In this document: one piece after another, positions 1 to 64,000 of the stretch | Layout of the letters: each line of letters opens with the position of its first letter | How positions within the stretch are numbered: the stretch's first letter is position 1 | Source: Christiangramia sediminis | GTDB taxonomy: Bacteria > Bacteroidota > Bacteroidia > Flavobacteriales > Flavobacteriaceae | Assembly (NCBI RefSeq): GCF_020552705.1 | Contig: NZ_JAJBZG010000005.1 | Coordinates: forward strand, 806,001 to 870,000 | Length of the DNA stretch: 64,000 nucleotides | Reading direction: 5' to 3' | Made by a program: the position numbers and the translations under genes | The notes under the pieces: model-generated | Seen by the model: the letters and a program-made list of their open reading frames with translations, nothing else | The model's database searches: none | Told to the model about the DNA's origin: nothing

Positions 1-57
1 GTGAACTCTGTAGGCTTTGGTGGAAATGCAGTTTCTATCCTTATCGGAAAAAAATAA
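1..57 (+). CDS. C-terminal tail of a beta-ketoacyl synthase-like protein (partial)
   Basis: An open frame enters from the left edge and stops at TAA 55-57, giving 18 residues that include NSVGFGGNAVS. A glycine-rich NS-x-GFGG-N ending is typical of the C-terminus of 3-oxoacyl-ACP synthases of the FabF/KAS type, where it lies near the active site. Nothing else of the gene is visible, so whether it is an active condensing enzyme or a decarboxylating variant cannot be told. Its place just upstream of bioB would suit a role in acyl chain or biotin-precursor supply, but that is inference. Confidence 0.55.
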   Translation: MNSVGFGGNAVSILIGKK

Positions 58-146
58 CAATTGTTAGTTATCCCGTTTATAAATCTTGAACTAGCTTTCC
101 CGAATAAACCTGAGTTTTCGTTATTTTTGAATACAAATCAATTTAC

Positions 147-1238
147 ATGGCACTTAAACACGACTGGACTAAAGAAGAAATCCTAGAGATATATAATAAG
201 CCTTTTATGGAGTTGCTTTATGAAGCAGCAACTATTCACCGCGAACATCACGACCCTAATACCGTACAGGTTTCTACCCTGCTTTCCATAAAAACAGGTG
301 GTTGCCCAGAAGATTGTGGCTACTGCCCTCAGGCAGCTCGGTACCATACCGATCTTGAGGGGAATGACCTTATGAGCGTAAATCAGGTAAAAGCCCAGGC
401 ATTAAGAGCTAAGGCTTCAGGAAGCTCACGTGTTTGTATGGGTGCGGCCTGGAGAAATGTGAAAGATGGTGAGGAATTTGACAATGTTCTGGAGATGGTG
501 AGAACTATCAATAAACTGGATATGGAAGTTTGCTGTACTTTGGGAATGCTTACCGAAAACCAGGCAGAGCGTCTGGCGGAAGCAGGCCTTTATGCTTACA
601 ATCACAACCTGGATTCATCCGAAGAATATTACAAAGAAGTAATTTCTACCCGTGGTTACCAGGATAGACTGGACACTATTGGCAATGTTAGAAAAACAAA
701 TGTTACCGTTTGCAGCGGTGGAATTATAGGAATGGGAGAAAGCGAAGCAGACCGTGCCGGGATGCTGGTGGCCCTTTCTACCTTAAATCCGCAGCCGGAA
801 TCTGTGCCTATAAATGCTTTGGTGCCGGTAGAGGGAACTCCACTAGCAGAGCAGCAGCAGGTGCCTATCTGGGACATGATAAAAATGGTGGCAACTACCA
901 GAATAGTAATGCCTGAAACTCAGGTGAGACTTTCAGCAGGAAGAACGCAAATGAGCAGGGAAGGACAGGCAATGTGTTTCTTTGCGGGTGCGAATTCTAT
1001 TTTTGCGGGAGATAAACTTTTAACCACCCCAAATCCTGATGTAAGTGAGGATATGGAAATGTTCAAAATGCTCGGATTAAATCCTCAGAAGGCATTTGAG
1101 AAAAAATCCCAGCCGGAAAGTGTAGCTGCTGAAAATTCACAATTCCAGAGTCAGGGAGAAAAACCTAAATGGTCCCGACCAGCTCATAAGATCGACAGGA
1201 ATCTTGAGGCACAACAAAAGGCTAAAACCAAGGCGTAG
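147..1238 (+). CDS. bioB: Biotin synthase BioB
   Basis: Radical SAM enzyme that inserts sulfur into dethiobiotin, the last step of biotin synthesis. The CxxxCxxC motif for the SAM-binding 4Fe-4S cluster is Cys53, Cys57 and Cys60 (GGCPEDCGYCPQ). Conserved segments holding the cysteines and arginine that bind the 2Fe-2S sulfur-donor cluster follow (SRVCMGAAWR, EVCCTLGML, NVTVCSGGIIGMGE, VRLSAGRTQM). At 363 residues it is slightly longer than the E. coli enzyme. The extra length is a basic, lysine-rich C-terminal tail after about residue 325. No other bio gene lies in the window. The ATG start fits the family N-terminus. Confidence 0.97.
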   Translation: MALKHDWTKEEILEIYNKPFMELLYEAATIHREHHDPNTVQVSTLLSIKTGGCPEDCGYCPQAARYHTDLEGNDLMSVNQVKAQALRAKASGSSRVCMGAAWRNVKDGEEFDNVLEMVRTINKLDMEVCCTLGMLTENQAERLAEAGLYAYNHNLDSSEEYYKEVISTRGYQDRLDTIGNVRKTNVTVCSGGIIGMGESEADRAGMLVALSTLNPQPESVPINALVPVEGTPLAEQQQVPIWDMIKMVATTRIVMPETQVRLSAGRTQMSREGQAMCFFAGANSIFAGDKLLTTPNPDVSEDMEMFKMLGLNPQKAFEKKSQPESVAAENSQFQSQGEKPKWSRPAHKIDRNLEAQQKAKTKA

Positions 1239-1255
1239 CTCCTAAACAAACAATA

Positions 1256-2125
1256 TTGCAATTAGATCTTCAAAATATTCCCAGGAGAAAGAATCTTTCT
1301 AAAGAAGATTTTCTCAGGGAGTATTTTAAACCGAATAAGCCGGTCATCATTGAAGATCTAACCGCAAATTGGCCTGCTTATCATAAATGGAATTTTGATT
1401 ATTTCCGGGAAAAGGCGGGCGAAGTTGTGGTGCCCTTATATGATGGAAAACCGGCAAAGGGAAGGCAGAATTCTCATGGAATTGCCATGAAGGTTCCCTT
1501 TAAAGAGTACATTGATATTCTTAAAAAAGGTCCCACAGATCTTAGAATGTTCTTTTTTAATCTGCTTCAGAATTGTCCAGAATTAATTAATGATTTTCAA
1601 TATCCCGATCTGGGAGTTAAGTTCTTTAAGAAGCTTCCGGTACTTTTTGTCGGGGGTGAAGGTTCAAAAGTGGTGATGCATTATGACATGGACCTAGCTA
1701 ACAATTTCCACTTTAATTTTGTGGGTAAAAAGAAAGTGATTCTTTATCCTCCCGATCAAACGGGTTTGCTTTATAAAGTTCCTTATTCTATAGTTAGTAT
1801 GGAGATTATTGATATGGATGATCCCGATTTTGATAAATATCCAGCCCTGGCGAAGGCCAAAGGTTTTGAAGCCACTTTGCAACATGGCGATACTTTATAT
1901 ATTCCCAGCCACTGGTGGCATTTTATAAAATATGAATCTCCAAGTTTATCCTTAACTTTAAGATCACTGCCAAAATCACCCAAAAAGATCGCAGAAGTGC
2001 TTAATAATCTATTATTTGTCCGGAATTATGATAATTTGATGCGAAAGTTACGAGGACAAAAGTGGATCGATTATAAGAATCGTTTAGCTGTAAAAAGAAC
2101 TAATAGAAATGCCGGAATAGAATAA
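1256..2125 (+). CDS. JmjC/cupin-8 family Fe(II)/2-oxoglutarate oxygenase, copy 1
   Basis: Cupin-like JmjC-fold protein of 289 residues, expected to be an Fe(II)- and 2-oxoglutarate-dependent hydroxylase of a protein or RNA target. The metal triad is visible as HxD (His142, Asp144) and His222 in the WWHF segment. The KKxxLYPP strand after HxD is typical of cupin-8 proteins. The start is TTG, chosen because the protein then aligns from its first residues with the next gene, its paralogue (LxLxxIPR...FLREY...KPV-IE). It begins 17 bases after bioB, and its TAA overlaps the ATG of the next gene by one base, so bioB and both oxygenases look co-transcribed. The substrate is unknown. Confidence 0.8.
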   Translation: MQLDLQNIPRRKNLSKEDFLREYFKPNKPVIIEDLTANWPAYHKWNFDYFREKAGEVVVPLYDGKPAKGRQNSHGIAMKVPFKEYIDILKKGPTDLRMFFFNLLQNCPELINDFQYPDLGVKFFKKLPVLFVGGEGSKVVMHYDMDLANNFHFNFVGKKKVILYPPDQTGLLYKVPYSIVSMEIIDMDDPDFDKYPALAKAKGFEATLQHGDTLYIPSHWWHFIKYESPSLSLTLRSLPKSPKKIAEVLNNLLFVRNYDNLMRKLRGQKWIDYKNRLAVKRTNRNAGIE

Positions 2126-3006
2126 TGGAGCAAGGAAAAATGGATCTTGAGCAAATACCCAGGGTAAAAAGAATTTCTAAAGCAGATTTTCTTAGGGAAT
2201 ATGTACAGCCCCAAAAACCGGTGGTTATTGAGAAACTAATTGAGGACTGGCCGGCATATAAAAAATGGGATCTGGACTATATCAATGAAGTAGCTGGAGA
2301 AAAGGAGGTTCCGTTGTATGACGATCGCCCAATTTCTTCTGAATATAAATTCAACGAAGCTCATGCAAAGATGAAAATGAGCGAATACATTGATCTTTTA
2401 AAGACCAGACCAACAAATTATCGCATTTTTCTCTATCATTTGATGAAGGAGGTTCCCAGTCTTCAGAAAGACTTCAAATTTCCCGACGTAGGTCTTAGGT
2501 TTCTGAAGCAACTGCCCATGCTATTTTTCGGAGGTGAAAATTCGAAGGTATTTATGCATTATGATATAGATTACGCAAATATTCTCCATTTTCATTTCCA
2601 CGGAAAAAAGCAATGTATTTTATTTCCACCATCAGAAAGCAAGCATCTTTATAAGGTGCCGCATGCTTTAATAGCAAGAGAAGATATCAATTTTAATAAC
2701 CCCGACTTTGATAAATTCCCTGTATTGAAGAAAGCAAAAGGTTTTATTACAGAATTAAATCATGGTGAAACCCTATATATGCCTGAAGGATACTGGCATC
2801 ACATGACTTATCTTACGGCAGGTTTTTCCATGAGTTTAAGGGCAACTCCACGTACCTTGACCAACTTTTCAAAGGCCGTCTATAATCTCATTTTTATGAG
2901 ACATTTTGATAATTATATGCGTAAACTGAGAGGGCAAAAATGGATAGACTATAAAAATGAGCAGGCCGTAAAACGTACTCATAAAAAGAATGATATTATT
3001 CTATGA
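2125..3006 (+). CDS. JmjC/cupin-8 family Fe(II)/2-oxoglutarate oxygenase, copy 2
   Basis: Tandem paralogue of the preceding gene (293 residues) with the same domain plan: N-terminal IPR...FLREY segment, HxD at His145/Asp147, distal His225 in YWHHM, and the shared C-terminal MRKLRGQKWIDYKN block. The triad is intact in both copies, so neither looks degenerate. They differ between residues about 70 and 115 and around the distal histidine, which would alter substrate recognition. Start and stop are coupled to copy 1 (TAATG). The 3' end overlaps recX on the other strand by 11 bases. The function is probably hydroxylation of a macromolecule; the substrate is not inferable here. Confidence 0.8.
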   Translation: MEQGKMDLEQIPRVKRISKADFLREYVQPQKPVVIEKLIEDWPAYKKWDLDYINEVAGEKEVPLYDDRPISSEYKFNEAHAKMKMSEYIDLLKTRPTNYRIFLYHLMKEVPSLQKDFKFPDVGLRFLKQLPMLFFGGENSKVFMHYDIDYANILHFHFHGKKQCILFPPSESKHLYKVPHALIAREDINFNNPDFDKFPVLKKAKGFITELNHGETLYMPEGYWHHMTYLTAGFSMSLRATPRTLTNFSKAVYNLIFMRHFDNYMRKLRGQKWIDYKNEQAVKRTHKKNDIIL

Positions 3007-3472
3007 TCTCATTCACGCAGTCAAAAACCAGCGAACTTTCATAGCCTTTACGTAATAAATGATCTGCCAGTTTTTTTTTCTTTTTAAAGGAATTGGGTTC
3101 GGTTGTTTTTTCTTCTTTTTTTTCTGCCAGCTCATACAGCGTTTTTATATAATCTGACTCCTTTATTTCTGAAAGCCCCAGTTTTATAATGGGCGATGAT
3201 ATTTCTTTCTTTTTAAGTTCCTGAGTGATCTTTACGCGTCCCCATTTTTTAATTCTGAATTTCCCCCGAACAAAACTTCTGGCAAATCGCTCTTCATTTA
3301 GAAAATTTTCCTGCATAAGCGAAATAATGATCTTCTCTTTTGCTTCCGGGATCATTCTCATCTCATCAAGCTTGTTTTCAACTTCTTTCTGAGACCTGTC
3401 ACGATAGGCGCAATAATGCATCAGTTTTTGAAGCGCTTCATCAACCGTATAAGATTTTTGATCATGCTTCAT
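2996..3472 (-). CDS. recX: Regulatory protein RecX
   Basis: RecX binds RecA filaments and damps recombinase and SOS activity. The 158-residue length fits. Three-helix RecX repeats are visible: an N-terminal segment with LxKLMHYCAYRDRS-x-KEV, a middle one with FLNEERFARSFVRGK and the KKWGRVKI turn typical of the family, and a C-terminal ADHLLRKGYESS. The lysine-rich run near residues 118-137 is a linker. Its start overlaps the end of the upstream small membrane protein gene by 11 bases, so the two are probably translated from one mRNA. RecA itself is not in the window. Confidence 0.9.
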   Translation of the reverse strand: MKHDQKSYTVDEALQKLMHYCAYRDRSQKEVENKLDEMRMIPEAKEKIIISLMQENFLNEERFARSFVRGKFRIKKWGRVKITQELKKKEISSPIIKLGLSEIKESDYIKTLYELAEKKEEKTTEPNSFKKKKKLADHLLRKGYESSLVFDCVNEIIE

Positions 3473-3662
3473 TCTTGGACAGGAATTTTTTCAGATTAAT
3501 AAGTTGAAAAATCAGCATACAGATTAACCAGATGCCGAAAAATATGACTTCTGCAGCGATGACATACTGGGTGTCAAAGACATTAATTGTAATATGTTCT
3601 CCGTAAAAGGTAAACCCGAAGATAAGTGTGATAATACTTATCAACGTAGAATATTTTTTCAT
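3462..3662 (-). CDS. Small two-helix membrane protein, unknown function
   Basis: A 66-residue protein with two hydrophobic segments (about residues 5-24 and 34-56) joined by a short polar loop containing GEHITINVFDT, and a basic C-terminus. This predicts a small inner membrane protein. I do not recognise a family. It lies directly upstream of recX with an 11-base overlap on the same strand, an arrangement that favours a real gene. There is no sign of a signal peptide cleavage site. Confidence 0.6.
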   Translation of the reverse strand: MKKYSTLISIITLIFGFTFYGEHITINVFDTQYVIAAEVIFFGIWLICMLIFQLINLKKFLSKNEA

Positions 3663-3724
3663 GTTCCAAAGATAGAATTTTGAAGATCATTTACGTTGAG
3701 GTTAGCATCGCCAATTTCGATATT

Positions 3725-3757
3725 GGAAAAAAAGCCTCCCGATTAGGAAGGCTTTGA
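3725..3757 (-). terminator. Rho-independent terminator after the YciF-like gene
   Basis: Inverted repeat AAAGCCT (3731-3737) and AGGCTTT (3749-3755), extended by CC/GG pairs and one bulged T. Read on the minus strand it is followed by a long run of T. It lies 27 bases past the stop of the gene at 3784-4266. Confidence 0.75.
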
Positions 3758-3783
3758 TAGTTAGTTTTCTACTAAAAGGGCTG

Positions 3784-4266
3784 TTATTTCGCTTTCTTAT
3801 TTAATCTACTCTCCGCTAATTTGTCAAGTTTATTGTCTGCATTATATTCTTCATCAAGCGTTTTCTGTAGTTTTTTAGCGATATCCTTATGACCCAATTC
3901 CTTGGCATATCTCACCACGGTTCCGTAACCAGAAATTTCATAGTGCTCTACTCTTTGGGCATCTGCGATAAGACCTGCATCCCTTACTTCTTCACTGGCA
4001 TCTTCTTTTAAAAAGTCTTCAGCCTCTTCAATAAGACCTTTCATCGCCTTGCAGGTTTCCCCGGTTGGTTTGATCCCAAGTTCTTTACAGATCTCTGCCA
4101 GACGTTCTTTATGTTCTTTGGTCTCTTCAAGGTGACCCTCAAATGCTTCTTTCAGTTTCTTATCGTGGGCATTTTTCACCATTTTTGGTAATGCTTTAAT
4201 TAACTGGCTTTCGGCACTGTAAAGATCTTTTAGCTGATGTTCAAATAATTCCTTTAAATCCTTCAT
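3784..4266 (-). CDS. YciF/DUF892 ferritin-like protein
   Basis: All-helical DUF892 protein of 160 residues, related to E. coli YciF and to ferritin-like di-iron proteins. It starts MKDLKELFEHQLKDLYSAE and carries the paired helices with E, H and D residues expected to hold a di-iron site (ESQL..., EGHLEETKEHKERL, EHYEISGYG, DEEYNADNKL). An upstream in-frame start at 4323 exists, but the family N-terminus begins at the ATG used here. These proteins are usually linked to general stress responses; their reaction is not established. It is flanked by terminators and probably monocistronic. Confidence 0.85.
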   Translation of the reverse strand: MKDLKELFEHQLKDLYSAESQLIKALPKMVKNAHDKKLKEAFEGHLEETKEHKERLAEICKELGIKPTGETCKAMKGLIEEAEDFLKEDASEEVRDAGLIADAQRVEHYEISGYGTVVRYAKELGHKDIAKKLQKTLDEEYNADNKLDKLAESRLNKKAK

Positions 4267-4444
4267 GATTTTATATTTATTGGTTAATAAGTATAAATCT
4301 AATCCTGAAATAGATTCTATCAAGTTAAAGCAGTACTAAAGCTTTGTTGCTTATTTATTAAATTCAAATAAGAGGATTCATTTGAATTAAATAATATGTG
4401 AATCGAGTTAATTAAGCAGCTTTTTGTTGAGATTTAGAAATAAA

Positions 4445-4476
4445 AAAACGCCTTCCAATTGCTTGAAAGGCGTTTT
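4445..4476 (-). terminator. Terminator after RNase E/G gene
   Basis: Perfect 10-bp stem AAAACGCCTT (4445-4454) and AAGGCGTTTT (4467-4476) with a 12-base loop. On the minus strand it ends in a T run. It starts four bases after the stop codon of the RNase gene. Confidence 0.85.
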
Positions 4477-4479
4477 CTT

Positions 4480-6048
4480 TTATTTGATCACTTTCCCGTC
4501 TTTATCGTGAAAGTGGTACTCTAAATACGTGTAAGCATCGCGAGGTAAAATTTTCACCCAACGTTTGTGGTCTACAAACCACTTAGATCGGGGAGATGGA
4601 AAGCCTTTAGTTAAAAAGGCGGCAATAAATGGATGTGCGCTAAGCGTGATCTTTTTATGTTCTTTTTTGATCAGTTTTTCAAGGTCCACTTTTATTTTGT
4701 TCACCAAACTTATTGGTGCTTCAACTTCACCATCACCGTTTGGATTTTCCTCCCGGGTTTTGATGTTCATTTCTGGCCTTACGCGCTGTCTCGTAATTTG
4801 AATTAATCCAAACTTACTCGGCGGCAAAATTTTATGTTTTGCCCTGTCGTCACTCATTTCATTTCGAAGGTGATCATAAAGCGTTTTTCTGTTTTCAGCT
4901 TTATTCATGTCTATGAAGTCTACCACGATAATTCCTCCCATATCACGAAGTCGTAATTGGCGGGCAATTTCGGTAGCACTAATCATATTCACCTCCAGAG
5001 CGGTATCTTCCTGGTTCTTGGATTTGTTGGAACGGTTTCCACTATTCACGTCGATGACGTGCATGGCTTCGGTGTGTTCTATTACCAGGTAGGCGCCTTT
5101 ACTCATAGAAACGGTGCGCCCAAAGGAAGTTTTAATTTGTCTTTCGATACCATTCTTCTCGAAAATAGGTTGATTGGATTGATGCAATTTTACGATTGAT
5201 TCTTTTTCTGGAGCAATTTCGCTCACATAATCTTTAATTTGAGTATAAAGCGTTTCATCATCTACGCAAATAGAAGTAAAGGAGTCATTAAAAATGTCTC
5301 TTAACAGGGAAGAAGCCCTGTTCAATTCTCCCAGTACCTTAGAGGGATGATGCGGTTTATACAATTTTTTACACATGGCTGTCCAGCGACCTACTAAATT
5401 TTGAAGATCTCTGTCCAGTTCTGCTACTTTTTTGCCTTCGGCTACGGTTCTTACAATAACCCCAAAACCTTTGGGTTTAATGCTTTTTACCAATCTCTTG
5501 AGGCGTTCCTTTTCGTCTTTACTTTCAATTTTCTGAGAAACTGAAATTCGATTTGAAAAAGGAACTAATACAATATAACGGCCGGGTAAGGATAGCTCTG
5601 AGCTAATTCTTGGGCCTTTTGTAGAGATAGGTTCTTTTACTATTTGAACCAGTAACGACTGATTGGATTTTAAGACATCGGCAATAGAGCCGTTTTTGTC
5701 TATATCCTTTTCAAAAGAAAAATTCTTTAAAGAATAATCTTTTAGTTTACCTGTGCTTACACGTTTTATGAACTTCAATAAAGAAGATACCTGGGGTCCC
5801 AGATCATGATAGTGTAAAAAACCATCTTTCTCATAGCCAACATTTACAAATGCGGCATTTAGCCCGGGAACAGCTTTTCTAATTTTCGCGATATAAATAT
5901 CACCAACATTAAATTTGTTGCTGTCTTCTTCCTTGTTGAGTTCAACAAGTTTTCCATCTTTTAATAAGGCAAAATCTACAGCAGAAGGTTCGGACCGGAT
6001 AATTAATTCTTTGTCCACACTTCCAGATTTTTTATCCATATCTGTCAT
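4480..6048 (-). CDS. rng: Ribonuclease E/G family endoribonuclease
   Basis: Endoribonuclease acting in rRNA maturation and mRNA decay; 522 residues, the size of RNase G rather than full RNase E. An S1-like RNA-binding domain is near residues 40-125 (VGDIYIAKIRKAVPGLNAAFVNVG). The catalytic metal-binding aspartates are visible as Asp333 (HVIDVNSG) and Asp377 (VDFIDM). The zinc-link cysteine pair (CPxC) that follows the RxRxR segment in E. coli RNase E/G is absent; that place reads EENPNGDGEVEAP, with no cysteine. Dimerisation by a shared zinc would therefore be lost or replaced. It is followed immediately by a strong terminator. Confidence 0.92.
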   Translation of the reverse strand: MTDMDKKSGSVDKELIIRSEPSAVDFALLKDGKLVELNKEEDSNKFNVGDIYIAKIRKAVPGLNAAFVNVGYEKDGFLHYHDLGPQVSSLLKFIKRVSTGKLKDYSLKNFSFEKDIDKNGSIADVLKSNQSLLVQIVKEPISTKGPRISSELSLPGRYIVLVPFSNRISVSQKIESKDEKERLKRLVKSIKPKGFGVIVRTVAEGKKVAELDRDLQNLVGRWTAMCKKLYKPHHPSKVLGELNRASSLLRDIFNDSFTSICVDDETLYTQIKDYVSEIAPEKESIVKLHQSNQPIFEKNGIERQIKTSFGRTVSMSKGAYLVIEHTEAMHVIDVNSGNRSNKSKNQEDTALEVNMISATEIARQLRLRDMGGIIVVDFIDMNKAENRKTLYDHLRNEMSDDRAKHKILPPSKFGLIQITRQRVRPEMNIKTREENPNGDGEVEAPISLVNKIKVDLEKLIKKEHKKITLSAHPFIAAFLTKGFPSPRSKWFVDHKRWVKILPRDAYTYLEYHFHDKDGKVIK

Positions 6049-6162
6049 AAAACAAACATAGATGGATTAAACATTATTTTTTCACAGGTTTTGAATCCTG
6101 AAGAAACCTTCTCGACATTAATATTTTGTCGGGGGTTTCGATTTCAAAGAACGATTAAATAA

Positions 6163-6187
6163 AAAAAGTAGTTGAAAACTACTTTTT
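6163..6187 (-). terminator. Terminator overlapping the stop codon of the 29-residue basic protein
   Basis: Perfect 11-bp stem AAAAAGTAGTT (6163-6173) and AACTACTTTTT (6177-6187) with a 3-base loop. On the minus strand the T-rich side comes last. The stop codon (6179-6181) lies inside the stem, so the last codons of the gene form one arm. Confidence 0.8.
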
Positions 6188-6268
6188 CTTGTGGCGATTA
6201 GCTCTTCTTCTTTTCTTACGCTTGTGCGTAGCCACCTTATGTCTTTTTCTTTTTTTACCACTAGGCAT
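6179..6268 (-). CDS. 29-residue highly basic protein, probably ribosome- or nucleic-acid-binding
   Basis: A short frame starting at ATG 6268 reads MPSGKKRKRHK, then VATHKRKKRRRANRHKKK, and stops at TAG 6179-6181. About two thirds of the residues are Lys, Arg or His. The sequence is far from random, and the gene ends in its own terminator hairpin, which argues strongly that it is real. It lies between the HU gene and RNase E/G on the same strand. The composition resembles very small ribosomal proteins. It does not match the THX sequence pattern I know. An additional small large-subunit protein has been reported in Flavobacterium ribosomes, but I cannot confirm identity from memory. Confidence 0.75.
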   Translation of the reverse strand: MPSGKKRKRHKVATHKRKKRRRANRHKKK

Positions 6269-6333
6269 AGTGCAATATCATTTAAATTAGTAATTATTTC
6301 CTTTGAGCCTCCTGCAAAAGCAGAAGCGATCAA

Positions 6334-6624
6334 TTATTTTACCTCAACATTAGATTTTACTCCTTCTACAAAAATCTTAGCAGGCTTGAAAGCCGGAATA
6401 TTGTGTGCTGGGATTTTGATTGTTGTGTTCTTAGAGATGTTTCTCCCGGTTTTTTCAGCTCTTGTTTTTACAACAAAGCTTCCAAAGCCACGAAGGTAAA
6501 CATTATCTCCACTTTCAAGAGAAGTTTTTACTTCATCCATAAAAGATTCAATAGTAGCTTGAACGTCTCCTTTTTCCATTCCTAACTTTTCTGAAATGTT
6601 TGCTACGATATCTGCTTTCGTCAT
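6334..6624 (-). CDS. HU/IHF family DNA-binding protein
   Basis: Nucleoid protein of 96 residues that bends DNA as a dimer. The family pattern is clear: MTKADIVANISEKLG at the N-terminus, GDNVYLRGFGSF in the body, and the arm TGRNISKNTTIKIPAHNIPAFKPAK including the intercalating proline region. The frame is open upstream to 6705, but the ATG at 6624 matches the family start. A good promoter lies just upstream (6674-6705). The start MTKAD and the NP-free arm are closer to IHF-like than to canonical HU proteins; I leave the subunit name open. Confidence 0.93.
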   Translation of the reverse strand: MTKADIVANISEKLGMEKGDVQATIESFMDEVKTSLESGDNVYLRGFGSFVVKTRAEKTGRNISKNTTIKIPAHNIPAFKPAKIFVEGVKSNVEVK

Positions 6625-6673
6625 TTTCGTGCTATTTAAATTTATAAATTGGGGTTTCAATTTTTCAAGGGGG

Positions 6674-6705
6674 CAAATATAAGAATTAAATCTGCAATAT
6701 TTCAA
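6674..6705 (-). promoter_or_regulatory. Bacteroidota-type promoter for the HU/IHF gene
   Basis: On the minus strand, TATATTTG (complement of 6674-6681) matches the -7 consensus TAnnTTTG. A TTG (complement of 6703-6705) stands 21 bp upstream as the -33 element. It lies about 50 bases before the ATG at 6624. Confidence 0.65.
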
Positions 6706-6765
6706 ACCTAATTCACTAATAATAACGGAATAAACTCCTATTATTGCGGAGATTCCTTATTAATT

Positions 6766-7818
6766 ATGGTGTTATCCAATAGACTGACCCATTGGTACTT
6801 GCAAAACAAACGTGACCTGCCATGGAGAAAGACTCACGAACCGTACCAGATTTGGCTTAGTGAAATTATGCTTCAACAAACGCGAATAGAGCAGGGTTTG
6901 CCCTACTATTACAAATTTATTGAAGCCTATCCTAGTGTTTTTGATCTAGCAAATGCCCCTGCAGATGAGGTGCTAAAACTCTGGCAGGGATTAGGCTATT
7001 ATTCCCGGGCTAGAAATCTTCATGAAACTGCGAAATACGTCGCTTCTGAACTAAACGGAAAGTTTCCTGATTCTTATAAAGGCCTTTTAAAGTTAAAAGG
7101 AGTTGGAGATTATACCGCAAGTGCTATTGCTTCTATTTGTTATAATGAACCTGTGGCCGTGGTTGATGGAAATGTGTATAGAGTATTGTCAAGGATTTTT
7201 GGAATAGACACTCCTATAAATAGTACTGCTGGGATCAAAGAATTTAAAAAACTTGCCCAGGAATTATTAGATAAGAAGGATCCGTCAACTTTCAACCAGG
7301 CGATCATGGAATTTGGAGCTTTACATTGCAAACCTCAGAATCCGAAATGTGACAGTTGTCCTTTTAATGATAAATGTCTGGCACTGAAAAATAACAGAAT
7401 TAAGGAACTTCCTGTAAAGCTTAAAAAGACAAAGATTAAAAAAAGATATTTCAACTACCTCGTATTTAACCTGGATGATGATAAAACGATCCTGGAGCAG
7501 CGTACTGGTAAGGGGATATGGAATGGTTTATACCAATTTCCTTTAGTTGAAACCGAAAAACTGGTTCAGGAAGAAGAATTAGTGGTTCTGGATGATTTTA
7601 TAGAATCAGTTTCGAATGCTAACATTGAACTTGAGCTTTTTAATGAAGTCCCCGTAGTGCATAAACTTTCCCATCAGCATTTATTTACCAGGTTCTGGTT
7701 GGTGAATTCTAAGGATTTGCAGGAAAATTCGGTAAGCCTGGAGAAGATTCTGGATTATCCCGTTCCGGTACTGATCGAAAATTTTCTGAATGAATACCTT
7801 CCGGATGCTTATAAATAG
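6766..7818 (+). CDS. mutY: A/G-specific adenine glycosylase MutY
   Basis: Base-excision repair enzyme that removes adenine mispaired with 8-oxoguanine. Residues 1-210 form the HhH-GPD domain: catalytic Glu33 in EIMLQQTR, hairpin LKGVGDYTASAIAS, and catalytic Asp134 in VVDGNVYR. The 4Fe-4S cluster is C-x6-C-x2-C-x5-C (Cys188, 195, 198, 204). The C-terminal part (about 225-350) is the NUDIX-like domain that recognises 8-oxoG. Length (350) is standard. It is transcribed away from the HU gene and leads into ssb-gldE-gldD, an order common in Flavobacteriia. Confidence 0.96.
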   Translation: MVLSNRLTHWYLQNKRDLPWRKTHEPYQIWLSEIMLQQTRIEQGLPYYYKFIEAYPSVFDLANAPADEVLKLWQGLGYYSRARNLHETAKYVASELNGKFPDSYKGLLKLKGVGDYTASAIASICYNEPVAVVDGNVYRVLSRIFGIDTPINSTAGIKEFKKLAQELLDKKDPSTFNQAIMEFGALHCKPQNPKCDSCPFNDKCLALKNNRIKELPVKLKKTKIKKRYFNYLVFNLDDDKTILEQRTGKGIWNGLYQFPLVETEKLVQEEELVVLDDFIESVSNANIELELFNEVPVVHKLSHQHLFTRFWLVNSKDLQENSVSLEKILDYPVPVLIENFLNEYLPDAYK

Positions 7819-7897
7819 ATCCTTGTTTATATCTTTGGATGTTTTTGCATTTTCAGGCAGAAATTTTTAGTATTTTAGAATAAATTTATTTCAAATA

Positions 7898-7910
7898 ACC
7901 GATTATCGGT
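7898..7910 (+). promoter_or_regulatory. 13-bp palindrome upstream of ssb, possible operator
   Basis: ACCGAT-T-ATCGGT, a perfect 6-1-6 inverted repeat ending 17 bases before the ssb ATG. A TATCTTTG box (7830-7837) stands further upstream without a clear -33 TTG. The position suits an operator near the transcription start, but a repeat this short can arise by chance. Confidence 0.25.
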
Positions 7911-7927
7911 CTCTAAATAGTTAAGTA

Positions 7928-8398
7928 ATGACAGGTACATTGAACAAAGTAATGCTGATTGGACATACCGGAGATGACGTTAAAATGCATTATTTTGAAG
8001 GTGGAGGCTCCATAGGTAGATTTCCGCTGGCCACTAATGAAAGTTATACTAACCGTACAACCGGTGAACGTGTAACCAATACTGAATGGCATAATGTGGT
8101 GGTTCGAAATAAAGCTGCCGAGGTTTGTGAGAAATACTTAAAAAAAGGAGATAAGGTATATATTGAAGGGCGTATTAAAACTCGTAAATGGCAGGATGAT
8201 ACCGGGAATGAGAAGTATTCTACAGAAATTCATTGTACTGAATTTACCTTCTTAACTCCTAAAAATGAGTCGGGAGCAGAACCTTCAGGAAATTCTCAAA
8301 CTTCTGGAAATGTAGCTGCTAAGCCTAAAAGTGATAACTTTGCCAATAAGAATGAATCTTACTCTCAGGAAGAAGAGGAAGATGATTTACCATTCTAA
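7928..8398 (+). CDS. ssb: Single-stranded DNA-binding protein
   Basis: Binds ssDNA during replication and repair. The N-terminal OB fold (about residues 1-110) is recognisable from MTGTLNKVMLIGHTGDD, TEWHNVVV, EKYLKKGDKVYIEGRI and the TRKWQDDTG segment. A low-complexity linker follows, then the acidic tip EEEEDDLPF, which is the docking peptide for partner proteins. Length 156 is typical. It sits between mutY and gldE on the same strand; the 109-base gap before it may contain its own promoter. Confidence 0.96.
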   Translation: MTGTLNKVMLIGHTGDDVKMHYFEGGGSIGRFPLATNESYTNRTTGERVTNTEWHNVVVRNKAAEVCEKYLKKGDKVYIEGRIKTRKWQDDTGNEKYSTEIHCTEFTFLTPKNESGAEPSGNSQTSGNVAAKPKSDNFANKNESYSQEEEEDDLPF

Positions 8399-8413
8399 GT
8401 TTAACTAAAATTT

Positions 8414-9742
8414 TTGCCTTTGGATTCGGAACCTCCCAGTTTGCTTTTGTTGTGGATCACCATGGGAATTACCCATCTTTTCAGCTTGATATTTTTATTT
8501 GTGCTATTATTATGTTCTGCCCTTATTTCGGGAGCAGAAGTAGCATTCTTTTCCTTAACCCCGGCTAACTTTATTACTGAAGACGGGAAAAGGTCCAAAA
8601 CCCAAAATATCGTAATAAATCTCCTGGAAAAGCCTAAAAAGCTTCTGGCTACTATCCTTGTAGCTAATAATTTTATAAATATTGCCATAGTACTTCTGTT
8701 TGATAGTCTGGCCGATGATCTCTTCGCAGGAATAAACACCGAATTCTACGGAATAGATCTGCGCTTTTTCTTTGAAGTTGGTTTGGTAACTTTTCTTATT
8801 CTTCTTTTTGGAGAAATCCTGCCCAAAGTTTATGCAAGCAGAAATAAAGTTCAGTTTTCCAATTTTATGGCTTACCCTATAAACTTTTTGGATAGTTTTT
8901 TTACACCTTTAAGCACTCCCATGCGAGCCGTAACTCTATATTTTCATGAGAAATTCGGCAAACAGAGATCTTTTATAAGTATAGATCATCTTTCACAGGC
9001 TTTAGAGTTAACCAGTGAGGAAGACACCACCCGCGAAGAGCAGAAGATATTACAGGGAATTGTGAGTTTTGGGAATACAGACACCAAGCAGGTGATGCGG
9101 CCACGAATGGATATTTTCGCCCTGAATGAAGAAAGTTCCTACTCTGATATTATCCCTGAGATTATTGAAAATGGATATTCCAGAATTCCTGTGTACAGGG
9201 ATAATGTAGATAACGTAATTGGGATATTATATATAAAAGACCTGCTACCTTACCTTAATAATAAAAATTTTGACTGGACCAGCCTGGTAAGAGAGCCTTA
9301 TTTCGTACCCGAAAATAAGAAACTTGATGATCTTTTAAATGATTTCCAGAATAAGAAAAATCACCTTGCCATCGTTGTGGATGAGTATGGAGGCACCAGT
9401 GGTCTTATTTCTCTGGAAGATATCATTGAGGAAATTGTAGGGGATATTAGTGATGAATTTGATGATGAAGATCTTATTTACTCCAAACTTGATGAAAATA
9501 ACTTTGTTTTTGAAGGTAAAACACCTCTGAAAGATTTTTATAAGATTGCTAAGATTGAAGATTCCACGGTTTTTGAAGACCAAAAAGGGGAAGCCGATAC
9601 ACTTGCAGGATTCTTATTGGAAATTTCAGGAGGTTTTCCTAAGAAGAACGATGAGATCCAGTTTTTAAATTACTCCTTTATTATTGAGGTTATAGACGAT
9701 AAACGTATCAAACAAATAAAATTTAGTATTGCACCGGTATGA
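8414..9742 (+). CDS. gldE: Gliding motility-associated membrane protein GldE (HlyC/CorC-type)
   Basis: Membrane protein with an N-terminal CNNM/DUF21 domain of about four helices (residues 15-180), a pair of CBS domains (about 205-330, RPRMDIFALNEE, SRIPVYRDN, VVDEYGGTSGLISLEDIIEEIVG) and a C-terminal CorC/HlyC transporter-associated domain. Its place between ssb and gldD identifies it as GldE, linked genetically to Bacteroidota gliding and type IX secretion. CNNM relatives are tied to Mg2+ transport, so the direct role may be ionic. The start is TTG 16 bases after ssb, supported by the LPLDSEPPSL beginning. Its last four bases overlap gldD (ATGA). Confidence 0.92.
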   Translation: MPLDSEPPSLLLLWITMGITHLFSLIFLFVLLLCSALISGAEVAFFSLTPANFITEDGKRSKTQNIVINLLEKPKKLLATILVANNFINIAIVLLFDSLADDLFAGINTEFYGIDLRFFFEVGLVTFLILLFGEILPKVYASRNKVQFSNFMAYPINFLDSFFTPLSTPMRAVTLYFHEKFGKQRSFISIDHLSQALELTSEEDTTREEQKILQGIVSFGNTDTKQVMRPRMDIFALNEESSYSDIIPEIIENGYSRIPVYRDNVDNVIGILYIKDLLPYLNNKNFDWTSLVREPYFVPENKKLDDLLNDFQNKKNHLAIVVDEYGGTSGLISLEDIIEEIVGDISDEFDDEDLIYSKLDENNFVFEGKTPLKDFYKIAKIEDSTVFEDQKGEADTLAGFLLEISGGFPKKNDEIQFLNYSFIIEVIDDKRIKQIKFSIAPV

Positions 9743-10305
9743 AAAAATTGATTTTGGCTATTATTGGGATTCTTTCGGTATGTATTTCATGTAAGAATGA
9801 TCCGCAGCCAAAGCCAAAAGCTTTTCTCTCCCTGGAATATCCCTCTGCGCAATACAAAAGAATTGATTTTGGTTGTCCTTATTCTTTCGAAATTAATAGC
9901 CTTGCTGAAGTTTCTCCTTCCCGAAACCGTATTCCCTGCTGGATTGATCTTAATTATAGATCTATGAATGGAGTTGTTTTTATTACTTATCAGCCTGTAA
10001 AGAACAATCTTGACTCGCTTTTGATGGATGCGCAGAAATTACCGCTTCAGCATACAATAAAAGCAGATGTGATAGAAGGTGATGTTTATACCAATGAGTT
10101 TAATGAAACCTACGGAATATTTTATGAAGTAGACGGCGATGCCGCTTCCCAGGCCCAATTTTATCTTACAGATAGTACAGATCATTTTCTTACTGGGTCG
10201 GTTTATTTTAACAGTCTTCCAAATTTTGATTCCATTGTTCCAGCCGCTGAATATCTTAAGAAAGATGTGAGGCATATGATGGAAACTTTACGCTGGGAGG
10301 AATAA
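9739..10305 (+). CDS. gldD: Gliding motility lipoprotein GldD
   Basis: A 188-residue lipoprotein with signal peptide MKKLILAIIGILSV and lipobox CISC (lipidated Cys18). The mature part carries FLSLEYPSAQYKRIDFGCPYSFEIN, typical of GldD. In Flavobacterium johnsoniae GldD is needed for gliding and for secretion of adhesins. It is translationally coupled to gldE by an ATGA overlap, the conserved arrangement. The other gld genes are not in the window. Confidence 0.93.
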   Translation: MKKLILAIIGILSVCISCKNDPQPKPKAFLSLEYPSAQYKRIDFGCPYSFEINSLAEVSPSRNRIPCWIDLNYRSMNGVVFITYQPVKNNLDSLLMDAQKLPLQHTIKADVIEGDVYTNEFNETYGIFYEVDGDAASQAQFYLTDSTDHFLTGSVYFNSLPNFDSIVPAAEYLKKDVRHMMETLRWEE

Positions 10306-10321
10306 GGGGTTCGTAAAACAA

Positions 10322-10390
10322 TTCTTAATTTATTGTTATTCTATTAAGAAAAATGCTTAATATTGTTAATATAACTATAAAATTAACAAT
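10322..10390 (+). promoter_or_regulatory. Two AT-rich inverted repeats upstream of the SusC-like gene
   Basis: Repeat one is TTCTTAAT (10322-10329) and ATTAAGAA (10343-10350). Repeat two is ATTGTTAAT (10362-10370) and ATTAACAAT (10382-10390), ending one base before the ATG at 10392. Both are perfect. The segments 10331-10340 and 10361-10370 also match each other except one base. They could bind a regulator or form a leader hairpin; the low GC content makes chance a real alternative. Confidence 0.35.
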
Positions 10391-10391
10391 T

Positions 10392-13352
10392 ATGAGGCAG
10401 TTTTCTTTGAGTTATTTCAAAGTGATTCTCTTTCTGATCTGCCCTTCCTTGCTTTTTTCACAGGAAGTGCTTGAGGGTAGAACGATCAACGAAGCTACCG
10501 GTGAGGTAGTACCTTTCGTGAATGTGATCGAGAAAGGAACAAGTAATGGAACTACTAGTGATTTTGAAGGTAATTTTAGTCTCACGGTAGAGTCACTCCC
10601 CACGACCTTGGTTTTCTCATATTTAGGATTTGAAACTCAGGAGATAAGGTTCACAGATGATTCACCATCCACGATTAGATTAAGTGAGTCTGCTGCGGCT
10701 TTAGACGAAGTAGTTGTAACGGGTTTGGCGTCTTCTACCAAACGTTCCAATACTGCCAATGCTGTTGCTTCGGTTTCAGCAGAAGAATTAACGGGAGTTA
10801 CTGTTCAATCTGGATTAGATGGAGCACTTTCGGGAAAATTTAACGGGGCAGAGATTAAAGCTAACTCGGGTGCTCCCGGAGGTGGTATTTCCATGCGTTT
10901 GAGAGGTGTTACCTCTATTTTTGGCGATCAACAACCGCTTTTTATAGTGGATGGTGTATACGTGGATAACTCTTCAATAGGCCTTGGGAATAATATTGTG
11001 AGCGAGGCTGCCGGAGGTGGAAATCCTTCAACCAATCAGGATGATGCTTCTAACCGTATCGCAGATATAGACCCACAGGATATCGAATCTGTAGAAATAC
11101 TTAAAGGAGCTTCGGCTGCTGCTATTTATGGATCTCGTGCTGCCGGTGGTGTGGTGCTTATTACTACAAAAAGAGGAAAATTAGGATTGCCAAAAATTTC
11201 ATTTTCTCAGGTTGTTGGATTAAGAAGTCCTACGCAGCTGCTAGGCTTAAGAGATTATACTCAGGAACAGATAACGGCATTGGGAGGACCTAACAATCCA
11301 ACCTTAAATGATTACGAAGCTGAGCTTTTTGATAATACGGTTGTATCGTCTACCACTCGTTTTTCAACTTCCGGAGCAAATCAAAAAACAGACTATTTCT
11401 TTGGAGCAACTCATAGAAATGAGCCCGGATTGGTAGATAACACAGGATATAAGAAAAGTTCAATAAGATTGAATATTGGCCAGAGATTTAATGATTGGCT
11501 GGATCTTTATATTACCAGTAATTATATTAATTCTCAATCAGACAGGGGATTTTTTAATAATGGTAACGCAAATAGAACCGTTGGCTATGCTTTGGCTTTC
11601 ACCTATCCCTGGGAAGACCTTTATCCTGTAGATGGGATATATCCTCCGGGAGGTGCTGGTTCTAACGTTCTTGAAACAGTAGCTTTAACCACGAACAGGG
11701 AGGAAGTTAACCGTTTTATAGGAAGTGCAAAAACTAACGTGAAGCTTTTAACTACAGATATTCAAAGGCTAAAATTGGTACTGGAAGGTGGATTCGATCA
11801 ATACACCTTAAGAACTACGAGTATATTCCCGAGTGGACTTACTTACTTTAGGGATCCAACATCCTTGGGTGGTGTATCCATCTCTGGTAGTACCGTAAAT
11901 ACAAACTATAACTTATCTGCCTTCCTGGTACATAACCTTGATCTGGAAAATGGTCTGGCATTTACAACCCAGGCCGGAAGTTTCCTTCAGGATTTTAACC
12001 GGAATACTGTAATTACAATTGCCACTGGTTTAAACGGTTCCCAAACTAATTTGGGGCAATCTACTAATGTCTCGACTAATCAGGTTATAAGGCCTCAAAG
12101 GGATAAAGGATTCTTTGTTCAGGAAGAGATCAATTTTAAGGATCAGATTATTGGAACTGTTGGTGTGAGAGGGGATAAATCAACTAATAACGGAGATGCT
12201 AATGAGATGTACTATTATCCCAAGGCGAACTTGGCAGTTAATTTACATAAGTTTGATTTTTGGTCTATAGATGCACTTAGTGTTTTTAAGCCAAGGATCG
12301 CCTATGGGGAAGCAGGTCGTTTTCCCAATTTTAATGATCGATTCTCTTTGATGAATGCTCAGTTTATCGATGGATCTTCAGGCTTAAGCCCGGCGAATTT
12401 GAGAGGAAATTCAAATATTGGCCCGGAACGACAAAAAGAATTAGAATATGGTTTGGACTTCACGTTATTTGATAACAGACTCGATTTCTCAGTTTCATTT
12501 TATGATAAAACAATTGAAGATTTACTGATTCAATCACAATTCCCTACGTCTTCTGGTTTTACCACAGAGGTAGTAAATGGAGGAGAGCTTCAGAATAAAG
12601 GGATTGAATTAGGATTAAATGCCATTGTGATGCTGAAAGATGAATTTTCCTGGAATGCCAGTCTAAAGTGGTGGAAGAATAAATCTGAAGTGACCAGCCT
12701 GGATGTTCCGGCTTTCACCAATGGTGGTTTCGCAGCTGGCTTGGGGACGTTCCTTATTCAGGAAGGAAAAAGTGCTACTCAAATCGTAGGTACTTATGAT
12801 CCTACTGCTTTTACAGCAGAAGAGATCGAAGCCAGGGATCCTGAAGGAGATGGATTCTTTGTTTATGGAAATGCAGAACCAGATTTTCAAATGTCCTGGT
12901 ATAACGAAATTAAGTATAAAAACTTTGATTTTACCTTTCTGTGGCATTGGAAGAAAGGGGGAGATAATATAAATCTCACCACCTTATTGTATGATCTGGC
13001 AGGTACTACATGGGATTATAATGATACAGATTTAGATCCAAGTGGTCAGCTTAGTAATGGAGCTTATAGAGCAAGTCAGGCTTTTGTGAATCCGGGCCCT
13101 TTTATTGAAGATGCCGGATATTTAAAACTGAGAGAGATCGGGTTGTTCTATACTTTACCAGATAATTTCATCAAATATGCTTCAAATGTTAAGGTTGGTG
13201 TTTCAGGAAGAAACCTTATCAACATATTTGACTATAACAGTTATGATCCTGAAGTATCGAATTTCGGTAATAACGTACTGGCTAACAACGTTGAGGTTAC
13301 ACCTTATCCAATGTCAAGGTTCGTGAATTTTCATTTAAACGTTAACTTCTAA
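10392..13352 (+). CDS. SusC/RagA-family TonB-linked outer membrane protein
   Basis: TonB-dependent nutrient receptor of 986 residues that forms the barrel under a SusD lid. Order: signal peptide (MRQFSLSYFKVILFLICPSLLFSQ), a CarboxypepD_reg-like Ig domain near 25-105 (EVLEGRTINEATGEVVPFVNV), the SusC signature region with plug (about 110-250: GLDGALSGKFNGAEI, SMRLRGVTSIFG, LFIVDGVYVDN, VEILKGASAAAIYGSRAAGGVVLITTK) and a beta barrel ending LNVNF. The frame is open to 10353, but the ATG at 10392 gives a proper signal peptide. It is followed 14 bases later by its SusD partner. No glycoside hydrolase or peptidase lies alongside, so the ligand is unknown. Confidence 0.95.
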   Translation: MRQFSLSYFKVILFLICPSLLFSQEVLEGRTINEATGEVVPFVNVIEKGTSNGTTSDFEGNFSLTVESLPTTLVFSYLGFETQEIRFTDDSPSTIRLSESAAALDEVVVTGLASSTKRSNTANAVASVSAEELTGVTVQSGLDGALSGKFNGAEIKANSGAPGGGISMRLRGVTSIFGDQQPLFIVDGVYVDNSSIGLGNNIVSEAAGGGNPSTNQDDASNRIADIDPQDIESVEILKGASAAAIYGSRAAGGVVLITTKRGKLGLPKISFSQVVGLRSPTQLLGLRDYTQEQITALGGPNNPTLNDYEAELFDNTVVSSTTRFSTSGANQKTDYFFGATHRNEPGLVDNTGYKKSSIRLNIGQRFNDWLDLYITSNYINSQSDRGFFNNGNANRTVGYALAFTYPWEDLYPVDGIYPPGGAGSNVLETVALTTNREEVNRFIGSAKTNVKLLTTDIQRLKLVLEGGFDQYTLRTTSIFPSGLTYFRDPTSLGGVSISGSTVNTNYNLSAFLVHNLDLENGLAFTTQAGSFLQDFNRNTVITIATGLNGSQTNLGQSTNVSTNQVIRPQRDKGFFVQEEINFKDQIIGTVGVRGDKSTNNGDANEMYYYPKANLAVNLHKFDFWSIDALSVFKPRIAYGEAGRFPNFNDRFSLMNAQFIDGSSGLSPANLRGNSNIGPERQKELEYGLDFTLFDNRLDFSVSFYDKTIEDLLIQSQFPTSSGFTTEVVNGGELQNKGIELGLNAIVMLKDEFSWNASLKWWKNKSEVTSLDVPAFTNGGFAAGLGTFLIQEGKSATQIVGTYDPTAFTAEEIEARDPEGDGFFVYGNAEPDFQMSWYNEIKYKNFDFTFLWHWKKGGDNINLTTLLYDLAGTTWDYNDTDLDPSGQLSNGAYRASQAFVNPGPFIEDAGYLKLREIGLFYTLPDNFIKYASNVKVGVSGRNLINIFDYNSYDPEVSNFGNNVLANNVEVTPYPMSRFVNFHLNVNF

Positions 13353-13366
13353 AAGAAAGAACAATC

Positions 13367-14677
13367 ATGAAAAAATTATCAATTACATTCATCTTCATGT
13401 TTGCGTTAATACTCTTCCCGGGTTGCGAATTAGAAGATATAGAAAATCCAAATGCACCTACAGTAAGTAGTTTTGCTGAAGGGGCAAGTGCTGGTGATAT
13501 TATGTTACTGGCTACTGGTCTGGAGGCCATTATGAGGAGTGATTTGGAGTTTCATTACGACACGGTTAGTATTTTAGGAAGGGAGTATTACGACCTAACA
13601 AGTGTAGACCCTCGTTTTACCGGTGAACTTTTGAAGGGACCTCTGGATAATAATGGATTTTTAACCACACGAGCTTATGCTGCCTGGTATAAAATCGTAA
13701 AATCGGCAAATATTCTTATTGAAGCCGTAGAGAATTCTGTAGCCGGATTGAGCGATGAGCAAAAGAATGATTATTATGGTTATGCTAAAACTTTAAAAGC
13801 ATATGCATTATTAATGGTGGCTAACAGGCAGTATGAAAATGGAATTAGAATAGACGTGGCCGACCCTGATAACCTGGGTCCTAATGTGGGTTACTCAGAA
13901 GCACTTACTGCAATTATGAGTCTGCTTGATGAAGCAAATTCAGACCTTTCTAACGGTACATCAGATTTTGTTAGCTTAAGCTCTGGCTTTGATGGGTTTG
14001 ACACCGCTTCTACTTTTAGCGAATTTAACAGGGCTATTGCCGCAAGAGTAGCACTGTACCAGGGCAATGATCAGTTAGTCCTTAATTTGCTGGAAGAATC
14101 TTTCTTTGATCTGGATGGAGACCTTTATGAGGGTCCAGCTCATGTTTTTGGCTTAACCGGTAACGATATACTTAACGCTCAATATCATGTGCCCTTACAG
14201 TCTGGCCAGGAGTTTATGGTTCATCCTTCCTGGATTAATGATGCTGCTTCGGGTGATTTAAGAGTGGAAGAAAAGTCGATAAAGTTGCAGGATACAGTTC
14301 AAACAGACGGGCTGAGGGCGATTCACCAGATCACAGTGTATGAAAGTAATGTAGACCCTGTTTATTTAATTAGAAACGAAGAGTTGATTCTGATCTATGC
14401 TGAAGCTAATATAGGTATAGATAATTCTGAAACAATTAAAGCAATAAATAGAGTTAGGAATGAAGCCGGGCTGTCAGATTATTCCGGACCAACTGACGAT
14501 AATAGTTTACTTCAAGAAGTATTAAGACAGAGGAGATATTCCTTAATGGCTGAAGGCCATCGCTGGATCGATCTGAGAAGGTTAGATATGCTTAATGAAG
14601 CAAATATACCTTTAGATCGAACCGGGGATAATATCATAGATGCGTTTCCAACACCATTTACAGAGCAATTGAATTAA
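13367..14677 (+). CDS. SusD/RagB-family substrate-binding lipoprotein
   Basis: Surface lipoprotein of 436 residues that caps the SusC partner and captures ligand. The signal peptide ends in the lipobox FPGC (Cys20). The TPR-rich N-terminal half (residues about 60-240, e.g. YGYAKTLKAYALLMVANRQYE) is followed by the C-terminal SusD domain with RNEELILIYAEANI and EVLRQRRYSLMAEGHRWIDLRRL, a strong family signature. It is at the short end of the size range, as in peptide- or small-ligand-binding members. A terminator follows at 14698. Confidence 0.93.
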   Translation: MKKLSITFIFMFALILFPGCELEDIENPNAPTVSSFAEGASAGDIMLLATGLEAIMRSDLEFHYDTVSILGREYYDLTSVDPRFTGELLKGPLDNNGFLTTRAYAAWYKIVKSANILIEAVENSVAGLSDEQKNDYYGYAKTLKAYALLMVANRQYENGIRIDVADPDNLGPNVGYSEALTAIMSLLDEANSDLSNGTSDFVSLSSGFDGFDTASTFSEFNRAIAARVALYQGNDQLVLNLLEESFFDLDGDLYEGPAHVFGLTGNDILNAQYHVPLQSGQEFMVHPSWINDAASGDLRVEEKSIKLQDTVQTDGLRAIHQITVYESNVDPVYLIRNEELILIYAEANIGIDNSETIKAINRVRNEAGLSDYSGPTDDNSLLQEVLRQRRYSLMAEGHRWIDLRRLDMLNEANIPLDRTGDNIIDAFPTPFTEQLN

Positions 14678-14697
14678 TTATTATCAATATGATTTTT

Positions 14698-14725
14698 AAA
14701 GCCCTGGCATCTGTCGGGGCTTTTT
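14698..14725 (+). terminator. Terminator after the SusC/SusD pair
   Basis: Stem AAAGCCC (14698-14704) and GGGCTTT (14717-14723), 12-base loop, followed by T residues. It lies 20 bases after the SusD stop. Confidence 0.75.
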
Positions 14726-14809
14726 AATATCCTTCAAATCTGAAACTAGAACGAAGTGGAAACCATTTCGAAAATCTATCTTCGCAGTCTCAATTAAAAA
14801 TTTCAGACC

Positions 14810-15706
14810 GTGAAAAACCTTAAGTGGATCTATTTAATTATTCTTTCTATTGTTTGGGGAAGTTCTTTTATTCTGATCAAAAAAGCTCTGATAGGATTAA
14901 GTGCTTTACAGGTTGGTTCTTTCCGAATTATTTTTGCGGCTTTATTTCTCATTTTAGTAGGTTTTAAAAGCATTCGCAGGCTTACAAAACAACAGTGGAA
15001 GTGGATCGTGATTTCAGGTTTTCTGGGATCTTTTTTTCCGGTCTATTTGTTTGCATATGCAGAGACCGAAATTGATAGCGCTATTGCATCTATACTGAAT
15101 GCAACAACTCCTTTATTAACGCTTGTCTTTGGAGTCTTATTCTTTAGGGCAGTATTTACCCAGAATAAAGTTTTAGGTGTTATAGTAGGTTTATTGGGAA
15201 CTGCTGGCCTAATTTTTAGTGGGGCAAGTATTAATCCAGATCAGAATTATCTTTATTCTCTTCTTGTAGTGATTGCAGCAGCTTGTTATGCAATGAACGT
15301 GAATATTCTTAAAACCAGGATGAGTGATATTACGCCTTTAGGAATAACCGCCGGCAATTTTTCAGTGCTGCTTATTCCGGCGCTGCTAATATTATACTTT
15401 TCAGAATTTAATTTATCTGAAGTGACTAATGATATGCAGGCTTCCCTCGTTTATGTGGGGATTTTAGGCATCGTGGGAACCGGGGTTGCGATGATCATTT
15501 TTAATAAGCTTGTTCAAATTACAGATCCTGTATTTACCACTTCGGTCACCTATACTATTCCCGTTGTTGCTTTAGGTTGGGGGATTCTTGATGGTGAGGT
15601 TTTTAGTTTCTGGCAGCTTATTTCTTCTTTTGTGATTTTACTGGGAGTGTTTATTGTGAATCGCTCAAAAGATATTATTTCAAAATTCAGAAAACAAGCT
15701 ATATAA
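14810..15706 (+). CDS. EamA/DMT-family transporter
   Basis: Ten-helix inner membrane protein of 298 residues made of two EamA repeats (about 5-135 and 150-285). The opening IYLIILSIVWGSSFILIKKAL is typical of RhaT/EamA exporters, as are the helices near YAETEIDSAIASILNATTPLLT and YTIPVVALGWGILDGE. Members export amino acids or metabolites, and the substrate cannot be assigned. The start is GTG. It is a single gene with terminators on both sides; the one downstream is shared with the convergent peptidase genes. Confidence 0.88.
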   Translation: MKNLKWIYLIILSIVWGSSFILIKKALIGLSALQVGSFRIIFAALFLILVGFKSIRRLTKQQWKWIVISGFLGSFFPVYLFAYAETEIDSAIASILNATTPLLTLVFGVLFFRAVFTQNKVLGVIVGLLGTAGLIFSGASINPDQNYLYSLLVVIAAACYAMNVNILKTRMSDITPLGITAGNFSVLLIPALLILYFSEFNLSEVTNDMQASLVYVGILGIVGTGVAMIIFNKLVQITDPVFTTSVTYTIPVVALGWGILDGEVFSFWQLISSFVILLGVFIVNRSKDIISKFRKQAI

Positions 15707-15731
15707 AAAAAGCCCCATTTCTGGGGCTTTA
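15707..15731. terminator. Bidirectional terminator between EamA and M16 genes
   Basis: Stem AAAGCCCCA (15709-15717) and TGGGGCTTT (15722-15730) with a four-base loop, flanked by A on the left and T-rich sequence on the right. It can serve the EamA gene on plus and the peptidase operon on minus. Confidence 0.8.
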
Positions 15732-15753
15732 TAATTCTTATGTTTATTAAGGA

Positions 15754-17820
15754 TTATTCTGTAGCGAAATCTTCTTCAGATACTCCTTCATTTACAAGTA
15801 TTTCTGAAACCTTAAATTCAAAAGATTGAGGTCCCATACTTTGGGCGATCATAAATGGAAACTTAACTCCTTCTACTTCTTTATAATCACTGAACATGGT
15901 TGGGATAGTCATGGACTGTCCTCCCTGATTTACCGTTTTCACAGATTTAATTTTCAATCCGCTTTCAACGGAATAGAAATTTTTATTGTTTTCATCCATC
16001 ATAACCACATAGGCGTCTTTACCGTCTACCTGTTCAATTCCATTAACTTTGGCGTCACCAACAGTCAATTCTGGAAACGGAGTGGCATCAGCTTTCGCAG
16101 CTTCAATCTGTTCTTCATTATAAGGCATCTTTTGTCCCTGAGCCATTACAAATCCAGATTCTCCATCAAAAACGTTCTTGTTCATCACGTTTCCATTCAT
16201 AGAGATTGCCTGGGAAGATTTACCTTCAGCAGTTTGCTTAGCTTCCAGATTTAAAGTCATTCCCTGGATTTCAGCATCAGCTTTCATTACAACACTTTCT
16301 ACTTTTTCTACAGCATCTTTACCACCAATAGCTTCAATATATTTAGAAAAAACTTTTTCAGCAGTTACAGAAGGGTCTACTTTTTTAGCTTCCGGCTTTT
16401 CAGTTTTTCCACCAAACCTGTTATAATAATTAATAGGAAAGGTCTTGCCATTGTAGGTCATTTTTTCAAGATTCTCTAAGACATCTGAACCTTTACCTGC
16501 AATTACAATTCTTGAGTTATCTGCAAGAAAATATTTCTTGGCTACTCTTTGTACGTCCTCTTTAGTTACCTCGTCTATCTTTTCAAGATATTCTTCATAG
16601 AAGTTATCATCAAGATCTTCAGTTTCTATCTCCATGGCGAAATTAGCGATGGTAGACGGCTGCTCTAAAGAAAGTACAAAATCTCCGGTGATCTTAGCTT
16701 TGGCATTTGCAAGTTCGCTATCTGTTACCTTCTCATTTCTAATTTTGTATATCTCGTCAAGAAATGCAACTACAGAGCTATCTGTAACTTCGTTTCTAAC
16801 ACTTGCACTAGCTACAAAAGTAGATGCATATTTATCATTTCCAGCACTGGAATATGCTCCGTAAGTATAACCTTTATCTTCACGTAGGTTAAGGAACAAT
16901 CTAGCTTCACCACCTCCACCAAGGATTTTATTGGCGATTAGTACCGGGAAGTAGTCATCATCTTTTTTCTTAAGATCTATGGTATTAACTAAAGCAATCT
17001 CACTTTGAACAGCGTTAGGCATATTCACGAAATCGATCTCAGTTTTTTCTACGTTTGAAACCGCAGGCACATTTGCCTTAGGGATATCGTTTCCTTTCCA
17101 GTTAGCAAAGTTCTTTTTTACAAGATCTTTTACTTCATCTTCATCTACATCTCCAACGATCACCAAATAAGCGCTCTTAGGAGAAAACCAAGTATTGTAG
17201 TATGATTGAACATCAGAAAGTTTAAGGGCATTTACAGTTTCTTCGGTAGAGAATTCGCCGTAAGGGTGATCTTTTCCGTATGCAAGTGCAGAGCGTACTC
17301 TTCTTGCGTTATAGGAAACGTCCTTCTCACTGCTTTTCAATCCATCAATCGTTCTTGCCTTAGATTTATCGAATTCTTCCTGAGTGAACTGTGCATTTAC
17401 AATTCCGTCTGCCATAAGTTGTAAGACTTCCGGAAAGTATTTTGATAAGGTGTTGGCATTTGCTCCACCAGCATAGAAATTCAGTCTTGCACCAAGAAAA
17501 TCAACTTTTTCGTTGAATTCATCTTTAGACATATTCTTGGTTCCGGTTCCTAAAAGATCCCCGGTAAGTCCTGAAACACCTGCTTTGGCGCCTTCGGTAT
17601 GTGGCGGATTGTCAAATCTTAAAGACATGGCCACTCTGGGTAATTTATGATTTTCAACGATCATTACCTGTAACCCATTGTCTAGATCAAAAGTTTCAGG
17701 TTCTTCAACGTTTACTTTTGGAGCAGGTCCCGGTTCGGGCATCGTGCTTCGGTCTATTTGAGCTGAAACTCCGGCAGACATTAAAAGAAAAGCTGCGAGA
17801 GTTAATATATTGTTTCTCAT
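15754..17820 (-). CDS. M16-family protein without zinc motif, fused to a C-terminal LolA/LppX-like domain
   Basis: Exported protein of 688 residues (signal peptide MRNNILTLAAFLLMSAGVSAQ). Residues about 40-460 have the two-lobed M16 pitrilysin fold (LDNGLQVMIVENHKLP, YLVIVGDVDEDEV, ILGGGGEARLFLNLREDKGYTYGAYSS). The HxxEH site is missing: the equivalent place reads GVSGLTGDLLGTGTK. The R/Y pair of the C-terminal lobe (NLREDKGYTYG) is kept, as in non-catalytic M16 partners. Residues about 480-688 form an added domain resembling the LolA/LppX lipoprotein-carrier fold (EKVFSKYIEAIGGKDAVEKV start). It follows the catalytic partner by 20 bases. The ATG at 17820 is preferred over an upstream in-frame TTG. 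Confidence 0.9.
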   Translation of the reverse strand: MRNNILTLAAFLLMSAGVSAQIDRSTMPEPGPAPKVNVEEPETFDLDNGLQVMIVENHKLPRVAMSLRFDNPPHTEGAKAGVSGLTGDLLGTGTKNMSKDEFNEKVDFLGARLNFYAGGANANTLSKYFPEVLQLMADGIVNAQFTQEEFDKSKARTIDGLKSSEKDVSYNARRVRSALAYGKDHPYGEFSTEETVNALKLSDVQSYYNTWFSPKSAYLVIVGDVDEDEVKDLVKKNFANWKGNDIPKANVPAVSNVEKTEIDFVNMPNAVQSEIALVNTIDLKKKDDDYFPVLIANKILGGGGEARLFLNLREDKGYTYGAYSSAGNDKYASTFVASASVRNEVTDSSVVAFLDEIYKIRNEKVTDSELANAKAKITGDFVLSLEQPSTIANFAMEIETEDLDDNFYEEYLEKIDEVTKEDVQRVAKKYFLADNSRIVIAGKGSDVLENLEKMTYNGKTFPINYYNRFGGKTEKPEAKKVDPSVTAEKVFSKYIEAIGGKDAVEKVESVVMKADAEIQGMTLNLEAKQTAEGKSSQAISMNGNVMNKNVFDGESGFVMAQGQKMPYNEEQIEAAKADATPFPELTVGDAKVNGIEQVDGKDAYVVMMDENNKNFYSVESGLKIKSVKTVNQGGQSMTIPTMFSDYKEVEGVKFPFMIAQSMGPQSFEFKVSEILVNEGVSEEDFATE

Positions 17821-17840
17821 TTTATTCAATTTTTTATTTA

Positions 17841-19163
17841 TTATTCTGCCTGTTCGCTAGCAGGTAAGTATTCTAATACTACTCTCTGGCTTGGTTTCAG
17901 GTATTCTTTCGCAACTCTCTGAATATCTTCACGAGTAATGTCGCGATAGATCTCGATCTCATCATTAATAAGATCTGTATTTCCGTAAAGCAGGTAGTTG
18001 CTTGCTAAGGAGTTTGCGATCCCCGCAACACTGGAATTTGAATTTACGAAACTGTTTTCAGCTTTGTTTTGAAGTTTTTGAAAGTCTTTTTCAGAAATCA
18101 TCTCATTTCTCAGTTTGGCGATCTCTTCTTCAATTTCAGTATTAAGAGTCTCCAGTGAAGTTTCTCCTAGAGGAATACTGAAAATAAGATACATTCCATA
18201 ATCTTCCTGTTCCAGGTTAAAAGCACCTACCTGTAGAGCTTGTTTTTGCTCGTCTACAAGTTTTTTATAAAGTTTAGAACTGTTCCCGTCACTTAGGTAA
18301 TCTGAGATCATATTTAATACATACGAATCTTTTTTAGTGAAAGCAGGAGTCCTGTACCCAATTACTGAAGCAGGGATCTGAATGTTAGAATCATATGCTT
18401 TTGCATTGATCTGTTCTGTAATAGGATCTTCCTTAGGATAATCTCTGGTTATCTCTTCACCTCTTTCGATGGGTCCAAAATAATCCTTGATCATTTTTTT
18501 TGTTTTGTCTATTTCAATATCTCCTGCAACTACCAATACGGCATTGTTAGGCACATAGTATTTTTCGAAATAAGCCTTGAACTCATCCAGGGTGGCAGCA
18601 TCAAGATCTTCCATATAGCCAACGTTAGGATCTTTATACGGATGTTTTTCAAACATATTCTCCTGCATAGACTGCAGAAGATTCCCGTAAGGTGAATTAT
18701 CATAACGAAGTCTTCTTTCTTCTTTCACTACTTCATTTTGTGTATCAACACCTTTTTGACCAATAATAGGATGCATCATTCTTTCAGACTCCATCCATAG
18801 TCCCAGTTCAAGGTTGTTTGATGGGAATACTTCATAATAATAGGTTCTGTCCTGACTTGTATTGGCATTGTTGCTTCCACCATGAGAACTTACGATCTCG
18901 AACCATTTACCGTTAGGGATATTTTCAGTTCCTTCAAAAAGAAGATGCTCAAAGAAGTGAGCCATTCCTGTTCTGCCATCTTCACGATCCTTCCCTCCGA
19001 CATGATACATTACCGAGGTGGTGACTACCGGTGCAGAATTATCCTGATGTAAGATAACGTGCAACCCGTTGTCTAAATCATACTCAGTGAATTCTACTTC
19101 CTGAGCGAAACCTACTATTCCTATAAGGAAAAAGCAGGCAACAAGTTTTAGTTTGTTAATCAT
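17841..19163 (-). CDS. M16-family zinc metallopeptidase (catalytic partner)
   Basis: Exported peptidase of 440 residues. The signal peptide ends near GFAQ (about residue 21). The inverted zinc motif HxxEH is present at residues 69-73 (HFFEH), with the downstream acidic ligand region NEVVKEERRLRYDN. The C-terminal lobe carries YLSDGNSSKLYKKLVDEQKQA. It is followed by the non-catalytic partner, so the pair probably forms a periplasmic heterodimer that degrades peptides. An in-frame TTG lies upstream at 19184, but the ATG at 19163 gives a clean signal peptide. Confidence 0.93.
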   Translation of the reverse strand: MINKLKLVACFFLIGIVGFAQEVEFTEYDLDNGLHVILHQDNSAPVVTTSVMYHVGGKDREDGRTGMAHFFEHLLFEGTENIPNGKWFEIVSSHGGSNNANTSQDRTYYYEVFPSNNLELGLWMESERMMHPIIGQKGVDTQNEVVKEERRLRYDNSPYGNLLQSMQENMFEKHPYKDPNVGYMEDLDAATLDEFKAYFEKYYVPNNAVLVVAGDIEIDKTKKMIKDYFGPIERGEEITRDYPKEDPITEQINAKAYDSNIQIPASVIGYRTPAFTKKDSYVLNMISDYLSDGNSSKLYKKLVDEQKQALQVGAFNLEQEDYGMYLIFSIPLGETSLETLNTEIEEEIAKLRNEMISEKDFQKLQNKAENSFVNSNSSVAGIANSLASNYLLYGNTDLINDEIEIYRDITREDIQRVAKEYLKPSQRVVLEYLPASEQAE

Positions 19164-19313
19164 TTTAAAATAGGTTTTTTTCAATTGTACAAATTAGTAA
19201 CTATTAGGGCTAAAAAGTTACAATATTTTGTGCTAAATATCACTTCTGTGCGAGATGTGTTAAAATTAACATGCTGTTAAGGTAAAAACCGGTACATTTT
19301 TTAGAAATTTACT

Positions 19314-19796
19314 ATGAAATTAAAAGATGCTATGGGTAAATTCAGTATTCCAATTAAATATGGAGTGGCAATCGCTGCCGGTCTTATTGCTTATTTTTTA
19401 ATACTTTCACTTTTTGGGGCTCATGTTAATCCTATATATAGTTTATTCAACGGGGTGATCATGGCTTACGGAATGTTTGAGGCGCTTAAGCATTATAGGC
19501 TGCATAAAGGAAACAAGTTCAAATATCAAAAAGGATTTATGGCTAGCCTCCTAACAGGCTTTAATGCCACCATCATATTTACGATCTTCTTTGGCTTATA
19601 CGCAACAGAATTCAACCCTGGGTTCCTGGATGACCTCATTACCGTATGGATTACAGATTATAATACGAATATTGGGATTGTACTCTTTGTAGTTGCAATT
19701 ATGGGGTTTGCAACTAGTTTAGTGCTTACTCTCGCTTATATGCAGTTATTTAAAGATTCCTGGAATACCAAAGAGGCTAAAAAGCATACTCTGTAG
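19314..19796 (+). CDS. DUF4199 four-helix membrane protein
   Basis: A 160-residue inner membrane protein with four hydrophobic helices (about 15-35, 40-58, 75-98, 120-145). The helix 2 to loop stretch YGMFEALKHYRLHKGNKFKYQKGF and the second-half GFATSLVLTLAYMQLF fit the DUF4199 family, common in Bacteroidota and without a known function. It precedes rplU but is separated from it by the rplU promoter. A short inverted repeat TGTTAA/TTAACA lies at 19258-19271. Confidence 0.75.
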   Translation: MKLKDAMGKFSIPIKYGVAIAAGLIAYFLILSLFGAHVNPIYSLFNGVIMAYGMFEALKHYRLHKGNKFKYQKGFMASLLTGFNATIIFTIFFGLYATEFNPGFLDDLITVWITDYNTNIGIVLFVVAIMGFATSLVLTLAYMQLFKDSWNTKEAKKHTL

Positions 19797-19821
19797 ACGG
19801 ATCTTGAAAAGATAAAAAACC

Positions 19822-19852
19822 TTTGTCAATTAATTAATTAGGATTATATTTG
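19822..19852 (+). promoter_or_regulatory. Bacteroidota-type promoter for rplU-rpmA
   Basis: TTG at 19823-19825, a 19-bp spacer, and TATATTTG at 19845-19852. This is a full match to the -33/-7 consensus TTG-N19-TAnnTTTG. About 60 bases of leader remain before the rplU ATG, room for the autogenous control known for many ribosomal operons. Confidence 0.8.
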
Positions 19853-19914
19853 CACCCGCTTGCGTGAAAACGTGAGTTCTAATTTTTAAGTATTTAAATA
19901 ATTAATTATACGCT

Positions 19915-20436
19915 ATGTACGCAATTGTAGAGATAGCAGGGCAGCAATTTAAAGTTGCAAAAGACCAGAAGGTTTACGTAAATCGTTTAGCAGGTGAAGA
20001 AGGAGACAGTGTTTCTTTCGATAAGGTATTACTTACTGCAGATGGTGATGATGTAACCGTTGGCGCCCCGGCTATAGATGGAGCTCTTGTTGGAGCTAAA
20101 ATCAACCGTCACTTAAAAGGTGATAAAGTTATTGTATTCAAGAAGAAAAGACGTAAAGGTTACCGTGTTAAAAATGGTCACCGTCAGGCTCTAACAGAGA
20201 TTCTTATTGAAGGAATAGACCTTAAAGGTGGTAAAAAAGCTACTTCAACTAAAAAGGCTGAGCCTAAGAAAGAAGAAGCAAAAAAGGAAACTAAGAAGCA
20301 GGAAACCAAAACTGATAATAAATCAGAAGACCTTAGTCAAAATACAGTGGTAGAGCTGAGAGAAATGGCTAAAGAAAAAGGTGTTGAAGGTTACTCTTCT
20401 ATGAAGAAAGCAGAATTAATTGCTGCATTAAGCTAA
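19915..20436 (+). CDS. rplU: Ribosomal protein bL21 with a C-terminal Rho-N/SAP-like extension
   Basis: Large-subunit ribosomal protein. Residues 1-102 are a complete L21 (MYAIVEIAGQQFKVAKDQ, VGAPAIDGALVGAKI, KKKRRKGYRVKNGHRQ). L21 normally ends there. Here a charged linker of Lys/Glu (about 103-137) leads to a second small helical domain, TVVELREMAKEKGVEG then YSSMKKAELIAALS, which looks like a Rho N-terminal or SAP-type nucleic-acid-binding helix-extended-loop-helix. Followed 26 bases later by rpmA. The frame is uninterrupted, so the extension is part of the protein. Confidence 0.95.
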   Translation: MYAIVEIAGQQFKVAKDQKVYVNRLAGEEGDSVSFDKVLLTADGDDVTVGAPAIDGALVGAKINRHLKGDKVIVFKKKRRKGYRVKNGHRQALTEILIEGIDLKGGKKATSTKKAEPKKEEAKKETKKQETKTDNKSEDLSQNTVVELREMAKEKGVEGYSSMKKAELIAALS

Positions 20437-20462
20437 ATTTAAACTACTAAAAACGAAATAAA

Positions 20463-20723
20463 ATGGCACATAAAAAAGGAGTTGGTAGTTCCAAGAACGG
20501 TAGAGAGTCAGAATCGAAACGCTTAGGTGTGAAGATATTTGGTGGTCAAGCTGCTATCGCTGGAAATATTATCGTAAGACAAAGAGGTACTGCGCATCGT
20601 CCAGGTGACAATGTGTATGCAGGAAAAGATCATACTTTACACGCTAAAGTAGATGGCCTTGTAAAGTTTACAAAAAAGAAAGATGATAAATCTTATGTTT
20701 CTATTGAGCCTTTCGAAGCTTAA
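20463..20723 (+). CDS. rpmA: Ribosomal protein bL27
   Basis: 86-residue large-subunit protein whose N-terminus approaches the peptidyl transferase centre. It starts [16 protein letters not shown] with no Firmicute-type cleavable extension. The core has [25 protein letters not shown] and [12 protein letters not shown]. Co-transcribed with rplU; a terminator follows at 20748. Confidence 0.97.
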
Positions 20724-20747
20724 TTAAAAACACATATTTTATAAAAG

Positions 20748-20774
20748 AACCCTTTCTAATGAGAGGGTTTTTTT
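20748..20774 (+). terminator. Terminator after rpmA
   Basis: Stem AACCCT (20748-20753) and AGGGTT (20764-20769), followed by seven T residues (20768-20774). It is 24 bases after the rpmA stop. Confidence 0.75.
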
Positions 20775-20824
20775 ATGTCAGTAAACGAAAATTGTTTAAC
20801 TTTAAAAATAAAAAATTAAACAAA

Positions 20825-21121
20825 ATGAACATTAGCAAAGAATTTGATTTTAATGAAAGGCAGGTAGACCGAATTATTTCAATGGCCTGGGAAGATAGAA
20901 CTACCTTCGAAGCTATAGAATATCAATTTGGGTTAACTGAAAAACAGGTTATCAAATTGATGAAAGAACAGATGCATCCACGTAACTGGAGAAAATGGAG
21001 AGCCCGGGTACAGGGAAGAAAAACAAAACATGAAAAATTAAGAAGTAATTCTGTAGATAGATTCAAAAGCAATTCTCAAAGACTTATTACGGGAAATAGA
21101 ATTTCAAAAAAGAAATATTAA
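20825..21121 (+). CDS. DUF2805 (TIGR03643) family protein
   Basis: A basic 98-residue protein with MNISKEFDFNERQVDRIISMAWEDRT, FEAIEYQFGLTEKQVIKLMKEQMHP, then NWRKWRARVQGRKTKH, the recognisable TIGR03643/DUF2805 pattern. The middle is a predicted helix-turn-helix, so nucleic acid binding is likely. The frame is open from 20759, but that part overlaps the rpmA terminator and is not family-like, so the ATG at 20825 is used. Function unknown. A shared terminator follows. Confidence 0.8.
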   Translation: MNISKEFDFNERQVDRIISMAWEDRTTFEAIEYQFGLTEKQVIKLMKEQMHPRNWRKWRARVQGRKTKHEKLRSNSVDRFKSNSQRLITGNRISKKKY

Positions 21122-21128
21122 ATAAAAA

Positions 21129-21155
21129 AAATCCCTGCGATTAGGCAGGGATTCT
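21129..21155. terminator. Bidirectional terminator between DUF2805 and LVIVD genes
   Basis: Perfect 9-bp stem AATCCCTGC (21130-21138) and GCAGGGATT (21145-21153) with a six-base loop. An A run lies on the left. It can terminate both convergent genes. Confidence 0.75.
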
Positions 21156-21179
21156 CAAAAAACCAAACAAAAAAGGGAA

Positions 21180-22409
21180 TTAATTTAAAGTGAAAGTACT
21201 TATTAAATTAATCTCGTCACCCTTATAAGAATACTGATAAAGTGTATTGTCCCCAACCATAAGCAATCTCTCCTCAAGGGGGATGACATCATAGGTGTTA
21301 ATGTTACTGAATTGATCGATATACTCAAGGTTAGGGGTGTCTTCTATTCCAAATATTTTTAAACCGGCAGTGCCATCGCACACAAATAGCCAGTTGTCTT
21401 TAATTCCCAGGCCGTAGGGATTTACCATTCCGTAAGAATTTACCAACTCGGGATTTGCTTTATCTGTAATATCTACAATTTCTAACTGATTCAAATCCTG
21501 ACCACACGCATTACCGCCACGAATAGTTACATATGCATAATTATCTTTTACTACCACCGGGTCACACCCGCGAACATGTTGTAAAAAAGAGAGCTTCTTT
21601 GGATTAGCAGGATTTTCAATATTATAAATATACATTCCGGTACTGCTTCCCAGGTATAGATGATCTTCATAGTTGAAAATGGTTTCTACCTGCCAGCCTA
21701 CATATTCATTGCTTAATCTTTTAGGTGATGCAGGAACTGATATGTCAAAAGCTGAAAGTGAAGATTCATCGGCTACATATAAATAATCACCGTTAAGGCT
21801 AAATCTGGCCATGCTGCCGCCTGTGCCTGTGTTACCACCGCCACTATCAGCATTTGAAAATTCAGGCATTCCCACATCGTCCCTTGCATATTCAATCTTT
21901 CTGGTCTCGATCAAATAGCCTATAATAACTTCTTCTGATGGATCAAAGTTCTCAAGATCTACGTAACCAACTCCCTGAGGAGCGGTAGCATAATAATTTG
22001 GAAAAACATCCTGAACCCTTCCAATTTCCGATATCTTATTGATATTACTAATATCAAAGACTACCAGGTCCATTCCATTATCAGCATAAAGCTTTTCGTC
22101 CTTTATGGCGATGTCCATATTTCTCGGGATCTTAAGGAATTTGATGTTTTGTGGATTGAAAGGATCGGTGTTGTCTATAATATGAACACCTTCGTTTTTA
22201 TCATTGATGAATATATAATCTTTCCAGGCATATATTTTCCCTGATTCCTTTATTGTCCTGGGTTCCTGAACCTTTACAGAAGCTCTGAAATCTGCAATAG
22301 ACTGTGTTACCGGAACGGCCACATTGGTAAGATTGGGGTCCTGATCTTCTTCACAGCTAATGAAACCTAAGAAAATAAATAAGAAAGGGAAAAGTAGTAG
22401 CCTTTTCAT
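21180..22409 (-). CDS. LVIVD-repeat beta-propeller lipoprotein
   Basis: 409-residue lipoprotein (signal MKRLLLFPFLFIFLG, lipobox FISC, Cys19). The mature part contains repeated blades of the LVIVD type: GVHIIDNTDPFNPQNI, DLVVFDISNINKISEI, LSAFDISVPASPKRL, MYIYNIENPANPKKL, LEIVDITDKANPELV and LKIFGIEDTPNLEYI. This gives a beta propeller of about seven blades facing the periplasm or outside. Such proteins are common in marine Bacteroidota, with adhesive or binding roles presumed. Its 3' end shares a terminator with DUF2805. No enzyme motif is seen. Confidence 0.85.
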   Translation of the reverse strand: MKRLLLFPFLFIFLGFISCEEDQDPNLTNVAVPVTQSIADFRASVKVQEPRTIKESGKIYAWKDYIFINDKNEGVHIIDNTDPFNPQNIKFLKIPRNMDIAIKDEKLYADNGMDLVVFDISNINKISEIGRVQDVFPNYYATAPQGVGYVDLENFDPSEEVIIGYLIETRKIEYARDDVGMPEFSNADSGGGNTGTGGSMARFSLNGDYLYVADESSLSAFDISVPASPKRLSNEYVGWQVETIFNYEDHLYLGSSTGMYIYNIENPANPKKLSFLQHVRGCDPVVVKDNYAYVTIRGGNACGQDLNQLEIVDITDKANPELVNSYGMVNPYGLGIKDNWLFVCDGTAGLKIFGIEDTPNLEYIDQFSNINTYDVIPLEERLLMVGDNTLYQYSYKGDEINLISTFTLN

Positions 22410-22562
22410 TTTTAAACCAGTTAGTATCCTATAGATGCAGTTAAAAAGAAAAGGTTGCGTAGATATTTATAAATTTTTGTAATTATCAAACAAGATGTTA
22501 ATAAATAAATTAAGTCACTGCTATTTTTATGTTATTATTCGTTAATTTGCGTAAAAAGGATT

Positions 22563-23864
22563 ATGAGAAATACTGATTTTTTAACTTTAGAAGAAGTAGC
22601 TGAAAATCTTAAGGTTACTAGACAAACGGTGTCAAAATATATTCAAAATAGCGATCTAAATGCTATCAAAATAAATAAAAGTTATAGAATCACTGTTGAT
22701 GATTTTAAAAGTTTCATTTCGGAAAACTCTACCGCATCTGAACCTCAAATTAAATACTTACGAAAGACTAGAAATTGTTTGTTGTCATATGAGGATAAAA
22801 TAGATGAATTTGAAATTTTAAATACATATCCTAAAGGCGATTTTCAAGTTATTGAACAAAACCATGGAGATAAAGAAAATGTATTTTTATTTGGAGATAA
22901 TTATTTCGTTTTAAAAAAATTATTAGAAGATTATACCGGAAAAATTGATTTGATTTATATAGACCCACCGTTCGGGACGGGTCAAGATTTTAATTCGCTA
23001 GATAACCAAGCTGCATATTCTGATAAACTTATAAATAGTGAATTTTTAGAATTTATTAGAAAAAGACTTTTTATTTTAAGAGAGTTACTTTCAGATGAAG
23101 GTAGTATTTATCTGCATATAGATAAGAAAATTGGTCATTATGTTAAAATAATAATGGATGAAGTTTTTGGGTTTAATAATTTCATTAATGATATAACTAG
23201 AATTAAATGTAATCCAAAGAATTTTTCAAGAAGTGCTTATGGTAACTACTCCGATATGGTTTTGTATTATGTAAAAAATAGAGATAAACAGATTTGGAAT
23301 GACATTAGAGAAACTATGTCAATTGAAAAGAGGAAAGAGTTGTTTCCGAAAAACCATCCACAACTCGGTTTTTACACTACAAATCCAATCCATGCACCTG
23401 GAGAAACAAAAGATGGAGATACTGGCTTAGAATGGAACGGACTCTATCCTCCTAAAGGAAGGCATTGGAGGTATTCACGAAAGGTGCTTACGGAGCTTGA
23501 CAATAAAGGTTTGATAGAATGGTCGAATACTGGTAATCCAAGAAAGATCGTATTAGCCAAAAATCACAAGGGATTTAAAATACAAGATGTATGGGAATAT
23601 AAAGATAAAGGACTCTCTTTTGCGTCTTATCCAACTCAGAAAAATGAACAATTACTTAAACGGATAATAACTAATTCATCTTATACTAATTCTATTGTAT
23701 TGGATTGTTTTGCAGGATCGGGCAGTACCCTTAAAGCAGCAAATGAATTAAATAGAAGATGGATAGGTATTGATAATTCTACACATTCTTATAATGTGAT
23801 TAAGAAAAATTTTGAAAAGGAAAGTATTAAGTGTAATTTTTTGGAATATATATCTAGGGACTAA
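22563..23864 (+). CDS. DNA methyltransferase (beta class) with N-terminal helix-turn-helix
   Basis: 433-residue modification enzyme. Residues 1-55 are an excisionase/MerR-like helix-turn-helix (LTLEEVAENLKVTRQTVSKYI, KSYRITVDDFKSFI). The rest is an adenine (or N4-cytosine) methyltransferase with motif IV DPPF at Asp134 before motif I DCFAGSGST at Asp381, the order of beta-class enzymes. It converges on and overlaps by four bases a PD-(D/E)XK gene, so this is a type II-like restriction-modification pair. Both genes are visibly more AT-rich than their neighbours, which suggests transfer. The fused HTH could let the enzyme repress its own transcription or widen DNA contacts. Confidence 0.88.
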   Translation: MRNTDFLTLEEVAENLKVTRQTVSKYIQNSDLNAIKINKSYRITVDDFKSFISENSTASEPQIKYLRKTRNCLLSYEDKIDEFEILNTYPKGDFQVIEQNHGDKENVFLFGDNYFVLKKLLEDYTGKIDLIYIDPPFGTGQDFNSLDNQAAYSDKLINSEFLEFIRKRLFILRELLSDEGSIYLHIDKKIGHYVKIIMDEVFGFNNFINDITRIKCNPKNFSRSAYGNYSDMVLYYVKNRDKQIWNDIRETMSIEKRKELFPKNHPQLGFYTTNPIHAPGETKDGDTGLEWNGLYPPKGRHWRYSRKVLTELDNKGLIEWSNTGNPRKIVLAKNHKGFKIQDVWEYKDKGLSFASYPTQKNEQLLKRIITNSSYTNSIVLDCFAGSGSTLKAANELNRRWIGIDNSTHSYNVIKKNFEKESIKCNFLEYISRD

Positions 23865-24718
23865 AGAAAGGATTTTAAATAATCATTCAGCAGTAGTGAG
23901 CTAACAATATCGTAAGGAGACTCTTGAACTAGTACATTTGCTTTATCATTTATTATTGAGTTATTTAGTTTTCTTATAGCCCAAGGGAATCCATCAATAA
24001 TTCCTATACGAATAACTGCGCCTCTTTGTTCCTTGCAAAAATCTAAAACATCTCTAACTTGATGATTTTGATTCCCGCCAGATCTGCCTATCCATTTTGC
24101 TTCACCAATAATATATGTGTTATTAACTTTGGCAACTAAATCTGGTCGTTTCCTCAAATTTTGGGATAGTTTATTATTTACGAAATCCTTGCCTTCCGTT
24201 TCTGAGGAACTGAGTATAAATATGCCAGCTGATGATTCTTCGAAATCTTTGGAATTCAAAAGGTTAAAGTTTTTTCGGAGCCATGTAGTGAACATAGGTC
24301 CCATTTGGGTGTTTAATTTTGGAGCAGACTCTAAATGAATAATTAATTCCTCTGCCTCCATAGCATATAATGTATTGGCTATTCGTTGGATTTGTTTAGG
24401 ATTTTTTTCAAGACAATAAAGGACTTGTTTTATCATAAAAGCTAAAGGCTCGTCGTACGGAAACTTAACCTCACCTTGGAGAATTTCGATTAATTCAGTA
24501 GTTCTTCTACCTTGGTGAGCAGAAATAATTCTTCTTTTTAATCTGGGCTCAAGATGAACAGGAATGGCCGATTCTAATGGATATACTTCTAATAAATTAT
24601 CTAAATAAGGAGTGTTTTCGAATAATTCAATACTCTTTAAAACCCATTCATTGAGTTCATGTCTTTCATTTTCTATATCTATTACTCTATCCATTAGATT
24701 AATTTGAATTTCAAACAT
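23861..24718 (-). CDS. Putative PD-(D/E)XK restriction endonuclease
   Basis: 285-residue protein encoded tail-to-tail with the methyltransferase. The nuclease core is visible in the C-terminal half: RPD with Asp193, then GEAKW with Glu206 and Lys208, separated by 12 residues as in PD-x(n)-EXK enzymes. The helix after it has NQNHQVRDVLDFC. The N-terminal 180 residues are helical and may read the target. I cannot name the recognition sequence or subtype. A second in-frame ATG eight codons in is an alternative start. AT-rich like its partner. Confidence 0.75.
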   Translation of the reverse strand: MFEIQINLMDRVIDIENERHELNEWVLKSIELFENTPYLDNLLEVYPLESAIPVHLEPRLKRRIISAHQGRRTTELIEILQGEVKFPYDEPLAFMIKQVLYCLEKNPKQIQRIANTLYAMEAEELIIHLESAPKLNTQMGPMFTTWLRKNFNLLNSKDFEESSAGIFILSSSETEGKDFVNNKLSQNLRKRPDLVAKVNNTYIIGEAKWIGRSGGNQNHQVRDVLDFCKEQRGAVIRIGIIDGFPWAIRKLNNSIINDKANVLVQESPYDIVSSLLLNDYLKSFL

Positions 24719-24776
24719 ACGATTTTTTAGAAAAGTGCATCTCTGAGAAAAAAGATATATTTTTTACTCTGTCAAT

Positions 24777-24807
24777 TTGTCACGGCTTATCGAAAAACAT
24801 ATCTTTG
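24777..24807 (+). promoter_or_regulatory. Bacteroidota-type promoter for miaB
   Basis: TTG at 24777-24779, a 20-bp spacer and TATCTTTG at 24800-24807, matching TTG-N19/20-TAnnTTTG. It lies 33 bases before the miaB ATG. Confidence 0.7.
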
Positions 24808-24840
24808 CCAATCTAAAAACCGACAGGTTACTTAAGAATT

Positions 24841-26286
24841 ATGGAGAAGGTAATAGACGAGAAAAAGCAGGGAAACTCATTGGTAATCGAGCCTAAGGCT
24901 GAGAATGGGCGTAAATTGTTTATAGAAAGTTACGGCTGTGCAATGAATTTTAGCGATAGCGAAATTGTAGCCTCCATTCTCTCCAAAGAAGGTTTTAATA
25001 CCACTCAAAATCTGGAAGAAGCAGATCTTGTTTTGGTAAATACCTGTTCTATAAGAGAGAAGGCAGAACAAACAGTGCGTAAACGTTTGGAGAAATATAA
25101 TGCCGTAAAAAGGATAAATCCTAAGATGAAAGTGGGCGTACTTGGATGCATGGCTGAGCGGCTAAAGAACAAATTCCTGGAAGAAGAAAAGATCGTTGAT
25201 CTTGTGGTGGGGCCAGATGCTTATAAAGATCTCCCCAATTTGATAAATGAAGTTGAAGAGGGGCGTGACGCAATAAATGTCATTTTAAGTAAAGAAGAAA
25301 CCTATGGGGATATCTCACCCGTGAGATTACAGACCAATGGAGTTTCCGCCTTTGTTTCTATTACCCGTGGTTGCGATAATATGTGTACTTTTTGTGTGGT
25401 ACCTTTTACCCGCGGACGTGAAAGAAGCCGGGATCCCCAAAGTATTGTGGAGGAGGTAAACGACCTTGCAGCTAAAGGATATAAGGAAATTACCCTTTTA
25501 GGACAGAATGTTGACTCTTATTTATGGTATGGTGGTGGGCTCAAAAAAGACTTTAAGAATGCTACTGAAATTCAAAAAGCAACGGCTACTAATTTTGCCG
25601 GACTTTTGAGACTGGTTGCGGAAGCCCAGCCAAAGATGAGAATTCGGTTTTCTACCTCCAATCCGCAGGATATGACCATGGACGTAATTGAAGCAATGGC
25701 GCACTATAGAAATATTTGTAATTATATACATCTGCCAGTGCAAAGTGGAAGTGATCGTATTCTGAAAAAGATGAATCGTCTGCACACCAGAGAGGAATAT
25801 TTCAGGCTGATTGATAATATCAAGGAGATGATCCCAAATTGCGGAATTTCACATGATCTTATTGCCGGTTTCCCTACCGAAACTGAAGAAGATCATCAGG
25901 ATACCCTTTCTTTAATGGACTATGTAAAATATGATTTTGGGTATATGTTCACCTATTCAGAAAGACCCGGGACTACCGCAGAGCGTAAGTTGGAAGATGA
26001 TGTTCCGGAAGAAGTTAAGAAAAGGAGACTTCAGGAGATTGTAGATCTTCAGCAAAAACATAGCAGGAGAAATACCAAACAGGCGATTGGAACTGTGGTG
26101 GAGGTATTGATCGAGAAAGAGTCAAAAAAATCTGATACACATTGGAGCGGCCGGAATGAACGCAATACGGTCACCGTTTTTCCAAAAGAAAACTATAAAA
26201 TTGGTGATTTTGTGAATGTGAAAATTTACGATTGTACCAGTGCAACCTTAATAGGTGAGCCCATAGGATTAAGTGATAATAATTAA
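24841..26286 (+). CDS. miaB: tRNA-2-methylthio-N6-dimethylallyladenosine synthase MiaB
   Basis: Radical SAM methylthiotransferase that adds the methylthio group to i6A37 of tRNA. Domain order: UPF0004 N-terminal domain (about 25-145) with the second-cluster cysteines in ESYGCAMN (Cys33), NTCSIRE and VLGCMAERL; radical SAM domain with Cys178, Cys182, Cys185 ([10 protein letters not shown]); and a C-terminal TRAM domain (about 405-475). Length 481 is standard. It begins a likely run of genes to lptE and secG. Confidence 0.96.
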
Positions 26287-26318
26287 ATAATTCCTGAATT
26301 TCAGGATCTAGAATATAT

Positions 26319-27584
26319 ATGGAATCAGTTCAGGCAATTAAGCAACGTTTCGGGATAATAGGTGATGACCCAAAACTTAATCGCGCAGTTGAAAAGGCGA
26401 TACAGGTGGCTCCAACAGATATCTCTGTGTTGGTCACGGGTGAAAGCGGTGTGGGGAAAGAAAGTATCCCCAAGATTATCCACGCATTATCCCATAGAAA
26501 ACATGGAAAATATATAGCGGTTAACTGTGGGGCCATCCCTGAAGGAACCATAGATAGCGAGCTTTTTGGTCATGAGAAAGGCGCTTTTACCGGAGCTACC
26601 CAGACCAGGAATGGTTATTTTGAAGTGGCTGATGGTGGAACAATCTTTTTAGATGAAGTAGGAGAATTACCATTGCCAACTCAGGTAAGATTGCTTCGTG
26701 TTCTTGAAAATGGAGAGTTTATAAAAGTGGGTTCTTCCAAAGTTCAAAAGACGAATGTACGTATAGTTGCGGCTACGAATATCAACATGTTCGAATCGAT
26801 CCAAAAGGAAAAATTTCGTGAAGATCTTTATTATCGTCTAAGTACGGTAGAGATCAATCTGCCTCCACTTAGAGAAAGGAAAGATGATATTCATTTGTTA
26901 TTCAGGAAATTTGCGTCAGATTTTGGGCTGAAGTATAAAATGCCCACCATCAAACTTGAAGACGATGCGGTGGCTTTACTTCAAAAATACCGTTGGGGAG
27001 GAAATATTCGTCAGCTTAGAAATATTGCTGAACAGATCTCGGTATTGGAGCAAACCAGAATTATTTCTGTTGAAAATCTAAGGCATTATCTTCCGGATGT
27101 AGGGAGTAATCTTCCCGCAATAATTTCAGATAAGAAAAAGGAGGGCGATTTTAGCAATGAAAGAGAGATACTTTATAAAGTTCTTTTCGATATGAAAAAT
27201 GACCTGAACGATCTTAAAAAGCTTACCCTGAAATTAATGCAGGAAGGTGACAGCAAGCAGGTACAGGATGAAAATGAAGGTCTTATTCAGAAAATTTATG
27301 GAAATAGCGGAGACGATATTGACGAAGCCGATATTGATGAAGATGAATTGAATGTACTTCAGATTCCGCAGAAAAATTCAGATACAGCACGACAGGAAGA
27401 AAAAGATAAGTATTATTTTGCTGAAGAGATTGAAGAGGAAGAAACCCTTTCTTTGCAGGACAAGGAACTGGAGCTTATTAAAAAATCTTTGGAAAGGCAT
27501 AGTGGGAAAAGAAAAGCGGCTGCTGAAGAATTGGGAATTAGCGAAAGAACCCTTTACCGAAAGATCAAACAATATAATTTGTAG
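26319..27584 (+). CDS. Sigma-54-type AAA+ transcriptional activator without a sensor domain
   Basis: 421-residue protein. It starts almost directly with the sigma-54 interaction AAA+ domain: Walker A GESGVGKE, the sigma-54-contacting loop GAFTGA, Walker B GGTIFLDEVGELP and the arginine-finger region NLPPLRERKDDI. An acidic linker rich in Asp/Glu lies near 300-385. A Fis-type helix-turn-helix closes it (KRKAAAEELGISERTLYRKI). No receiver, GAF or PAS domain precedes the AAA+ part, so control must come from expression, partners or the linker. It sits 32 bases after miaB in an outer-membrane/secretion gene string. Confidence 0.92.
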   Translation: MESVQAIKQRFGIIGDDPKLNRAVEKAIQVAPTDISVLVTGESGVGKESIPKIIHALSHRKHGKYIAVNCGAIPEGTIDSELFGHEKGAFTGATQTRNGYFEVADGGTIFLDEVGELPLPTQVRLLRVLENGEFIKVGSSKVQKTNVRIVAATNINMFESIQKEKFREDLYYRLSTVEINLPPLRERKDDIHLLFRKFASDFGLKYKMPTIKLEDDAVALLQKYRWGGNIRQLRNIAEQISVLEQTRIISVENLRHYLPDVGSNLPAIISDKKKEGDFSNEREILYKVLFDMKNDLNDLKKLTLKLMQEGDSKQVQDENEGLIQKIYGNSGDDIDEADIDEDELNVLQIPQKNSDTARQEEKDKYYFAEEIEEEETLSLQDKELELIKKSLERHSGKRKAAAEELGISERTLYRKIKQYNL

Positions 27585-27687
27585 ATATAAGCTATCGGCT
27601 TTATGCTATAAGCGTTTGCTCCGAAATTTAGTATTTTGGTTCTCAAATAGCTTAGGGCTTAGAGCTTAAGGCTTACAGCTAAAACAT
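27585..27687 (+). repeat. Iterated AGCTTA-like intergenic repeat
   Basis: The gap before lptE is made of degenerate copies of a short unit close to AGCTTA: ATAAGCTATCGGC and TTATGCTATAAGCG on the left (27588-27613), then TAGCTTAGGGCTTAGAGC and TTAAGGCTTACAGCT on the right (27649-27681). The two sides are partly complementary (AAGCTAT/ATAGCTT), so a hairpin is possible. It does not encode a protein. Confidence 0.6.
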
Positions 27688-28191
27688 ATGAAAAAACTTA
27701 TTTTAATATTTTGCTCAATCTTACTATTAACGCTACAATCTTGCGGGATCTATTCCTTTACAGGTGCAGACACCGGTGATGCTGAGACTTTTCAGGTAAA
27801 CTTTTTTCAGAATAATGCCGATCTTGTGGAACCGGGAATAGACAGAGCTTTTACGATTTCTTTACAGGATCTCATTCAAAATCAAACCAGTCTTAGTCTT
27901 ACTAATAATAACGGAGATTTGATTTTTGAAGGGGAGATCACCCAGTATTATATTTCGCCTATGTCTGCAACCGCAGAAAATACCGCTGCGCAGAATAGAT
28001 TGACAATTACGGTGAATGTTAGGTATTATAATACGTTGGAACCAGAAAAGGATTTTGAGAATAGATTCTCCTTTTACTACGATTATCCAGCCGAGACTCA
28101 ACTTGTGGGAGCAGCCTTGGAAACTGCCCTGGATGAAATTTATACCAGATTAACTCAGGATATTTTTAATGCAGCATTGACAGATTGGTAA
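27688..28191 (+). CDS. lptE: LPS-assembly lipoprotein LptE
   Basis: 167-residue lipoprotein (signal MKKLILIFCSILLLTL, lipobox LQSC). LptE plugs the LptD barrel that inserts lipopolysaccharide in the outer membrane. The Bacteroidota-type pattern is present: CGIYSFTGA just after the lipobox, FEGEITQYYISPMS, AQNRLTITVNVRYYN and the C-terminal helix ALDEIYTRLTQDIFNAAL. It is coupled to the next gene by a TAATG overlap. Confidence 0.88.
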   Translation: MKKLILIFCSILLLTLQSCGIYSFTGADTGDAETFQVNFFQNNADLVEPGIDRAFTISLQDLIQNQTSLSLTNNNGDLIFEGEITQYYISPMSATAENTAAQNRLTITVNVRYYNTLEPEKDFENRFSFYYDYPAETQLVGAALETALDEIYTRLTQDIFNAALTDW

Positions 28192-29069
28192 TGGAGGTAA
28201 AAGAACTCACATATCTTTTAGAGAACCCTGGGGAGATCACTTCGGAACAAACGCGTGAAATAGAAAGGATACTTGGAAAAGCTCCATATTTTCAGGCGGC
28301 CAGGGCTATAAGATTAAAAGGTTTAAAGGAGCATCAGGAGTTCAGTTATAATTCTGCACTCAAGAAAACTGCTGCTTATACTACAGATAGAAGTATTCTT
28401 TTTGATTTTATTACTTCACCGGAATTCAATCAAAATCAGATCGCGAAACAAATTCGTGAGCAGGAGGAAAGACTGAAACAGATCACCGTTTATGAAGCGG
28501 AAGAAGTGCATGGTAAAAGGAGCCTTGATATTAACGAGGCGATAAAGATGAAGCAATCTGAGTCTGAGAGAGTAATGGATCCTGCCTTATTCGAAAGACC
28601 ATTAGCTTCAGAAATAATTAAAGAAAAGCCTGCAGAAAAACAGGAATCCTCTGAAGAAAAACTGGGAATTGGAAAGCCTCTTGAATTTGACGGTAAAGAG
28701 TCACATTCTTTTTCAGAATGGTTAAAACTTACCAAAGCACAACCGATAGAGAGAGAAGAGGAAAAAGCAGCACCGGAAACAGATGAAGGTCGTTTAAGAA
28801 AATTCGAACTTATTGAAGAGTTCATTTCTAAAAATCCTAAAATTAAACCCGGGAAAATTGCCAATAAGGCCAACCTTGCCGAAGATAGCTTGACCGCGCC
28901 AGAATCCTTGATGACAGAGACTTTAGCCAAGGTTTATTTAGAACAGAAAAACTATAAAAAAGCCACTCAGGCATATAAAATATTAATTTTGAAAAATCCC
29001 GAAAAAAGTGGTTTCTTTGCAGACCAAATTCGGGCAATAGAGAAATTACAAGATATTAATAACGAATAA
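28191..29069 (+). CDS. Cytoplasmic TPR-containing protein between lptE and secG
   Basis: 292-residue protein without a signal peptide. The N-terminal part (1-95) is helical (EVKELTYLLENPGEITSEQT). The middle (about 95-230) is charged and low in complexity, probably disordered. The last 50 residues form a tetratricopeptide-like hairpin (TLAKVYLEQKNYKKATQAYKIL). The ATG at 28191 shares one base with the lptE stop; an earlier in-frame TTG exists but is less likely. Conserved position next to lptE and secG in flavobacteria suggests envelope assembly or secretion support. I know no assigned function. Confidence 0.75.
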   Translation: MEVKELTYLLENPGEITSEQTREIERILGKAPYFQAARAIRLKGLKEHQEFSYNSALKKTAAYTTDRSILFDFITSPEFNQNQIAKQIREQEERLKQITVYEAEEVHGKRSLDINEAIKMKQSESERVMDPALFERPLASEIIKEKPAEKQESSEEKLGIGKPLEFDGKESHSFSEWLKLTKAQPIEREEEKAAPETDEGRLRKFELIEEFISKNPKIKPGKIANKANLAEDSLTAPESLMTETLAKVYLEQKNYKKATQAYKILILKNPEKSGFFADQIRAIEKLQDINNE

Positions 29070-29071
29070 GA

Positions 29072-29410
29072 ATGAGCACATTCACTATTTTTTTAGCTTT
29101 AATAATTATCGTGGCATTTTTGCTGGTAGTTGTGATAATGGTACAGAATCCTAAAGGAGGAGGGCTTTCTTCATCTTTTGGTGGCGGAGGTCAGCAAATG
29201 GGAGGAGTAAAGAAAACTACAGATTTTCTGGATAAAAGTACATGGACCTTGGCAACCTTATTATTGGTGCTAATTCTGCTTTCTAACGTAACTATTATGG
29301 ATGCTCCGGCAGATGCTGGAACCAGGGTTTTTGAAAGTGATGAGCCAATAAGTACTCCTGCTACTCAAACTCCAATGCAGCAAACAGAGGAAACTGACAG
29401 CGCGCAGTAA
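29072..29410 (+). CDS. secG: Preprotein translocase subunit SecG
   Basis: 112-residue inner membrane protein, the small Sec subunit. Two helices (about 3-22 and 53-73) flank the conserved loop MVQNPKGGGLSSSFGGGGQQMGGVKKTTDFLDK. The C-terminus is a Thr/Gln/Glu-rich tail. It begins two bases after the upstream gene and is followed by a strong terminator, so it ends the operon. Confidence 0.94.
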   Translation: MSTFTIFLALIIIVAFLLVVVIMVQNPKGGGLSSSFGGGGQQMGGVKKTTDFLDKSTWTLATLLLVLILLSNVTIMDAPADAGTRVFESDEPISTPATQTPMQQTEETDSAQ

Positions 29411-29432
29411 AATTCACAAAATATTATATTTT

Positions 29433-29466
29433 AAAAATGCCAGCTTATGACAAGCTGGCATTTTTT
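29433..29466 (+). terminator. Terminator after secG
   Basis: Perfect long stem AAAAATGCCAGCTT (29433-29446) and AAGCTGGCATTTTT (29452-29465), five-base loop and T run. It separates secG from groES. Confidence 0.9.
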
Positions 29467-29562
29467 ATGGGGTATTGGCAGAAATAAACTACTGGCATAA
29501 TTTTAGAAATATCCCTTGCAACTTTGAAAAATTAATTAACCTATAATAAAATTTCGAAAAAA

Positions 29563-29838
29563 ATGGGACTAAACGTTAAACCGCTTTCAGATAGGGTTGT
29601 TATTGAACCTGTAGCTGCAGAAAATAAAACTGCATCTGGTATTATCATTCCTGAGACTGCTAAAGAAAAACCTCAAAAAGGGAAAGTAGTAGCTGTTGGA
29701 AAGGGAACCAAAGATCACGAAATGACCGTTAAAGAAGGTGATATGGTGCTTTATGGTAAATATGCCGGAACAGAGCTTAAGCTTGAAGGTACAGATTACC
29801 TGATTATGCGGGAAGATGATATACTTGCAATAGTATAA
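29563..29838 (+). CDS. groES: Co-chaperonin GroES
   Basis: 91-residue lid of the GroEL cage. Recognisable from [13 protein letters not shown], the mobile loop [21 protein letters not shown] and the C-terminal [12 protein letters not shown]. It precedes groEL by 109 bases, an unusually wide gap whose 3' part repeats the leader motif seen before groES. No CIRCE element (HrcA operator) is visible upstream. Confidence 0.97.
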
Positions 29839-29929
29839 GTTTCACTTCAATAGACTTGCCTTGCGTCTGTAAGGTATCAATTCACTAAAAAATTAATTAA
29901 CCATATTTTTCAGAATTCGAATATTCTGA

Positions 29930-31588
<1,659 letters not shown>

Positions 31589-31634
31589 TATAGAAGTTAG
31601 ACGTTGAATTTTAGTCGTCAGACCTTTTAATAAG

Positions 31635-31666
31635 AAACCCGCTTCAGTTAATTGAAGCGGGTTTTC
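31635..31666 (+). terminator. Terminator after groEL
   Basis: Perfect 12-bp stem AAACCCGCTTCA (31635-31646) and TGAAGCGGGTTT (31653-31664), six-base loop and following T residues. Confidence 0.9.
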
Positions 31667-31691
31667 TATTTCTAATTTTTTTTTTTGAAGA

Positions 31692-32150
31692 TCAGTTATT
31701 TCTCATAAAATCAAAAGCGCCTTTTCGGAGATTAATATCATATTCAAGATAAGCTTTTAAGCAAGCCAGGAAATTTGCCCAGCCCTCGGTGTTTCTCTTT
31801 AACCAGATGATGCCCTCCTCACTGTCCTTCATTTTTCCTTCTGAAACTCTAACTAACGTTGTGTTTTCTGGTCTCCCTTCCAGCCTTATATTTACTTCCA
31901 GTGATATTCCTTTACTGCCTTCCCATTCAAAAATGATTAATTCTGGAGATTTTAGCCTGATAATCTTTACCTTAATTATCATATCTGGAAATTCGGGAAA
32001 AGTCCATTCCACAGACTTTCCTTCCTGCATTCTCTCACTTCCCTGAGCGATGAAATATTTAGACATTTTAGCAGGATCTACTATGGCTTCATAAACCTCT
32101 GTTATAGGTTTAGAGATCTGTAGAGAAGTGGTTATTTCTAATTCTTGCAT
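31692..32150 (-). CDS. SRPBCC/AHSA1-family protein
   Basis: 152-residue protein of the START/Bet v1-like fold. It begins with the standard strand LEITTSLQISKPITEVYEAIVDPAKMSKYF and ends with the helix IWLKRNTEGWANFLACLKAYLEYD, as in Aha1-C-like SRPBCC proteins. They bind small hydrophobic ligands or, in the AHSA1 branch, chaperones. There is no catalytic motif. It is the last gene of a minus-strand pair with the AraC-type regulator 85 bases upstream, though a joint transcript is not certain. Confidence 0.8.
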   Translation of the reverse strand: MQELEITTSLQISKPITEVYEAIVDPAKMSKYFIAQGSERMQEGKSVEWTFPEFPDMIIKVKIIRLKSPELIIFEWEGSKGISLEVNIRLEGRPENTTLVRVSEGKMKDSEEGIIWLKRNTEGWANFLACLKAYLEYDINLRKGAFDFMRNN

Positions 32151-32235
32151 AATTTCTTATTCCGATCTTGTATTTTAAATATCGGAAATTTTAATGAGTT
32201 TCGAAATTATGGATTTTCTGAAGAAAATTTGACGC

Positions 32236-33282
32236 TTAATCCTGCTCTTCTTCTACTTCCTCGTTTTGTAAGCTTTTTTTGGACTTAAGAAAGTATTTGG
32301 GGCTTACACCGTATTTCTCCTTAAAGATCTTCGAGAAATAACTTCTATTATTAAGACCGATAGAAGTTACAATTTCTGAAATATTCTTTTCCGAAAGTTT
32401 GAGCATATCTTTTGCAGCTTCCAGCTTAACATGCTGCATATATTTATTTACAGTAAGATTATAAACATATTTGAAACCTTCCTGAAGCTTATTAACATTG
32501 GTTCCCGCCTCTTTGGCCAGTGTTTCTACGGTAAGGTTAGTACTAAGATCTCCCTGAATTCTTTTGGCTACATAATCTACCTTTTCAATATCAGACTTTC
32601 TTAAGATCTGCGGTAGATTTTCCCCATTTTCATCATCCTCATACTGTGCGATCTGGATCACCAGCATTTCAAATGCTTTACCTTCGAGGAAAAGATTACG
32701 AAGAAAACCGGTGTAATCTTTTGTATTAATGTCTTCCATAAGATCTGCAGCCTTTATACTGTAATTCCCCTGATAGAAGAATTGCTTTTTCGAGACGGCA
32801 TCTTTAAAGAGTTCCTTTAAAGTTGGATCAAGATCTTTAAAATCATAGTTAGATCTATGTGCAAAATTTGATCTGATTATCTCCAGGCTGGAAACGTGGG
32901 TGGGGACATCTTCTTTGAAATGTAGAATATGCCCGTCATATCCATTGCTGCTTACTACTATATTCTGGTAGGTGTCAATATTATGGATCTTCTCTTTATT
33001 TTGAAAACAATGGCCTACGCTCCCTTCCGAACAAAAAATAAATTTAAGTGGATGCACAGTATTAAGTGAAAAATGTATCTCTACATCCTGAAAGAATTTA
33101 CAATTATAACTGACATATCCCATGCCGGAATCAAAACTAATCCCTCTTATATAACCTTCTCCAATTTCTGCCGGGATCTCTACAGTAAGTTCACCACTAT
33201 TATTTTTCAGCTCAGTATTTAAGGAATTGGAAATGTCACCTAAGATTTCATTAACCGGTAATGTTTTTACATCAATTCTCAT
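32236..33282 (-). CDS. AraC-family transcriptional regulator
   Basis: 348-residue regulator. Residues about 250-335 form the double helix-turn-helix of AraC/XylS proteins (LTVETLAKEAGTNVNKLQEGFKYV, then ISEIVTSIGLNNRSYFSKIFKEKYGVSPKYF). The N-terminal 230 residues are a sensor region (cupin-like strands around residues 40-120, then helices) of no family I can name. The tail is acidic. It lies between groEL and the arsenosugar block, on the opposite strand and facing away from the latter, so it could control either side; no operator is evident. Confidence 0.88.
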   Translation of the reverse strand: MRIDVKTLPVNEILGDISNSLNTELKNNSGELTVEIPAEIGEGYIRGISFDSGMGYVSYNCKFFQDVEIHFSLNTVHPLKFIFCSEGSVGHCFQNKEKIHNIDTYQNIVVSSNGYDGHILHFKEDVPTHVSSLEIIRSNFAHRSNYDFKDLDPTLKELFKDAVSKKQFFYQGNYSIKAADLMEDINTKDYTGFLRNLFLEGKAFEMLVIQIAQYEDDENGENLPQILRKSDIEKVDYVAKRIQGDLSTNLTVETLAKEAGTNVNKLQEGFKYVYNLTVNKYMQHVKLEAAKDMLKLSEKNISEIVTSIGLNNRSYFSKIFKEKYGVSPKYFLKSKKSLQNEEVEEEQD

Positions 33283-33558
33283 TTGTGAATTTTGAACAAT
33301 TAAAAATCGCTTAAAGTTAAGTGATTTTTAACAAATATTTTTAAAATAATTGGCACGCAAAATTAGCATTTGTATGAAAAATTTAAGGATCTTTTTTGAA
33401 CTTATCATTCTTTAAGGTAATTCTAGTGGGAAAAACGTTAGGCAGAGGCTCAGAATTTCCTCTTTCAAAGAGATTTGAAGTTTTTTGCGGTGTTCAAAAT
33501 ATTTGTTAAAACTTTTTATAGCAAAATTTATGGCTGTAATTTCAGTAAAAACAATATT

Positions 33559-33741
33559 ATGAGTGCAGATAAAGATAGATCATCGCCGGTTCCTACTGAC
33601 CATAAAAAATCTGAACAAGGCGTAAATCAGTCCACAGAGACAAGAACTAAAAACTCGAGTTCGAAATTATGGGTTGTTATACTACTTGCTATCGTTTTTT
33701 TGCTTATTATTCTCGCCGTTACCGGTGTAGTAGATCTTTAA
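33559..33741 (+). CDS. Small single-helix membrane protein, unknown
   Basis: 60 residues from ATG 33559: a polar, Ser/Thr/Lys-rich N-terminus (MSADKDRSSPVPTDHKKSEQ) and one C-terminal transmembrane helix (KLWVVILLAIVFLLIILAVTGVV). The frame is open to 33475, but the upstream part is not protein-like. It looks tail-anchored, with the polar part in the cytoplasm. No family recognised. It stands 57 bases before the AhpD-like gene and may share its promoter. Confidence 0.5.
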   Translation: MSADKDRSSPVPTDHKKSEQGVNQSTETRTKNSSSKLWVVILLAIVFLLIILAVTGVVDL

Positions 33742-33798
33742 AAACTACAGGCCGGAAAATTTCGTAAATAGTATAAACCAGCATTTAAATTATTCAGA

Positions 33799-34134
33799 AT
33801 GTCAAAAAATTATTATGATCCGGCCGACTTAAGAAAATTTGGCGAAATAACAGAATGGAGTGAAGATCTAGGAAACAAATTCTTTGATTATTACGGAAAG
33901 GTCTTTGAAGAAGGTGCGCTTTCTGCCAGGGAGAAATCTCTTATTGCCCTTGCTGTTGCTCATGTGGTTAAATGTCCGTATTGCATAGATGCTTATACTA
34001 AAGATGGTTTGCAAAGAGGAATAACTAAAGAGGAGATGATGGAAGCTGTTCATGCCGGAGCCGCCATAGAAAGTGGAGCTACTTTAGTTCACGGCGTTCA
34101 AATGATGAATAAATACAAAAAGCTTAGCATGTAA
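33799..34134 (+). CDS. AhpD/carboxymuconolactone decarboxylase-like protein of the arsenosugar cluster
   Basis: 111-residue all-helical protein of the CMD/AhpD fold with the redox CxxC plus histidine signature HVVKCPYCIDAYT (Cys60, Cys63) and the following EMMEAVHAGAAIESGA. It is the small peroxidase-like protein commonly found beside ArsS genes. Possible roles are thiol/disulfide exchange keeping arsenic trivalent, or peroxide removal around the radical SAM enzyme; neither is proven. It opens the operon, 49 bases before arsS. Confidence 0.88.
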   Translation: MSKNYYDPADLRKFGEITEWSEDLGNKFFDYYGKVFEEGALSAREKSLIALAVAHVVKCPYCIDAYTKDGLQRGITKEEMMEAVHAGAAIESGATLVHGVQMMNKYKKLSM

Positions 34135-34183
34135 GTAATGTCAGATAATCTGAACTAAACTTAATAAGCAAGAAATACTCTTT

Positions 34184-35239
34184 ATGTTAACTAAGTCCCT
34201 AAAAGCAAGAAAGGATGACCTTTCAAGCCCTGCAAATCAATTAAAATTTTTAAGTAACGGAATCTTTAAAGAAGGTGAACTTCCTCGCTTTAAAGATAAA
34301 ATTGCTGAAACGGGAAAATTTCCCCTTAAGCCCAATAAATTAGAAATTCTCCAGTTAAACCTTGGTTATATGTGTAACCAGGTTTGCTCCCACTGTCATG
34401 TAGATGCAGGCCCAGATAGAAAAGAGATCATGACTAAAGAGACCATGCAACAATGTCTCGAGGTTATTAAAACTACAGGGGCACATACGTTAGACCTTAC
34501 CGGTGGAGCACCGGAGATGAATCCTAATTTCAGGTGGTTCGTAGAAGAAGCTTCAAAAGCGGGTATTAAAGATTTTATTGTAAGATCGAACCTGACCATT
34601 ATTCTTGCGAATAAAAAGTATCACGACCTTCCGGAATTTTTCAAAAAGCATAATGTTCATATAGCTTCTTCTCTTCCATTTTATAAAAGAGAAAAAACAG
34701 ATAAACAGCGTGGAAGCGGAGTTTTTGATAAATCTATCAAAGCTTTACAGATGCTGAATGCAGTTGGTTATGCCCAGGAAGGAACAGGTCTCAAGTTAGA
34801 TTTAGTTTATAATCCTTCAGGTGCTTTTCTTCCAACAGATCAGGCAGCTATGGAACATGATTTTAAAGTTGCTTTGAAAGAGGATTTCGATATAGATTTT
34901 AATAATCTTTTCGCTATTACCAATTTACCTATAAGCCGTTTTCTGGAATATTTAATAGCCTCAGAAAACTACGAGGATTATATGTACGCTTTAGTTGAAG
35001 CATACAATCCAGCTGCTTTAGATAACGTAATGTGTACCAATACTATTTCGATTAGCTGGGACGGCTGGTTATATGATTGCGATTTCAATCAAATGCTTGA
35101 ACTGAAAGTAGACAGTAAAGTGCAACATATTAGTGAGTATAACGAAGATCTGCTAAACGATAGAAATATTATAATTTCCCAGCATTGCTATGGCTGTACC
35201 GCCGGTGCCGGGAGCAGTTGCCAGGGAACGGTCACATAA
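34184..35239 (+). CDS. arsS: Arsenosugar-type radical SAM protein ArsS
   Basis: 351-residue radical SAM enzyme (TIGR04167-like). The cluster motif is Cys64, Cys68, Cys71 (GYMCNQVCSHCHVDAG), followed by LDLTGGAPEMNPNF. The C-terminal third holds a cysteine-rich region (DNVMCTNT, YDCDF, QHCYGCTAGAGSSCQG), fitting extra metal or arsenic ligands. ArsS of cyanobacteria joins a 5'-deoxyadenosyl group to dimethylarsenic, the first committed step to arsenosugars. Relatives in some bacteria use selenocysteine near the C-terminus; here all such sites are cysteine. The neighbours (ArsM, nucleoside phosphorylase, TIGR04282/04283) fit this pathway. Confidence 0.9.
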   Translation: MLTKSLKARKDDLSSPANQLKFLSNGIFKEGELPRFKDKIAETGKFPLKPNKLEILQLNLGYMCNQVCSHCHVDAGPDRKEIMTKETMQQCLEVIKTTGAHTLDLTGGAPEMNPNFRWFVEEASKAGIKDFIVRSNLTIILANKKYHDLPEFFKKHNVHIASSLPFYKREKTDKQRGSGVFDKSIKALQMLNAVGYAQEGTGLKLDLVYNPSGAFLPTDQAAMEHDFKVALKEDFDIDFNNLFAITNLPISRFLEYLIASENYEDYMYALVEAYNPAALDNVMCTNTISISWDGWLYDCDFNQMLELKVDSKVQHISEYNEDLLNDRNIIISQHCYGCTAGAGSSCQGTVT

Positions 35240-35250
35240 TTACTATATTT

Positions 35251-35739
35251 TTGAAAAAGCACTTTCTTATATTATTGATCTTTTGCGGGTATTTAAATGC
35301 GCAGGAATCAATGAATTCTCTTCTTAATAAATATAATTCGGGCGATGTTCCTTATATATCAGTTCAGGAATTGAGAATGCACCAGTTAGATGAGGAAGTA
35401 GTTATTCTTGATTCCCGTAATAGTGAGGAGTTTCAGGTAAGCCACCTTAAAAACTCGGTTTTTGTAGGCTATGATAATTTTGATATTTCCAGTTTAAAAT
35501 CTATACGAAAAGATCAGAAAATAGTGGTTTACTGTTCCGTTGGAATTCGGTCTGAAAATATTGCAGATAAAATCATTACTGCTGGATTTACTAATGTTCA
35601 GAATCTTTATGGGGGTATTTTCAAATGGAAAAATGAAGGTTTTCCTGTGGTAGATTTAAAAGGAATAGAGACCGAAAAAGTTCATGTTTTCTCAAAACAC
35701 TGGGCGAAGTATCTTAATAAAGGCGAAAAAATATATTAA
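35251..35739 (+). CDS. Exported rhodanese-like protein in the arsenosugar operon
   Basis: 162 residues with a signal peptide (MKKHFLILLIFCGYLNAQ) and a single rhodanese domain. The active-site loop is YCSVGIRS with the catalytic cysteine, and the fold is marked by VVILDSRNSEEFQVSHLKNS and LYGGIFKWKNEG. The start is TTG, 11 bases after arsS; the frame is open further upstream inside arsS, but only this start gives a signal peptide. It would act in the periplasm, with possible roles in sulfur transfer to, or thiolation of, exported arsenicals. The next gene's GTG follows the stop directly. Confidence 0.85.
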   Translation: MKKHFLILLIFCGYLNAQESMNSLLNKYNSGDVPYISVQELRMHQLDEEVVILDSRNSEEFQVSHLKNSVFVGYDNFDISSLKSIRKDQKIVVYCSVGIRSENIADKIITAGFTNVQNLYGGIFKWKNEGFPVVDLKGIETEKVHVFSKHWAKYLNKGEKIY

Positions 35740-36357
35740 GTGACTGAAAAAAATAAAGAAAATTTACTTCTCATATTTACGAAAAATCCGGTTGCCGGAA
35801 AAGTAAAGACCAGGTTGGCCAAAGACCTGGGAAATGAGAAGGCCTTGGAGATCTACAAGTTTTTATTAGATCATACTGCAAAATTTACTTCTTCCGTAAA
35901 TGCTACAAAGCAGGTTTATTATTCAGATTTCATTAATAAGGAGGATATTTGGGATAATCAGGTGTATGATAAAAGAAAGCAGTTTGGTGCCGATCTTGGT
36001 GAACGAATGCACAATGCTTTTGAAAACGGGTTTGACGAAGGTTTCGAGAAGGTCATCATCATAGGTAGCGATATGTTTGATATCGATTCTCAGGATATTG
36101 AGAAGGCTTTTAGCGAATTAGAAAATCATGAAGTTGTTGTTGGACCTGCTGAAGATGGAGGATATTATCTATTCGGAATGAAAGCCTTAAATTCGGACGT
36201 ATTTAAAAATAAAGAATGGGGAACTTCCAGTGTTTTGAAAGATACGTTGAAAGATCTTAAAAAAGAAGACGTTAAACTTCTGGAAACCCGGAACGATGTA
36301 GATTTGCTGGAGGATATAAAAGATCATCCTGCATTTCAAAAATTTATTAATATATGA
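35740..36357 (+). CDS. TIGR04282 (DUF2064) glycosyltransferase/nucleotidyltransferase-like protein
   Basis: 205-residue GT-A-fold protein. The N-terminal signature LLIFTKNPVAGKVKTRLAKDLG resembles the nucleotide-binding loop of CofC-type enzymes. Acidic motifs follow (VIIIGSDMFDID, VVGPAEDGGYYLFGM). The family is known as the transferase 1 that accompanies ArsS-type radical SAM proteins. GTG start directly after the rhodanese stop, and its end overlaps the next ATG by four bases. It may activate or transfer a sugar or polyol headgroup; the donor is unknown. Confidence 0.85.
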   Translation: MTEKNKENLLLIFTKNPVAGKVKTRLAKDLGNEKALEIYKFLLDHTAKFTSSVNATKQVYYSDFINKEDIWDNQVYDKRKQFGADLGERMHNAFENGFDEGFEKVIIIGSDMFDIDSQDIEKAFSELENHEVVVGPAEDGGYYLFGMKALNSDVFKNKEWGTSSVLKDTLKDLKKEDVKLLETRNDVDLLEDIKDHPAFQKFINI

Positions 36358-37166
36358 CAGATAAAGTTAGTGAAGCTGTAGCCTATCTTAAATCTAAAGG
36401 CTTTGGAGCACCGGAAGTAGGAATTATTCTGGGCACCGGTTTAGGAAAACTGATTGATGAGGTGGAGATAGAAATTGAAGCCAGCTATAATCATATTCCT
36501 AATTTCCCCACTGCGACAGTAGAATTCCATAAAGGGAAATTGATCTTCGGAACCCTCGAAGGAAAAAAAGTAATGATCATGCAGGGCAGGTTTCACCTTT
36601 ATGAAGGCTATAGCCTATTTGACATTACTTTTCCAGTAAGGGTGATGAAACGACTTGGGATGAAACGCCTGTTAGTTTCTAATGCCTCTGGTGCTGTAAA
36701 TCTTGATTTCAAAGAAGGAGAATTGATGTTGATCGATGACCATATTAATTTGCAAGGCGGCTCACCTTTGGCTTTTCACGGAGTAGAAAAATTAGGAGAA
36801 CGCTTTGTAGATATGAGCGAACCTTATGATTCTGGAATGAATAAAATATTTGAAGAGGCCGCAAGGACGAATAATATTACTCTTCATAAAGGTGTATATG
36901 CCTCAGTACTCGGTCCGCAACTGGAAACCAGGGCTGAATACAGATATTTAAAACTTATCGGTGCAGATGCCGTGGGAATGAGCACAGTTCCCGAAGTGAT
37001 TGTTGCTAATCATTTGGAAATTCCGGTGTCAGCAATTTCAGTGATCACAGATCAGGGTGATCCGGACAATCTTGAAAAGGTGAGTATTGAGAATATTCTT
37101 GCCAATGCGGCAAAAGCCGAACCCGACATGGTGAAATTATTTAAAGAATTACTTCAGAAGATATAA
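36354..37166 (+). CDS. Purine nucleoside phosphorylase (PNP-I)
   Basis: 270-residue trimeric-type phosphorylase: VGIILGTGLGKLIDEV (phosphate loop), MIMQGRFHLYEGY, SNASGAVN, GPQLETRAEYRYLKLIGADAVGMSTVPEV and the base-binding VISVITDQGD. In general salvage it splits inosine and guanosine. Inside this operon, coupled by four-base overlap to the TIGR04282 gene and one base before the ArsM-type gene, it more likely cleaves adenine from the 5'-arsinoyl-deoxyadenosine made by ArsS, giving an arsenic ribose 1-phosphate. That second role is inference from context. Confidence 0.92.
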   Translation: MTDKVSEAVAYLKSKGFGAPEVGIILGTGLGKLIDEVEIEIEASYNHIPNFPTATVEFHKGKLIFGTLEGKKVMIMQGRFHLYEGYSLFDITFPVRVMKRLGMKRLLVSNASGAVNLDFKEGELMLIDDHINLQGGSPLAFHGVEKLGERFVDMSEPYDSGMNKIFEEAARTNNITLHKGVYASVLGPQLETRAEYRYLKLIGADAVGMSTVPEVIVANHLEIPVSAISVITDQGDPDNLEKVSIENILANAAKAEPDMVKLFKELLQKI

Positions 37167-37167
37167 T

Positions 37168-38136
37168 ATGAGTTATTTAGAAACTACTAAAGATGTATAT
37201 AGAGACGCGGCATTGACTCCAGATGTGGGACTTTGTTGTACCACCAATCCTATTTGGGAATTACCAGGTTTGAAAATTCCAAAGATCATGCAGGAAATGA
37301 ACTATGGTTGTGGAACAACTGTTCATGCAAGAGATCTTACGAACGATCCCAGAATTCTTTATGTAGGTGTAGGAGGAGGAATGGAATTACTTCAATTCGC
37401 CTATTTCTCAAGACAAAAATCTGGTGTGGTAGGGATAGATGTAGTGGACGAAATGCTGGAAGCATCGAGGAAAAATTTCAAAGTTGCGGAAGAAATGAAT
37501 CCATGGTTTAAATCTGAATTTGTTGATCTTAAAAATGGAGATGCTACAGATCTTCCTGTGGAAGACAATTCTATTGATGTTGCTGCACAAAACTGTCTTT
37601 TCAATATTTTCAAAACAGAGGAATTAACTAAAGCTCTAAGGGAAATGTACAGGGTTTTAAAACCTCATGGAAAACTTGTAATGAGTGATCCTACCTGTGA
37701 GCAGGAAATGAATGATGAATTGAGAAATGATGAAAGGTTGCGTGCACTTTGTCTTAGCGGAAGTCTTTCTATTAAAGATTATGTAAAAGCATTAACTGAC
37801 GCAGGCTTTGGAACCATAGAAATAAGAGCCAGAAAACCTTACAGAATCCTGGATCCAAAAAACTATCCTACCGAAGAACTCGTATATATAGAATCTATTG
37901 AAGTTGCGGCCATTAAAGATCCTATGCCGGAAGATGGTCCATGTGTTTTTACAGGAAAAGCAGCCATATATTATGGCGATGGCGATCATTTTGATGATAA
38001 GAAAGGTCACGTTTTAATGAAAAACCAGCCTCTGGCGATCTGTGATAAAACAGCGAATGCTCTGGCTTCTTTAGGTAGAGATGATATATTTATTAGCGAG
38101 TCTACCTTCCATTATGATGGTGGAGGCTGCTGCTAA
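37168..38136 (+). CDS. arsM: Arsenosugar-cluster arsenite S-adenosylmethionine methyltransferase (ArsM type)
   Basis: 322-residue class I methyltransferase with the SAM loop LYVGVGGGMELLQF, the acidic end of strand 2 VVGIDVV, and motif DVAAQNCLFNIF. Candidate arsenic-binding cysteines are spread along it: Cys23/Cys24 (GLCCTTNP), Cys48 (NYGCGTT), Cys in PTCEQ, in ALCLSG, and a terminal pair in YDGGGCC. This fits the ArsM branch of arsenosugar clusters rather than the shorter detoxifying ArsM. It would make dimethylarsenic for ArsS. It lies one base after the phosphorylase stop. Confidence 0.87.
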   Translation: MSYLETTKDVYRDAALTPDVGLCCTTNPIWELPGLKIPKIMQEMNYGCGTTVHARDLTNDPRILYVGVGGGMELLQFAYFSRQKSGVVGIDVVDEMLEASRKNFKVAEEMNPWFKSEFVDLKNGDATDLPVEDNSIDVAAQNCLFNIFKTEELTKALREMYRVLKPHGKLVMSDPTCEQEMNDELRNDERLRALCLSGSLSIKDYVKALTDAGFGTIEIRARKPYRILDPKNYPTEELVYIESIEVAAIKDPMPEDGPCVFTGKAAIYYGDGDHFDDKKGHVLMKNQPLAICDKTANALASLGRDDIFISESTFHYDGGGCC

Positions 38137-38155
38137 AGTTTAAAAAATCCAAACT

Positions 38156-38947
38156 ATGAAAAAGTTCATTTTAAGTTTTGCAATAATATTTTCAGGAGCC
38201 TGTATGTTTGCTTCCTGTAATCTAATTTCCAGTGCTGGTCTTAATAGTAAAGGATTACCAACTCCTGATGCTTCTGCAGAAACTTCGTCAGACTCAGATC
38301 AAATGCTAGATCACAGTATCTGGAATTCCTTGCTAAAAAAGCATGTGAGTGAAAGTGGGATGGTAGATTATAAAGGGTTCAAAAGTGATCGCACAGAGCT
38401 GGACAAATATTTAAAAATGTTGTCTTCACAGGAACCTACAGAGGATTGGGGAACTAACGAACTCCTTGCTTATTATATCAATCTTTATAATGCCTATACG
38501 GTAGATCTTATTTTAAGAAATTACCCGGTAAAAAGTATCAAAGATATTGATGGTCCCTGGACCACTGAATTTGTAAAAGTTGGAGATACTGAAATTTCTC
38601 TAGGAGGAATTGAGAACAGCATCCTCAGAAAAATGAACGAACCAAGAATTCATTTTGCGATTAATTGTGCGTCAATATCCTGCCCTAAACTCTTGAATGA
38701 AGCATATACCTCCGGTATAATTGAAGAACAATTAGAAAGGGTAACCAAAGAATTCGTCAATTCAGATAAGAACGAGATATCTGCAAATTCTGCGAAACTT
38801 TCTTCGATATTCGACTGGTATAAGAAAGATTTCAAGGAAAATGGGACGGTTATAGATTATATAAATCAGTATTCTAGTACAAAGATAAATTCCGGAGCTT
38901 CGATCTCCTATAAGGATTACGATTGGAATTTAAATGAGAGCAAGTAA
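38156..38947 (+). CDS. DUF547 lipoprotein in the arsenosugar operon
   Basis: 263-residue protein with a lipoprotein signal (MKKFILSFAIIFSGACMF, lipobox FASC). Residues about 55-240 are a DUF547 domain: SIWNSLLKKHVSESGMVDYKGF, NELLAYYINLYNAYTVDLIL, IHFAINCASISCPKLLNEAY. The fold is thought to be transglutaminase/papain-like, but the catalytic status is unclear; the NCASISCP cysteines are the natural candidates. It lies 19 bases after arsM and six bases before the TIGR04283 gene, firmly inside the operon. Its presence implies part of the pathway acts at the periplasmic face. Confidence 0.85.
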   Translation: MKKFILSFAIIFSGACMFASCNLISSAGLNSKGLPTPDASAETSSDSDQMLDHSIWNSLLKKHVSESGMVDYKGFKSDRTELDKYLKMLSSQEPTEDWGTNELLAYYINLYNAYTVDLILRNYPVKSIKDIDGPWTTEFVKVGDTEISLGGIENSILRKMNEPRIHFAINCASISCPKLLNEAYTSGIIEEQLERVTKEFVNSDKNEISANSAKLSSIFDWYKKDFKENGTVIDYINQYSSTKINSGASISYKDYDWNLNESK

Positions 38948-38953
38948 TCTTTT

Positions 38954-39640
38954 ATGATTAGCATTATTATTCCGGCATATAATGAGGAGAAACAGCTTCC
39001 GGTGCTTTTAAAGCATCTGGAAGTATCTTCTTCCGGCGATATTTCCGAAATAATAATAGTAGATGGTGGAAGCACGGATAATACATCAAAAATTGCTAAA
39101 GATCATCCCAAAGTATTTTATGTACCTTCTGAAAAAGGACGTGCTGTTCAGATGAATACTGGCGCCAGATTAGCTAAAACAGAGATTCTCTATTTTTTAC
39201 ATGCCGATAGTTTTCCTCCCAAAAACTTTGATGCTCTTATTATTGACAAAGTCAACAATGGTGATAAAGCCGGATGTTTTCAAATGAAATTTGATAAAGA
39301 TCACTGGTGGCTCAATCTAATGGGGTTTTTTACAAAGATCAACCATATTTCCTGTCGTGGTGGAGACCAGTCTTTATTTGTAACCAAAGAACTTTTTAAT
39401 GAACTTGGCGGCTTTGATGAATCTTATCAGGTTTATGAAGACAACGAGTTTATAAAAAGAATTTATGAAAGTGGGAATTTCACGGTGATAAAAAGCTGGA
39501 TCACAACTTCAGCGCGACTCTACGAGAAAATGGGAATCTGGAATACACAATTGCTTTTTGCTGAAATTTACTGGAAGCGCAGGCTTGGAGCTTCTGCCGA
39601 TGAACTCTACAACCACTACTACAAGAGGATCAGTTCCTGA
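38954..39640 (+). CDS. TIGR04283 family-2 glycosyltransferase
   Basis: 228-residue GT-A enzyme: IIIPAYNEEKQLPVLLKHLE, IIIVDGGSTDNTSK, LFLHADSFPP-like metal-binding DxD equivalent (FLHADSF), RGGDQSLFVTKELF and YEDNEFIKRI. It belongs to the transferase 2 family that marks radical SAM/arsenosugar loci. It would add the headgroup or sugar to the arsenic ribose. It ends the operon; its last 11 bases overlap the convergent GH113-like gene. Confidence 0.88.
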   Translation: MISIIIPAYNEEKQLPVLLKHLEVSSSGDISEIIIVDGGSTDNTSKIAKDHPKVFYVPSEKGRAVQMNTGARLAKTEILYFLHADSFPPKNFDALIIDKVNNGDKAGCFQMKFDKDHWWLNLMGFFTKINHISCRGGDQSLFVTKELFNELGGFDESYQVYEDNEFIKRIYESGNFTVIKSWITTSARLYEKMGIWNTQLLFAEIYWKRRLGASADELYNHYYKRISS

Positions 39641-40655
39641 ATTTTCGGTAATATTCCTTTATCATATTCTCTGCAGGTTTATTCTGCGGGGTGAAACGAT
39701 CATTTTCCAATCCACCTGATCCTTCGTGTTGATCCCATTTCCAAAGATATCCACCGGCAAACCAGTTATTCGTCCAGAATTCTTCATATAAAATTTTAAG
39801 CGCTCTGGCTTGTAGATTATGGTTTGGTTCTGAAATATCTCTATTTGAATTCCAGGGTTCTTTTAATGCGTGATCCATGCTTCTATACCCATATTCAGTA
39901 AAAAGTATAGGTTTGTCATATTCTGAAGATAGGTCTTCCAGCATTGATTTATGTTTTTGCCAACCTTCAACAATCTCGTCTTCCGAAGGAGATACTTGAT
40001 CACTTAATGGGAAATAGGCATCAACACCAATAAAATCGATTTTATCCCAAATATCTACCTGATCAACTTTATCCCAGTTTTCAGCATACACAAGTTTCCC
40101 TTTGTAAATTTTTCTAATATCGCTGATCAATAAATTCCAGAATTCCGGTCTCTCTTTAACAAAATTGTAGAGTTCGGTACCAATACATAAGATCTCCAAA
40201 TGATGTTTCTCTGATAACTCCGCATATAACATCAAATACTTTCTATAAGAAGTCTCAAATTTTTCCCATTCAGCTTCAGAAGAAAATTTAAGGTCGCCGG
40301 TAAAATCCCCGTTTCTCAGCCAAATATGGGGCTTCATCATAATTCTTAAATTCTGACTTTTTAAGTGCATGATCGTATGCTCAATCCCTTCAAGCCTTTC
40401 TCCAAACCATTGCCTTTCGATATTATAGATAAGTTCTGGATCTGATTTTTCTCGCATAAAAGCATACGGCATAAGGGCAACGGAATTGGCATTTACTTCT
40501 ACAATCTTGCTAACCTGATCTTCAGTAATGCTATCGCGTGAGGCCACAAGGCTGATTCCATTTAATTTAAAATTTTCAGAGTTTGCGGCACAGGAATTCA
40601 GCAGGAAGAAGCTGAACATTATTAAGCATCCCTTATAAATTTGAATAAGCGTCAT
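39630..40655 (-). CDS. GH113-like glycoside hydrolase lipoprotein
   Basis: 341-residue lipoprotein (lipobox LNSC about residue 22) with a TIM-barrel. The carboxylates expected of a retaining clan A hydrolase are visible: acid/base Glu in CIGTELYNF and nucleophile Glu in ILFTEYGYRS. Other landmarks are MMKPHIWLRNGDF, FIGVDAYFPLS and GGYLWKWDQHEG near the end. The pattern is closest to GH113 (beta-mannanase type). It converges on the arsenosugar operon. It may act on a glycan at the cell surface; a link to arsenosugars is only positional. Confidence 0.7.
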   Translation of the reverse strand: MTLIQIYKGCLIMFSFFLLNSCAANSENFKLNGISLVASRDSITEDQVSKIVEVNANSVALMPYAFMREKSDPELIYNIERQWFGERLEGIEHTIMHLKSQNLRIMMKPHIWLRNGDFTGDLKFSSEAEWEKFETSYRKYLMLYAELSEKHHLEILCIGTELYNFVKERPEFWNLLISDIRKIYKGKLVYAENWDKVDQVDIWDKIDFIGVDAYFPLSDQVSPSEDEIVEGWQKHKSMLEDLSSEYDKPILFTEYGYRSMDHALKEPWNSNRDISEPNHNLQARALKILYEEFWTNNWFAGGYLWKWDQHEGSGGLENDRFTPQNKPAENMIKEYYRKFRN

Positions 40656-40758
40656 ACTTTTTTCCGAAATTATCAGGTTGAAACAGTTTACCGGGCCTAC
40701 CGATTATAAAATATTGAAGATAGGTTTTAGTTCAGAAATGTCTAGGAAAAAATGAAGC

Positions 40759-41688
40759 CTACTTTGATTTCTGATTTTTCAAAAGGCGACGTTGCTGCTG
40801 CTTCACCGTTAATGTACTGCCATCTGGACTCCAGCCAGGGGGTCCGAATACATACATGAACTTCTCTTTGAAACCCTTGGCATTCTTTACATCCCTCCAG
40901 ATATCTTTAAATTCATGGGTAAGAATGATCACCGGGTTATAGGAATTGGGAGAATGAGTAACGCCATACTTAGTTTCGATCTTAGTATCGAGCTCTTTCC
41001 AGGTGCCAAATAATCTATCGAAAATATTAAGAAAACCTCCATGGTTTTTATCCAGATATTCCACGTTCCGGGAATGATGAACCTGGTGCATCGTATGTGT
41101 ATTCAGAAATTTCTCCAGAAAACCAAGTTTAGGAATATACTGAGAATGCAGCTGGAATTGCCATAGGGATTCTATAGCCAGGCAAACCAGGATCATTTCA
41201 ACCGGAAAACCTACTGCCGGTAACCAGATGTAAAAAAAGGGTTTGTAGAAATGGGTGAACAATCCGTTTCTGATACCCGTTCCTAAATTAAAGTTATCTG
41301 AAGAGTGATGCACAATATAGGCTGCCCAAAAAAGCCTTATTTCATGGTTGGCTCTATGGTACCAGTAGTAAGCAAAATCGTCTCCCAGCATGCATAAAGC
41401 CCAGGCATACCATTCATATCCAAAAGATTTATACCCTAAAATATTAATATGTTCTCCATTAATAACCGGGTTGAAGATGGAATAAACCCCCTCAAATAAT
41501 AATATCATGAAAACCACCTTAAGCAAAGGGGATAAAATTGCCGTAGCTATTCCCATAGATCCGCTGGCCATGAAATCTTTCCAGGCATATAAATCATTAT
41601 GTTTGTTATGTTGGCTATAAGAAAACTCCAGTAATATTAATGCTATAAAGCAAGGAACTCCATAAACCAGGGGATCTGCAAAATCCAT
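40759..41688 (-). CDS. Fatty acid hydroxylase/sterol desaturase superfamily membrane protein
   Basis: 309-residue membrane di-iron enzyme. The histidine clusters are all visible: YYWYHRANHEIRLFW, AAYIVHHSSD and HTMHQVHHSRNVEYLDKNHGG. About four to five hydrophobic segments surround them (e.g. VPCFIALILLEF, GIATAILSPLLKVVFMILLF). Members hydroxylate or desaturate lipids or carotenoids using O2. The C-terminal third is soluble and basic. It lies upstream of, and on the same strand as, the GH113-like gene, 103 bases apart. The substrate is unknown; a membrane lipid is likely. Confidence 0.88.
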   Translation of the reverse strand: MDFADPLVYGVPCFIALILLEFSYSQHNKHNDLYAWKDFMASGSMGIATAILSPLLKVVFMILLFEGVYSIFNPVINGEHINILGYKSFGYEWYAWALCMLGDDFAYYWYHRANHEIRLFWAAYIVHHSSDNFNLGTGIRNGLFTHFYKPFFYIWLPAVGFPVEMILVCLAIESLWQFQLHSQYIPKLGFLEKFLNTHTMHQVHHSRNVEYLDKNHGGFLNIFDRLFGTWKELDTKIETKYGVTHSPNSYNPVIILTHEFKDIWRDVKNAKGFKEKFMYVFGPPGWSPDGSTLTVKQQQRRLLKNQKSK

Positions 41689-41940
41689 ATAATTATTGAT
41701 TTTTTTAAATTCTATTCTGACTATTGAAATATTCTTATTTTACAATTATTGAAAAGTAAAATTTCGGATCACAAGGGATATAAAATAAGTTAAATTTAAG
41801 GACTGATCGAATCATTCTTTGGTTATTTCCCCGGAAATTTTGAGAAACCAATTTAATCCGGGCTTATCTTGCTATTCCTTATTTTTTCTGCTTAATTTAC
41901 TGAACCACTATCTGGACTTCTGCCGGGTTATTGAAAATTA

Positions 41941-43227
41941 ATGGAGCATATTGTAATTATTGGAAACGGAATTTCTGGGATCACTGCGGCAAGGCATATT
42001 CGGAAATGTTCCGATCACAGGATCACCGTAATTTCAGGGGAATCAGATTACTTTTTTTCCCGTACAGCCTTGATGTATGTTTATATGGGTCATATGAAGT
42101 GGGATCATTTAAAACCATATGAAGACTGGTTCTGGGAGAAGAATAGAATTGAGCTGAAGAAAGCCTGGGTAGAAAAGATCAATTTCGAGAAAAAGGAATT
42201 GATATTTTCTTTGGGTGAGCCCTTGAAATACGATAAGCTGGTGATCGCAACTGGCTCTGTTTATAACAAATTTGGATGGGAAGGGCAGGATCTGAAAGGA
42301 GTCCAGGGCTTAGTTACAAAACAGGACCTTATTGAACTTGAAGAAAATACCGCACATACTAAAAAAGCGGTCATTGTGGGTGGTGGACTTATTGGCGTTG
42401 AGATGGCAGAAATGCTCAGAACACGAAAAATAGAAGTCACCTTCCTGGTAAGGGAGCAAGCGTTTTGGAATAATATTCTGCCGCTGCCGGAAGCTAAAAT
42501 GATCTCTAAACATATTCGATCTCACGGAGTAGACCTGAGGCATAATGTGGAGCCGGATAAGATTCTTTCAGACGAAAATGGAAGAGTTAAAGCAGTAACC
42601 ACAAAAGATGGAGAAGAGATAGAATGTCAATTAGTAGGCCTCTGCGCCGGGGTAAAACCGAATATAGATTTCCTTAAAGATTCAAACCTTGAGACTGATC
42701 GGGGAATTTTAGTGAACGAATATCTGGAAACCAATATCCCTGATGTTTATTCCATTGGAGATTGCGCCCAGCAAAGAACAGCCGTTGGTTTAAGAAATCC
42801 TGTGGAAGCCGTGTGGTATACCGGCAGGATCATGGGGGAAACACTGGCTCAAACACTTACCGGAACTCGAACGGCCTATCAACCCGGAAACTGGTTTAAC
42901 TCCGCAAAATTCTTTGATATAGAATATCAAACTTATGGCTGGGTGTGGCCAGTACCAAAAGCTAAAGAGCAGCATTTTCACTGGCAACATGAGTCCGGAT
43001 TAAAAGCTATAACTATTTCCTATAACTCTGAAAGCAGAGAGTTTTTAGGGATCAATACTTTCGGGATAAGAATGAGACAGGAAATATTTGACCTTTGGCT
43101 AAATGAAAATCGTAAAATAGATCATGTTCTTGCCAACCTGAAATTGGCGAATTTCGATCCGGAATTTTATGATCGTCACGAAAAAGAGATCTTTAAAAGT
43201 TTTAAAAATAACCTACAGGAAGCATAA
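41941..43227 (+). CDS. NAD(P)/FAD-dependent oxidoreductase (pyridine nucleotide-disulfide type)
   Basis: 428-residue flavoprotein with FAD-binding GxGxxG at the N-terminus (IVIIGNGISGITAARHI), the ATG motif (LVIATGSVYN), the NAD(P)H-binding GxGxxG (AVIVGGGLIGVEMAEML) and the second FAD motif VYSIGDCAQQ. Up to about residue 300 it resembles NADH-nitrite or rubredoxin reductases. The C-terminal 120 residues (YQPGNWFNSAKFFDIEYQTY) are specific. It starts a likely five-gene operon two bases before the membrane polyferredoxin, so it probably passes electrons from NAD(P)H to it. Confidence 0.9.
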   Translation: MEHIVIIGNGISGITAARHIRKCSDHRITVISGESDYFFSRTALMYVYMGHMKWDHLKPYEDWFWEKNRIELKKAWVEKINFEKKELIFSLGEPLKYDKLVIATGSVYNKFGWEGQDLKGVQGLVTKQDLIELEENTAHTKKAVIVGGGLIGVEMAEMLRTRKIEVTFLVREQAFWNNILPLPEAKMISKHIRSHGVDLRHNVEPDKILSDENGRVKAVTTKDGEEIECQLVGLCAGVKPNIDFLKDSNLETDRGILVNEYLETNIPDVYSIGDCAQQRTAVGLRNPVEAVWYTGRIMGETLAQTLTGTRTAYQPGNWFNSAKFFDIEYQTYGWVWPVPKAKEQHFHWQHESGLKAITISYNSESREFLGINTFGIRMRQEIFDLWLNENRKIDHVLANLKLANFDPEFYDRHEKEIFKSFKNNLQEA

Positions 43228-43229
43228 AA

Positions 43230-44825
43230 ATGAGCAGAATTGAACATAATATGTCGCTAACCGGAGACGCTCCAAAAGCGATCAATGCACAACAAAAGAT
43301 CGCGACCTTTTTAGGAATTTCCGGACTTTTTATTTTACTGCTGGCTTCTTTTAATATTAATTTTCCAAACAAAAGCCTTTGGTTAAGTATATCACTCATC
43401 TCCATTTTCGCAGGAATCGTTTGGTTTGCCAGGGCTTCTTACTCAGATAAACATCCCGGAATTAAAAATGACGGGGTTTGGTTCAAATCCATGACCAGCA
43501 GAGGTTATCTAGCCTGGCTCGCTGGTATTGCGCTTACTGGATTCTATGTTATACTTTATTTCTATCCGGAATATATAGGTTTAAGGGCTGAAGGTGCCAA
43601 CACAGGTTTAATTGCCCTCTTTGATCCCTTGAGTAAGTTGTTAAGTGGAAATCCCGCCAGTCAATGGTTCGTGTATGGCACCCTTTATACCATTGCGATC
43701 CTGGCCTTTGGAGTAAAGTTCCTCTGGAAATATCGCCATAATCGCTATGAGAAGATCAGGACATTTTCGGTGATGTTCTTTCAAACCGCTTTTGCTTTCC
43801 TTATTCCTGAATTTATGGCTCGTTTAAATGGGAAAGGCTTTTCACTTCCATATTATGATCTGAAAAATATATGGCCACTTAATTATTACAATTTTGAACA
43901 ATATCGTGTCGATGATTTTATTTCTTCCGGCACAATTGGGATTGCGTTATTGCTCTTCGGTATTGCTTCAATTTTTATAATTACCCCTATTTTAACTTAT
44001 AAATATGGTAAACGCTGGTATTGCAGCTGGGTTTGTGGTTGTGGCGGATTGGCAGAAACTGCCGGAGATCCTTACCGGCATTTATCTGACAAGAGTCAGT
44101 TTGCCTGGAAAGTGGAAAGATGGGTGGTGCATAGCGTATTGGTTTTCGTAGTCTTGATGACCACCGCGGTGATCTATTCTTATTTAGGTGAAGATGCTTC
44201 CAAATACTGGTTGACCAGGGATGTTTTTCTTATTGGAGTTGGGGTGTTTCTAAGCTTACTTTTTGCCGGGATCTGGTATTTTAAAAGAGAAGAGCTTGAA
44301 AAAGATGCCAGGTATGGCGCCATTGGTTATTTGGTGATTACCCTGTCTTTGATCGGGTTTCATTATATGAGTGGTAGTAATCTTTTCCTTTTTAATGCTG
44401 AAACTTTGCGTGCTTCATATGGATTTTTGATCGGAGCTATATTTAGTGGAGTAATAGGAACTGGTTTTTATCCCATTTTCGGAAATAGAGTTTGGTGTAG
44501 ATTTGGCTGCCCAATGGCGGCCATTCTTGGAATGCAGCAAAGATTGTTCTCTAAATTCAGAATTACCACTAATGGCGGACAATGTATTTCCTGCGGAAAT
44601 TGTTCTACCTATTGTGAAATGGGAATCGATGTAAGAGCCTATGCTCAGAAAGGTCAGAACATCGTTAGATCAAGTTGTGTGGGCTGCGGAATTTGTTCAG
44701 CAGTTTGCCCAAGAGGAGTTTTAAAACTCGAAAATGGATCGCAAAAGAACAGGATAGATTCTGAAGATGCTATTCTGGGCGATAATGTAGATCTTCTGGA
44801 CCTGATCAACCAAAAGAGCAAATAA
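43230..44825 (+). CDS. Membrane polyferredoxin (NapH/NosR/FixG-like), 4Fe-4S
   Basis: 531-residue inner membrane protein with about eight to nine helices. Two membrane-facing CxxxC motifs are present (RWYCSWVCGCGG and VWCRFGCPMAA), followed by two 4Fe-4S sites in the soluble tail (CISCGNCSTYCEMG and CVGCGICSAVCPRG). This is the plan of NapH/NosR/RdxA electron carriers. It is paired with the upstream flavoprotein (two-base gap). It may feed electrons across the membrane to a periplasmic or lipid-modifying enzyme; the acceptor is not evident. Confidence 0.88.
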   Translation: MSRIEHNMSLTGDAPKAINAQQKIATFLGISGLFILLLASFNINFPNKSLWLSISLISIFAGIVWFARASYSDKHPGIKNDGVWFKSMTSRGYLAWLAGIALTGFYVILYFYPEYIGLRAEGANTGLIALFDPLSKLLSGNPASQWFVYGTLYTIAILAFGVKFLWKYRHNRYEKIRTFSVMFFQTAFAFLIPEFMARLNGKGFSLPYYDLKNIWPLNYYNFEQYRVDDFISSGTIGIALLLFGIASIFIITPILTYKYGKRWYCSWVCGCGGLAETAGDPYRHLSDKSQFAWKVERWVVHSVLVFVVLMTTAVIYSYLGEDASKYWLTRDVFLIGVGVFLSLLFAGIWYFKREELEKDARYGAIGYLVITLSLIGFHYMSGSNLFLFNAETLRASYGFLIGAIFSGVIGTGFYPIFGNRVWCRFGCPMAAILGMQQRLFSKFRITTNGGQCISCGNCSTYCEMGIDVRAYAQKGQNIVRSSCVGCGICSAVCPRGVLKLENGSQKNRIDSEDAILGDNVDLLDLINQKSK

Positions 44826-44874
44826 ATTGTAAGGAAATAGCTTATTTTCGCACTTCCTATTTAAATTCTGAATT

Positions 44875-45579
44875 TTGCATACCCCAGTGCCACCTGTGAT
44901 CAAGGTAATTATTCCTGCATTTAATGAAGCCGATTCGATTTCTCATGTGATCGGTGATATTCCAGATTTTGTGGGTGAGGTGATCGTGGTAAGCAATAAT
45001 TCAACCGATGATACGGAGCAAAATGCCAAAAATGCCGGTGCTACGGTGCTTTCTGAAACCCAAAAAGGATATGGTTATGCCTGCTTAAAGGGCATGGACT
45101 ATATCGCTAAACAGGATCAAAAACCTGATATTATTGTATTTCTTGATGGAGATTATTCAGATTATCCTGAAGAGATGCCTAAGATCCTGGATCCAATTAT
45201 AAAAGAAAATAAAGATTTTGTAGTTGGAGCAAGAGTTAGTAAGTGGAGAGAAAAAGGTTCCATGACCTTTCCGCAGAGATTCGGAAACAAACTGGCCACT
45301 ACATTGATGAAATTACTCTTCAATTCCAGGTATACAGATCTGGGTCCTTTTAGAGCTATTAAGTATGAAAAATTACTACAGCTGGAAATGCAGGACAAAA
45401 CTTATGGCTGGACGGTTGAAATGCAGTTAAAGGCTTTACGACAAAACTTAAGTTATGCTGAGGTGCCGGTACATTACAAAAACAGGATTGGCGTGTCAAA
45501 AGTTTCAGGAACAATCAAAGGTGCTATCTTTGCAGGCGTGAAGATTCTTGGTTGGATTTTTAAATATAGTTTTAAATGA
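44875..45579 (+). CDS. Family-2 glycosyltransferase, dolichyl/polyprenyl-phosphate sugar synthase-like
   Basis: About 234 residues, GT-A fold: VIIPAFNEADSISHVI, VIVVSNNSTDDTEQNA, IVFLDGDYSDYPEE (metal-binding acidic motif) and GWTVEMQLKALRQ. This resembles DPM1-type enzymes that make polyprenyl-phosphate mannose or glucose. The start is uncertain: TTG 44875, or GTG codons 44887/44896. It overlaps the next glycosyltransferase by four bases (ATGA). Confidence 0.82.
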   Translation: MHTPVPPVIKVIIPAFNEADSISHVIGDIPDFVGEVIVVSNNSTDDTEQNAKNAGATVLSETQKGYGYACLKGMDYIAKQDQKPDIIVFLDGDYSDYPEEMPKILDPIIKENKDFVVGARVSKWREKGSMTFPQRFGNKLATTLMKLLFNSRYTDLGPFRAIKYEKLLQLEMQDKTYGWTVEMQLKALRQNLSYAEVPVHYKNRIGVSKVSGTIKGAIFAGVKILGWIFKYSFK

Positions 45580-47042
45580 TAGATTTAGCGGTAATCATAC
45601 TTTATACTCTAGCCTTACTCGTTATATTCATTTACAGCCTTTCCCAGCTACATTTACTGATCAATTATTTAAGGGCGACCAAAAATACTGACGATGCGGA
45701 AAAATTTGATTTTTCGATTCATCAGTTGCCCTTTGTTACTATTCAGCTTCCACTTTACAATGAATATTACGTGGTGGAAAGACTCCTGAAAAATATAGGA
45801 AAGATCAACTATCCAAAAGACAAACTGGAAATACAGGTGCTGGATGATTCTACAGATCATTCAGTTGAAAAAACGTCAGAGATTATCAGGGAGCTTCAAA
45901 ACTCGGGACTTGATATCCAGCATATAAGAAGAGAAAATAGAACCGGGTTTAAAGCCGGAGCTTTAAAAGAAGGTTTGAAAATAGCCAAAGGTGAATTTGT
46001 AGCTGTTTTCGATTCAGATTTTGTTCCCGGGAAGAACTGGTTAATGCAAACGCTGCCTTATTTCAAGAATCCGAAAATAGGAGTGGTACAAACCCGCTGG
46101 GGTCATCTTAACCGTAACTATTCACTACTTACCAAAATTCAGGCATTTGCACTTGATTTTCATTTTATCCTGGAACAGACCGGAAGGAATTTCGGTCGGA
46201 ATTTTATCAATTTCAATGGGACAGCAGGGATCTGGCGAAAAGAATGTATCCTCGATGCCGGGAACTGGAGTGGAGATACGTTAACTGAAGATCTTGACCT
46301 TAGTTATCGGGCCCAGATGAAAAACTGGGAATTCAAATATCTGGAGAATGTGGAAACTCCCGCTGAACTACCAGTTGTAATAAGCGCTGCAAGGAGTCAG
46401 CAGTTTCGATGGAATAAGGGAGCGGCGGAGAATTTCAGAAAGAATTACGGAAAACTATTTAGAGACAGGTCAGTTTCATTTAGTACAAAATTCCATGGTT
46501 TTTTTCATTTGTTGAATTCCAGTATGTTTTTGATCGTACTCTTACTGGCAGTGCTAAGTGTTCCTGTTTTATATATTAAAAATAATAATCCGGCATTTTC
46601 ATGGTATTTTAATGTGCTTGCTGGTTTTGCAATAAGTACCTTGATCTTCTTTGCCTGTTATTATGTGGCTTATGCGAAGATCCACGGGAAAGGAATTAAA
46701 AGCTTTTTCAAATTTGTAGGAATGTTCATCACTTTCTTTTCTATTGCGATGGGTTTTTCAGTTCATAATACTCTCGCCGTATTAGAAGGTCATTTTGGAA
46801 AGAAATCTGAATTTATCAGGACGCCAAAATTTAATATTAGTTCGATCAAGGATTCCTGGAAAGGGAATAGTTACTTGACCAATCGTTTTTCAAAAAATGT
46901 GATCATTGAAGGGCTTTTGTTCCTTTATTTTGGTTTTGCCATCTGGAGTGCTTTCCAACTAAATGATTTCGGTCTGTTAATCTTTCATTTAATGCTGTTC
47001 ACGGGATTCGGCTTTGTTTTCTTTAAAAGTCTGAGAGCATAA
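45576..47042 (+). CDS. Membrane family-2 glycosyltransferase, cellulose synthase-like
   Basis: 488-residue processive-type transferase. One N-terminal helix is followed by a cytosolic GT-A domain with the D,D,D,QxxRW signature: LDDSTDHSVEKT, VFDSDFVPGKNW, TEDLDLSYRAQM and QQFRWNKGAAENF. At least four C-terminal helices follow. The plan is that of CESA/CslA and hyaluronan-type synthases that polymerise and extrude a glycan. No PilZ or BcsB partner is seen. Translationally coupled to the upstream DPM1-like gene. Confidence 0.87.
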   Translation: MIDLAVIILYTLALLVIFIYSLSQLHLLINYLRATKNTDDAEKFDFSIHQLPFVTIQLPLYNEYYVVERLLKNIGKINYPKDKLEIQVLDDSTDHSVEKTSEIIRELQNSGLDIQHIRRENRTGFKAGALKEGLKIAKGEFVAVFDSDFVPGKNWLMQTLPYFKNPKIGVVQTRWGHLNRNYSLLTKIQAFALDFHFILEQTGRNFGRNFINFNGTAGIWRKECILDAGNWSGDTLTEDLDLSYRAQMKNWEFKYLENVETPAELPVVISAARSQQFRWNKGAAENFRKNYGKLFRDRSVSFSTKFHGFFHLLNSSMFLIVLLLAVLSVPVLYIKNNNPAFSWYFNVLAGFAISTLIFFACYYVAYAKIHGKGIKSFFKFVGMFITFFSIAMGFSVHNTLAVLEGHFGKKSEFIRTPKFNISSIKDSWKGNSYLTNRFSKNVIIEGLLFLYFGFAIWSAFQLNDFGLLIFHLMLFTGFGFVFFKSLRA

Positions 47043-47078
47043 ATTTTTTTACTTTAGCGGAAAGCCTATTGCTCTTAA

Positions 47079-48437
47079 ATGGATATAAAACTGTTTAAAC
47101 TTTATAAGATTCCAATTTTGCTGGCACTTTCATGTGCCCTTTTTTATTTCTCTTTTGGATATGGATTGGAACGCACAGACTTTTTTAGACTCATCACTTT
47201 ATATGGAGCTGTTTGCTTTCTGAGTTTTAAACTGATCCAGCTGCTTAAAACAGATCTGCGCTTTCTTATTGCCCTGGCTATAATATTTCGGATGATCTTT
47301 TTATTAGCCTTGCCTAATCTTTCCCAGGATTACTTCAGGTTTATCTGGGATGGACGCTTAATAGCCGAGGGCTGGAATCCCTATCAGTATATTCCAAATG
47401 AGCTTATTGAAATTCAAAATTTCAGTATTTCTCAGTCTAGAGAATTGATTGCGGGAATGGGAAGGTTAAGTGCGAGACACTATTCAAATTATCCTCCATT
47501 GAACCAGTTGATATTTGCCATTTCCGGCTGGATTTCTTCTTCGAGTATTTTAGGATCGGTGGTTATTTTGAGATTAGTAATAATTCTGGCCGATATCGGG
47601 ACACTGATTTTTGGTAGAAAGTTACTCAAGTCGATGGACTTACCTGAGTACCAGATATTCTGGTATATCCTTAATCCTTTTGTGATCATAGAAATGACCG
47701 GAAATCTCCATTTTGAATCGGTGATGGTATTCTTTCTAGTTCTTTCTATTTATTTATTACATAAAGGGAAGTGGTTTTGGAGTTCGGTTTTGCTTGGATT
47801 ATCTGTTTCTATAAAACTATTACCACTGATTTTTCTACCCTTGCTATTCAGGTATTTCAATGGCGCCAAAGAGAAATTGAACTTCTGGAAACTCTTGTTT
47901 TATTACTTTCTGTGTATTTCTACGGTACTGGTGTCATTTCTTCCATTTCATTCTGCGGAAGTGGTTTCGAATTTCTTTAGTAGTGTAGGTTTATGGTTCG
48001 GGAAATTTGAATTCAATGCCAGTATTTATTATATCATAAGGTGGGTAGGATTTCAGGTAAAGGGATATAATATCATTGAAACCGTAGGTAAGGTTCTTCC
48101 AGTTATTACAGTTTTAATTATTCTGGGATTAAGCTTCTTTAGGAAATATCAAAATACAAAACAGCTATTAATCAATATGCTTTTTGCGATCACAGCATAT
48201 TTGCTGCTTTCCACGACGGTTCATCCATGGTATCTGGCAATTCCGTTATTTTTAAGCGTGTTTACAGAGTTGAAGTATGTAATTGTGTGGAGCGTTCTGG
48301 TTATGCTCACTTATTACGCTTATTCCAATCCTGAGTACCAGGAGAGTTTGTGGCTGGTGGCATTGGAATATATTGCGGTCCTCAGCTTTATGATAGTTGA
48401 ATTGAAAACCAGAAATGAAGCTCAAATTACTTCCTAA
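47079..48437 (+). CDS. GT-C family polyprenyl-phosphate-sugar-dependent membrane glycosyltransferase
   Basis: 452-residue protein with about 11-12 transmembrane helices. The loop after helix 3, DYFRFIWDGRLIAEGWNPYQYIPNE, has the acidic/Trp character of GT-C mannosyltransferases, and the WYILNPFVIIEMTGN and STTVHPWYLAIPLF segments fit the same class. Such enzymes use a lipid-linked sugar on the outer membrane face; the DPM1-like gene two positions upstream would supply it. Acceptor unknown. Its end overlaps the convergent LAB_N gene by four bases. Confidence 0.78.
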   Translation: MDIKLFKLYKIPILLALSCALFYFSFGYGLERTDFFRLITLYGAVCFLSFKLIQLLKTDLRFLIALAIIFRMIFLLALPNLSQDYFRFIWDGRLIAEGWNPYQYIPNELIEIQNFSISQSRELIAGMGRLSARHYSNYPPLNQLIFAISGWISSSSILGSVVILRLVIILADIGTLIFGRKLLKSMDLPEYQIFWYILNPFVIIEMTGNLHFESVMVFFLVLSIYLLHKGKWFWSSVLLGLSVSIKLLPLIFLPLLFRYFNGAKEKLNFWKLLFYYFLCISTVLVSFLPFHSAEVVSNFFSSVGLWFGKFEFNASIYYIIRWVGFQVKGYNIIETVGKVLPVITVLIILGLSFFRKYQNTKQLLINMLFAITAYLLLSTTVHPWYLAIPLFLSVFTELKYVIVWSVLVMLTYYAYSNPEYQESLWLVALEYIAVLSFMIVELKTRNEAQITS

Positions 48438-49081
48438 GATTTTATTTTTTCACCTACCTGAGCATCTGAATTTTTTAAAAGATACATATCCCTCATATAA
48501 ATAATTGCGCCAAAGAAATGCGCTGCGATTAGAACAGGGTCCTGCCTGAATATTCCGTAGGTGAAGAGCAGGGAAGAACCTATAAGACTCAAAATCCAGA
48601 ACCCCATAGGTAGCGAGGATTCCTGAGTCTGTTCAGAATGATACCATTGATAGAAAAATCTTGAGGTATAAATTATCTGGGCTAAAATTCCCAAAGCAAT
48701 CAGCCATCCTGAGATGTTTTCAGAAGTAAATAGATCAGACCATTTTAAGGTTCCGAAGAAGATGATATACGCGGTTATTCCAATGGGGAAAGCAATGATC
48801 AAAATTTTAAAAAGGAGATTTCTTTTGTGCCACTCATCCATTAGGCTGAGGTTACGCCAGTAAATACCATAGATCAAAAACTGTCCGAGCATAATTGCCA
48901 GGTCTTCACGCAGATATCCATAGGTAAAAAGCAGGATGGAAGCGAGCAAACTGAGTTTCCAGAAAAGTACCGGTGTTTCAACTTTTTTAGATTTTTCAGA
49001 AAGGAACCATTGCGAGATGAGCCTGGCCGAAAATAATAATTGAGCTAAAAATCCAATAGCAAAAATTGGCCAGTTCTCCAT
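48434..49081 (-). CDS. Membrane protein with two tandem LAB_N (lipid A biosynthesis N-terminal) domains
   Basis: 215-residue protein built of two similar halves. Half one (about 1-80) has FLAQLLFSARLISQWFLSEK and LLFTYGYLREDLAIMLGQFLIYGIYWRN. Half two (about 128-207) has ILAQIIYTSRFFYQWYHSEQ and LLFTYGIFRQDPVLIAAHFFGAIIYMRD. Each is a three-helix LAB_N domain, the part found before LpxB in some bacteria. A middle helix links them. The repeat suggests a two-fold pseudo-symmetric small lipid or lipid-sugar carrier. It shares one base with the upstream lipoprotein gene. It converges on the GT-C gene. Confidence 0.82.
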   Translation of the reverse strand: MENWPIFAIGFLAQLLFSARLISQWFLSEKSKKVETPVLFWKLSLLASILLFTYGYLREDLAIMLGQFLIYGIYWRNLSLMDEWHKRNLLFKILIIAFPIGITAYIIFFGTLKWSDLFTSENISGWLIALGILAQIIYTSRFFYQWYHSEQTQESSLPMGFWILSLIGSSLLFTYGIFRQDPVLIAAHFFGAIIYMRDMYLLKNSDAQVGEKIKS

Positions 49082-49653
49082 TAGTTGATGTTATCGATTC
49101 GTTTTAAAATTTTTTTCAAACTTTTTTTAAGCATGGTATTGGCATCTACCGCAAATGAAAAATCCATGGAATCATCCCGGTCATTTAAAAAAGCTCTTAC
49201 GTTTGTATAGAAAATGGTTCCCGGATTATTAAGATCGAAAATTTCTAATGCTACGAAGGTTTCATTTTTCGCTGAAGGATCAAGATTTCCAATTTGCATG
49301 GACCCGATATTATCATTTTTCACATTTGCATTCACATTGATAAGGTAATCAAATTCGCCGGTAGACTTAGCAATCTGACCTATCAATTCGGTATCAGGGT
49401 TTTCTGGAATTTTCGTGGGGAATATTGAAATAGGAGCATTTTCTGCCAGGACGGTATTGGTAGGCAATTTATCAAGCAGCATATCCTGAAATTCTATTCT
49501 CACCGCTTCTGGAGCATTTATATAATTCACTAAATATTCTCCTTCTATAGCATTAAAATTATTAGATGAATTTCCTGAAAATGTATAACTCGGAGTATGG
49601 CAGGAGCTGAGAGAAAGCAAAATTACAATAGATAGCAGTAGTAATCTTTTCAT
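49081..49653 (-). CDS. Predicted lipoprotein, unknown function
   Basis: 190 residues; signal MKRLLLLSIVILLSL with lipobox SSC (about Cys18). The mature part is about 170 residues with alternating strands and a C-terminal amphipathic helix (MLKKSLKKILKRIDNIN). It contains DYLINVNANVKNDN and FVALEIFDLNNPGTIFYTN, reminiscent of periplasmic lipoproteins of LptE/DUF-type envelope systems, but I recognise no family. Coupled to the LAB_N gene by a one-base stop/start overlap, so the two probably work together at the envelope. Confidence 0.7.
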   Translation of the reverse strand: MKRLLLLSIVILLSLSSCHTPSYTFSGNSSNNFNAIEGEYLVNYINAPEAVRIEFQDMLLDKLPTNTVLAENAPISIFPTKIPENPDTELIGQIAKSTGEFDYLINVNANVKNDNIGSMQIGNLDPSAKNETFVALEIFDLNNPGTIFYTNVRAFLNDRDDSMDFSFAVDANTMLKKSLKKILKRIDNIN

Positions 49654-49669
49654 AAAGGGGGTAATAAAA

Positions 49670-49712
49670 AAAGCTGTTCAATATTAATCATTTGAAAATA
49701 CTGAACAGCTTT
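49670..49712 (-). terminator. Terminator after the polyamine operon
   Basis: Perfect 11-bp stem AAAGCTGTTCA (49670-49680) and TGAACAGCTTT (49702-49712) with a 21-base loop. On the minus strand it runs into T residues (49664-49672). It lies 23 bases past the stop of the deoxyhypusine synthase-like gene. Confidence 0.75.
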
Positions 49713-49735
49713 AACTTAAGGTAATTATTTGTTAA

Positions 49736-50707
49736 TTACATATCCAGCAGATATGCAAAAACAAGGGGGGCAACTATGGTTGCGTCACTTTCAATAATAT
49801 GCTTGGGAGTATTAATATCTAATTTACCCCAGGTGATCTTTTCGTTAGGAACTGCTCCCGAATATGAGCCATAACTGGTAGTTGAATCTGAAATCTGGCA
49901 GAAGTAACTCCAGAAAGGAGTGTCTGTTCTTTCCATGTCCTGATACAACATTGGTACCACGCAAATTGGGAAATCACCGGCAATACCTCCACCAATCTGG
50001 AAGAATCCAATTCCATCCTTAGAATTTTCAGTATACCAGTCGGCAAGGAACGTCATGTATTCAATTCCAGACTTCATCGTACTGGCTTTCAATTCACCTT
50101 TCATTACATAAGAGGCGAAAATATTTCCAAGTGTAGAATCTTCCCATCCAGGAACCACCATGGGTAGGTTCTTTTCGGCTGCCGCATACATCCATGAATC
50201 CTTTAGGTCTATCTCGTAATGCTCTTCCATCACTCCGCTTAATAAAAGCTTATGCAGGAATTCATGCGGGAAATAACGTTCTCCTTTGTCTTCAGCATCT
50301 TTCCAGATCTTGAAAATATGCTCCTGAATTCTTCTAAAAGCTTCTTCTTCGGGAATACAGGTATCGGTTACCCGGTTCAGTCCTTTTTCCAATAGGTCCC
50401 ATTCATCCTGCGGAGTAAGATCGCGGTAATTAGGAACTCTTTTATAATGTGAGTGTGCTACGAGGTTCATCACATCTTCTTCCAGGTTTGCCCCGGTACA
50501 GGAGATGATATGGACTTTATCCTGACGGATCATTTCAGCAAATATCTTCCCGATCTCTGCAGTACTCATCGCACCGGCGAGGGAGACCAGCATTTTAGAT
50601 CCGTTCTCTAATTGTTTTTCATAATCTTTTGCAGCATCAACAAGTGCAGCTGCATTAAAATGTAAATAATACTTTTCAATAAATTGTGATATCTGTCCTT
50701 TACTCAT
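49736..50707 (-). CDS. Deoxyhypusine synthase-like protein lacking the catalytic lysine
   Basis: 323-residue NAD-dependent polyamine enzyme family member (deoxyhypusine or homospermidine synthase-like). Recognisable parts: SLAGAMSTAEIGKIFAEM, ISCTGANLEEDVMNLVAHS, the VVPGWEDSTLGN segment and the C-terminal WGKLDINT...ESDATIVAPLVF. In eukaryotic enzymes the catalytic lysine lies in GGGVVKHH; here that stretch reads GGGIAGDFP (from residue 239), so Gly244 stands in its place. It overlaps agmatinase by eight bases as the third gene of speA-speB-dhs. Bacteria lack eIF5A, so the acceptor is not hypusine; the product could be a polyamine or something else. Confidence 0.85.
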   Translation of the reverse strand: MSKGQISQFIEKYYLHFNAAALVDAAKDYEKQLENGSKMLVSLAGAMSTAEIGKIFAEMIRQDKVHIISCTGANLEEDVMNLVAHSHYKRVPNYRDLTPQDEWDLLEKGLNRVTDTCIPEEEAFRRIQEHIFKIWKDAEDKGERYFPHEFLHKLLLSGVMEEHYEIDLKDSWMYAAAEKNLPMVVPGWEDSTLGNIFASYVMKGELKASTMKSGIEYMTFLADWYTENSKDGIGFFQIGGGIAGDFPICVVPMLYQDMERTDTPFWSYFCQISDSTTSYGSYSGAVPNEKITWGKLDINTPKHIIESDATIVAPLVFAYLLDM

Positions 50708-51575
50708 CTTCGTCTTCTTCGTTGAAATTTTGGTATTTGAATTTGTAGCTCAACATTTTGTAATAAAGTTTTGCCGCCAGGAAATCTGATGATTTCTCAT
50801 TTTTATCCGGGCAAAGTTCTACAATGTCAAATCCTACTACATTTTTCTTCTTGAACATCATTTTCAGGAATTCCAGGGTCTCATACCAGAACAATCCTCC
50901 CGGTTCCGGAGTTCCTGTAGAAGGCATAATGCTTGGATCAAAAGCATCAAGATCTATCGTAATAAATACGTTGGGCGTCATTTGTCCAATAGCATCATCC
51001 TGCCAGTCTTCGTATAGGTCATGAGCAAAATATACCTGATTTTCGTCCATATGATCGTTTTCTGAAACATCCATAGAACGAATTCCTATCTGTATCAGGT
51101 TGGTAGTTTTACTGGCTTCATGTAAAGCACATGCATGATTACAACTAGAGCCTTCATATTCCGGTCTAAGATCGGCATGGGCATCTAATTGTACAACAGT
51201 AAGATCTTCAAAAGACTCGTTAAAGGCTTTGATGCTACCAATAGAGATCGAATGTTCGCCCCCAAATAAAGTGACGAACTTGTCCTGTTTAATGTAGTTC
51301 TTGGTAGTTTTATAAACTGCTTCCACCATTTTTTCCGGAGAAGAATCTTCGGTAACAGGAGGTGCCAGGTAAATACCTTGTCTATACACCTCGCTTCGGG
51401 TCTCAATATCGAACAGCTCCATATTTTCGGAGGCATTCAAAAATGCATCAGGGCCTCTATCGGCACCTTTTTGCCAGGTACTGGTCCCATCATAGGGAAC
51501 AGGAATCAATACCACCTTTGCTTCGTCTATACGAGCGTATTTATCGGGTATCCCGGCATAATTCTTTTTGCTCAT
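50700..51575 (-). CDS. speB: Agmatinase SpeB (ureohydrolase family)
   Basis: 291-residue Mn-dependent ureohydrolase: GGEHSIS (His ligand), VVQLDAHADLRPEYEG and ITIDLDAFDPSIMPSTGTPEPGG contain all the metal ligands of the arginase/agmatinase fold. With arginine decarboxylase directly upstream (45-base gap), agmatine to putrescine plus urea is the natural reaction. No urease is in the window. The 3' end overlaps the deoxyhypusine synthase-like gene by eight bases. Confidence 0.92.
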   Translation of the reverse strand: MSKKNYAGIPDKYARIDEAKVVLIPVPYDGTSTWQKGADRGPDAFLNASENMELFDIETRSEVYRQGIYLAPPVTEDSSPEKMVEAVYKTTKNYIKQDKFVTLFGGEHSISIGSIKAFNESFEDLTVVQLDAHADLRPEYEGSSCNHACALHEASKTTNLIQIGIRSMDVSENDHMDENQVYFAHDLYEDWQDDAIGQMTPNVFITIDLDAFDPSIMPSTGTPEPGGLFWYETLEFLKMMFKKKNVVGFDIVELCPDKNEKSSDFLAAKLYYKMLSYKFKYQNFNEEDEDE

Positions 51576-51620
51576 GGCTTATTAAATTGATTAGTTAGTT
51601 GATTTTTAAAGTTATAAAAA

Positions 51621-53024
51621 TTAATTGTTTCTGTCATAACCCAAAATGCTCAGCATATCTTCAGAATTTTGCTGCTCACTGAACAAGCGGGTAGTTATTT
51701 CACCATTATCATCCCTGTCTATTAGAATATGCTTTGGCTGGGGGATTAAGCAGTGTTGTAATCCGCCAAACCCACCAATAGTATCCTGATATGCTCCGGT
51801 ATTAAAGAAACCTATATAAAGTGGTTTTTCTTTTTTGAATTTAGGGAGATAGATGGCATTTGTATGTTGTTCTGAATTATAGTAATCGTCACTATCGCAG
51901 GTTAAACCGCCTAAAAGAACTCTTTCATATTCATCATTCCAGCGATTCACAGCCAGCATCACAAATTTCTTGCTGATCGCCCAGGTGTCTGGCAAGGTCG
52001 TTATAAAAGATGAATTGATCATATTCCATTTTTCACGATCGTTCTGCTGTTTCTGGTATAAAACTTCATAAATGGCACCACCGCTTTCTCCAACAGTAAA
52101 ACTTCCAAATTCGGTAAAGATATTTGGTACATCTACTTCAGCTTCTTCACAGGTAAGCTTGATCTGGTTAATGATCTCGTCAACCATATATGCATAATCA
52201 TATTCAAAGGCCAGGGAGTTTTTGATCGGGAATCCACCGCCGATATTCAGACTGTCCAGATGTGGTGCGACTCTTTTAAGAGCTATATATACCTTTAAAC
52301 ATTTATTCAACTCGTTCCAGTAATAGGCGGTATCGCGAATTCCGGTATTGATGAAAAAGTGAAGCATTTTCAATTCTACCTGATCGTTATCTTTTATTTG
52401 TTTGTTATAAAACGGAACGATATTTTTATAGCCTATTCCCAATCTTGAGGTATAAAATTCGAATTTTGGTTCTTCTTCAGAAGCAATACGAATCCCCACC
52501 TGGAATTTATCATTGATCTTTTCTGAAAGCAGCTCTAGTTCTTCATAATTGTCAATAACCGGAAGACAGTTTTTATGCCCCCCATTAAGTAACCTGCTTA
52601 TATTATCTACATATTGATCTCTTTTGAAGCCGTTGCAAATCACCCAGCGGTCATCTGAAATTTTACCCGCTTTTTTCAGTTTTTCAACAATATTGATGTC
52701 GAAGGCGGAAGAAGTTTCAATATGAATATCATTCTTTAATGCTTCATTTAAAACATGTTCAAAATGAGAGCTCTTTGTGCAGTAACAATAGTTGTAGGTA
52801 CCTTTATAATCATGTTTTTTAATGGCTGAGTTGAACCAGCCTTTAGCACGGTTGATATTATGAGATATCTTCGGCAGGTAGGTAAACTTTAGAGGAGCCC
52901 GATATTTCTTTACCAATTCCATAAGGTCTATATCGTGGAATTTTAATTCTGCTCCTTCCAGGGTGAATTCTTCCTGCGGGAAGTAATAAGTTTGGTCAAT
53001 TAGATCGCTGTACTTAGTGTTCAA
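51621..53024 (-). CDS. speA: Arginine decarboxylase (PLP, alanine-racemase fold)
   Basis: 467-residue enzyme turning arginine into agmatine. It has the fold III barrel with the PLP lysine in YCYCTKSSHFEHVL, the phosphate-binding glycine loop LNIGGGFPIKNS, and C-terminal active-site residues around CDSDD and GFFNTGAYQDTIGG. It is shorter than E. coli SpeA (about 650), as in the Bacteroidota form. The start is TTG, chosen because MNTKYSDLIDQTYYFPQEEF is the family beginning. First gene of the speA-speB-dhs operon. Confidence 0.9.
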   Translation of the reverse strand: MNTKYSDLIDQTYYFPQEEFTLEGAELKFHDIDLMELVKKYRAPLKFTYLPKISHNINRAKGWFNSAIKKHDYKGTYNYCYCTKSSHFEHVLNEALKNDIHIETSSAFDINIVEKLKKAGKISDDRWVICNGFKRDQYVDNISRLLNGGHKNCLPVIDNYEELELLSEKINDKFQVGIRIASEEEPKFEFYTSRLGIGYKNIVPFYNKQIKDNDQVELKMLHFFINTGIRDTAYYWNELNKCLKVYIALKRVAPHLDSLNIGGGFPIKNSLAFEYDYAYMVDEIINQIKLTCEEAEVDVPNIFTEFGSFTVGESGGAIYEVLYQKQQNDREKWNMINSSFITTLPDTWAISKKFVMLAVNRWNDEYERVLLGGLTCDSDDYYNSEQHTNAIYLPKFKKEKPLYIGFFNTGAYQDTIGGFGGLQHCLIPQPKHILIDRDDNGEITTRLFSEQQNSEDMLSILGYDRNN

Positions 53025-53211
53025 TTTCTTAAAATTATTTAAGGCTAAAAATTAGAGAATAATTTATAGGGTCAAAAGAATCGACTGGTAAATTAATGTT
53101 AAGAATAAAATCAGGGAATCCAGATACCAAATTACTTAGTTGATGATATCCTTGAAGATTGACTGCTGAAATGACTTCAGCCTTAAAAATAGAAATCCTG
53201 TTCAATTACAT

Positions 53212-53248
53212 AAAAATCGAAAAAGCTGACGTTCCAGCTTCGGTTTTT
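53212..53248 (-). terminator. Terminator after the pseudouridine synthase gene
   Basis: Hairpin AAGCTG (53223-53228) and CAGCTT (53235-53240), extended by an outer stem AAAAATCG (53213-53220) with CGGTTTTT (53241-53248) allowing one G-U pair and two bulged A. It lies 48 bases beyond the stop at 53297, on the minus strand. The rest of the 272-base gap (53025-53296) shows nothing else. Confidence 0.6.
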
Positions 53249-53296
53249 GACATGGTAAATGTATAAAAAAACAGGATGAAAATCCTAAAAAAAATA

Positions 53297-54181
53297 TTAA
53301 TGCATCCCAAGGTTAATCACCTCTTGCTGAGTAAGATTACGGTGTCTTCCACGAGCTAGATCTTTCTTGGTAAGTCCGCCAAAAACCACACGATCTAAAC
53401 TTTCCACTTCGTAGCCCAAACTTTTGAAAATGCGGGTTACAATATGCTCTTTAATACTGTAAAGTTCTATACCTACTTCATTATGAGGTTTATCATCAAT
53501 AAAGCTAATACTGGTGATAAGTACTTTAGATCCTTCAATATAAACACCTTTAGCAATGTTCTCCAGATCTTCTTTACTGAGGTTCTTATTTAAAGTAACC
53601 TGGTAAATTTGTCTGATTCCGTTTTTAGGTTTAGCCAGTTTTTTGGCTAAAGTACCATCATTGGTAAAAAGCAAAAGGCCTTTGGCCTGGTTATCCAATC
53701 TTCCAACAGGACTAACTTTTGCACTGGTAGCTCTGGAAATAAGTTCCATAACCGTTCTTCCACCTTTTTCAGGATTACCGGTTACGAAGAATCCGGCTGG
53801 TTTATTAAGTAAGATGTATTCTGGTTTTTCCGGATTCAGTCTTCTTCCGTCAAAGCGCACATCGTCTTCCAGCTTTACTCGGTATCCCATCTCGGTGATG
53901 GTTTTGCCATTTACAGTAACGTTTCCTGCTGAAATATACATATCGGCATCACGACGGGAACAAACTCCGGAATTAGCGATGTACTTATTAAGGCGAATTC
54001 CTTCAGTATTAGACAACGGACTCTTCTCCATTTTAGGTTTTATGGGTGCATTTCCGCGGGCATGAGATTTTTTCATGGATCCACCGCCCTGTCTTCCGCT
54101 TTGCTTTCCACCTGAAGTTCTATCACCTCTGCTACCTGATGGTCTGTTATTCTTGCCTGAAGATCTGTCGTTCCTACTCAT
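53297..54181 (-). CDS. rRNA pseudouridine synthase (RluB/RsuA family) with basic N-terminal extension
   Basis: 294 residues. The first 60 are a disordered Gly/Arg/Ser/Lys stretch (GDRTSGGKQSGRQGGGS). Then comes an S4 RNA-binding domain (IRLNKYIANSGVCSRRDADMYI, VTVNGK) and the catalytic domain with the aspartate in VGRLDNQAKGLLLFTNDG. This is the plan of RluB, which modifies 23S rRNA near position 2605; RluE/RsuA targets cannot be excluded by sequence alone. The basic tail probably adds RNA affinity. It ends in its own terminator. Confidence 0.9.
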   Translation of the reverse strand: MSRNDRSSGKNNRPSGSRGDRTSGGKQSGRQGGGSMKKSHARGNAPIKPKMEKSPLSNTEGIRLNKYIANSGVCSRRDADMYISAGNVTVNGKTITEMGYRVKLEDDVRFDGRRLNPEKPEYILLNKPAGFFVTGNPEKGGRTVMELISRATSAKVSPVGRLDNQAKGLLLFTNDGTLAKKLAKPKNGIRQIYQVTLNKNLSKEDLENIAKGVYIEGSKVLITSISFIDDKPHNEVGIELYSIKEHIVTRIFKSLGYEVESLDRVVFGGLTKKDLARGRHRNLTQQEVINLGMH

Positions 54182-54261
54182 CGCTTAATTTTTTGCAAAG
54201 ATACATTATCCACAATGAGGAAGCCAAGTATTTGAGAAAAGTTTTAGACTGAGCGGTTTAC

Positions 54262-55164
54262 CTAAAAAACACGTTGTAGCACTTCATCAAAATCTATCAA
54301 TAGAATTCCAAAAACACCTGCAACAATAATGAGTTTAAGGATGTTGTGAAGTAAAAGATATTGCCATTTGGCTTTGCTGAAATAAAGCATCAGAAGAAAA
54401 ACGATGAGCAATAAAAAAGATGCGTAGAAGTAATAATTCATATAGCCTGTTTCAAATCTTGTGACCAGAAGATAGATTGGGAAAATGGCCAATACCGTAC
54501 AAACTGCCAGAAAGAATTTGCTCCATTTCTCACCATAGACTAGTGGAATGGTATGATAATTCTGAACCAGATCTCCCTGCATGTTTTCCAGATCCTTTAC
54601 CAATTCACGCATTACGATCATTAAATAGAGAAAAGTAGCGTGTATGAAAATTACAGTTTCAAAATTTTTATAGTAAACAAATATTATAAAAAACGGAGTG
54701 ATCGTAAGGATCGATGCCACCAGGTTTCCAAGGAATAAAATCCTTTTAAGCCGATGAGAGTATAACCAGATCACGAAAATGTAGATCGAAAAGAAAACAA
54801 CGGCGCGGAAAGAAACATAACTAGCGAAAAATATCGCCGCGAAATTTAGAATAAAATATACCGAAAGTTTCGTGCGCTGACTTACAATTCTATCCAGCAT
54901 GGTTTTTTTAGGCCTGTTAATGAGGTCTTTCTCGCTGTCGTAGAAATTATTAATGATGTATCCTGAAGCTATAACACTTGAAGATGCTAAGATTAAAAAG
55001 AAAAGATTAGCGTCAAAAAATATTTCTCTTAGGGGTTTGTCGTGGGCAAGGATAAAAGCCGAAGTAAGATACTGAGCTATGACCACCACCAGAATATTAT
55101 AACCCCTCACTACAGAAAAAAGGCTGAATATCTTCAGTAGCAAGCGCTTGTTGGCAGTAGACAT
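54262..55164 (-). CDS. UbiA-family prenyltransferase, (di)geranylgeranylglyceryl-phosphate synthase-like
   Basis: 300-residue membrane protein with eight to nine helices. The first Asp-rich motif is NNFYDSEKD (residues about 74-82), and the second is in VKDLENMQGD. It is ten bases downstream of the GHMP kinase and in line with diphosphomevalonate decarboxylase, so it uses isoprenoid diphosphates. The pattern is closer to the archaeal-type DGGGP synthase branch than to UbiA/MenA of quinone synthesis, which would imply an ether-lipid-like product. That assignment is tentative; quinone or heme O prenylation is the alternative. Confidence 0.75.
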   Translation of the reverse strand: MSTANKRLLLKIFSLFSVVRGYNILVVVIAQYLTSAFILAHDKPLREIFFDANLFFLILASSSVIASGYIINNFYDSEKDLINRPKKTMLDRIVSQRTKLSVYFILNFAAIFFASYVSFRAVVFFSIYIFVIWLYSHRLKRILFLGNLVASILTITPFFIIFVYYKNFETVIFIHATFLYLMIVMRELVKDLENMQGDLVQNYHTIPLVYGEKWSKFFLAVCTVLAIFPIYLLVTRFETGYMNYYFYASFLLLIVFLLMLYFSKAKWQYLLLHNILKLIIVAGVFGILLIDFDEVLQRVF

Positions 55165-55173
55165 AAGCAGTTT

Positions 55174-56112
55174 TTAGAAGTTGTATACTACTTCTAAATT
55201 ATAATCTTTCAATGCTTTTCTGGCTTTGTCTATATCTTCGGTAAATCCAAGGATATAACCACCACCACCGGAACCACAAAGTTTTAAATAATAATCGTTA
55301 GTTTCGATTCCGTTTTTCCAGAGTTTATGGAATTTAGCCGGAATCATAGGTTTGAAATTATCCAGAACAGTATGAGAAAGTTTCTTAACGTTAGTGAATA
55401 AAGATTTCACATCTCCTTTTAAGAAATCATCTACACAGGCATCGGTTTGTTTTACGAACTGATCTTTCAGCATTTTTCTGAAAGGTTCCTGTTTCATGTT
55501 TTCCATAAAGATACTTACCATGGGCGCAGTGTCTCCTGTGATACCGCTATCCAGTAAAAATACAGCCCCGGTACCGTTTTCAGTTTGAGAAGGAATTCCG
55601 GCAGGCTCGATATTTTCTTTTGAATTAATAAGAATTGGAATACTTAAATATGAATTAAGCGGGTCCAGACCTGAAGATTTACCGTGGAAAAAAGATTCCA
55701 TTTCGCCAAAGATCTTTTTCAGCTTTAATAATTTATCCCGGGTTAAATTCTCAAGAACGGTGATCTTATCATTTGCATATTTATCATAAATAGCTGCGAC
55801 CAGGGCACCACTACTGCCAACTCCGTAACCCTGAGGGATACTTGAGTCAAAATACATTCCGTTAGAAATATCGTTTCTTAAAGAATCCAGGTCAAATTGA
55901 ACCAATTCAGGATTGTTTTCCTGAAGTGCTTCCAGATATGCGGTGAACTTTCGAAGGTTCTCATTAGATTTCTTAGCCTCTTCTCCTAGATCTTCGTCCA
56001 GTTTAAGTGCACCATTATAAAAATTATAAGGTATGGATAAACCCTTGGAATCTTTAATGATCCCATACTCTCCAAAGAGAAGGATTTTCGAGTAAAATAG
56101 AGGTCCTTTCAT
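55174..56112 (-). CDS. GHMP kinase, probable mevalonate kinase
   Basis: 312-residue ATP-dependent kinase. GHMP motifs: the N-terminal SKILLFGEYGIIKDSKGLSIP, the ATP loop PQGYGVGSSGALVAAIYDKY and the C-terminal LCGSGGGGYILGFTE. It stands between diphosphomevalonate decarboxylase (49 bases upstream) and the UbiA gene (nine-base gap), pointing to the mevalonate pathway. Mevalonate kinase is the best fit from the GEYG and PxGxGxGSS motifs; phosphomevalonate kinase is possible. Confidence 0.8.
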   Translation of the reverse strand: MKGPLFYSKILLFGEYGIIKDSKGLSIPYNFYNGALKLDEDLGEEAKKSNENLRKFTAYLEALQENNPELVQFDLDSLRNDISNGMYFDSSIPQGYGVGSSGALVAAIYDKYANDKITVLENLTRDKLLKLKKIFGEMESFFHGKSSGLDPLNSYLSIPILINSKENIEPAGIPSQTENGTGAVFLLDSGITGDTAPMVSIFMENMKQEPFRKMLKDQFVKQTDACVDDFLKGDVKSLFTNVKKLSHTVLDNFKPMIPAKFHKLWKNGIETNDYYLKLCGSGGGGYILGFTEDIDKARKALKDYNLEVVYNF

Positions 56113-56161
56113 AAGCTTCTTAGATTCTTTCAGGTAATAAAGGGCTGAAAACTAAATAAAT

Positions 56162-57250
56162 TTACAATTTTTTTGCGCCATCACCAACCTGGTCGCAAAT
56201 ATAGTGTCCGTTTTGACAATATACAACTAACTCATTCTTAATGAATTCTAAAATTTCAGTCCTGTGATTATCAGGGTATAGAACATGCACGTTTGCGCCT
56301 GCGTCCAGGGTGAAACAAACCGGTATTCCGGTCTTTTCTCTATAAGACCATATTTTGTTGATGATCTCCAGTGTATTTGGTTTCATCAAAATAAAATACG
56401 GCTGGCTGCTCATCATCATGGCGTGAAGGCTTAGCGCTTCACTTTCCACAATTTTAATGAATTCTGAAAGATCCCCAGATTCTAATACCGGGATCAATTT
56501 ACTCAAATTATCTTCAGCCTGTTTAAAACGTACTTCTGCAAAGGGATGCCCGTGCATCAAATCATGACCCACCGTGCTACTTACCTGTTTTTCCCCTTTA
56601 TCTACCAGGAGGATGCTATCCTGATAATTTTTGAAAATCTCGTGCACCTGATAAGGGAATTTTTCTCCGTATAGATCAGTCGAATTTTTAATATTTTCAT
56701 GTTCTCCCCAAACAACTAAAGGTCCTTCAATACTTCGGCTGGCACTTCCCGAACCAAGTCTGGCCAGAAAAGAAGCTTTTTTATTAAAATATGCTTCTTC
56801 GATATCCGGAAATATTTCTCTTTCCAGACTCATAACGCAAAGTGCAAGAGCGCTCATTCCGCTTGCAGATGAAGCTATACCGCTGCTGTGTGGAAATGAA
56901 TTTTCACTATAGATCTCAAACTGGTATTCTTTTAAATACGGGCAGTAAGTTTCTATTCGCTCAAAAAACTTAAGGATCTTTGGTTTGAAATCTTCTTTTT
57001 CTTTTCCTTCAAAAAAGAATTTAAAGTCGAAACTGTCTTTAGTTGAAATCTCTTTTTTGGGTGAGAATTTCAAGGTAGTGGTACTGCGACAATGATCTAA
57101 AGTAAAACTGATAGATGGATTGGCTGGGATCTGGTTTTCCAGTTTCCCCCAATATTTCACTAAGGCAATATTACTGGGAGATTGCCAGGTAACCTCACCC
57201 GATGTAGCTTTTTTTTCTTCCTGAAAGGGAATAAAATCCTGTTGGGTCAT
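56162..57250 (-). CDS. mvaD: Diphosphomevalonate decarboxylase
   Basis: 362-residue GHMP enzyme converting mevalonate 5-diphosphate to isopentenyl diphosphate. Family marks: SNIALVKYWGKLENQIPANPSISFTL, FPHSSGIASSASGMSALALC (ATP loop) and RLGSGSASRSIEGPLVVWGE, which is diagnostic. First gene of the minus-strand isoprenoid group (mvaD, kinase, UbiA). The ATG at 57250 is preferred to an in-frame TTG two codons upstream. Confidence 0.92.
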   Translation of the reverse strand: MTQQDFIPFQEEKKATSGEVTWQSPSNIALVKYWGKLENQIPANPSISFTLDHCRSTTTLKFSPKKEISTKDSFDFKFFFEGKEKEDFKPKILKFFERIETYCPYLKEYQFEIYSENSFPHSSGIASSASGMSALALCVMSLEREIFPDIEEAYFNKKASFLARLGSGSASRSIEGPLVVWGEHENIKNSTDLYGEKFPYQVHEIFKNYQDSILLVDKGEKQVSSTVGHDLMHGHPFAEVRFKQAEDNLSKLIPVLESGDLSEFIKIVESEALSLHAMMMSSQPYFILMKPNTLEIINKIWSYREKTGIPVCFTLDAGANVHVLYPDNHRTEILEFIKNELVVYCQNGHYICDQVGDGAKKL

Positions 57251-57347
57251 CCTCAAAAATTTTTGCCAAAGTTAAACTTTTATGTGCTGTATTCTTGCCT
57301 AAACAATTCAAATAAATTGCTACTTTAGTGAATCAAACCGGCCAATA

Positions 57348-57827
57348 ATGACTAAAAAACTGTTCATAAGAAGTTCTTTAGCGGTGTTTGTATGTCTCAT
57401 CTTCGGTTTTATGGGAGCTGTGGCCACACAAACCGGTATTGCTAGTTGGTATCCGGGTCTTGAAAAACCCTGGTTCCATATAGAAGAAGATCTTTTCAGT
57501 TCTATCTGGATCCTTATGTATGTTTTAATGGGAATTGCTGCAGGAATAGTATGGAGCAAAGGTTTTTACCACAAATGGGTAAAAACAGGCTTATATCATT
57601 TCGGATTTCAACTTTTCCTGAACGGATTCTGGTTTCTTCTTTTTTTCGCTCTTCAAAAACCTTTGATCGCCTTAATAGATATAATCATTCTTTTTATCGT
57701 GATTCTTTTTACAATACGCTGGTTTAAAATTGTAAGTGTTCCTGCCGCGTATCTTTTAGTTCCTTATGCTGTATGGGTGCTTTTTGCGATCGCTTTTAAT
57801 TTTGAGATCTGGCGTTTGAACTCATAG
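57348..57827 (+). CDS. TspO/MBR-family membrane protein
   Basis: 159-residue, five-helix protein. The TspO marks are WYPGLEKPWFHIEEDLFSSIWILMYVLMGIAAG in the helix 1-2 region and helices rich in Trp/Phe (FLNGFWFLLFFALQKPL). TspO proteins bind porphyrins and are linked to oxidative stress and tetrapyrrole handling. Its last 32 bases overlap the convergent flavoprotein gene, a fairly long antisense overlap. Confidence 0.9.
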   Translation: MTKKLFIRSSLAVFVCLIFGFMGAVATQTGIASWYPGLEKPWFHIEEDLFSSIWILMYVLMGIAAGIVWSKGFYHKWVKTGLYHFGFQLFLNGFWFLLFFALQKPLIALIDIIILFIVILFTIRWFKIVSVPAAYLLVPYAVWVLFAIAFNFEIWRLNS

Positions 57828-59025
57828 CTTTTGCTGCTAAAAATCCCCCGGTCCATGCATTCTGAAAATTAAAACCTCCCGTAATAGCGTCGATATTTAA
57901 AATTTCCCCGGCAAAATAGAGGCCGGGATGAAACTTGCTTTCAAAGCTTTTAAAATCCACTTCCTTAAGATCTATTCCGCCGGCAGTGACAAATTCCTCT
58001 TTAAAAGTGCTTTTCCCGGTAACTTTAAATTCTGCGGAAGTAAGTTCTTCAGACAGCTTCTTAAGCTCATCTTTATTCAAATCTGCCCATTTCGCATCAC
58101 CCTTGATCTTTGAAGTTTCTACCATACTTTGCCAGAGCCGTTTTGGAAGTTCAAACTGAGGTCTGGTGGAAACCTGCTGTTTTGAAAGTGAAAATTTCAA
58201 TTCTTTAAGCTCTTCTAAAATTTCTGCTGAAGTCTTTCCCGGAATCCAGTTCACCTGAATATTAAAATTATAATTTAAATCATTGAGTTGTCTCGCTCCC
58301 CAGGCCGATAATTTTAAAATTCCGGGGCCACTCATTCCCCAGTGGGTAATTAAAAGCGGACCGGAACTTTCCAGGTTTTCATGAGGAATTTTTACTTCGG
58401 AATCTAAAGCAATTCCCGCAAGCCCTTTAATTCTCTTATCCTCAATATTAAATGTAAATAGGGAAGGTACCGCTGGAACAATGCTATGCCCCATATTTTT
58501 CAGTAAGTTCCATACTTTGGAATTGCTGCCGGTGGCTAGCATAAGCTGTTTTGATTTGAAACTTCCCGAATTTGTTTCTATTTCCCAGTAATCATTTACT
58601 TTATTAAAATTTTTAAGGCTATGTCCCTTTTGAATCTCAATATTCAGTCTTTTGCATTCTTTTATAAAGCAGTCTATAATAGTTTGTGAGCTGTCGGTCA
58701 ACGGAAACATTCGACCATCTTCCTCGGTTTTTAATTCAATTCCGCGATCTTCGAACCAGGCAATGGTGTCGCCGGTCATAAATTTATGAAAAGGACCACG
58801 GAGTTCTTTTTCTCCGCGAGGATAGCGTTTTATCAGTTCAGCAGGAATAAATTCGGCATGAGTTACATTGCATCTACCACCCCCGGAAACCCTAACCTTG
58901 GTTAGCACCTCTTTTCCGCGTTCTAGAATAAGGATTTTCAGGCCGGGATTATTTTCCGCAGCATTTATAGCCGTAAAAAATCCCGCTGCGCCACCGCCAA
59001 CAATTATAATATCGAATGTATCCAA
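57796..59025 (-). CDS. HI0933/YhiN-family flavoprotein
   Basis: 409-residue FAD protein: N-terminal dinucleotide loop IIIVGGGAAGFFTAINAA, the family signature KVRVSGGGRCNVTHAEF, LMLATGSNSKVW, and the C-terminal GLYFAGEILNIDAITGGFNFQNAWTGGFLA. The family is widespread, with no firmly known reaction (a role in RNA or haem-linked redox has been suggested for relatives). The start is TTG (59025), since the FAD loop begins right after it. It overlaps TspO at its 3' end. Confidence 0.9.
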   Translation of the reverse strand: MDTFDIIIVGGGAAGFFTAINAAENNPGLKILILERGKEVLTKVRVSGGGRCNVTHAEFIPAELIKRYPRGEKELRGPFHKFMTGDTIAWFEDRGIELKTEEDGRMFPLTDSSQTIIDCFIKECKRLNIEIQKGHSLKNFNKVNDYWEIETNSGSFKSKQLMLATGSNSKVWNLLKNMGHSIVPAVPSLFTFNIEDKRIKGLAGIALDSEVKIPHENLESSGPLLITHWGMSGPGILKLSAWGARQLNDLNYNFNIQVNWIPGKTSAEILEELKELKFSLSKQQVSTRPQFELPKRLWQSMVETSKIKGDAKWADLNKDELKKLSEELTSAEFKVTGKSTFKEEFVTAGGIDLKEVDFKSFESKFHPGLYFAGEILNIDAITGGFNFQNAWTGGFLAAKAMSSNARSQN

Positions 59026-59085
59026 CCTTTGCTTATTTATAGAATGGCAAAAATAGGCAGATAATAAGGAAGTGAGAAAATTTGT

Positions 59086-59799
59086 TTAGGCTTTGAGGTT
59101 CAGAACAGGATTATGCAGGCGGTTAGGATAATCTGAAATTATCCCATCCACACCAAAATCTATCATTCGCTGAATATCTTCCCGCTCGTTAACGGTCCAG
59201 ACATTCACCTTAAAACCAGCATCCTGACTGAGTTTAGTGTTGTCCCGAGTGATTATCCCCAGTGACGGATGAATAGCCCAGGCATTAAGGCGTTTGCCTA
59301 ATTCAATCGCTTCAGGGACACTTGCTTTGCTTAGTACGGCAATAGGCAGGTGATCATCATTATCGCGAACCTTGAAGAGTTCATTTTTCTGAAAACTCGA
59401 AATAATAAAATCTGAATATTTCCAGTTTCCGGAAGCAACTTTTTCTTTTATGAGTTTACAAACGGGTTCAGCGGTGTCAAGACCTTTTAGTTCAATGTTG
59501 ATGTCACATTTACCTTCAATAAAGTCTAATACCTCGGTAAGCAAAGGAATTTTATAATGACCTTCAACTTTCAATTTCCGTATTACATCTGCAGATTTTT
59601 TGGCGATCTCCCCGCTGCCATCGGTGGTGCGGTCCAAAGTAAAATCATGAATGACCCACAGCTCCCCACTGGCACATTTGTGAACATCAATTTCAATGGC
59701 ATCAATCCCAATATCTAATGCTTTCTGAATACTTTCCAGGGTGTTTTCAGCAATGTGACCTTTCGCGCCCCGGTGGCCTATTTTTAGAAAATCGTTCAT
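59086..59799 (-). CDS. Glycerophosphodiester phosphodiesterase
   Basis: 237-residue TIM-barrel enzyme hydrolysing glycerophosphodiesters to glycerol 3-phosphate and an alcohol. Motifs: GHRGAKGHIAENTL (catalytic His and metal-binding E-N), DAIEIDVHKCASGELWVIHDFTLDRTTDGSG with the second catalytic His, and NIELKG. No signal peptide, so it is cytoplasmic (UgpQ type). The ATG at 59799 is used; the in-frame codon at 59805 is TTG. The 223-base gap upstream (59800-60022) shows no clear element. Confidence 0.92.
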   Translation of the reverse strand: MNDFLKIGHRGAKGHIAENTLESIQKALDIGIDAIEIDVHKCASGELWVIHDFTLDRTTDGSGEIAKKSADVIRKLKVEGHYKIPLLTEVLDFIEGKCDINIELKGLDTAEPVCKLIKEKVASGNWKYSDFIISSFQKNELFKVRDNDDHLPIAVLSKASVPEAIELGKRLNAWAIHPSLGIITRDNTKLSQDAGFKVNVWTVNEREDIQRMIDFGVDGIISDYPNRLHNPVLNLKA

Positions 59800-60022
59800 A
59801 TTCAAATTTATTCAAATAATTCATTCGACCTATTTTTTAACTCGAGCACTTAAAAACAAGAAGATTTGCAAAGGCTTAAGACTGCTTAACATTTATTTTG
59901 CGCAAAAGCTTTGTAATTTACCGATTATTCAAAAAAATCACAGGGAGATATTCCATCTGAAAAGATGCAATCTGGAAATTATAGTCGAGTAGTCATTAGA
60001 TATTTTATTTAAAATTATACGT

Positions 60023-60871
60023 ATGAGCAAGCCTGAAAAATTTCCTGAGCAGGAACAGCGTCAACCCGGAGATGAATTTAAGATGTTCCCGGCACCGGAG
60101 ATTATTCGGGATGGCTATAAAGGAAGTGATAAGTTAAAAGGTAGGAATGCCCTTATCACTGGCGGCGATAGCGGAATAGGTCGAAGTGTGGCTGTACATT
60201 TTGCCCGGGAAGGTGCAAATGTCGCCATCGTTTACCTGGAAGAGGAAGAAGATGCACTGGAAACAAAGAAACTGGTGGAAGCTGAAGGTCAAAAATGCCT
60301 TGTAATCGAAGGCGATCTTAAAGAAGAAGATTTTTGTAAATCATCTATACAAAAGCTAATTGAAGAATTAGGAAGTCTGGACATCTTGGTGAACAATGCT
60401 GCGATGCAATTTCCAAAGGGAAAAGTGGAAGAGATTACTTCAGAACAATTCCGGGAAACATTTAAAACTAACATCTATCCTTATTTCTATATTGTTAAGG
60501 CTGCTCTTGAGCATTTAAAAGAATCTTCTGTAATTATTAATACCACTTCGGTTACAGCTTACCGGGGGAGCGAACATCTACTGGACTATTCCAGTACCAA
60601 GGGGGCTATAGTGAGCTTTACCCGTTCTCTTTCAAAAATGCTTGTGAAAAGAGGGATACGTGTTAATGCCATTGCGCCGGGACCTATCTGGACCCCGCTA
60701 ATCCCTTCAACTTTTGATGATATTTCAGACTTCGGCAAAGATGTGCCCATGGAAAGAGCAGGACAGCCCAGTGAAGTAGGGCCGGCTTATGTGTTTCTGG
60801 CCAGTAGGGACAGTAGCTATATTACAGGGCAGGTTATACATATTAATGGAGGAGAAATAATAGGCGGCTAA
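60023..60871 (+). CDS. SDR-family oxidoreductase (YhdF/YghA-like general stress type)
   Basis: 282-residue short-chain dehydrogenase with the N-terminal extension EQEQRQPGDEFKMFPAPEI, typical of the glucose/ribitol dehydrogenase-like stress branch. NAD(P) loop TGGDSGIGRSVA, NNAAMQFP, catalytic Tyr and Lys in YSSTKGA, and the family C-terminal HINGGEIIGG. It begins a five-gene plus-strand run with gaps of 4-15 bases; the next ATG is 11 bases on. Confidence 0.9.
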   Translation: MSKPEKFPEQEQRQPGDEFKMFPAPEIIRDGYKGSDKLKGRNALITGGDSGIGRSVAVHFAREGANVAIVYLEEEEDALETKKLVEAEGQKCLVIEGDLKEEDFCKSSIQKLIEELGSLDILVNNAAMQFPKGKVEEITSEQFRETFKTNIYPYFYIVKAALEHLKESSVIINTTSVTAYRGSEHLLDYSSTKGAIVSFTRSLSKMLVKRGIRVNAIAPGPIWTPLIPSTFDDISDFGKDVPMERAGQPSEVGPAYVFLASRDSSYITGQVIHINGGEIIGG

Positions 60872-60882
60872 ATAAATTGAAT

Positions 60883-61404
60883 ATGGAAAAATGGTTTGTA
60901 TTTAAAGAAATAGATCTTTTGGCAATAGTACTCACTGCATGTGGTATATATCTGGCGGTCATCATTTTTACCAGGCTGGCAGGGAAAAGAAGCTTTTCTA
61001 AAATGTCCAGTTTTGACTTTGCTATGACTGTAGCTGTTGGTTCTATGATTGCTACGACTGTGCTTTCAAAAAGTGTTAGCCTTTGGGATGGCATCATTGG
61101 TCTTGGGGCTGTTTATATTTTACAAATAGGAGTGGCACTGCTTAGACGCTTTAAGCCGGTGCAAAAGGTGGTAGATAATACACCATTGCTTCTAATGGAT
61201 GGGACCAATATTTTACATGAAAATCTCAGGAAAGCCCGGGTAAGTGAAGGGGATCTTAGATCTAAATTACGGGAAGCCAATGTAATTAGATTGAAGGAAG
61301 TGCGGGCAGTGATCTTTGAAGCCACGGGAGACATTTCTGTTATGCATACAGAAGACGCGAATGAAGAACTTGAAGATTGGTTAATGAAAGATGTAGAAAG
61401 ATAA
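60883..61404 (+). CDS. DUF421 (YetF-like) membrane protein
   Basis: 173 residues. Three N-terminal helices (about 12-30, 45-65, 70-88) carry the family pattern YLAVIIFTRLAGKRSFSKMSSFDFAMTVAVGSMIATT. The cytoplasmic YetF-type domain follows (VDNTPLLLMDGTNILHENLRKARVSEGDLRSKLRE, VRAVIFEATGDISVM). Function in the cell is unknown. The ATG at 60883 replaces an in-frame TTG at 60877. It is 11 bases behind the SDR gene and 11 before the GntA-like gene. Confidence 0.88.
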   Translation: MEKWFVFKEIDLLAIVLTACGIYLAVIIFTRLAGKRSFSKMSSFDFAMTVAVGSMIATTVLSKSVSLWDGIIGLGAVYILQIGVALLRRFKPVQKVVDNTPLLLMDGTNILHENLRKARVSEGDLRSKLREANVIRLKEVRAVIFEATGDISVMHTEDANEELEDWLMKDVER

Positions 61405-61415
61405 AAGAATATAAA

Positions 61416-62105
61416 ATGCAAATAACAGATACAAAGAAAAGACGCATTTTCAATGCAGATCATGCAAAGATCAAAATGGATTTTGAGAATTTTATACTTG
61501 AAAATGACCATCCGTGCTTAATGGCGAAAACAGTTTTTAGCATGGATAAAGTGGAACTGAAAACGTATAAGGAGTTTGGGTCTTTAGAATCTTCAAAAAG
61601 ATTAATAAAAGACCTTGAAAATTATATTGCCGATTATGATTTTGAATCGAATGATTTTAAAACATTTATGGCTGTATTTCCTGATTCTCCCAAATATTCC
61701 GAAATTGCTTTTGAAAAATTGCTATGGAAGCAATTAAATAATTTGCATCAACTTGATAATAAGAAATGGGATCCTGAGGTTAGTGAGAATCCTGAAGATA
61801 AGAACTTCAGTTTTAGCCTTGGAGGAAAAGCCTTTTATATAGTGGGTTTACATCCTAACTCTTCCCGGCTTGCCAGACAAAGTCCATACGTCACCCTCAC
61901 TTTTAATTTGCACTTGCAATTTGAAAAACTAAGGGAAATGGGAAGTTATGAAACGGTTAGAGACAGAATTCGTGAAAGAGATACTAATCTTCAGGGAAAT
62001 ATAAACCCTATGCTGGAGGATTTCGGAAAATCCAGTGAAGCAAAACAATATAGTGGCAGAAATGTAGGAAAGGAATGGAAATGTCCTTTTCACAACAATA
62101 ACTAA
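61416..62105 (+). CDS. YqcI/YcgG-family protein, GntA-like heme-dependent N-hydroxylase
   Basis: 229 residues. The YqcI/YcgG pattern is clear: NDHPCLMAKTVF near the start, FSLGGKAFYIVGLHPNSSRLARQSPYVTLTFNLHLQFE in the middle and WKCPFHNN at the end. The characterised family member GntA is a heme enzyme that hydroxylates a guanidino nitrogen in guanitoxin synthesis; the conserved Cys/His residues here would suit a similar heme site. The frame is open from 61377, but ATG 61416 matches the family. The other guanitoxin genes are absent, so the substrate here is different or unknown. Followed four bases later by the PaiB-like gene. Confidence 0.82.
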   Translation: MQITDTKKRRIFNADHAKIKMDFENFILENDHPCLMAKTVFSMDKVELKTYKEFGSLESSKRLIKDLENYIADYDFESNDFKTFMAVFPDSPKYSEIAFEKLLWKQLNNLHQLDNKKWDPEVSENPEDKNFSFSLGGKAFYIVGLHPNSSRLARQSPYVTLTFNLHLQFEKLREMGSYETVRDRIRERDTNLQGNINPMLEDFGKSSEAKQYSGRNVGKEWKCPFHNNN

Positions 62106-62109
62106 TTAA

Positions 62110-62727
62110 ATGTACAGACCCTCGAAGTACCGGAAAGATAACAAGGAATTTATTTTTTCATTTATCCAAAATCATCCTTTTGCGACTTTTATTCTGAAAG
62201 GTGAAAACCTTCTGGGAACTCATATTCCCGTTCTTATAGAAGGAGATCCAAATAACTGGCAATTGTATGCTCATATTGCCAGGCACAATGAGCAACTGCA
62301 ATATCTAAAAGATGGAGCCGAAGCGCTGGTGATCTTTCATGGAGCAAATGCCTATGTTTCTTCTTCATGGTATAAAGAAAAAGATATAAGTACCTGGGAT
62401 TATTCTGCCGTTCATGTAAATGCCAGGATAAGACTACAATCGAGGGAAGAGCTGGAAAATTCATTGCAAAAACTGGTAAGTCGTTTTGAAAGAGATCAGG
62501 AAAATCCACTTTATTATAAAGATCTGCCCGATAAAATGTTAGAAGAACATATCCCCTTAATAACTGGGTTCTGGTTGGAGCCATTTAAAGTAGAAGGTAT
62601 CGCAAAATTACATCAGGGCTATGGCAAGGAAGATATAGAACGTACGGTAAACAAGCTAAAAAATTCTGAAAACACCAATGATAAGGAAGTTTCAGAAGCA
62701 ATAAAAAAAGAGAACAGGATCGATTAG
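62110..62727 (+). CDS. PaiB-like FMN-binding negative regulator family protein
   Basis: 205 residues of the split-barrel flavin-binding fold: MYRPSKYRKDNKEFIFSFIQNHPFATF, GTHIPVLIEGDPNNWQLYAHIARHN, ALVIFHGANAYVSSSWYKEK and STWDYSAVHVNARI. These match PaiB and related FMN-binding proteins. B. subtilis PaiB is linked to transcriptional control, but the fold also suits FMN- or heme-dependent chemistry on small molecules. It sits four bases behind the GntA-like gene, so a shared pathway is likely. Confidence 0.85.
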   Translation: MYRPSKYRKDNKEFIFSFIQNHPFATFILKGENLLGTHIPVLIEGDPNNWQLYAHIARHNEQLQYLKDGAEALVIFHGANAYVSSSWYKEKDISTWDYSAVHVNARIRLQSREELENSLQKLVSRFERDQENPLYYKDLPDKMLEEHIPLITGFWLEPFKVEGIAKLHQGYGKEDIERTVNKLKNSENTNDKEVSEAIKKENRID

Positions 62728-62742
62728 GTCAAAATTCAAAAT

Positions 62743-63321
62743 ATGGAAATAATCAAGAAGCAAAGCGGAGCTGCTTTTACAATTAAAAAAGGTCAGTTGC
62801 TTAAGGTAATAGATCCGCAAGGCGAGCAGGTAAGCGATATGGTGCTGTTTAATGCCGGCGACAAACGGGAAAAGATTTCCAGCGGAAAAACCCTGGATTT
62901 TGAAGAAAATATTTTGATCACCAAAGGGGACTTTCTCTGGAGCAACCGCAGCAATAAGATGATGGAGATCCTGGAAGATACCAACGGGAGAAATGATTTT
63001 CTTTTGGCTCCCTGTAGTCCTGAAACTTTCAAGATCATGTATAAGAATGATAAATACCATCCAAGCTGTTTTGAAAACCTTTACACCAACCTGGCAAAAT
63101 TCGATATTGAGCCGGATGATATTCCCACAGCCTTCAATATTTTCATGAATGTTCAGTTTGATCTGAACGGAAAAATAAGCGTGGATCCCCCGTTAAGCAA
63201 AGCCGGAGACTATGTGCTTATGGAAGCAAAAATGGATCTAATTGTTGGACTCACTGCGTGCTCTGCTGAAGACAGCAATGGAGGTAGTTTTAAGCCGATA
63301 CATTATGAGATCCTGAACTGA
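62743..63321 (+). CDS. DUF1989 (urea carboxylase-associated) family protein
   Basis: 192-residue beta-rich protein. Family pattern: KKGQLLKVIDPQGEQVSDMVLFNAGDKREKISSGKT, then LWSNRSNKMMEILEDTNGRNDFLLAPCSPETF, and HPSCFENL with the Cys/His residues probably binding a metal, then NIFMNVQFDLNGKI and AKMDLIVGLTACSAEDSNGG. DUF1989 proteins cluster with urea/guanidine carboxylases and related nitrogen genes. Here no carboxylase is present; it follows PaiB by 15 bases in the GntA-like operon. Its stop abuts the convergent TerC gene. Confidence 0.85.
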   Translation: MEIIKKQSGAAFTIKKGQLLKVIDPQGEQVSDMVLFNAGDKREKISSGKTLDFEENILITKGDFLWSNRSNKMMEILEDTNGRNDFLLAPCSPETFKIMYKNDKYHPSCFENLYTNLAKFDIEPDDIPTAFNIFMNVQFDLNGKISVDPPLSKAGDYVLMEAKMDLIVGLTACSAEDSNGGSFKPIHYEILN

Positions 63322-64000
63322 TCAATTCTTTTTTCGATATCTCATATTCAGCATTTCTATAGCTAATGAGAAAAATACCGCAAAATAGATATATCCTTTT
63401 GGCACGTGATAATGTGCACCTTCTACGATAAGCATTACCCCAATTAGTATTAAAAATGACAGCGCAAGTATTTGTATGGTAGGATGCTCATTTACGAATT
63501 CACCTACGGGTTTTGCAAATATCATCATCACAATGATGGCTACTATAACAGCGATGACCATTAGAATTACCTGGTCTGTAAGTCCCACGGCAGTTAAGAT
63601 AGAGTCAAAAGAAAATACAAGATCCAGGAGCACGATCTGGATTATGGCAGAACTAAAAGACATAGTGCTAGTAGGTTTTCCACCATTTTCTGCAGTAGCT
63701 TGTTGACCCTCTACTTTATGATGGATCTCCAGGGTACTTTTTACCAATAGAAATATTCCCCCTGCAACCAAGATAATATCTCGCCAGCTCAATTCAAAAT
63801 CTGCTATCGTTATTACCGGTTCGGTCAGTCCAATAATCCAGGTAATACTAAGTAGTAGAAGAATTCTCATTACCAGGGCTATGGTTAAACCACCTAATCT
63901 GGCTTTTTTCTGATTTTCTGCCGGAACCTTTCCGGCTACCAGAGAAATAAAAATGATGTTATCTATCCCCAGTACGATCTCTAAAAAAGTTAATGTTAAT
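63322..64000 (-). CDS. TerC-family integral membrane protein (N-terminus beyond the window)
   Basis: At least 226 residues on the minus strand, cut by the right edge. The visible frame begins LTLTFLEIVLGIDNIIFISLV, which holds the conserved E and D-N of TerC/YgjT proteins, and continues through about six to seven helices, with the second acidic helix at LLDLVFSFDSILTAVGLTD. Members are linked to tellurite resistance and to manganese export or metal loading of exported proteins. An internal ATG at 63870 could be mistaken for the start, but the sequence upstream of it is clearly the same family. Confidence 0.9.
   Translation of the reverse strand, partial: LTLTFLEIVLGIDNIIFISLVAGKVPAENQKKARLGGLTIALVMRILLLLSITWIIGLTEPVITIADFELSWRDIILVAGGIFLLVKSTLEIHHKVEGQQATAENGGKPTSTMSFSSAIIQIVLLDLVFSFDSILTAVGLTDQVILMVIAVIVAIIVMMIFAKPVGEFVNEHPTIQILALSFLILIGVMLIVEGAHYHVPKGYIYFAVFFSLAIEMLNMRYRKKN

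Follow-up and report, generated by a model that had tools for sequence, protein, structure and literature searches.

Arsenic in seaweed occurs mainly as arsenosugars (PMC5478658, partial text). The first two steps of arsenosugar formation were published for the cyanobacterial ArsM-ArsS pathway of Synechocystis (Xue 2019, as cited in PMC8552651, partial text). No gene assignment for the enzymes that follow was found in partial texts of the openly licensed PMC literature (including PMC12159101, PMC12608789, PMC8552651, PMC11009773, PMC8787705 and PMC13077682), which is a weak negative. The type of gene cluster described here is already known, because five of its genes (TIGR04169, ArsS, TIGR04282, ArsM and TIGR04283) carry NCBIfam arsenosugar names; new are the readings of the phosphorylase and of the TIGR04282 protein.

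The window, a stretch of 64,000 nucleotides from Christiangramia sediminis, contains at 33799..39640 eight nearly touching ORFs on the + strand, all of which were confirmed. Judging from sequence, this compact gene set probably builds arsenic-containing sugars. Its features are:

33799..34134, + strand: AhpD-like CxxC protein, TIGR04169 'arsenosugar biosynthesis-associated peroxidase-like protein' (profile)
34184..35239, + strand: ArsS, radical SAM enzyme (TIGR04167 profile)
35251..35739 (likely start), + strand: rhodanese-domain protein, apparently exported (NF045521)
35740..36357, + strand: TIGR04282/DUF2064 protein, predicted sugar-1-phosphate nucleotidyltransferase (profile, AF2 fold)
36354..37166, + strand: trimeric-type purine nucleoside phosphorylase (PNP) with MTA-phosphorylase-like residues (profile, residues, tree, ArsS association)
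37050..37052, + strand: codon of PNP Asp233, equivalent to human PNP Asn243, the base-specificity position (alignment to solved PNPs)
37086..37088, + strand: codon of PNP Ile245, equivalent to human PNP His257, the 5'-OH ligand (alignment to solved PNPs)
37168..38136, + strand: ArsM, arsenosugar-type arsenite methyltransferase (NF038099 profile)
38156..38947, + strand: DUF547 protein with apparent signal peptide and lipobox (PF04784)
38954..39640, + strand: TIGR04283 protein, GT2-type glycosyltransferase, predicted to perform the final (arseno)ribosyl transfer (profile, AF2 fold)

The longest rhodanese ORF begins at TTG 35185, within arsS; TTG 35251 is the more likely start. Given the latter, the successive gaps are 49 bp (AhpD-like to ArsS), 11 bp (ArsS to rhodanese) and 0 bp (rhodanese to TIGR04282), followed by a 4 bp overlap (ATGA) of TIGR04282 and PNP and gaps of 1 bp (PNP to ArsM), 19 bp (ArsM to DUF547) and 6 bp (DUF547 to TIGR04283). 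Gene order was compared among 81 ArsS loci, consisting of 80 fetched loci, mostly from Flavobacteriaceae, and the window. In 49 of the 59 loci that have both, TIGR04282 lies directly 5' of PNP, and in 31 the two overlap; DUF547 lies directly 5' of TIGR04283 wherever both occur (31 of 31 loci), hence the gene order is conserved rather than due to chance. A sequence-only reading had listed the same eight genes and families in a compact, nearly touching or overlapping layout; profile scores against curated cut-offs bear out the list and ORF coordinates the layout.

The profiles also support the proposal that ArsM, ArsS and the AhpD-like protein are of the arsenosugar type. ArsM is an arsenosugar-type family member (NF038099, 572 bits, cut-off 400) and the sole match above that cut-off in the genome. 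ArsS belongs to the TIGR04167 equivalog (440 bits, cut-off 300), has a C-terminal DUF3641 domain and shows the radical SAM CX3CX2C motif as C64/C68/C71, which recurs in 97% or more of 81 sequences; by family it is predicted to adenosylate dimethylarsenic. A comparison of ArsS with PDB sequences gave no match at E 0.001. The AhpD-like protein scores 200 bits against TIGR04169 (cut-off 120); its C59 and C62 are retained in 97% or more of the 77 sequences compared. The rhodanese matches NF045521 'rhoda_near_glyco' (207 bits, cut-off 145); its catalytic Cys with CxxGxR is retained in 97% or more of the 52 sequences compared, and its hydrophobic N-terminus was judged by eye to be an apparent signal peptide. 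The DUF547 protein scores 87.5 bits against PF04784 (cut-off 27), its apparent signal peptide and lipobox likewise being judged by eye. The earlier suggestion that part of the product may be exported or placed in the envelope would draw on these apparent features of the rhodanese and the DUF547 protein.

Our main reading, which we give a probability of roughly one half, is that the operon encodes an arsenosugar route that would use ArsM, ArsS, PNP, TIGR04282 and TIGR04283 in that order. Based on the cyanobacterial homologues, ArsM would methylate arsenite to dimethylarsenic, and ArsS would add 5'-deoxyadenosyl, yielding 5'-deoxy-5'-dimethylarsinoyl-adenosine. Residues, tree and context suggest that PNP would then swap adenine for phosphate, yielding 5-deoxy-5-dimethylarsinoyl-ribose-1-phosphate. 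The CofC-like TIGR04282 protein may, from its fold, convert this arsenoribose-1-phosphate to NDP-arsenoribose, from which the GT2 protein TIGR04283 would pass the arsenoribosyl group to an acceptor. The acceptor, possibly glycerol or phosphatidylglycerol, is a guess based on the structures of arsenosugars. The three remaining proteins (AhpD-like, rhodanese and DUF547) would be accessory and might, tentatively, take part in the redox chemistry of thiols or arsenic and in delivery to the envelope. The original proposal of a complete route within a single operon would require that TIGR04282 and TIGR04283 act on the arsenic sugar.

The operon PNP is a member of TIGR01697 (291 bits, cut-off 197), scores 340 bits against NF006054 (cut-off 218) and falls outside MTAP family TIGR01694 (99.3 bits, cut-off 274.85). 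It has Asp233 and Ile245 rather than the Asn243 and His257 (human numbering) of inosine/guanosine PNPs, the pair expected of the 6-oxopurine-specific type. The PNP ORFs of ArsS loci have L190, E191 and D233 in 60 of 60 sequences, with Ile at position 245 in 59 of them and Val there in one. An Asn to Asp change at position 243 of human PNP admits adenosine (PMC6128611, partial text), and His257 hydrogen-bonds the 5'-hydroxyl in PNP (PMC12648331, partial text). A main role as housekeeping inosine/guanosine PNP was rejected because both specificity residues are changed in all 60 ORFs. Two genomes contain a second type of copy: G084 has an extra FEDH-type PNP alongside the operon-type one, and G176 has a FEDH-type copy (residues read) and an operon-type copy (by score only).

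PNPs adjoin mtnA in 29 of 53 Bacteroidota genomes, hand-picked from 81 with an mtnA match, distance being taken between profile-match ends; 20 of these 29 PNPs were read and all 20 are in the operon residue class. The Asp/Ile residues and this neighbourhood together make it probable that the operon PNP acts in the manner of an MTA phosphorylase, with dimethylarsinoyl-adenosine as its substrate in this case. It is therefore a predicted 5'-deoxy-5'-dimethylarsinoyl-adenosine phosphorylase on the basis of residues, context and a tree made by a quick method, with SH-aLRT support only and long-branch warnings. Rows L109 and L113 (partial duplicates lacking a genome label) and L083-L085 were left out. 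Base removal by the phosphorylase, postulated before from the letters of the DNA, has thereby gained residue, tree and neighbourhood evidence.

The same neighbourhood also suits a general MTA/5'-deoxyadenosine phosphorylase that lies off the arsenosugar path and clears by-products of SAM enzymes, such as 5'-deoxyadenosine from abortive ArsS turnover, an explanation we consider possible but rather unlikely. In its favour, TIGR01694 is above cut-off in none of 148 genomes, for which reason classical MTAP was rejected, and the genome of the window has no MTA nucleosidase above cut-off among its three PF01048 members. Moreover, 13 of the 29 mtnA-linked PNPs sit in ArsS-less genomes, six ArsS-less Flavobacteriaceae retain PNP without the cluster, and the residue class occurs in 43 of 60 ArsS-less genomes examined (the highest-scoring rows of 90, a non-random choice, some of the 17 class-negatives having PNP copies beyond those read). 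The latter rules out that the class is arsenic-specific throughout the phylum. Against a purely general role, mtnA was found in none of 15 Flavobacteriaceae genomes sampled, yet in this family operon-type PNP occurs in 92 of 93 genomes with ArsS versus 11 of 27 without (raw counts, kinship ignored), being absent from 16 of the latter, and PNP often overlaps TIGR04282 (31 of the 49 adjacent pairs). G204, the single ArsS-containing genome of the family sample without PNP, has a contamination of 7%. Against the main reading, no PNP was found near ArsS at 49 loci outside Flavobacteriaceae (~8 kb on each side, some cut by contig ends).

The TIGR04282 protein scores 215 bits against its own model (cut-off 134) and weakly matches CofC guanylyltransferase models; with 33.6 bits against TIGR03552 (2-phospho-L-lactate guanylyltransferase, cut-off 105) it is not CofC itself. 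The closest solved folds to its AF2 model (pLDDT 95) are nucleotidyltransferases, hence fold and weak sequence match both identify it as CofC-like. Its fold is shared with CofC, Rv2983 and 3-phosphoglycerate guanylyltransferase at 14-18% identity in structure alignments, versus 30-32% for its DUF2064 relative 3cgx. G20, K23, R25, L26, GSD109-111, GP135-136 and DGG139-141 are invariant in 38 sequences. From the model, the protein more likely activates a sugar-1-phosphate than transfers a glycosyl group, which leaves one glycosyltransferase in the operon. This is TIGR04283 (238 bits, cut-off 182; PF00535, 80.7 bits, cut-off 23.3), the AF2 model of which (pLDDT 94.5) has GT-A glycosyltransferases using NDP-sugars as closest folds and matches WrtF with Foldseek E 1.4e-14, as expected for a GT2/GT-A enzyme. 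The sequence-only reading had two transferases finish the headgroup; with TIGR04282 modelled as a nucleotidyltransferase, that version has become highly improbable. The NCBIfam name 'arsenosugar biosynthesis glycosyltransferase' would then be wrong for TIGR04282 and too narrow for both families; a 2026 genome paper lists arsenosugar formation from two genes so named (PMC13077682, partial text).

TIGR04282 and TIGR04283 could also form an arsenic-independent NDP-sugar/transferase pair, borrowed by the ArsS operon or only co-regulated with it, for which we see about as little chance as for the general phosphorylase. In a survey of 148 genomes, 58 with and 90 without ArsS (E 1e-25 for TIGR04282, E 1e-35 for TIGR04283; raw counts), TIGR04282 was found in 57 of 58 versus 33 of 90 (p 7e-16, kinship ignored), 89 of the 90 positives being above the curated cut-off. 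This association argues against independence, as does the pair's frequent position directly 3' of ArsS outside Flavobacteriaceae. On the other hand, both genes co-occur in 27 of the 90 ArsS-less genomes, adjacent in 20, and a search with eight profiles found no ArsS within four ORFs either side of the pair at 13 of 16 fetched ArsS-less loci; at the other three (G106, G063 and G020), with neighbourhoods unread, the genome search places both genes. Five Flavobacteriaceae without ArsS and ArsM retain rhodanese-TIGR04282-PNP-(DUF547)-TIGR04283. TIGR04283 is absent (E 1e-35) from 11 of 58 ArsS-containing genomes, including two Flavobacteriaceae (G029 and G088). Exclusivity of TIGR04282 to ArsS genomes is ruled out by the 33 ArsS-less genomes that have it. 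The co-occurrence of both genes in ArsS-less genomes weakens the view that the operon serves arsenic exclusively. Together the two genes may form a broader module for the conjugation of ribosyl groups. It is conceivable, albeit speculative, that PNP-TIGR04282-TIGR04283 is a widespread unnamed route from 5'-deoxy-5'-substituted adenosines, or ribose-1-phosphates generally, to NDP-ribosyl donors and ribosyl conjugates; it would give arsenosugars where ArsM and ArsS supply the substrate, and different ribosyl products in genomes that have the pair or the module but no ArsS.

Under the arsenosugar reading the operon provides ordered enzyme candidates that would remove the base, activate the sugar and transfer it; these come from Bacteroidota, not from algae or cyanobacteria, and the candidate for adenine removal makes the unproven second half of the pathway testable. 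With the cyanobacterial ArsM-ArsS pathway it has in common the ArsS NCBIfam equivalog and an arsenosugar-type ArsM, and presumably the first two steps; here a predicted MTA-type phosphorylase and a predicted nucleotidyltransferase, candidates for later steps, share the operon. All five members of the NCBIfam arsenosugar set (TIGR04167, TIGR04169, TIGR04282, TIGR04283 and NF038099) are within this one operon, whereas its PNP and DUF547 have no arsenosugar label. As in the MTAP step of methionine salvage, the operon PNP is predicted to split a 5'-deoxy-5'-substituted adenosine into adenine and a 5-substituted ribose-1-phosphate, but by sequence it is a trimeric PNP (TIGR01697) instead of TIGR01694, with relatives that adjoin mtnA, a gene lacking in the 15 Flavobacteriaceae sampled.

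The sequence-only reading had placed eight genes at 33799-39640, and these were borne out as open reading frames on the + strand, all named families being matched: an AhpD-like TIGR04169 protein, ArsS, a rhodanese, TIGR04282, a purine nucleoside phosphorylase (PNP), ArsM, DUF547 and TIGR04283. Several junctions abut or overlap, TIGR04282 and the PNP sharing an ATGA, and five of the eight genes already carry an arsenosugar biosynthesis label in NCBIfam. The host genome measures 3.25 Mb and its closest named relatives by ArsS, among the matches listed, are Christiangramia (91-92% identity). The most frequent gene order in ArsS loci was AhpD-ArsS-rhodanese-TIGR04282-PNP-ArsM-(extra genes)-DUF547-TIGR04283; some genomes (loci L202, L203 and L323) have a split cluster with AhpD-ArsS apart from rhodanese-TIGR04282-PNP-ArsM. 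The PNP was detected by tblastn in 62 of 80 fetched ArsS loci and as a full-length reading frame of 270-289 aa in 60 of 81 (the fetched loci plus the window), several loci ending at contig ends.

Features surrounding the operon
32236-33282, - strand: AraC-type regulator (PF12833), upstream of the operon on the opposite strand
33475-33741, + strand: small reading frame directly upstream of the operon, hydrophobic segment by eye
39630-40655, - strand: GH113-type protein, convergent with the operon end
40759-41688, - strand: fatty-acid-hydroxylase-family membrane protein (PF04116)
41941-47042, + strand: pyridine-nucleotide-disulphide oxidoreductase, 4Fe-4S membrane protein, two GT2 proteins
49736-50707, - strand: deoxyhypusine-synthase-like protein, below every family cut-off

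The AraC-type protein is a possible regulator of the operon; the small reading frame had no NCBIfam or Pfam match. Homologues were found among the 81 ArsS loci for the GH113-type protein (21), the oxidoreductase (15), the 4Fe-4S protein (12) and the first GT2 protein (11), and cluster FAH9, by eye an apparent relative of the PF04116 protein, occurs in 19. Reading frames beside 49736-50707 resemble, by eye, agmatinase and decarboxylase, and together these could possibly be polyamine genes.

By profile match the operon phosphorylase belongs to the trimeric PNP family. Alignment with solved bacterial PNPs puts Asp233 and Ile245 at what we take to be human Asn243 and His257, positions set by motif. 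Leu190, Glu191 and Asp233 are present in all 60 ArsS-locus phosphorylases, with Ile at position 245 in 59 and Val in one. In human PNP, Asn to Asp is reported to raise adenosine efficiency about 4,000-fold (PMC6128611), the Glu201Gln:Asn243Asp mutant to cleave adenosine prodrugs (PMC2799393) and His257 to hydrogen-bond the 5'-hydroxyl (PMC12648331). A hydrophobic residue at the latter position would suit a 5'-deoxy substrate carrying a nonpolar 5' group.

Among 120 Flavobacteriaceae genomes, one per genus, an operon-type PNP (scoring 300 bits or more against the window protein) occurs in 92 of 93 with ArsS versus 11 of 27 without (Fisher p 6e-12, uncorrected for phylogeny). Of 20 sequences read around this threshold, the 13 above were operon-type and the seven below FEDH-type (residues 190, 191, 233 and 245). 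In the 92 genomes the PNP lies within 5 kb of ArsS in 63, at 8.9-10.7 kb in 12, and farther or on another contig in 17.

Across Bacteroidota, ArsS was over cut-off in 58 of 148 sampled genomes; PNPs were read for every one of these and for 60 of the 90 genomes in which it was not. They fall into three main residue classes, LED+hydrophobic, FEDH and YENH, besides two LEDH and one LENV. LED+hydrophobic sequences share a single supported clade (98) with the LEDH and LENV ones, and a subclade (99) gathers 18 Flavobacteriaceae PNPs from ArsS-bearing genomes; the FEDH and operon-type copies of one genome (G084) sit in separate clades. The LED+hydrophobic class is present in 58/58 genomes with ArsS but also in 43/60 read without it, and is therefore not arsenic-specific.

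Its wider role is likely MTA phosphorolysis: of 53 genomes compared, 29 (L266 among them) carry a PNP next to a same-strand mtnA, at 35-95 bp in 28 and 937 bp in one. Of these 29, 28 belong to one family (f15), 16 have ArsS and 13 lack it, and all 20 PNPs read are LEDI; mtnA identity was checked for one neighbour (386 bits vs 279). Given this adjacency and the absence of TIGR01694 MTAP over cut-off from all 148 sampled genomes, Asp243/Ile257-class PNPs may act in place of MTAP in Bacteroidota. No mtnA was found in 15 Flavobacteriaceae genomes. The window genome's second PF01048 protein is DeoD-type (357 bits vs 230), and its third is closest to uridine phosphorylase, below cut-off (96 vs 280).

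The later operon genes have some use without ArsS, since genomes lacking it retain the TIGR04282/TIGR04283 pair or the cluster. The pair is adjacent in 20 such genomes, with no ArsS within four reading frames in the 13 loci viewed out of 16 examined. ArsM (NF038099) was over cut-off in none of the 11 ArsS-lacking Flavobacteriaceae carrying an operon-type PNP; five of them (L305, L306, L311, L314, L315) retain an apparently intact rhodanese-TIGR04282-PNP-(DUF547)-TIGR04283. Might these be a ribosyl-conjugation module free of arsenic genes? The other six have the PNP without the cluster in the stretch taken, and G142, also lacking ArsS, has rhodanese-TIGR04282-DUF547-TIGR04283 and no PNP. In family f21, eight loci (L331-L333, L337-L339, L342, L343) show the pair in a recurring neighbourhood lacking ArsS; in six of these eight genomes an unlinked protein of 320-370 aa also gives a weak match to the ArsS profile (61-76 bits).

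The most likely route would begin with ArsM and then ArsS, after which phosphorolysis would yield arsenoribose-1-phosphate, to be activated by nucleotidyl transfer and finally passed to an acceptor; from arsenosugar chemistry, glycerol or phosphatidylglycerol would be our guess. ArsS and ArsM are described as acting together in the initial steps in Synechocystis (PMC8552651), and a radical SAM enzyme as adenosylating arsenic (PMC12159101). No paper assigning steps after ArsS was found in the openly licensed literature searched, which takes in few subscription journals. The operon belongs to a cluster type already known, and the variant seen here contributes candidates for the missing steps that can be put to the test.
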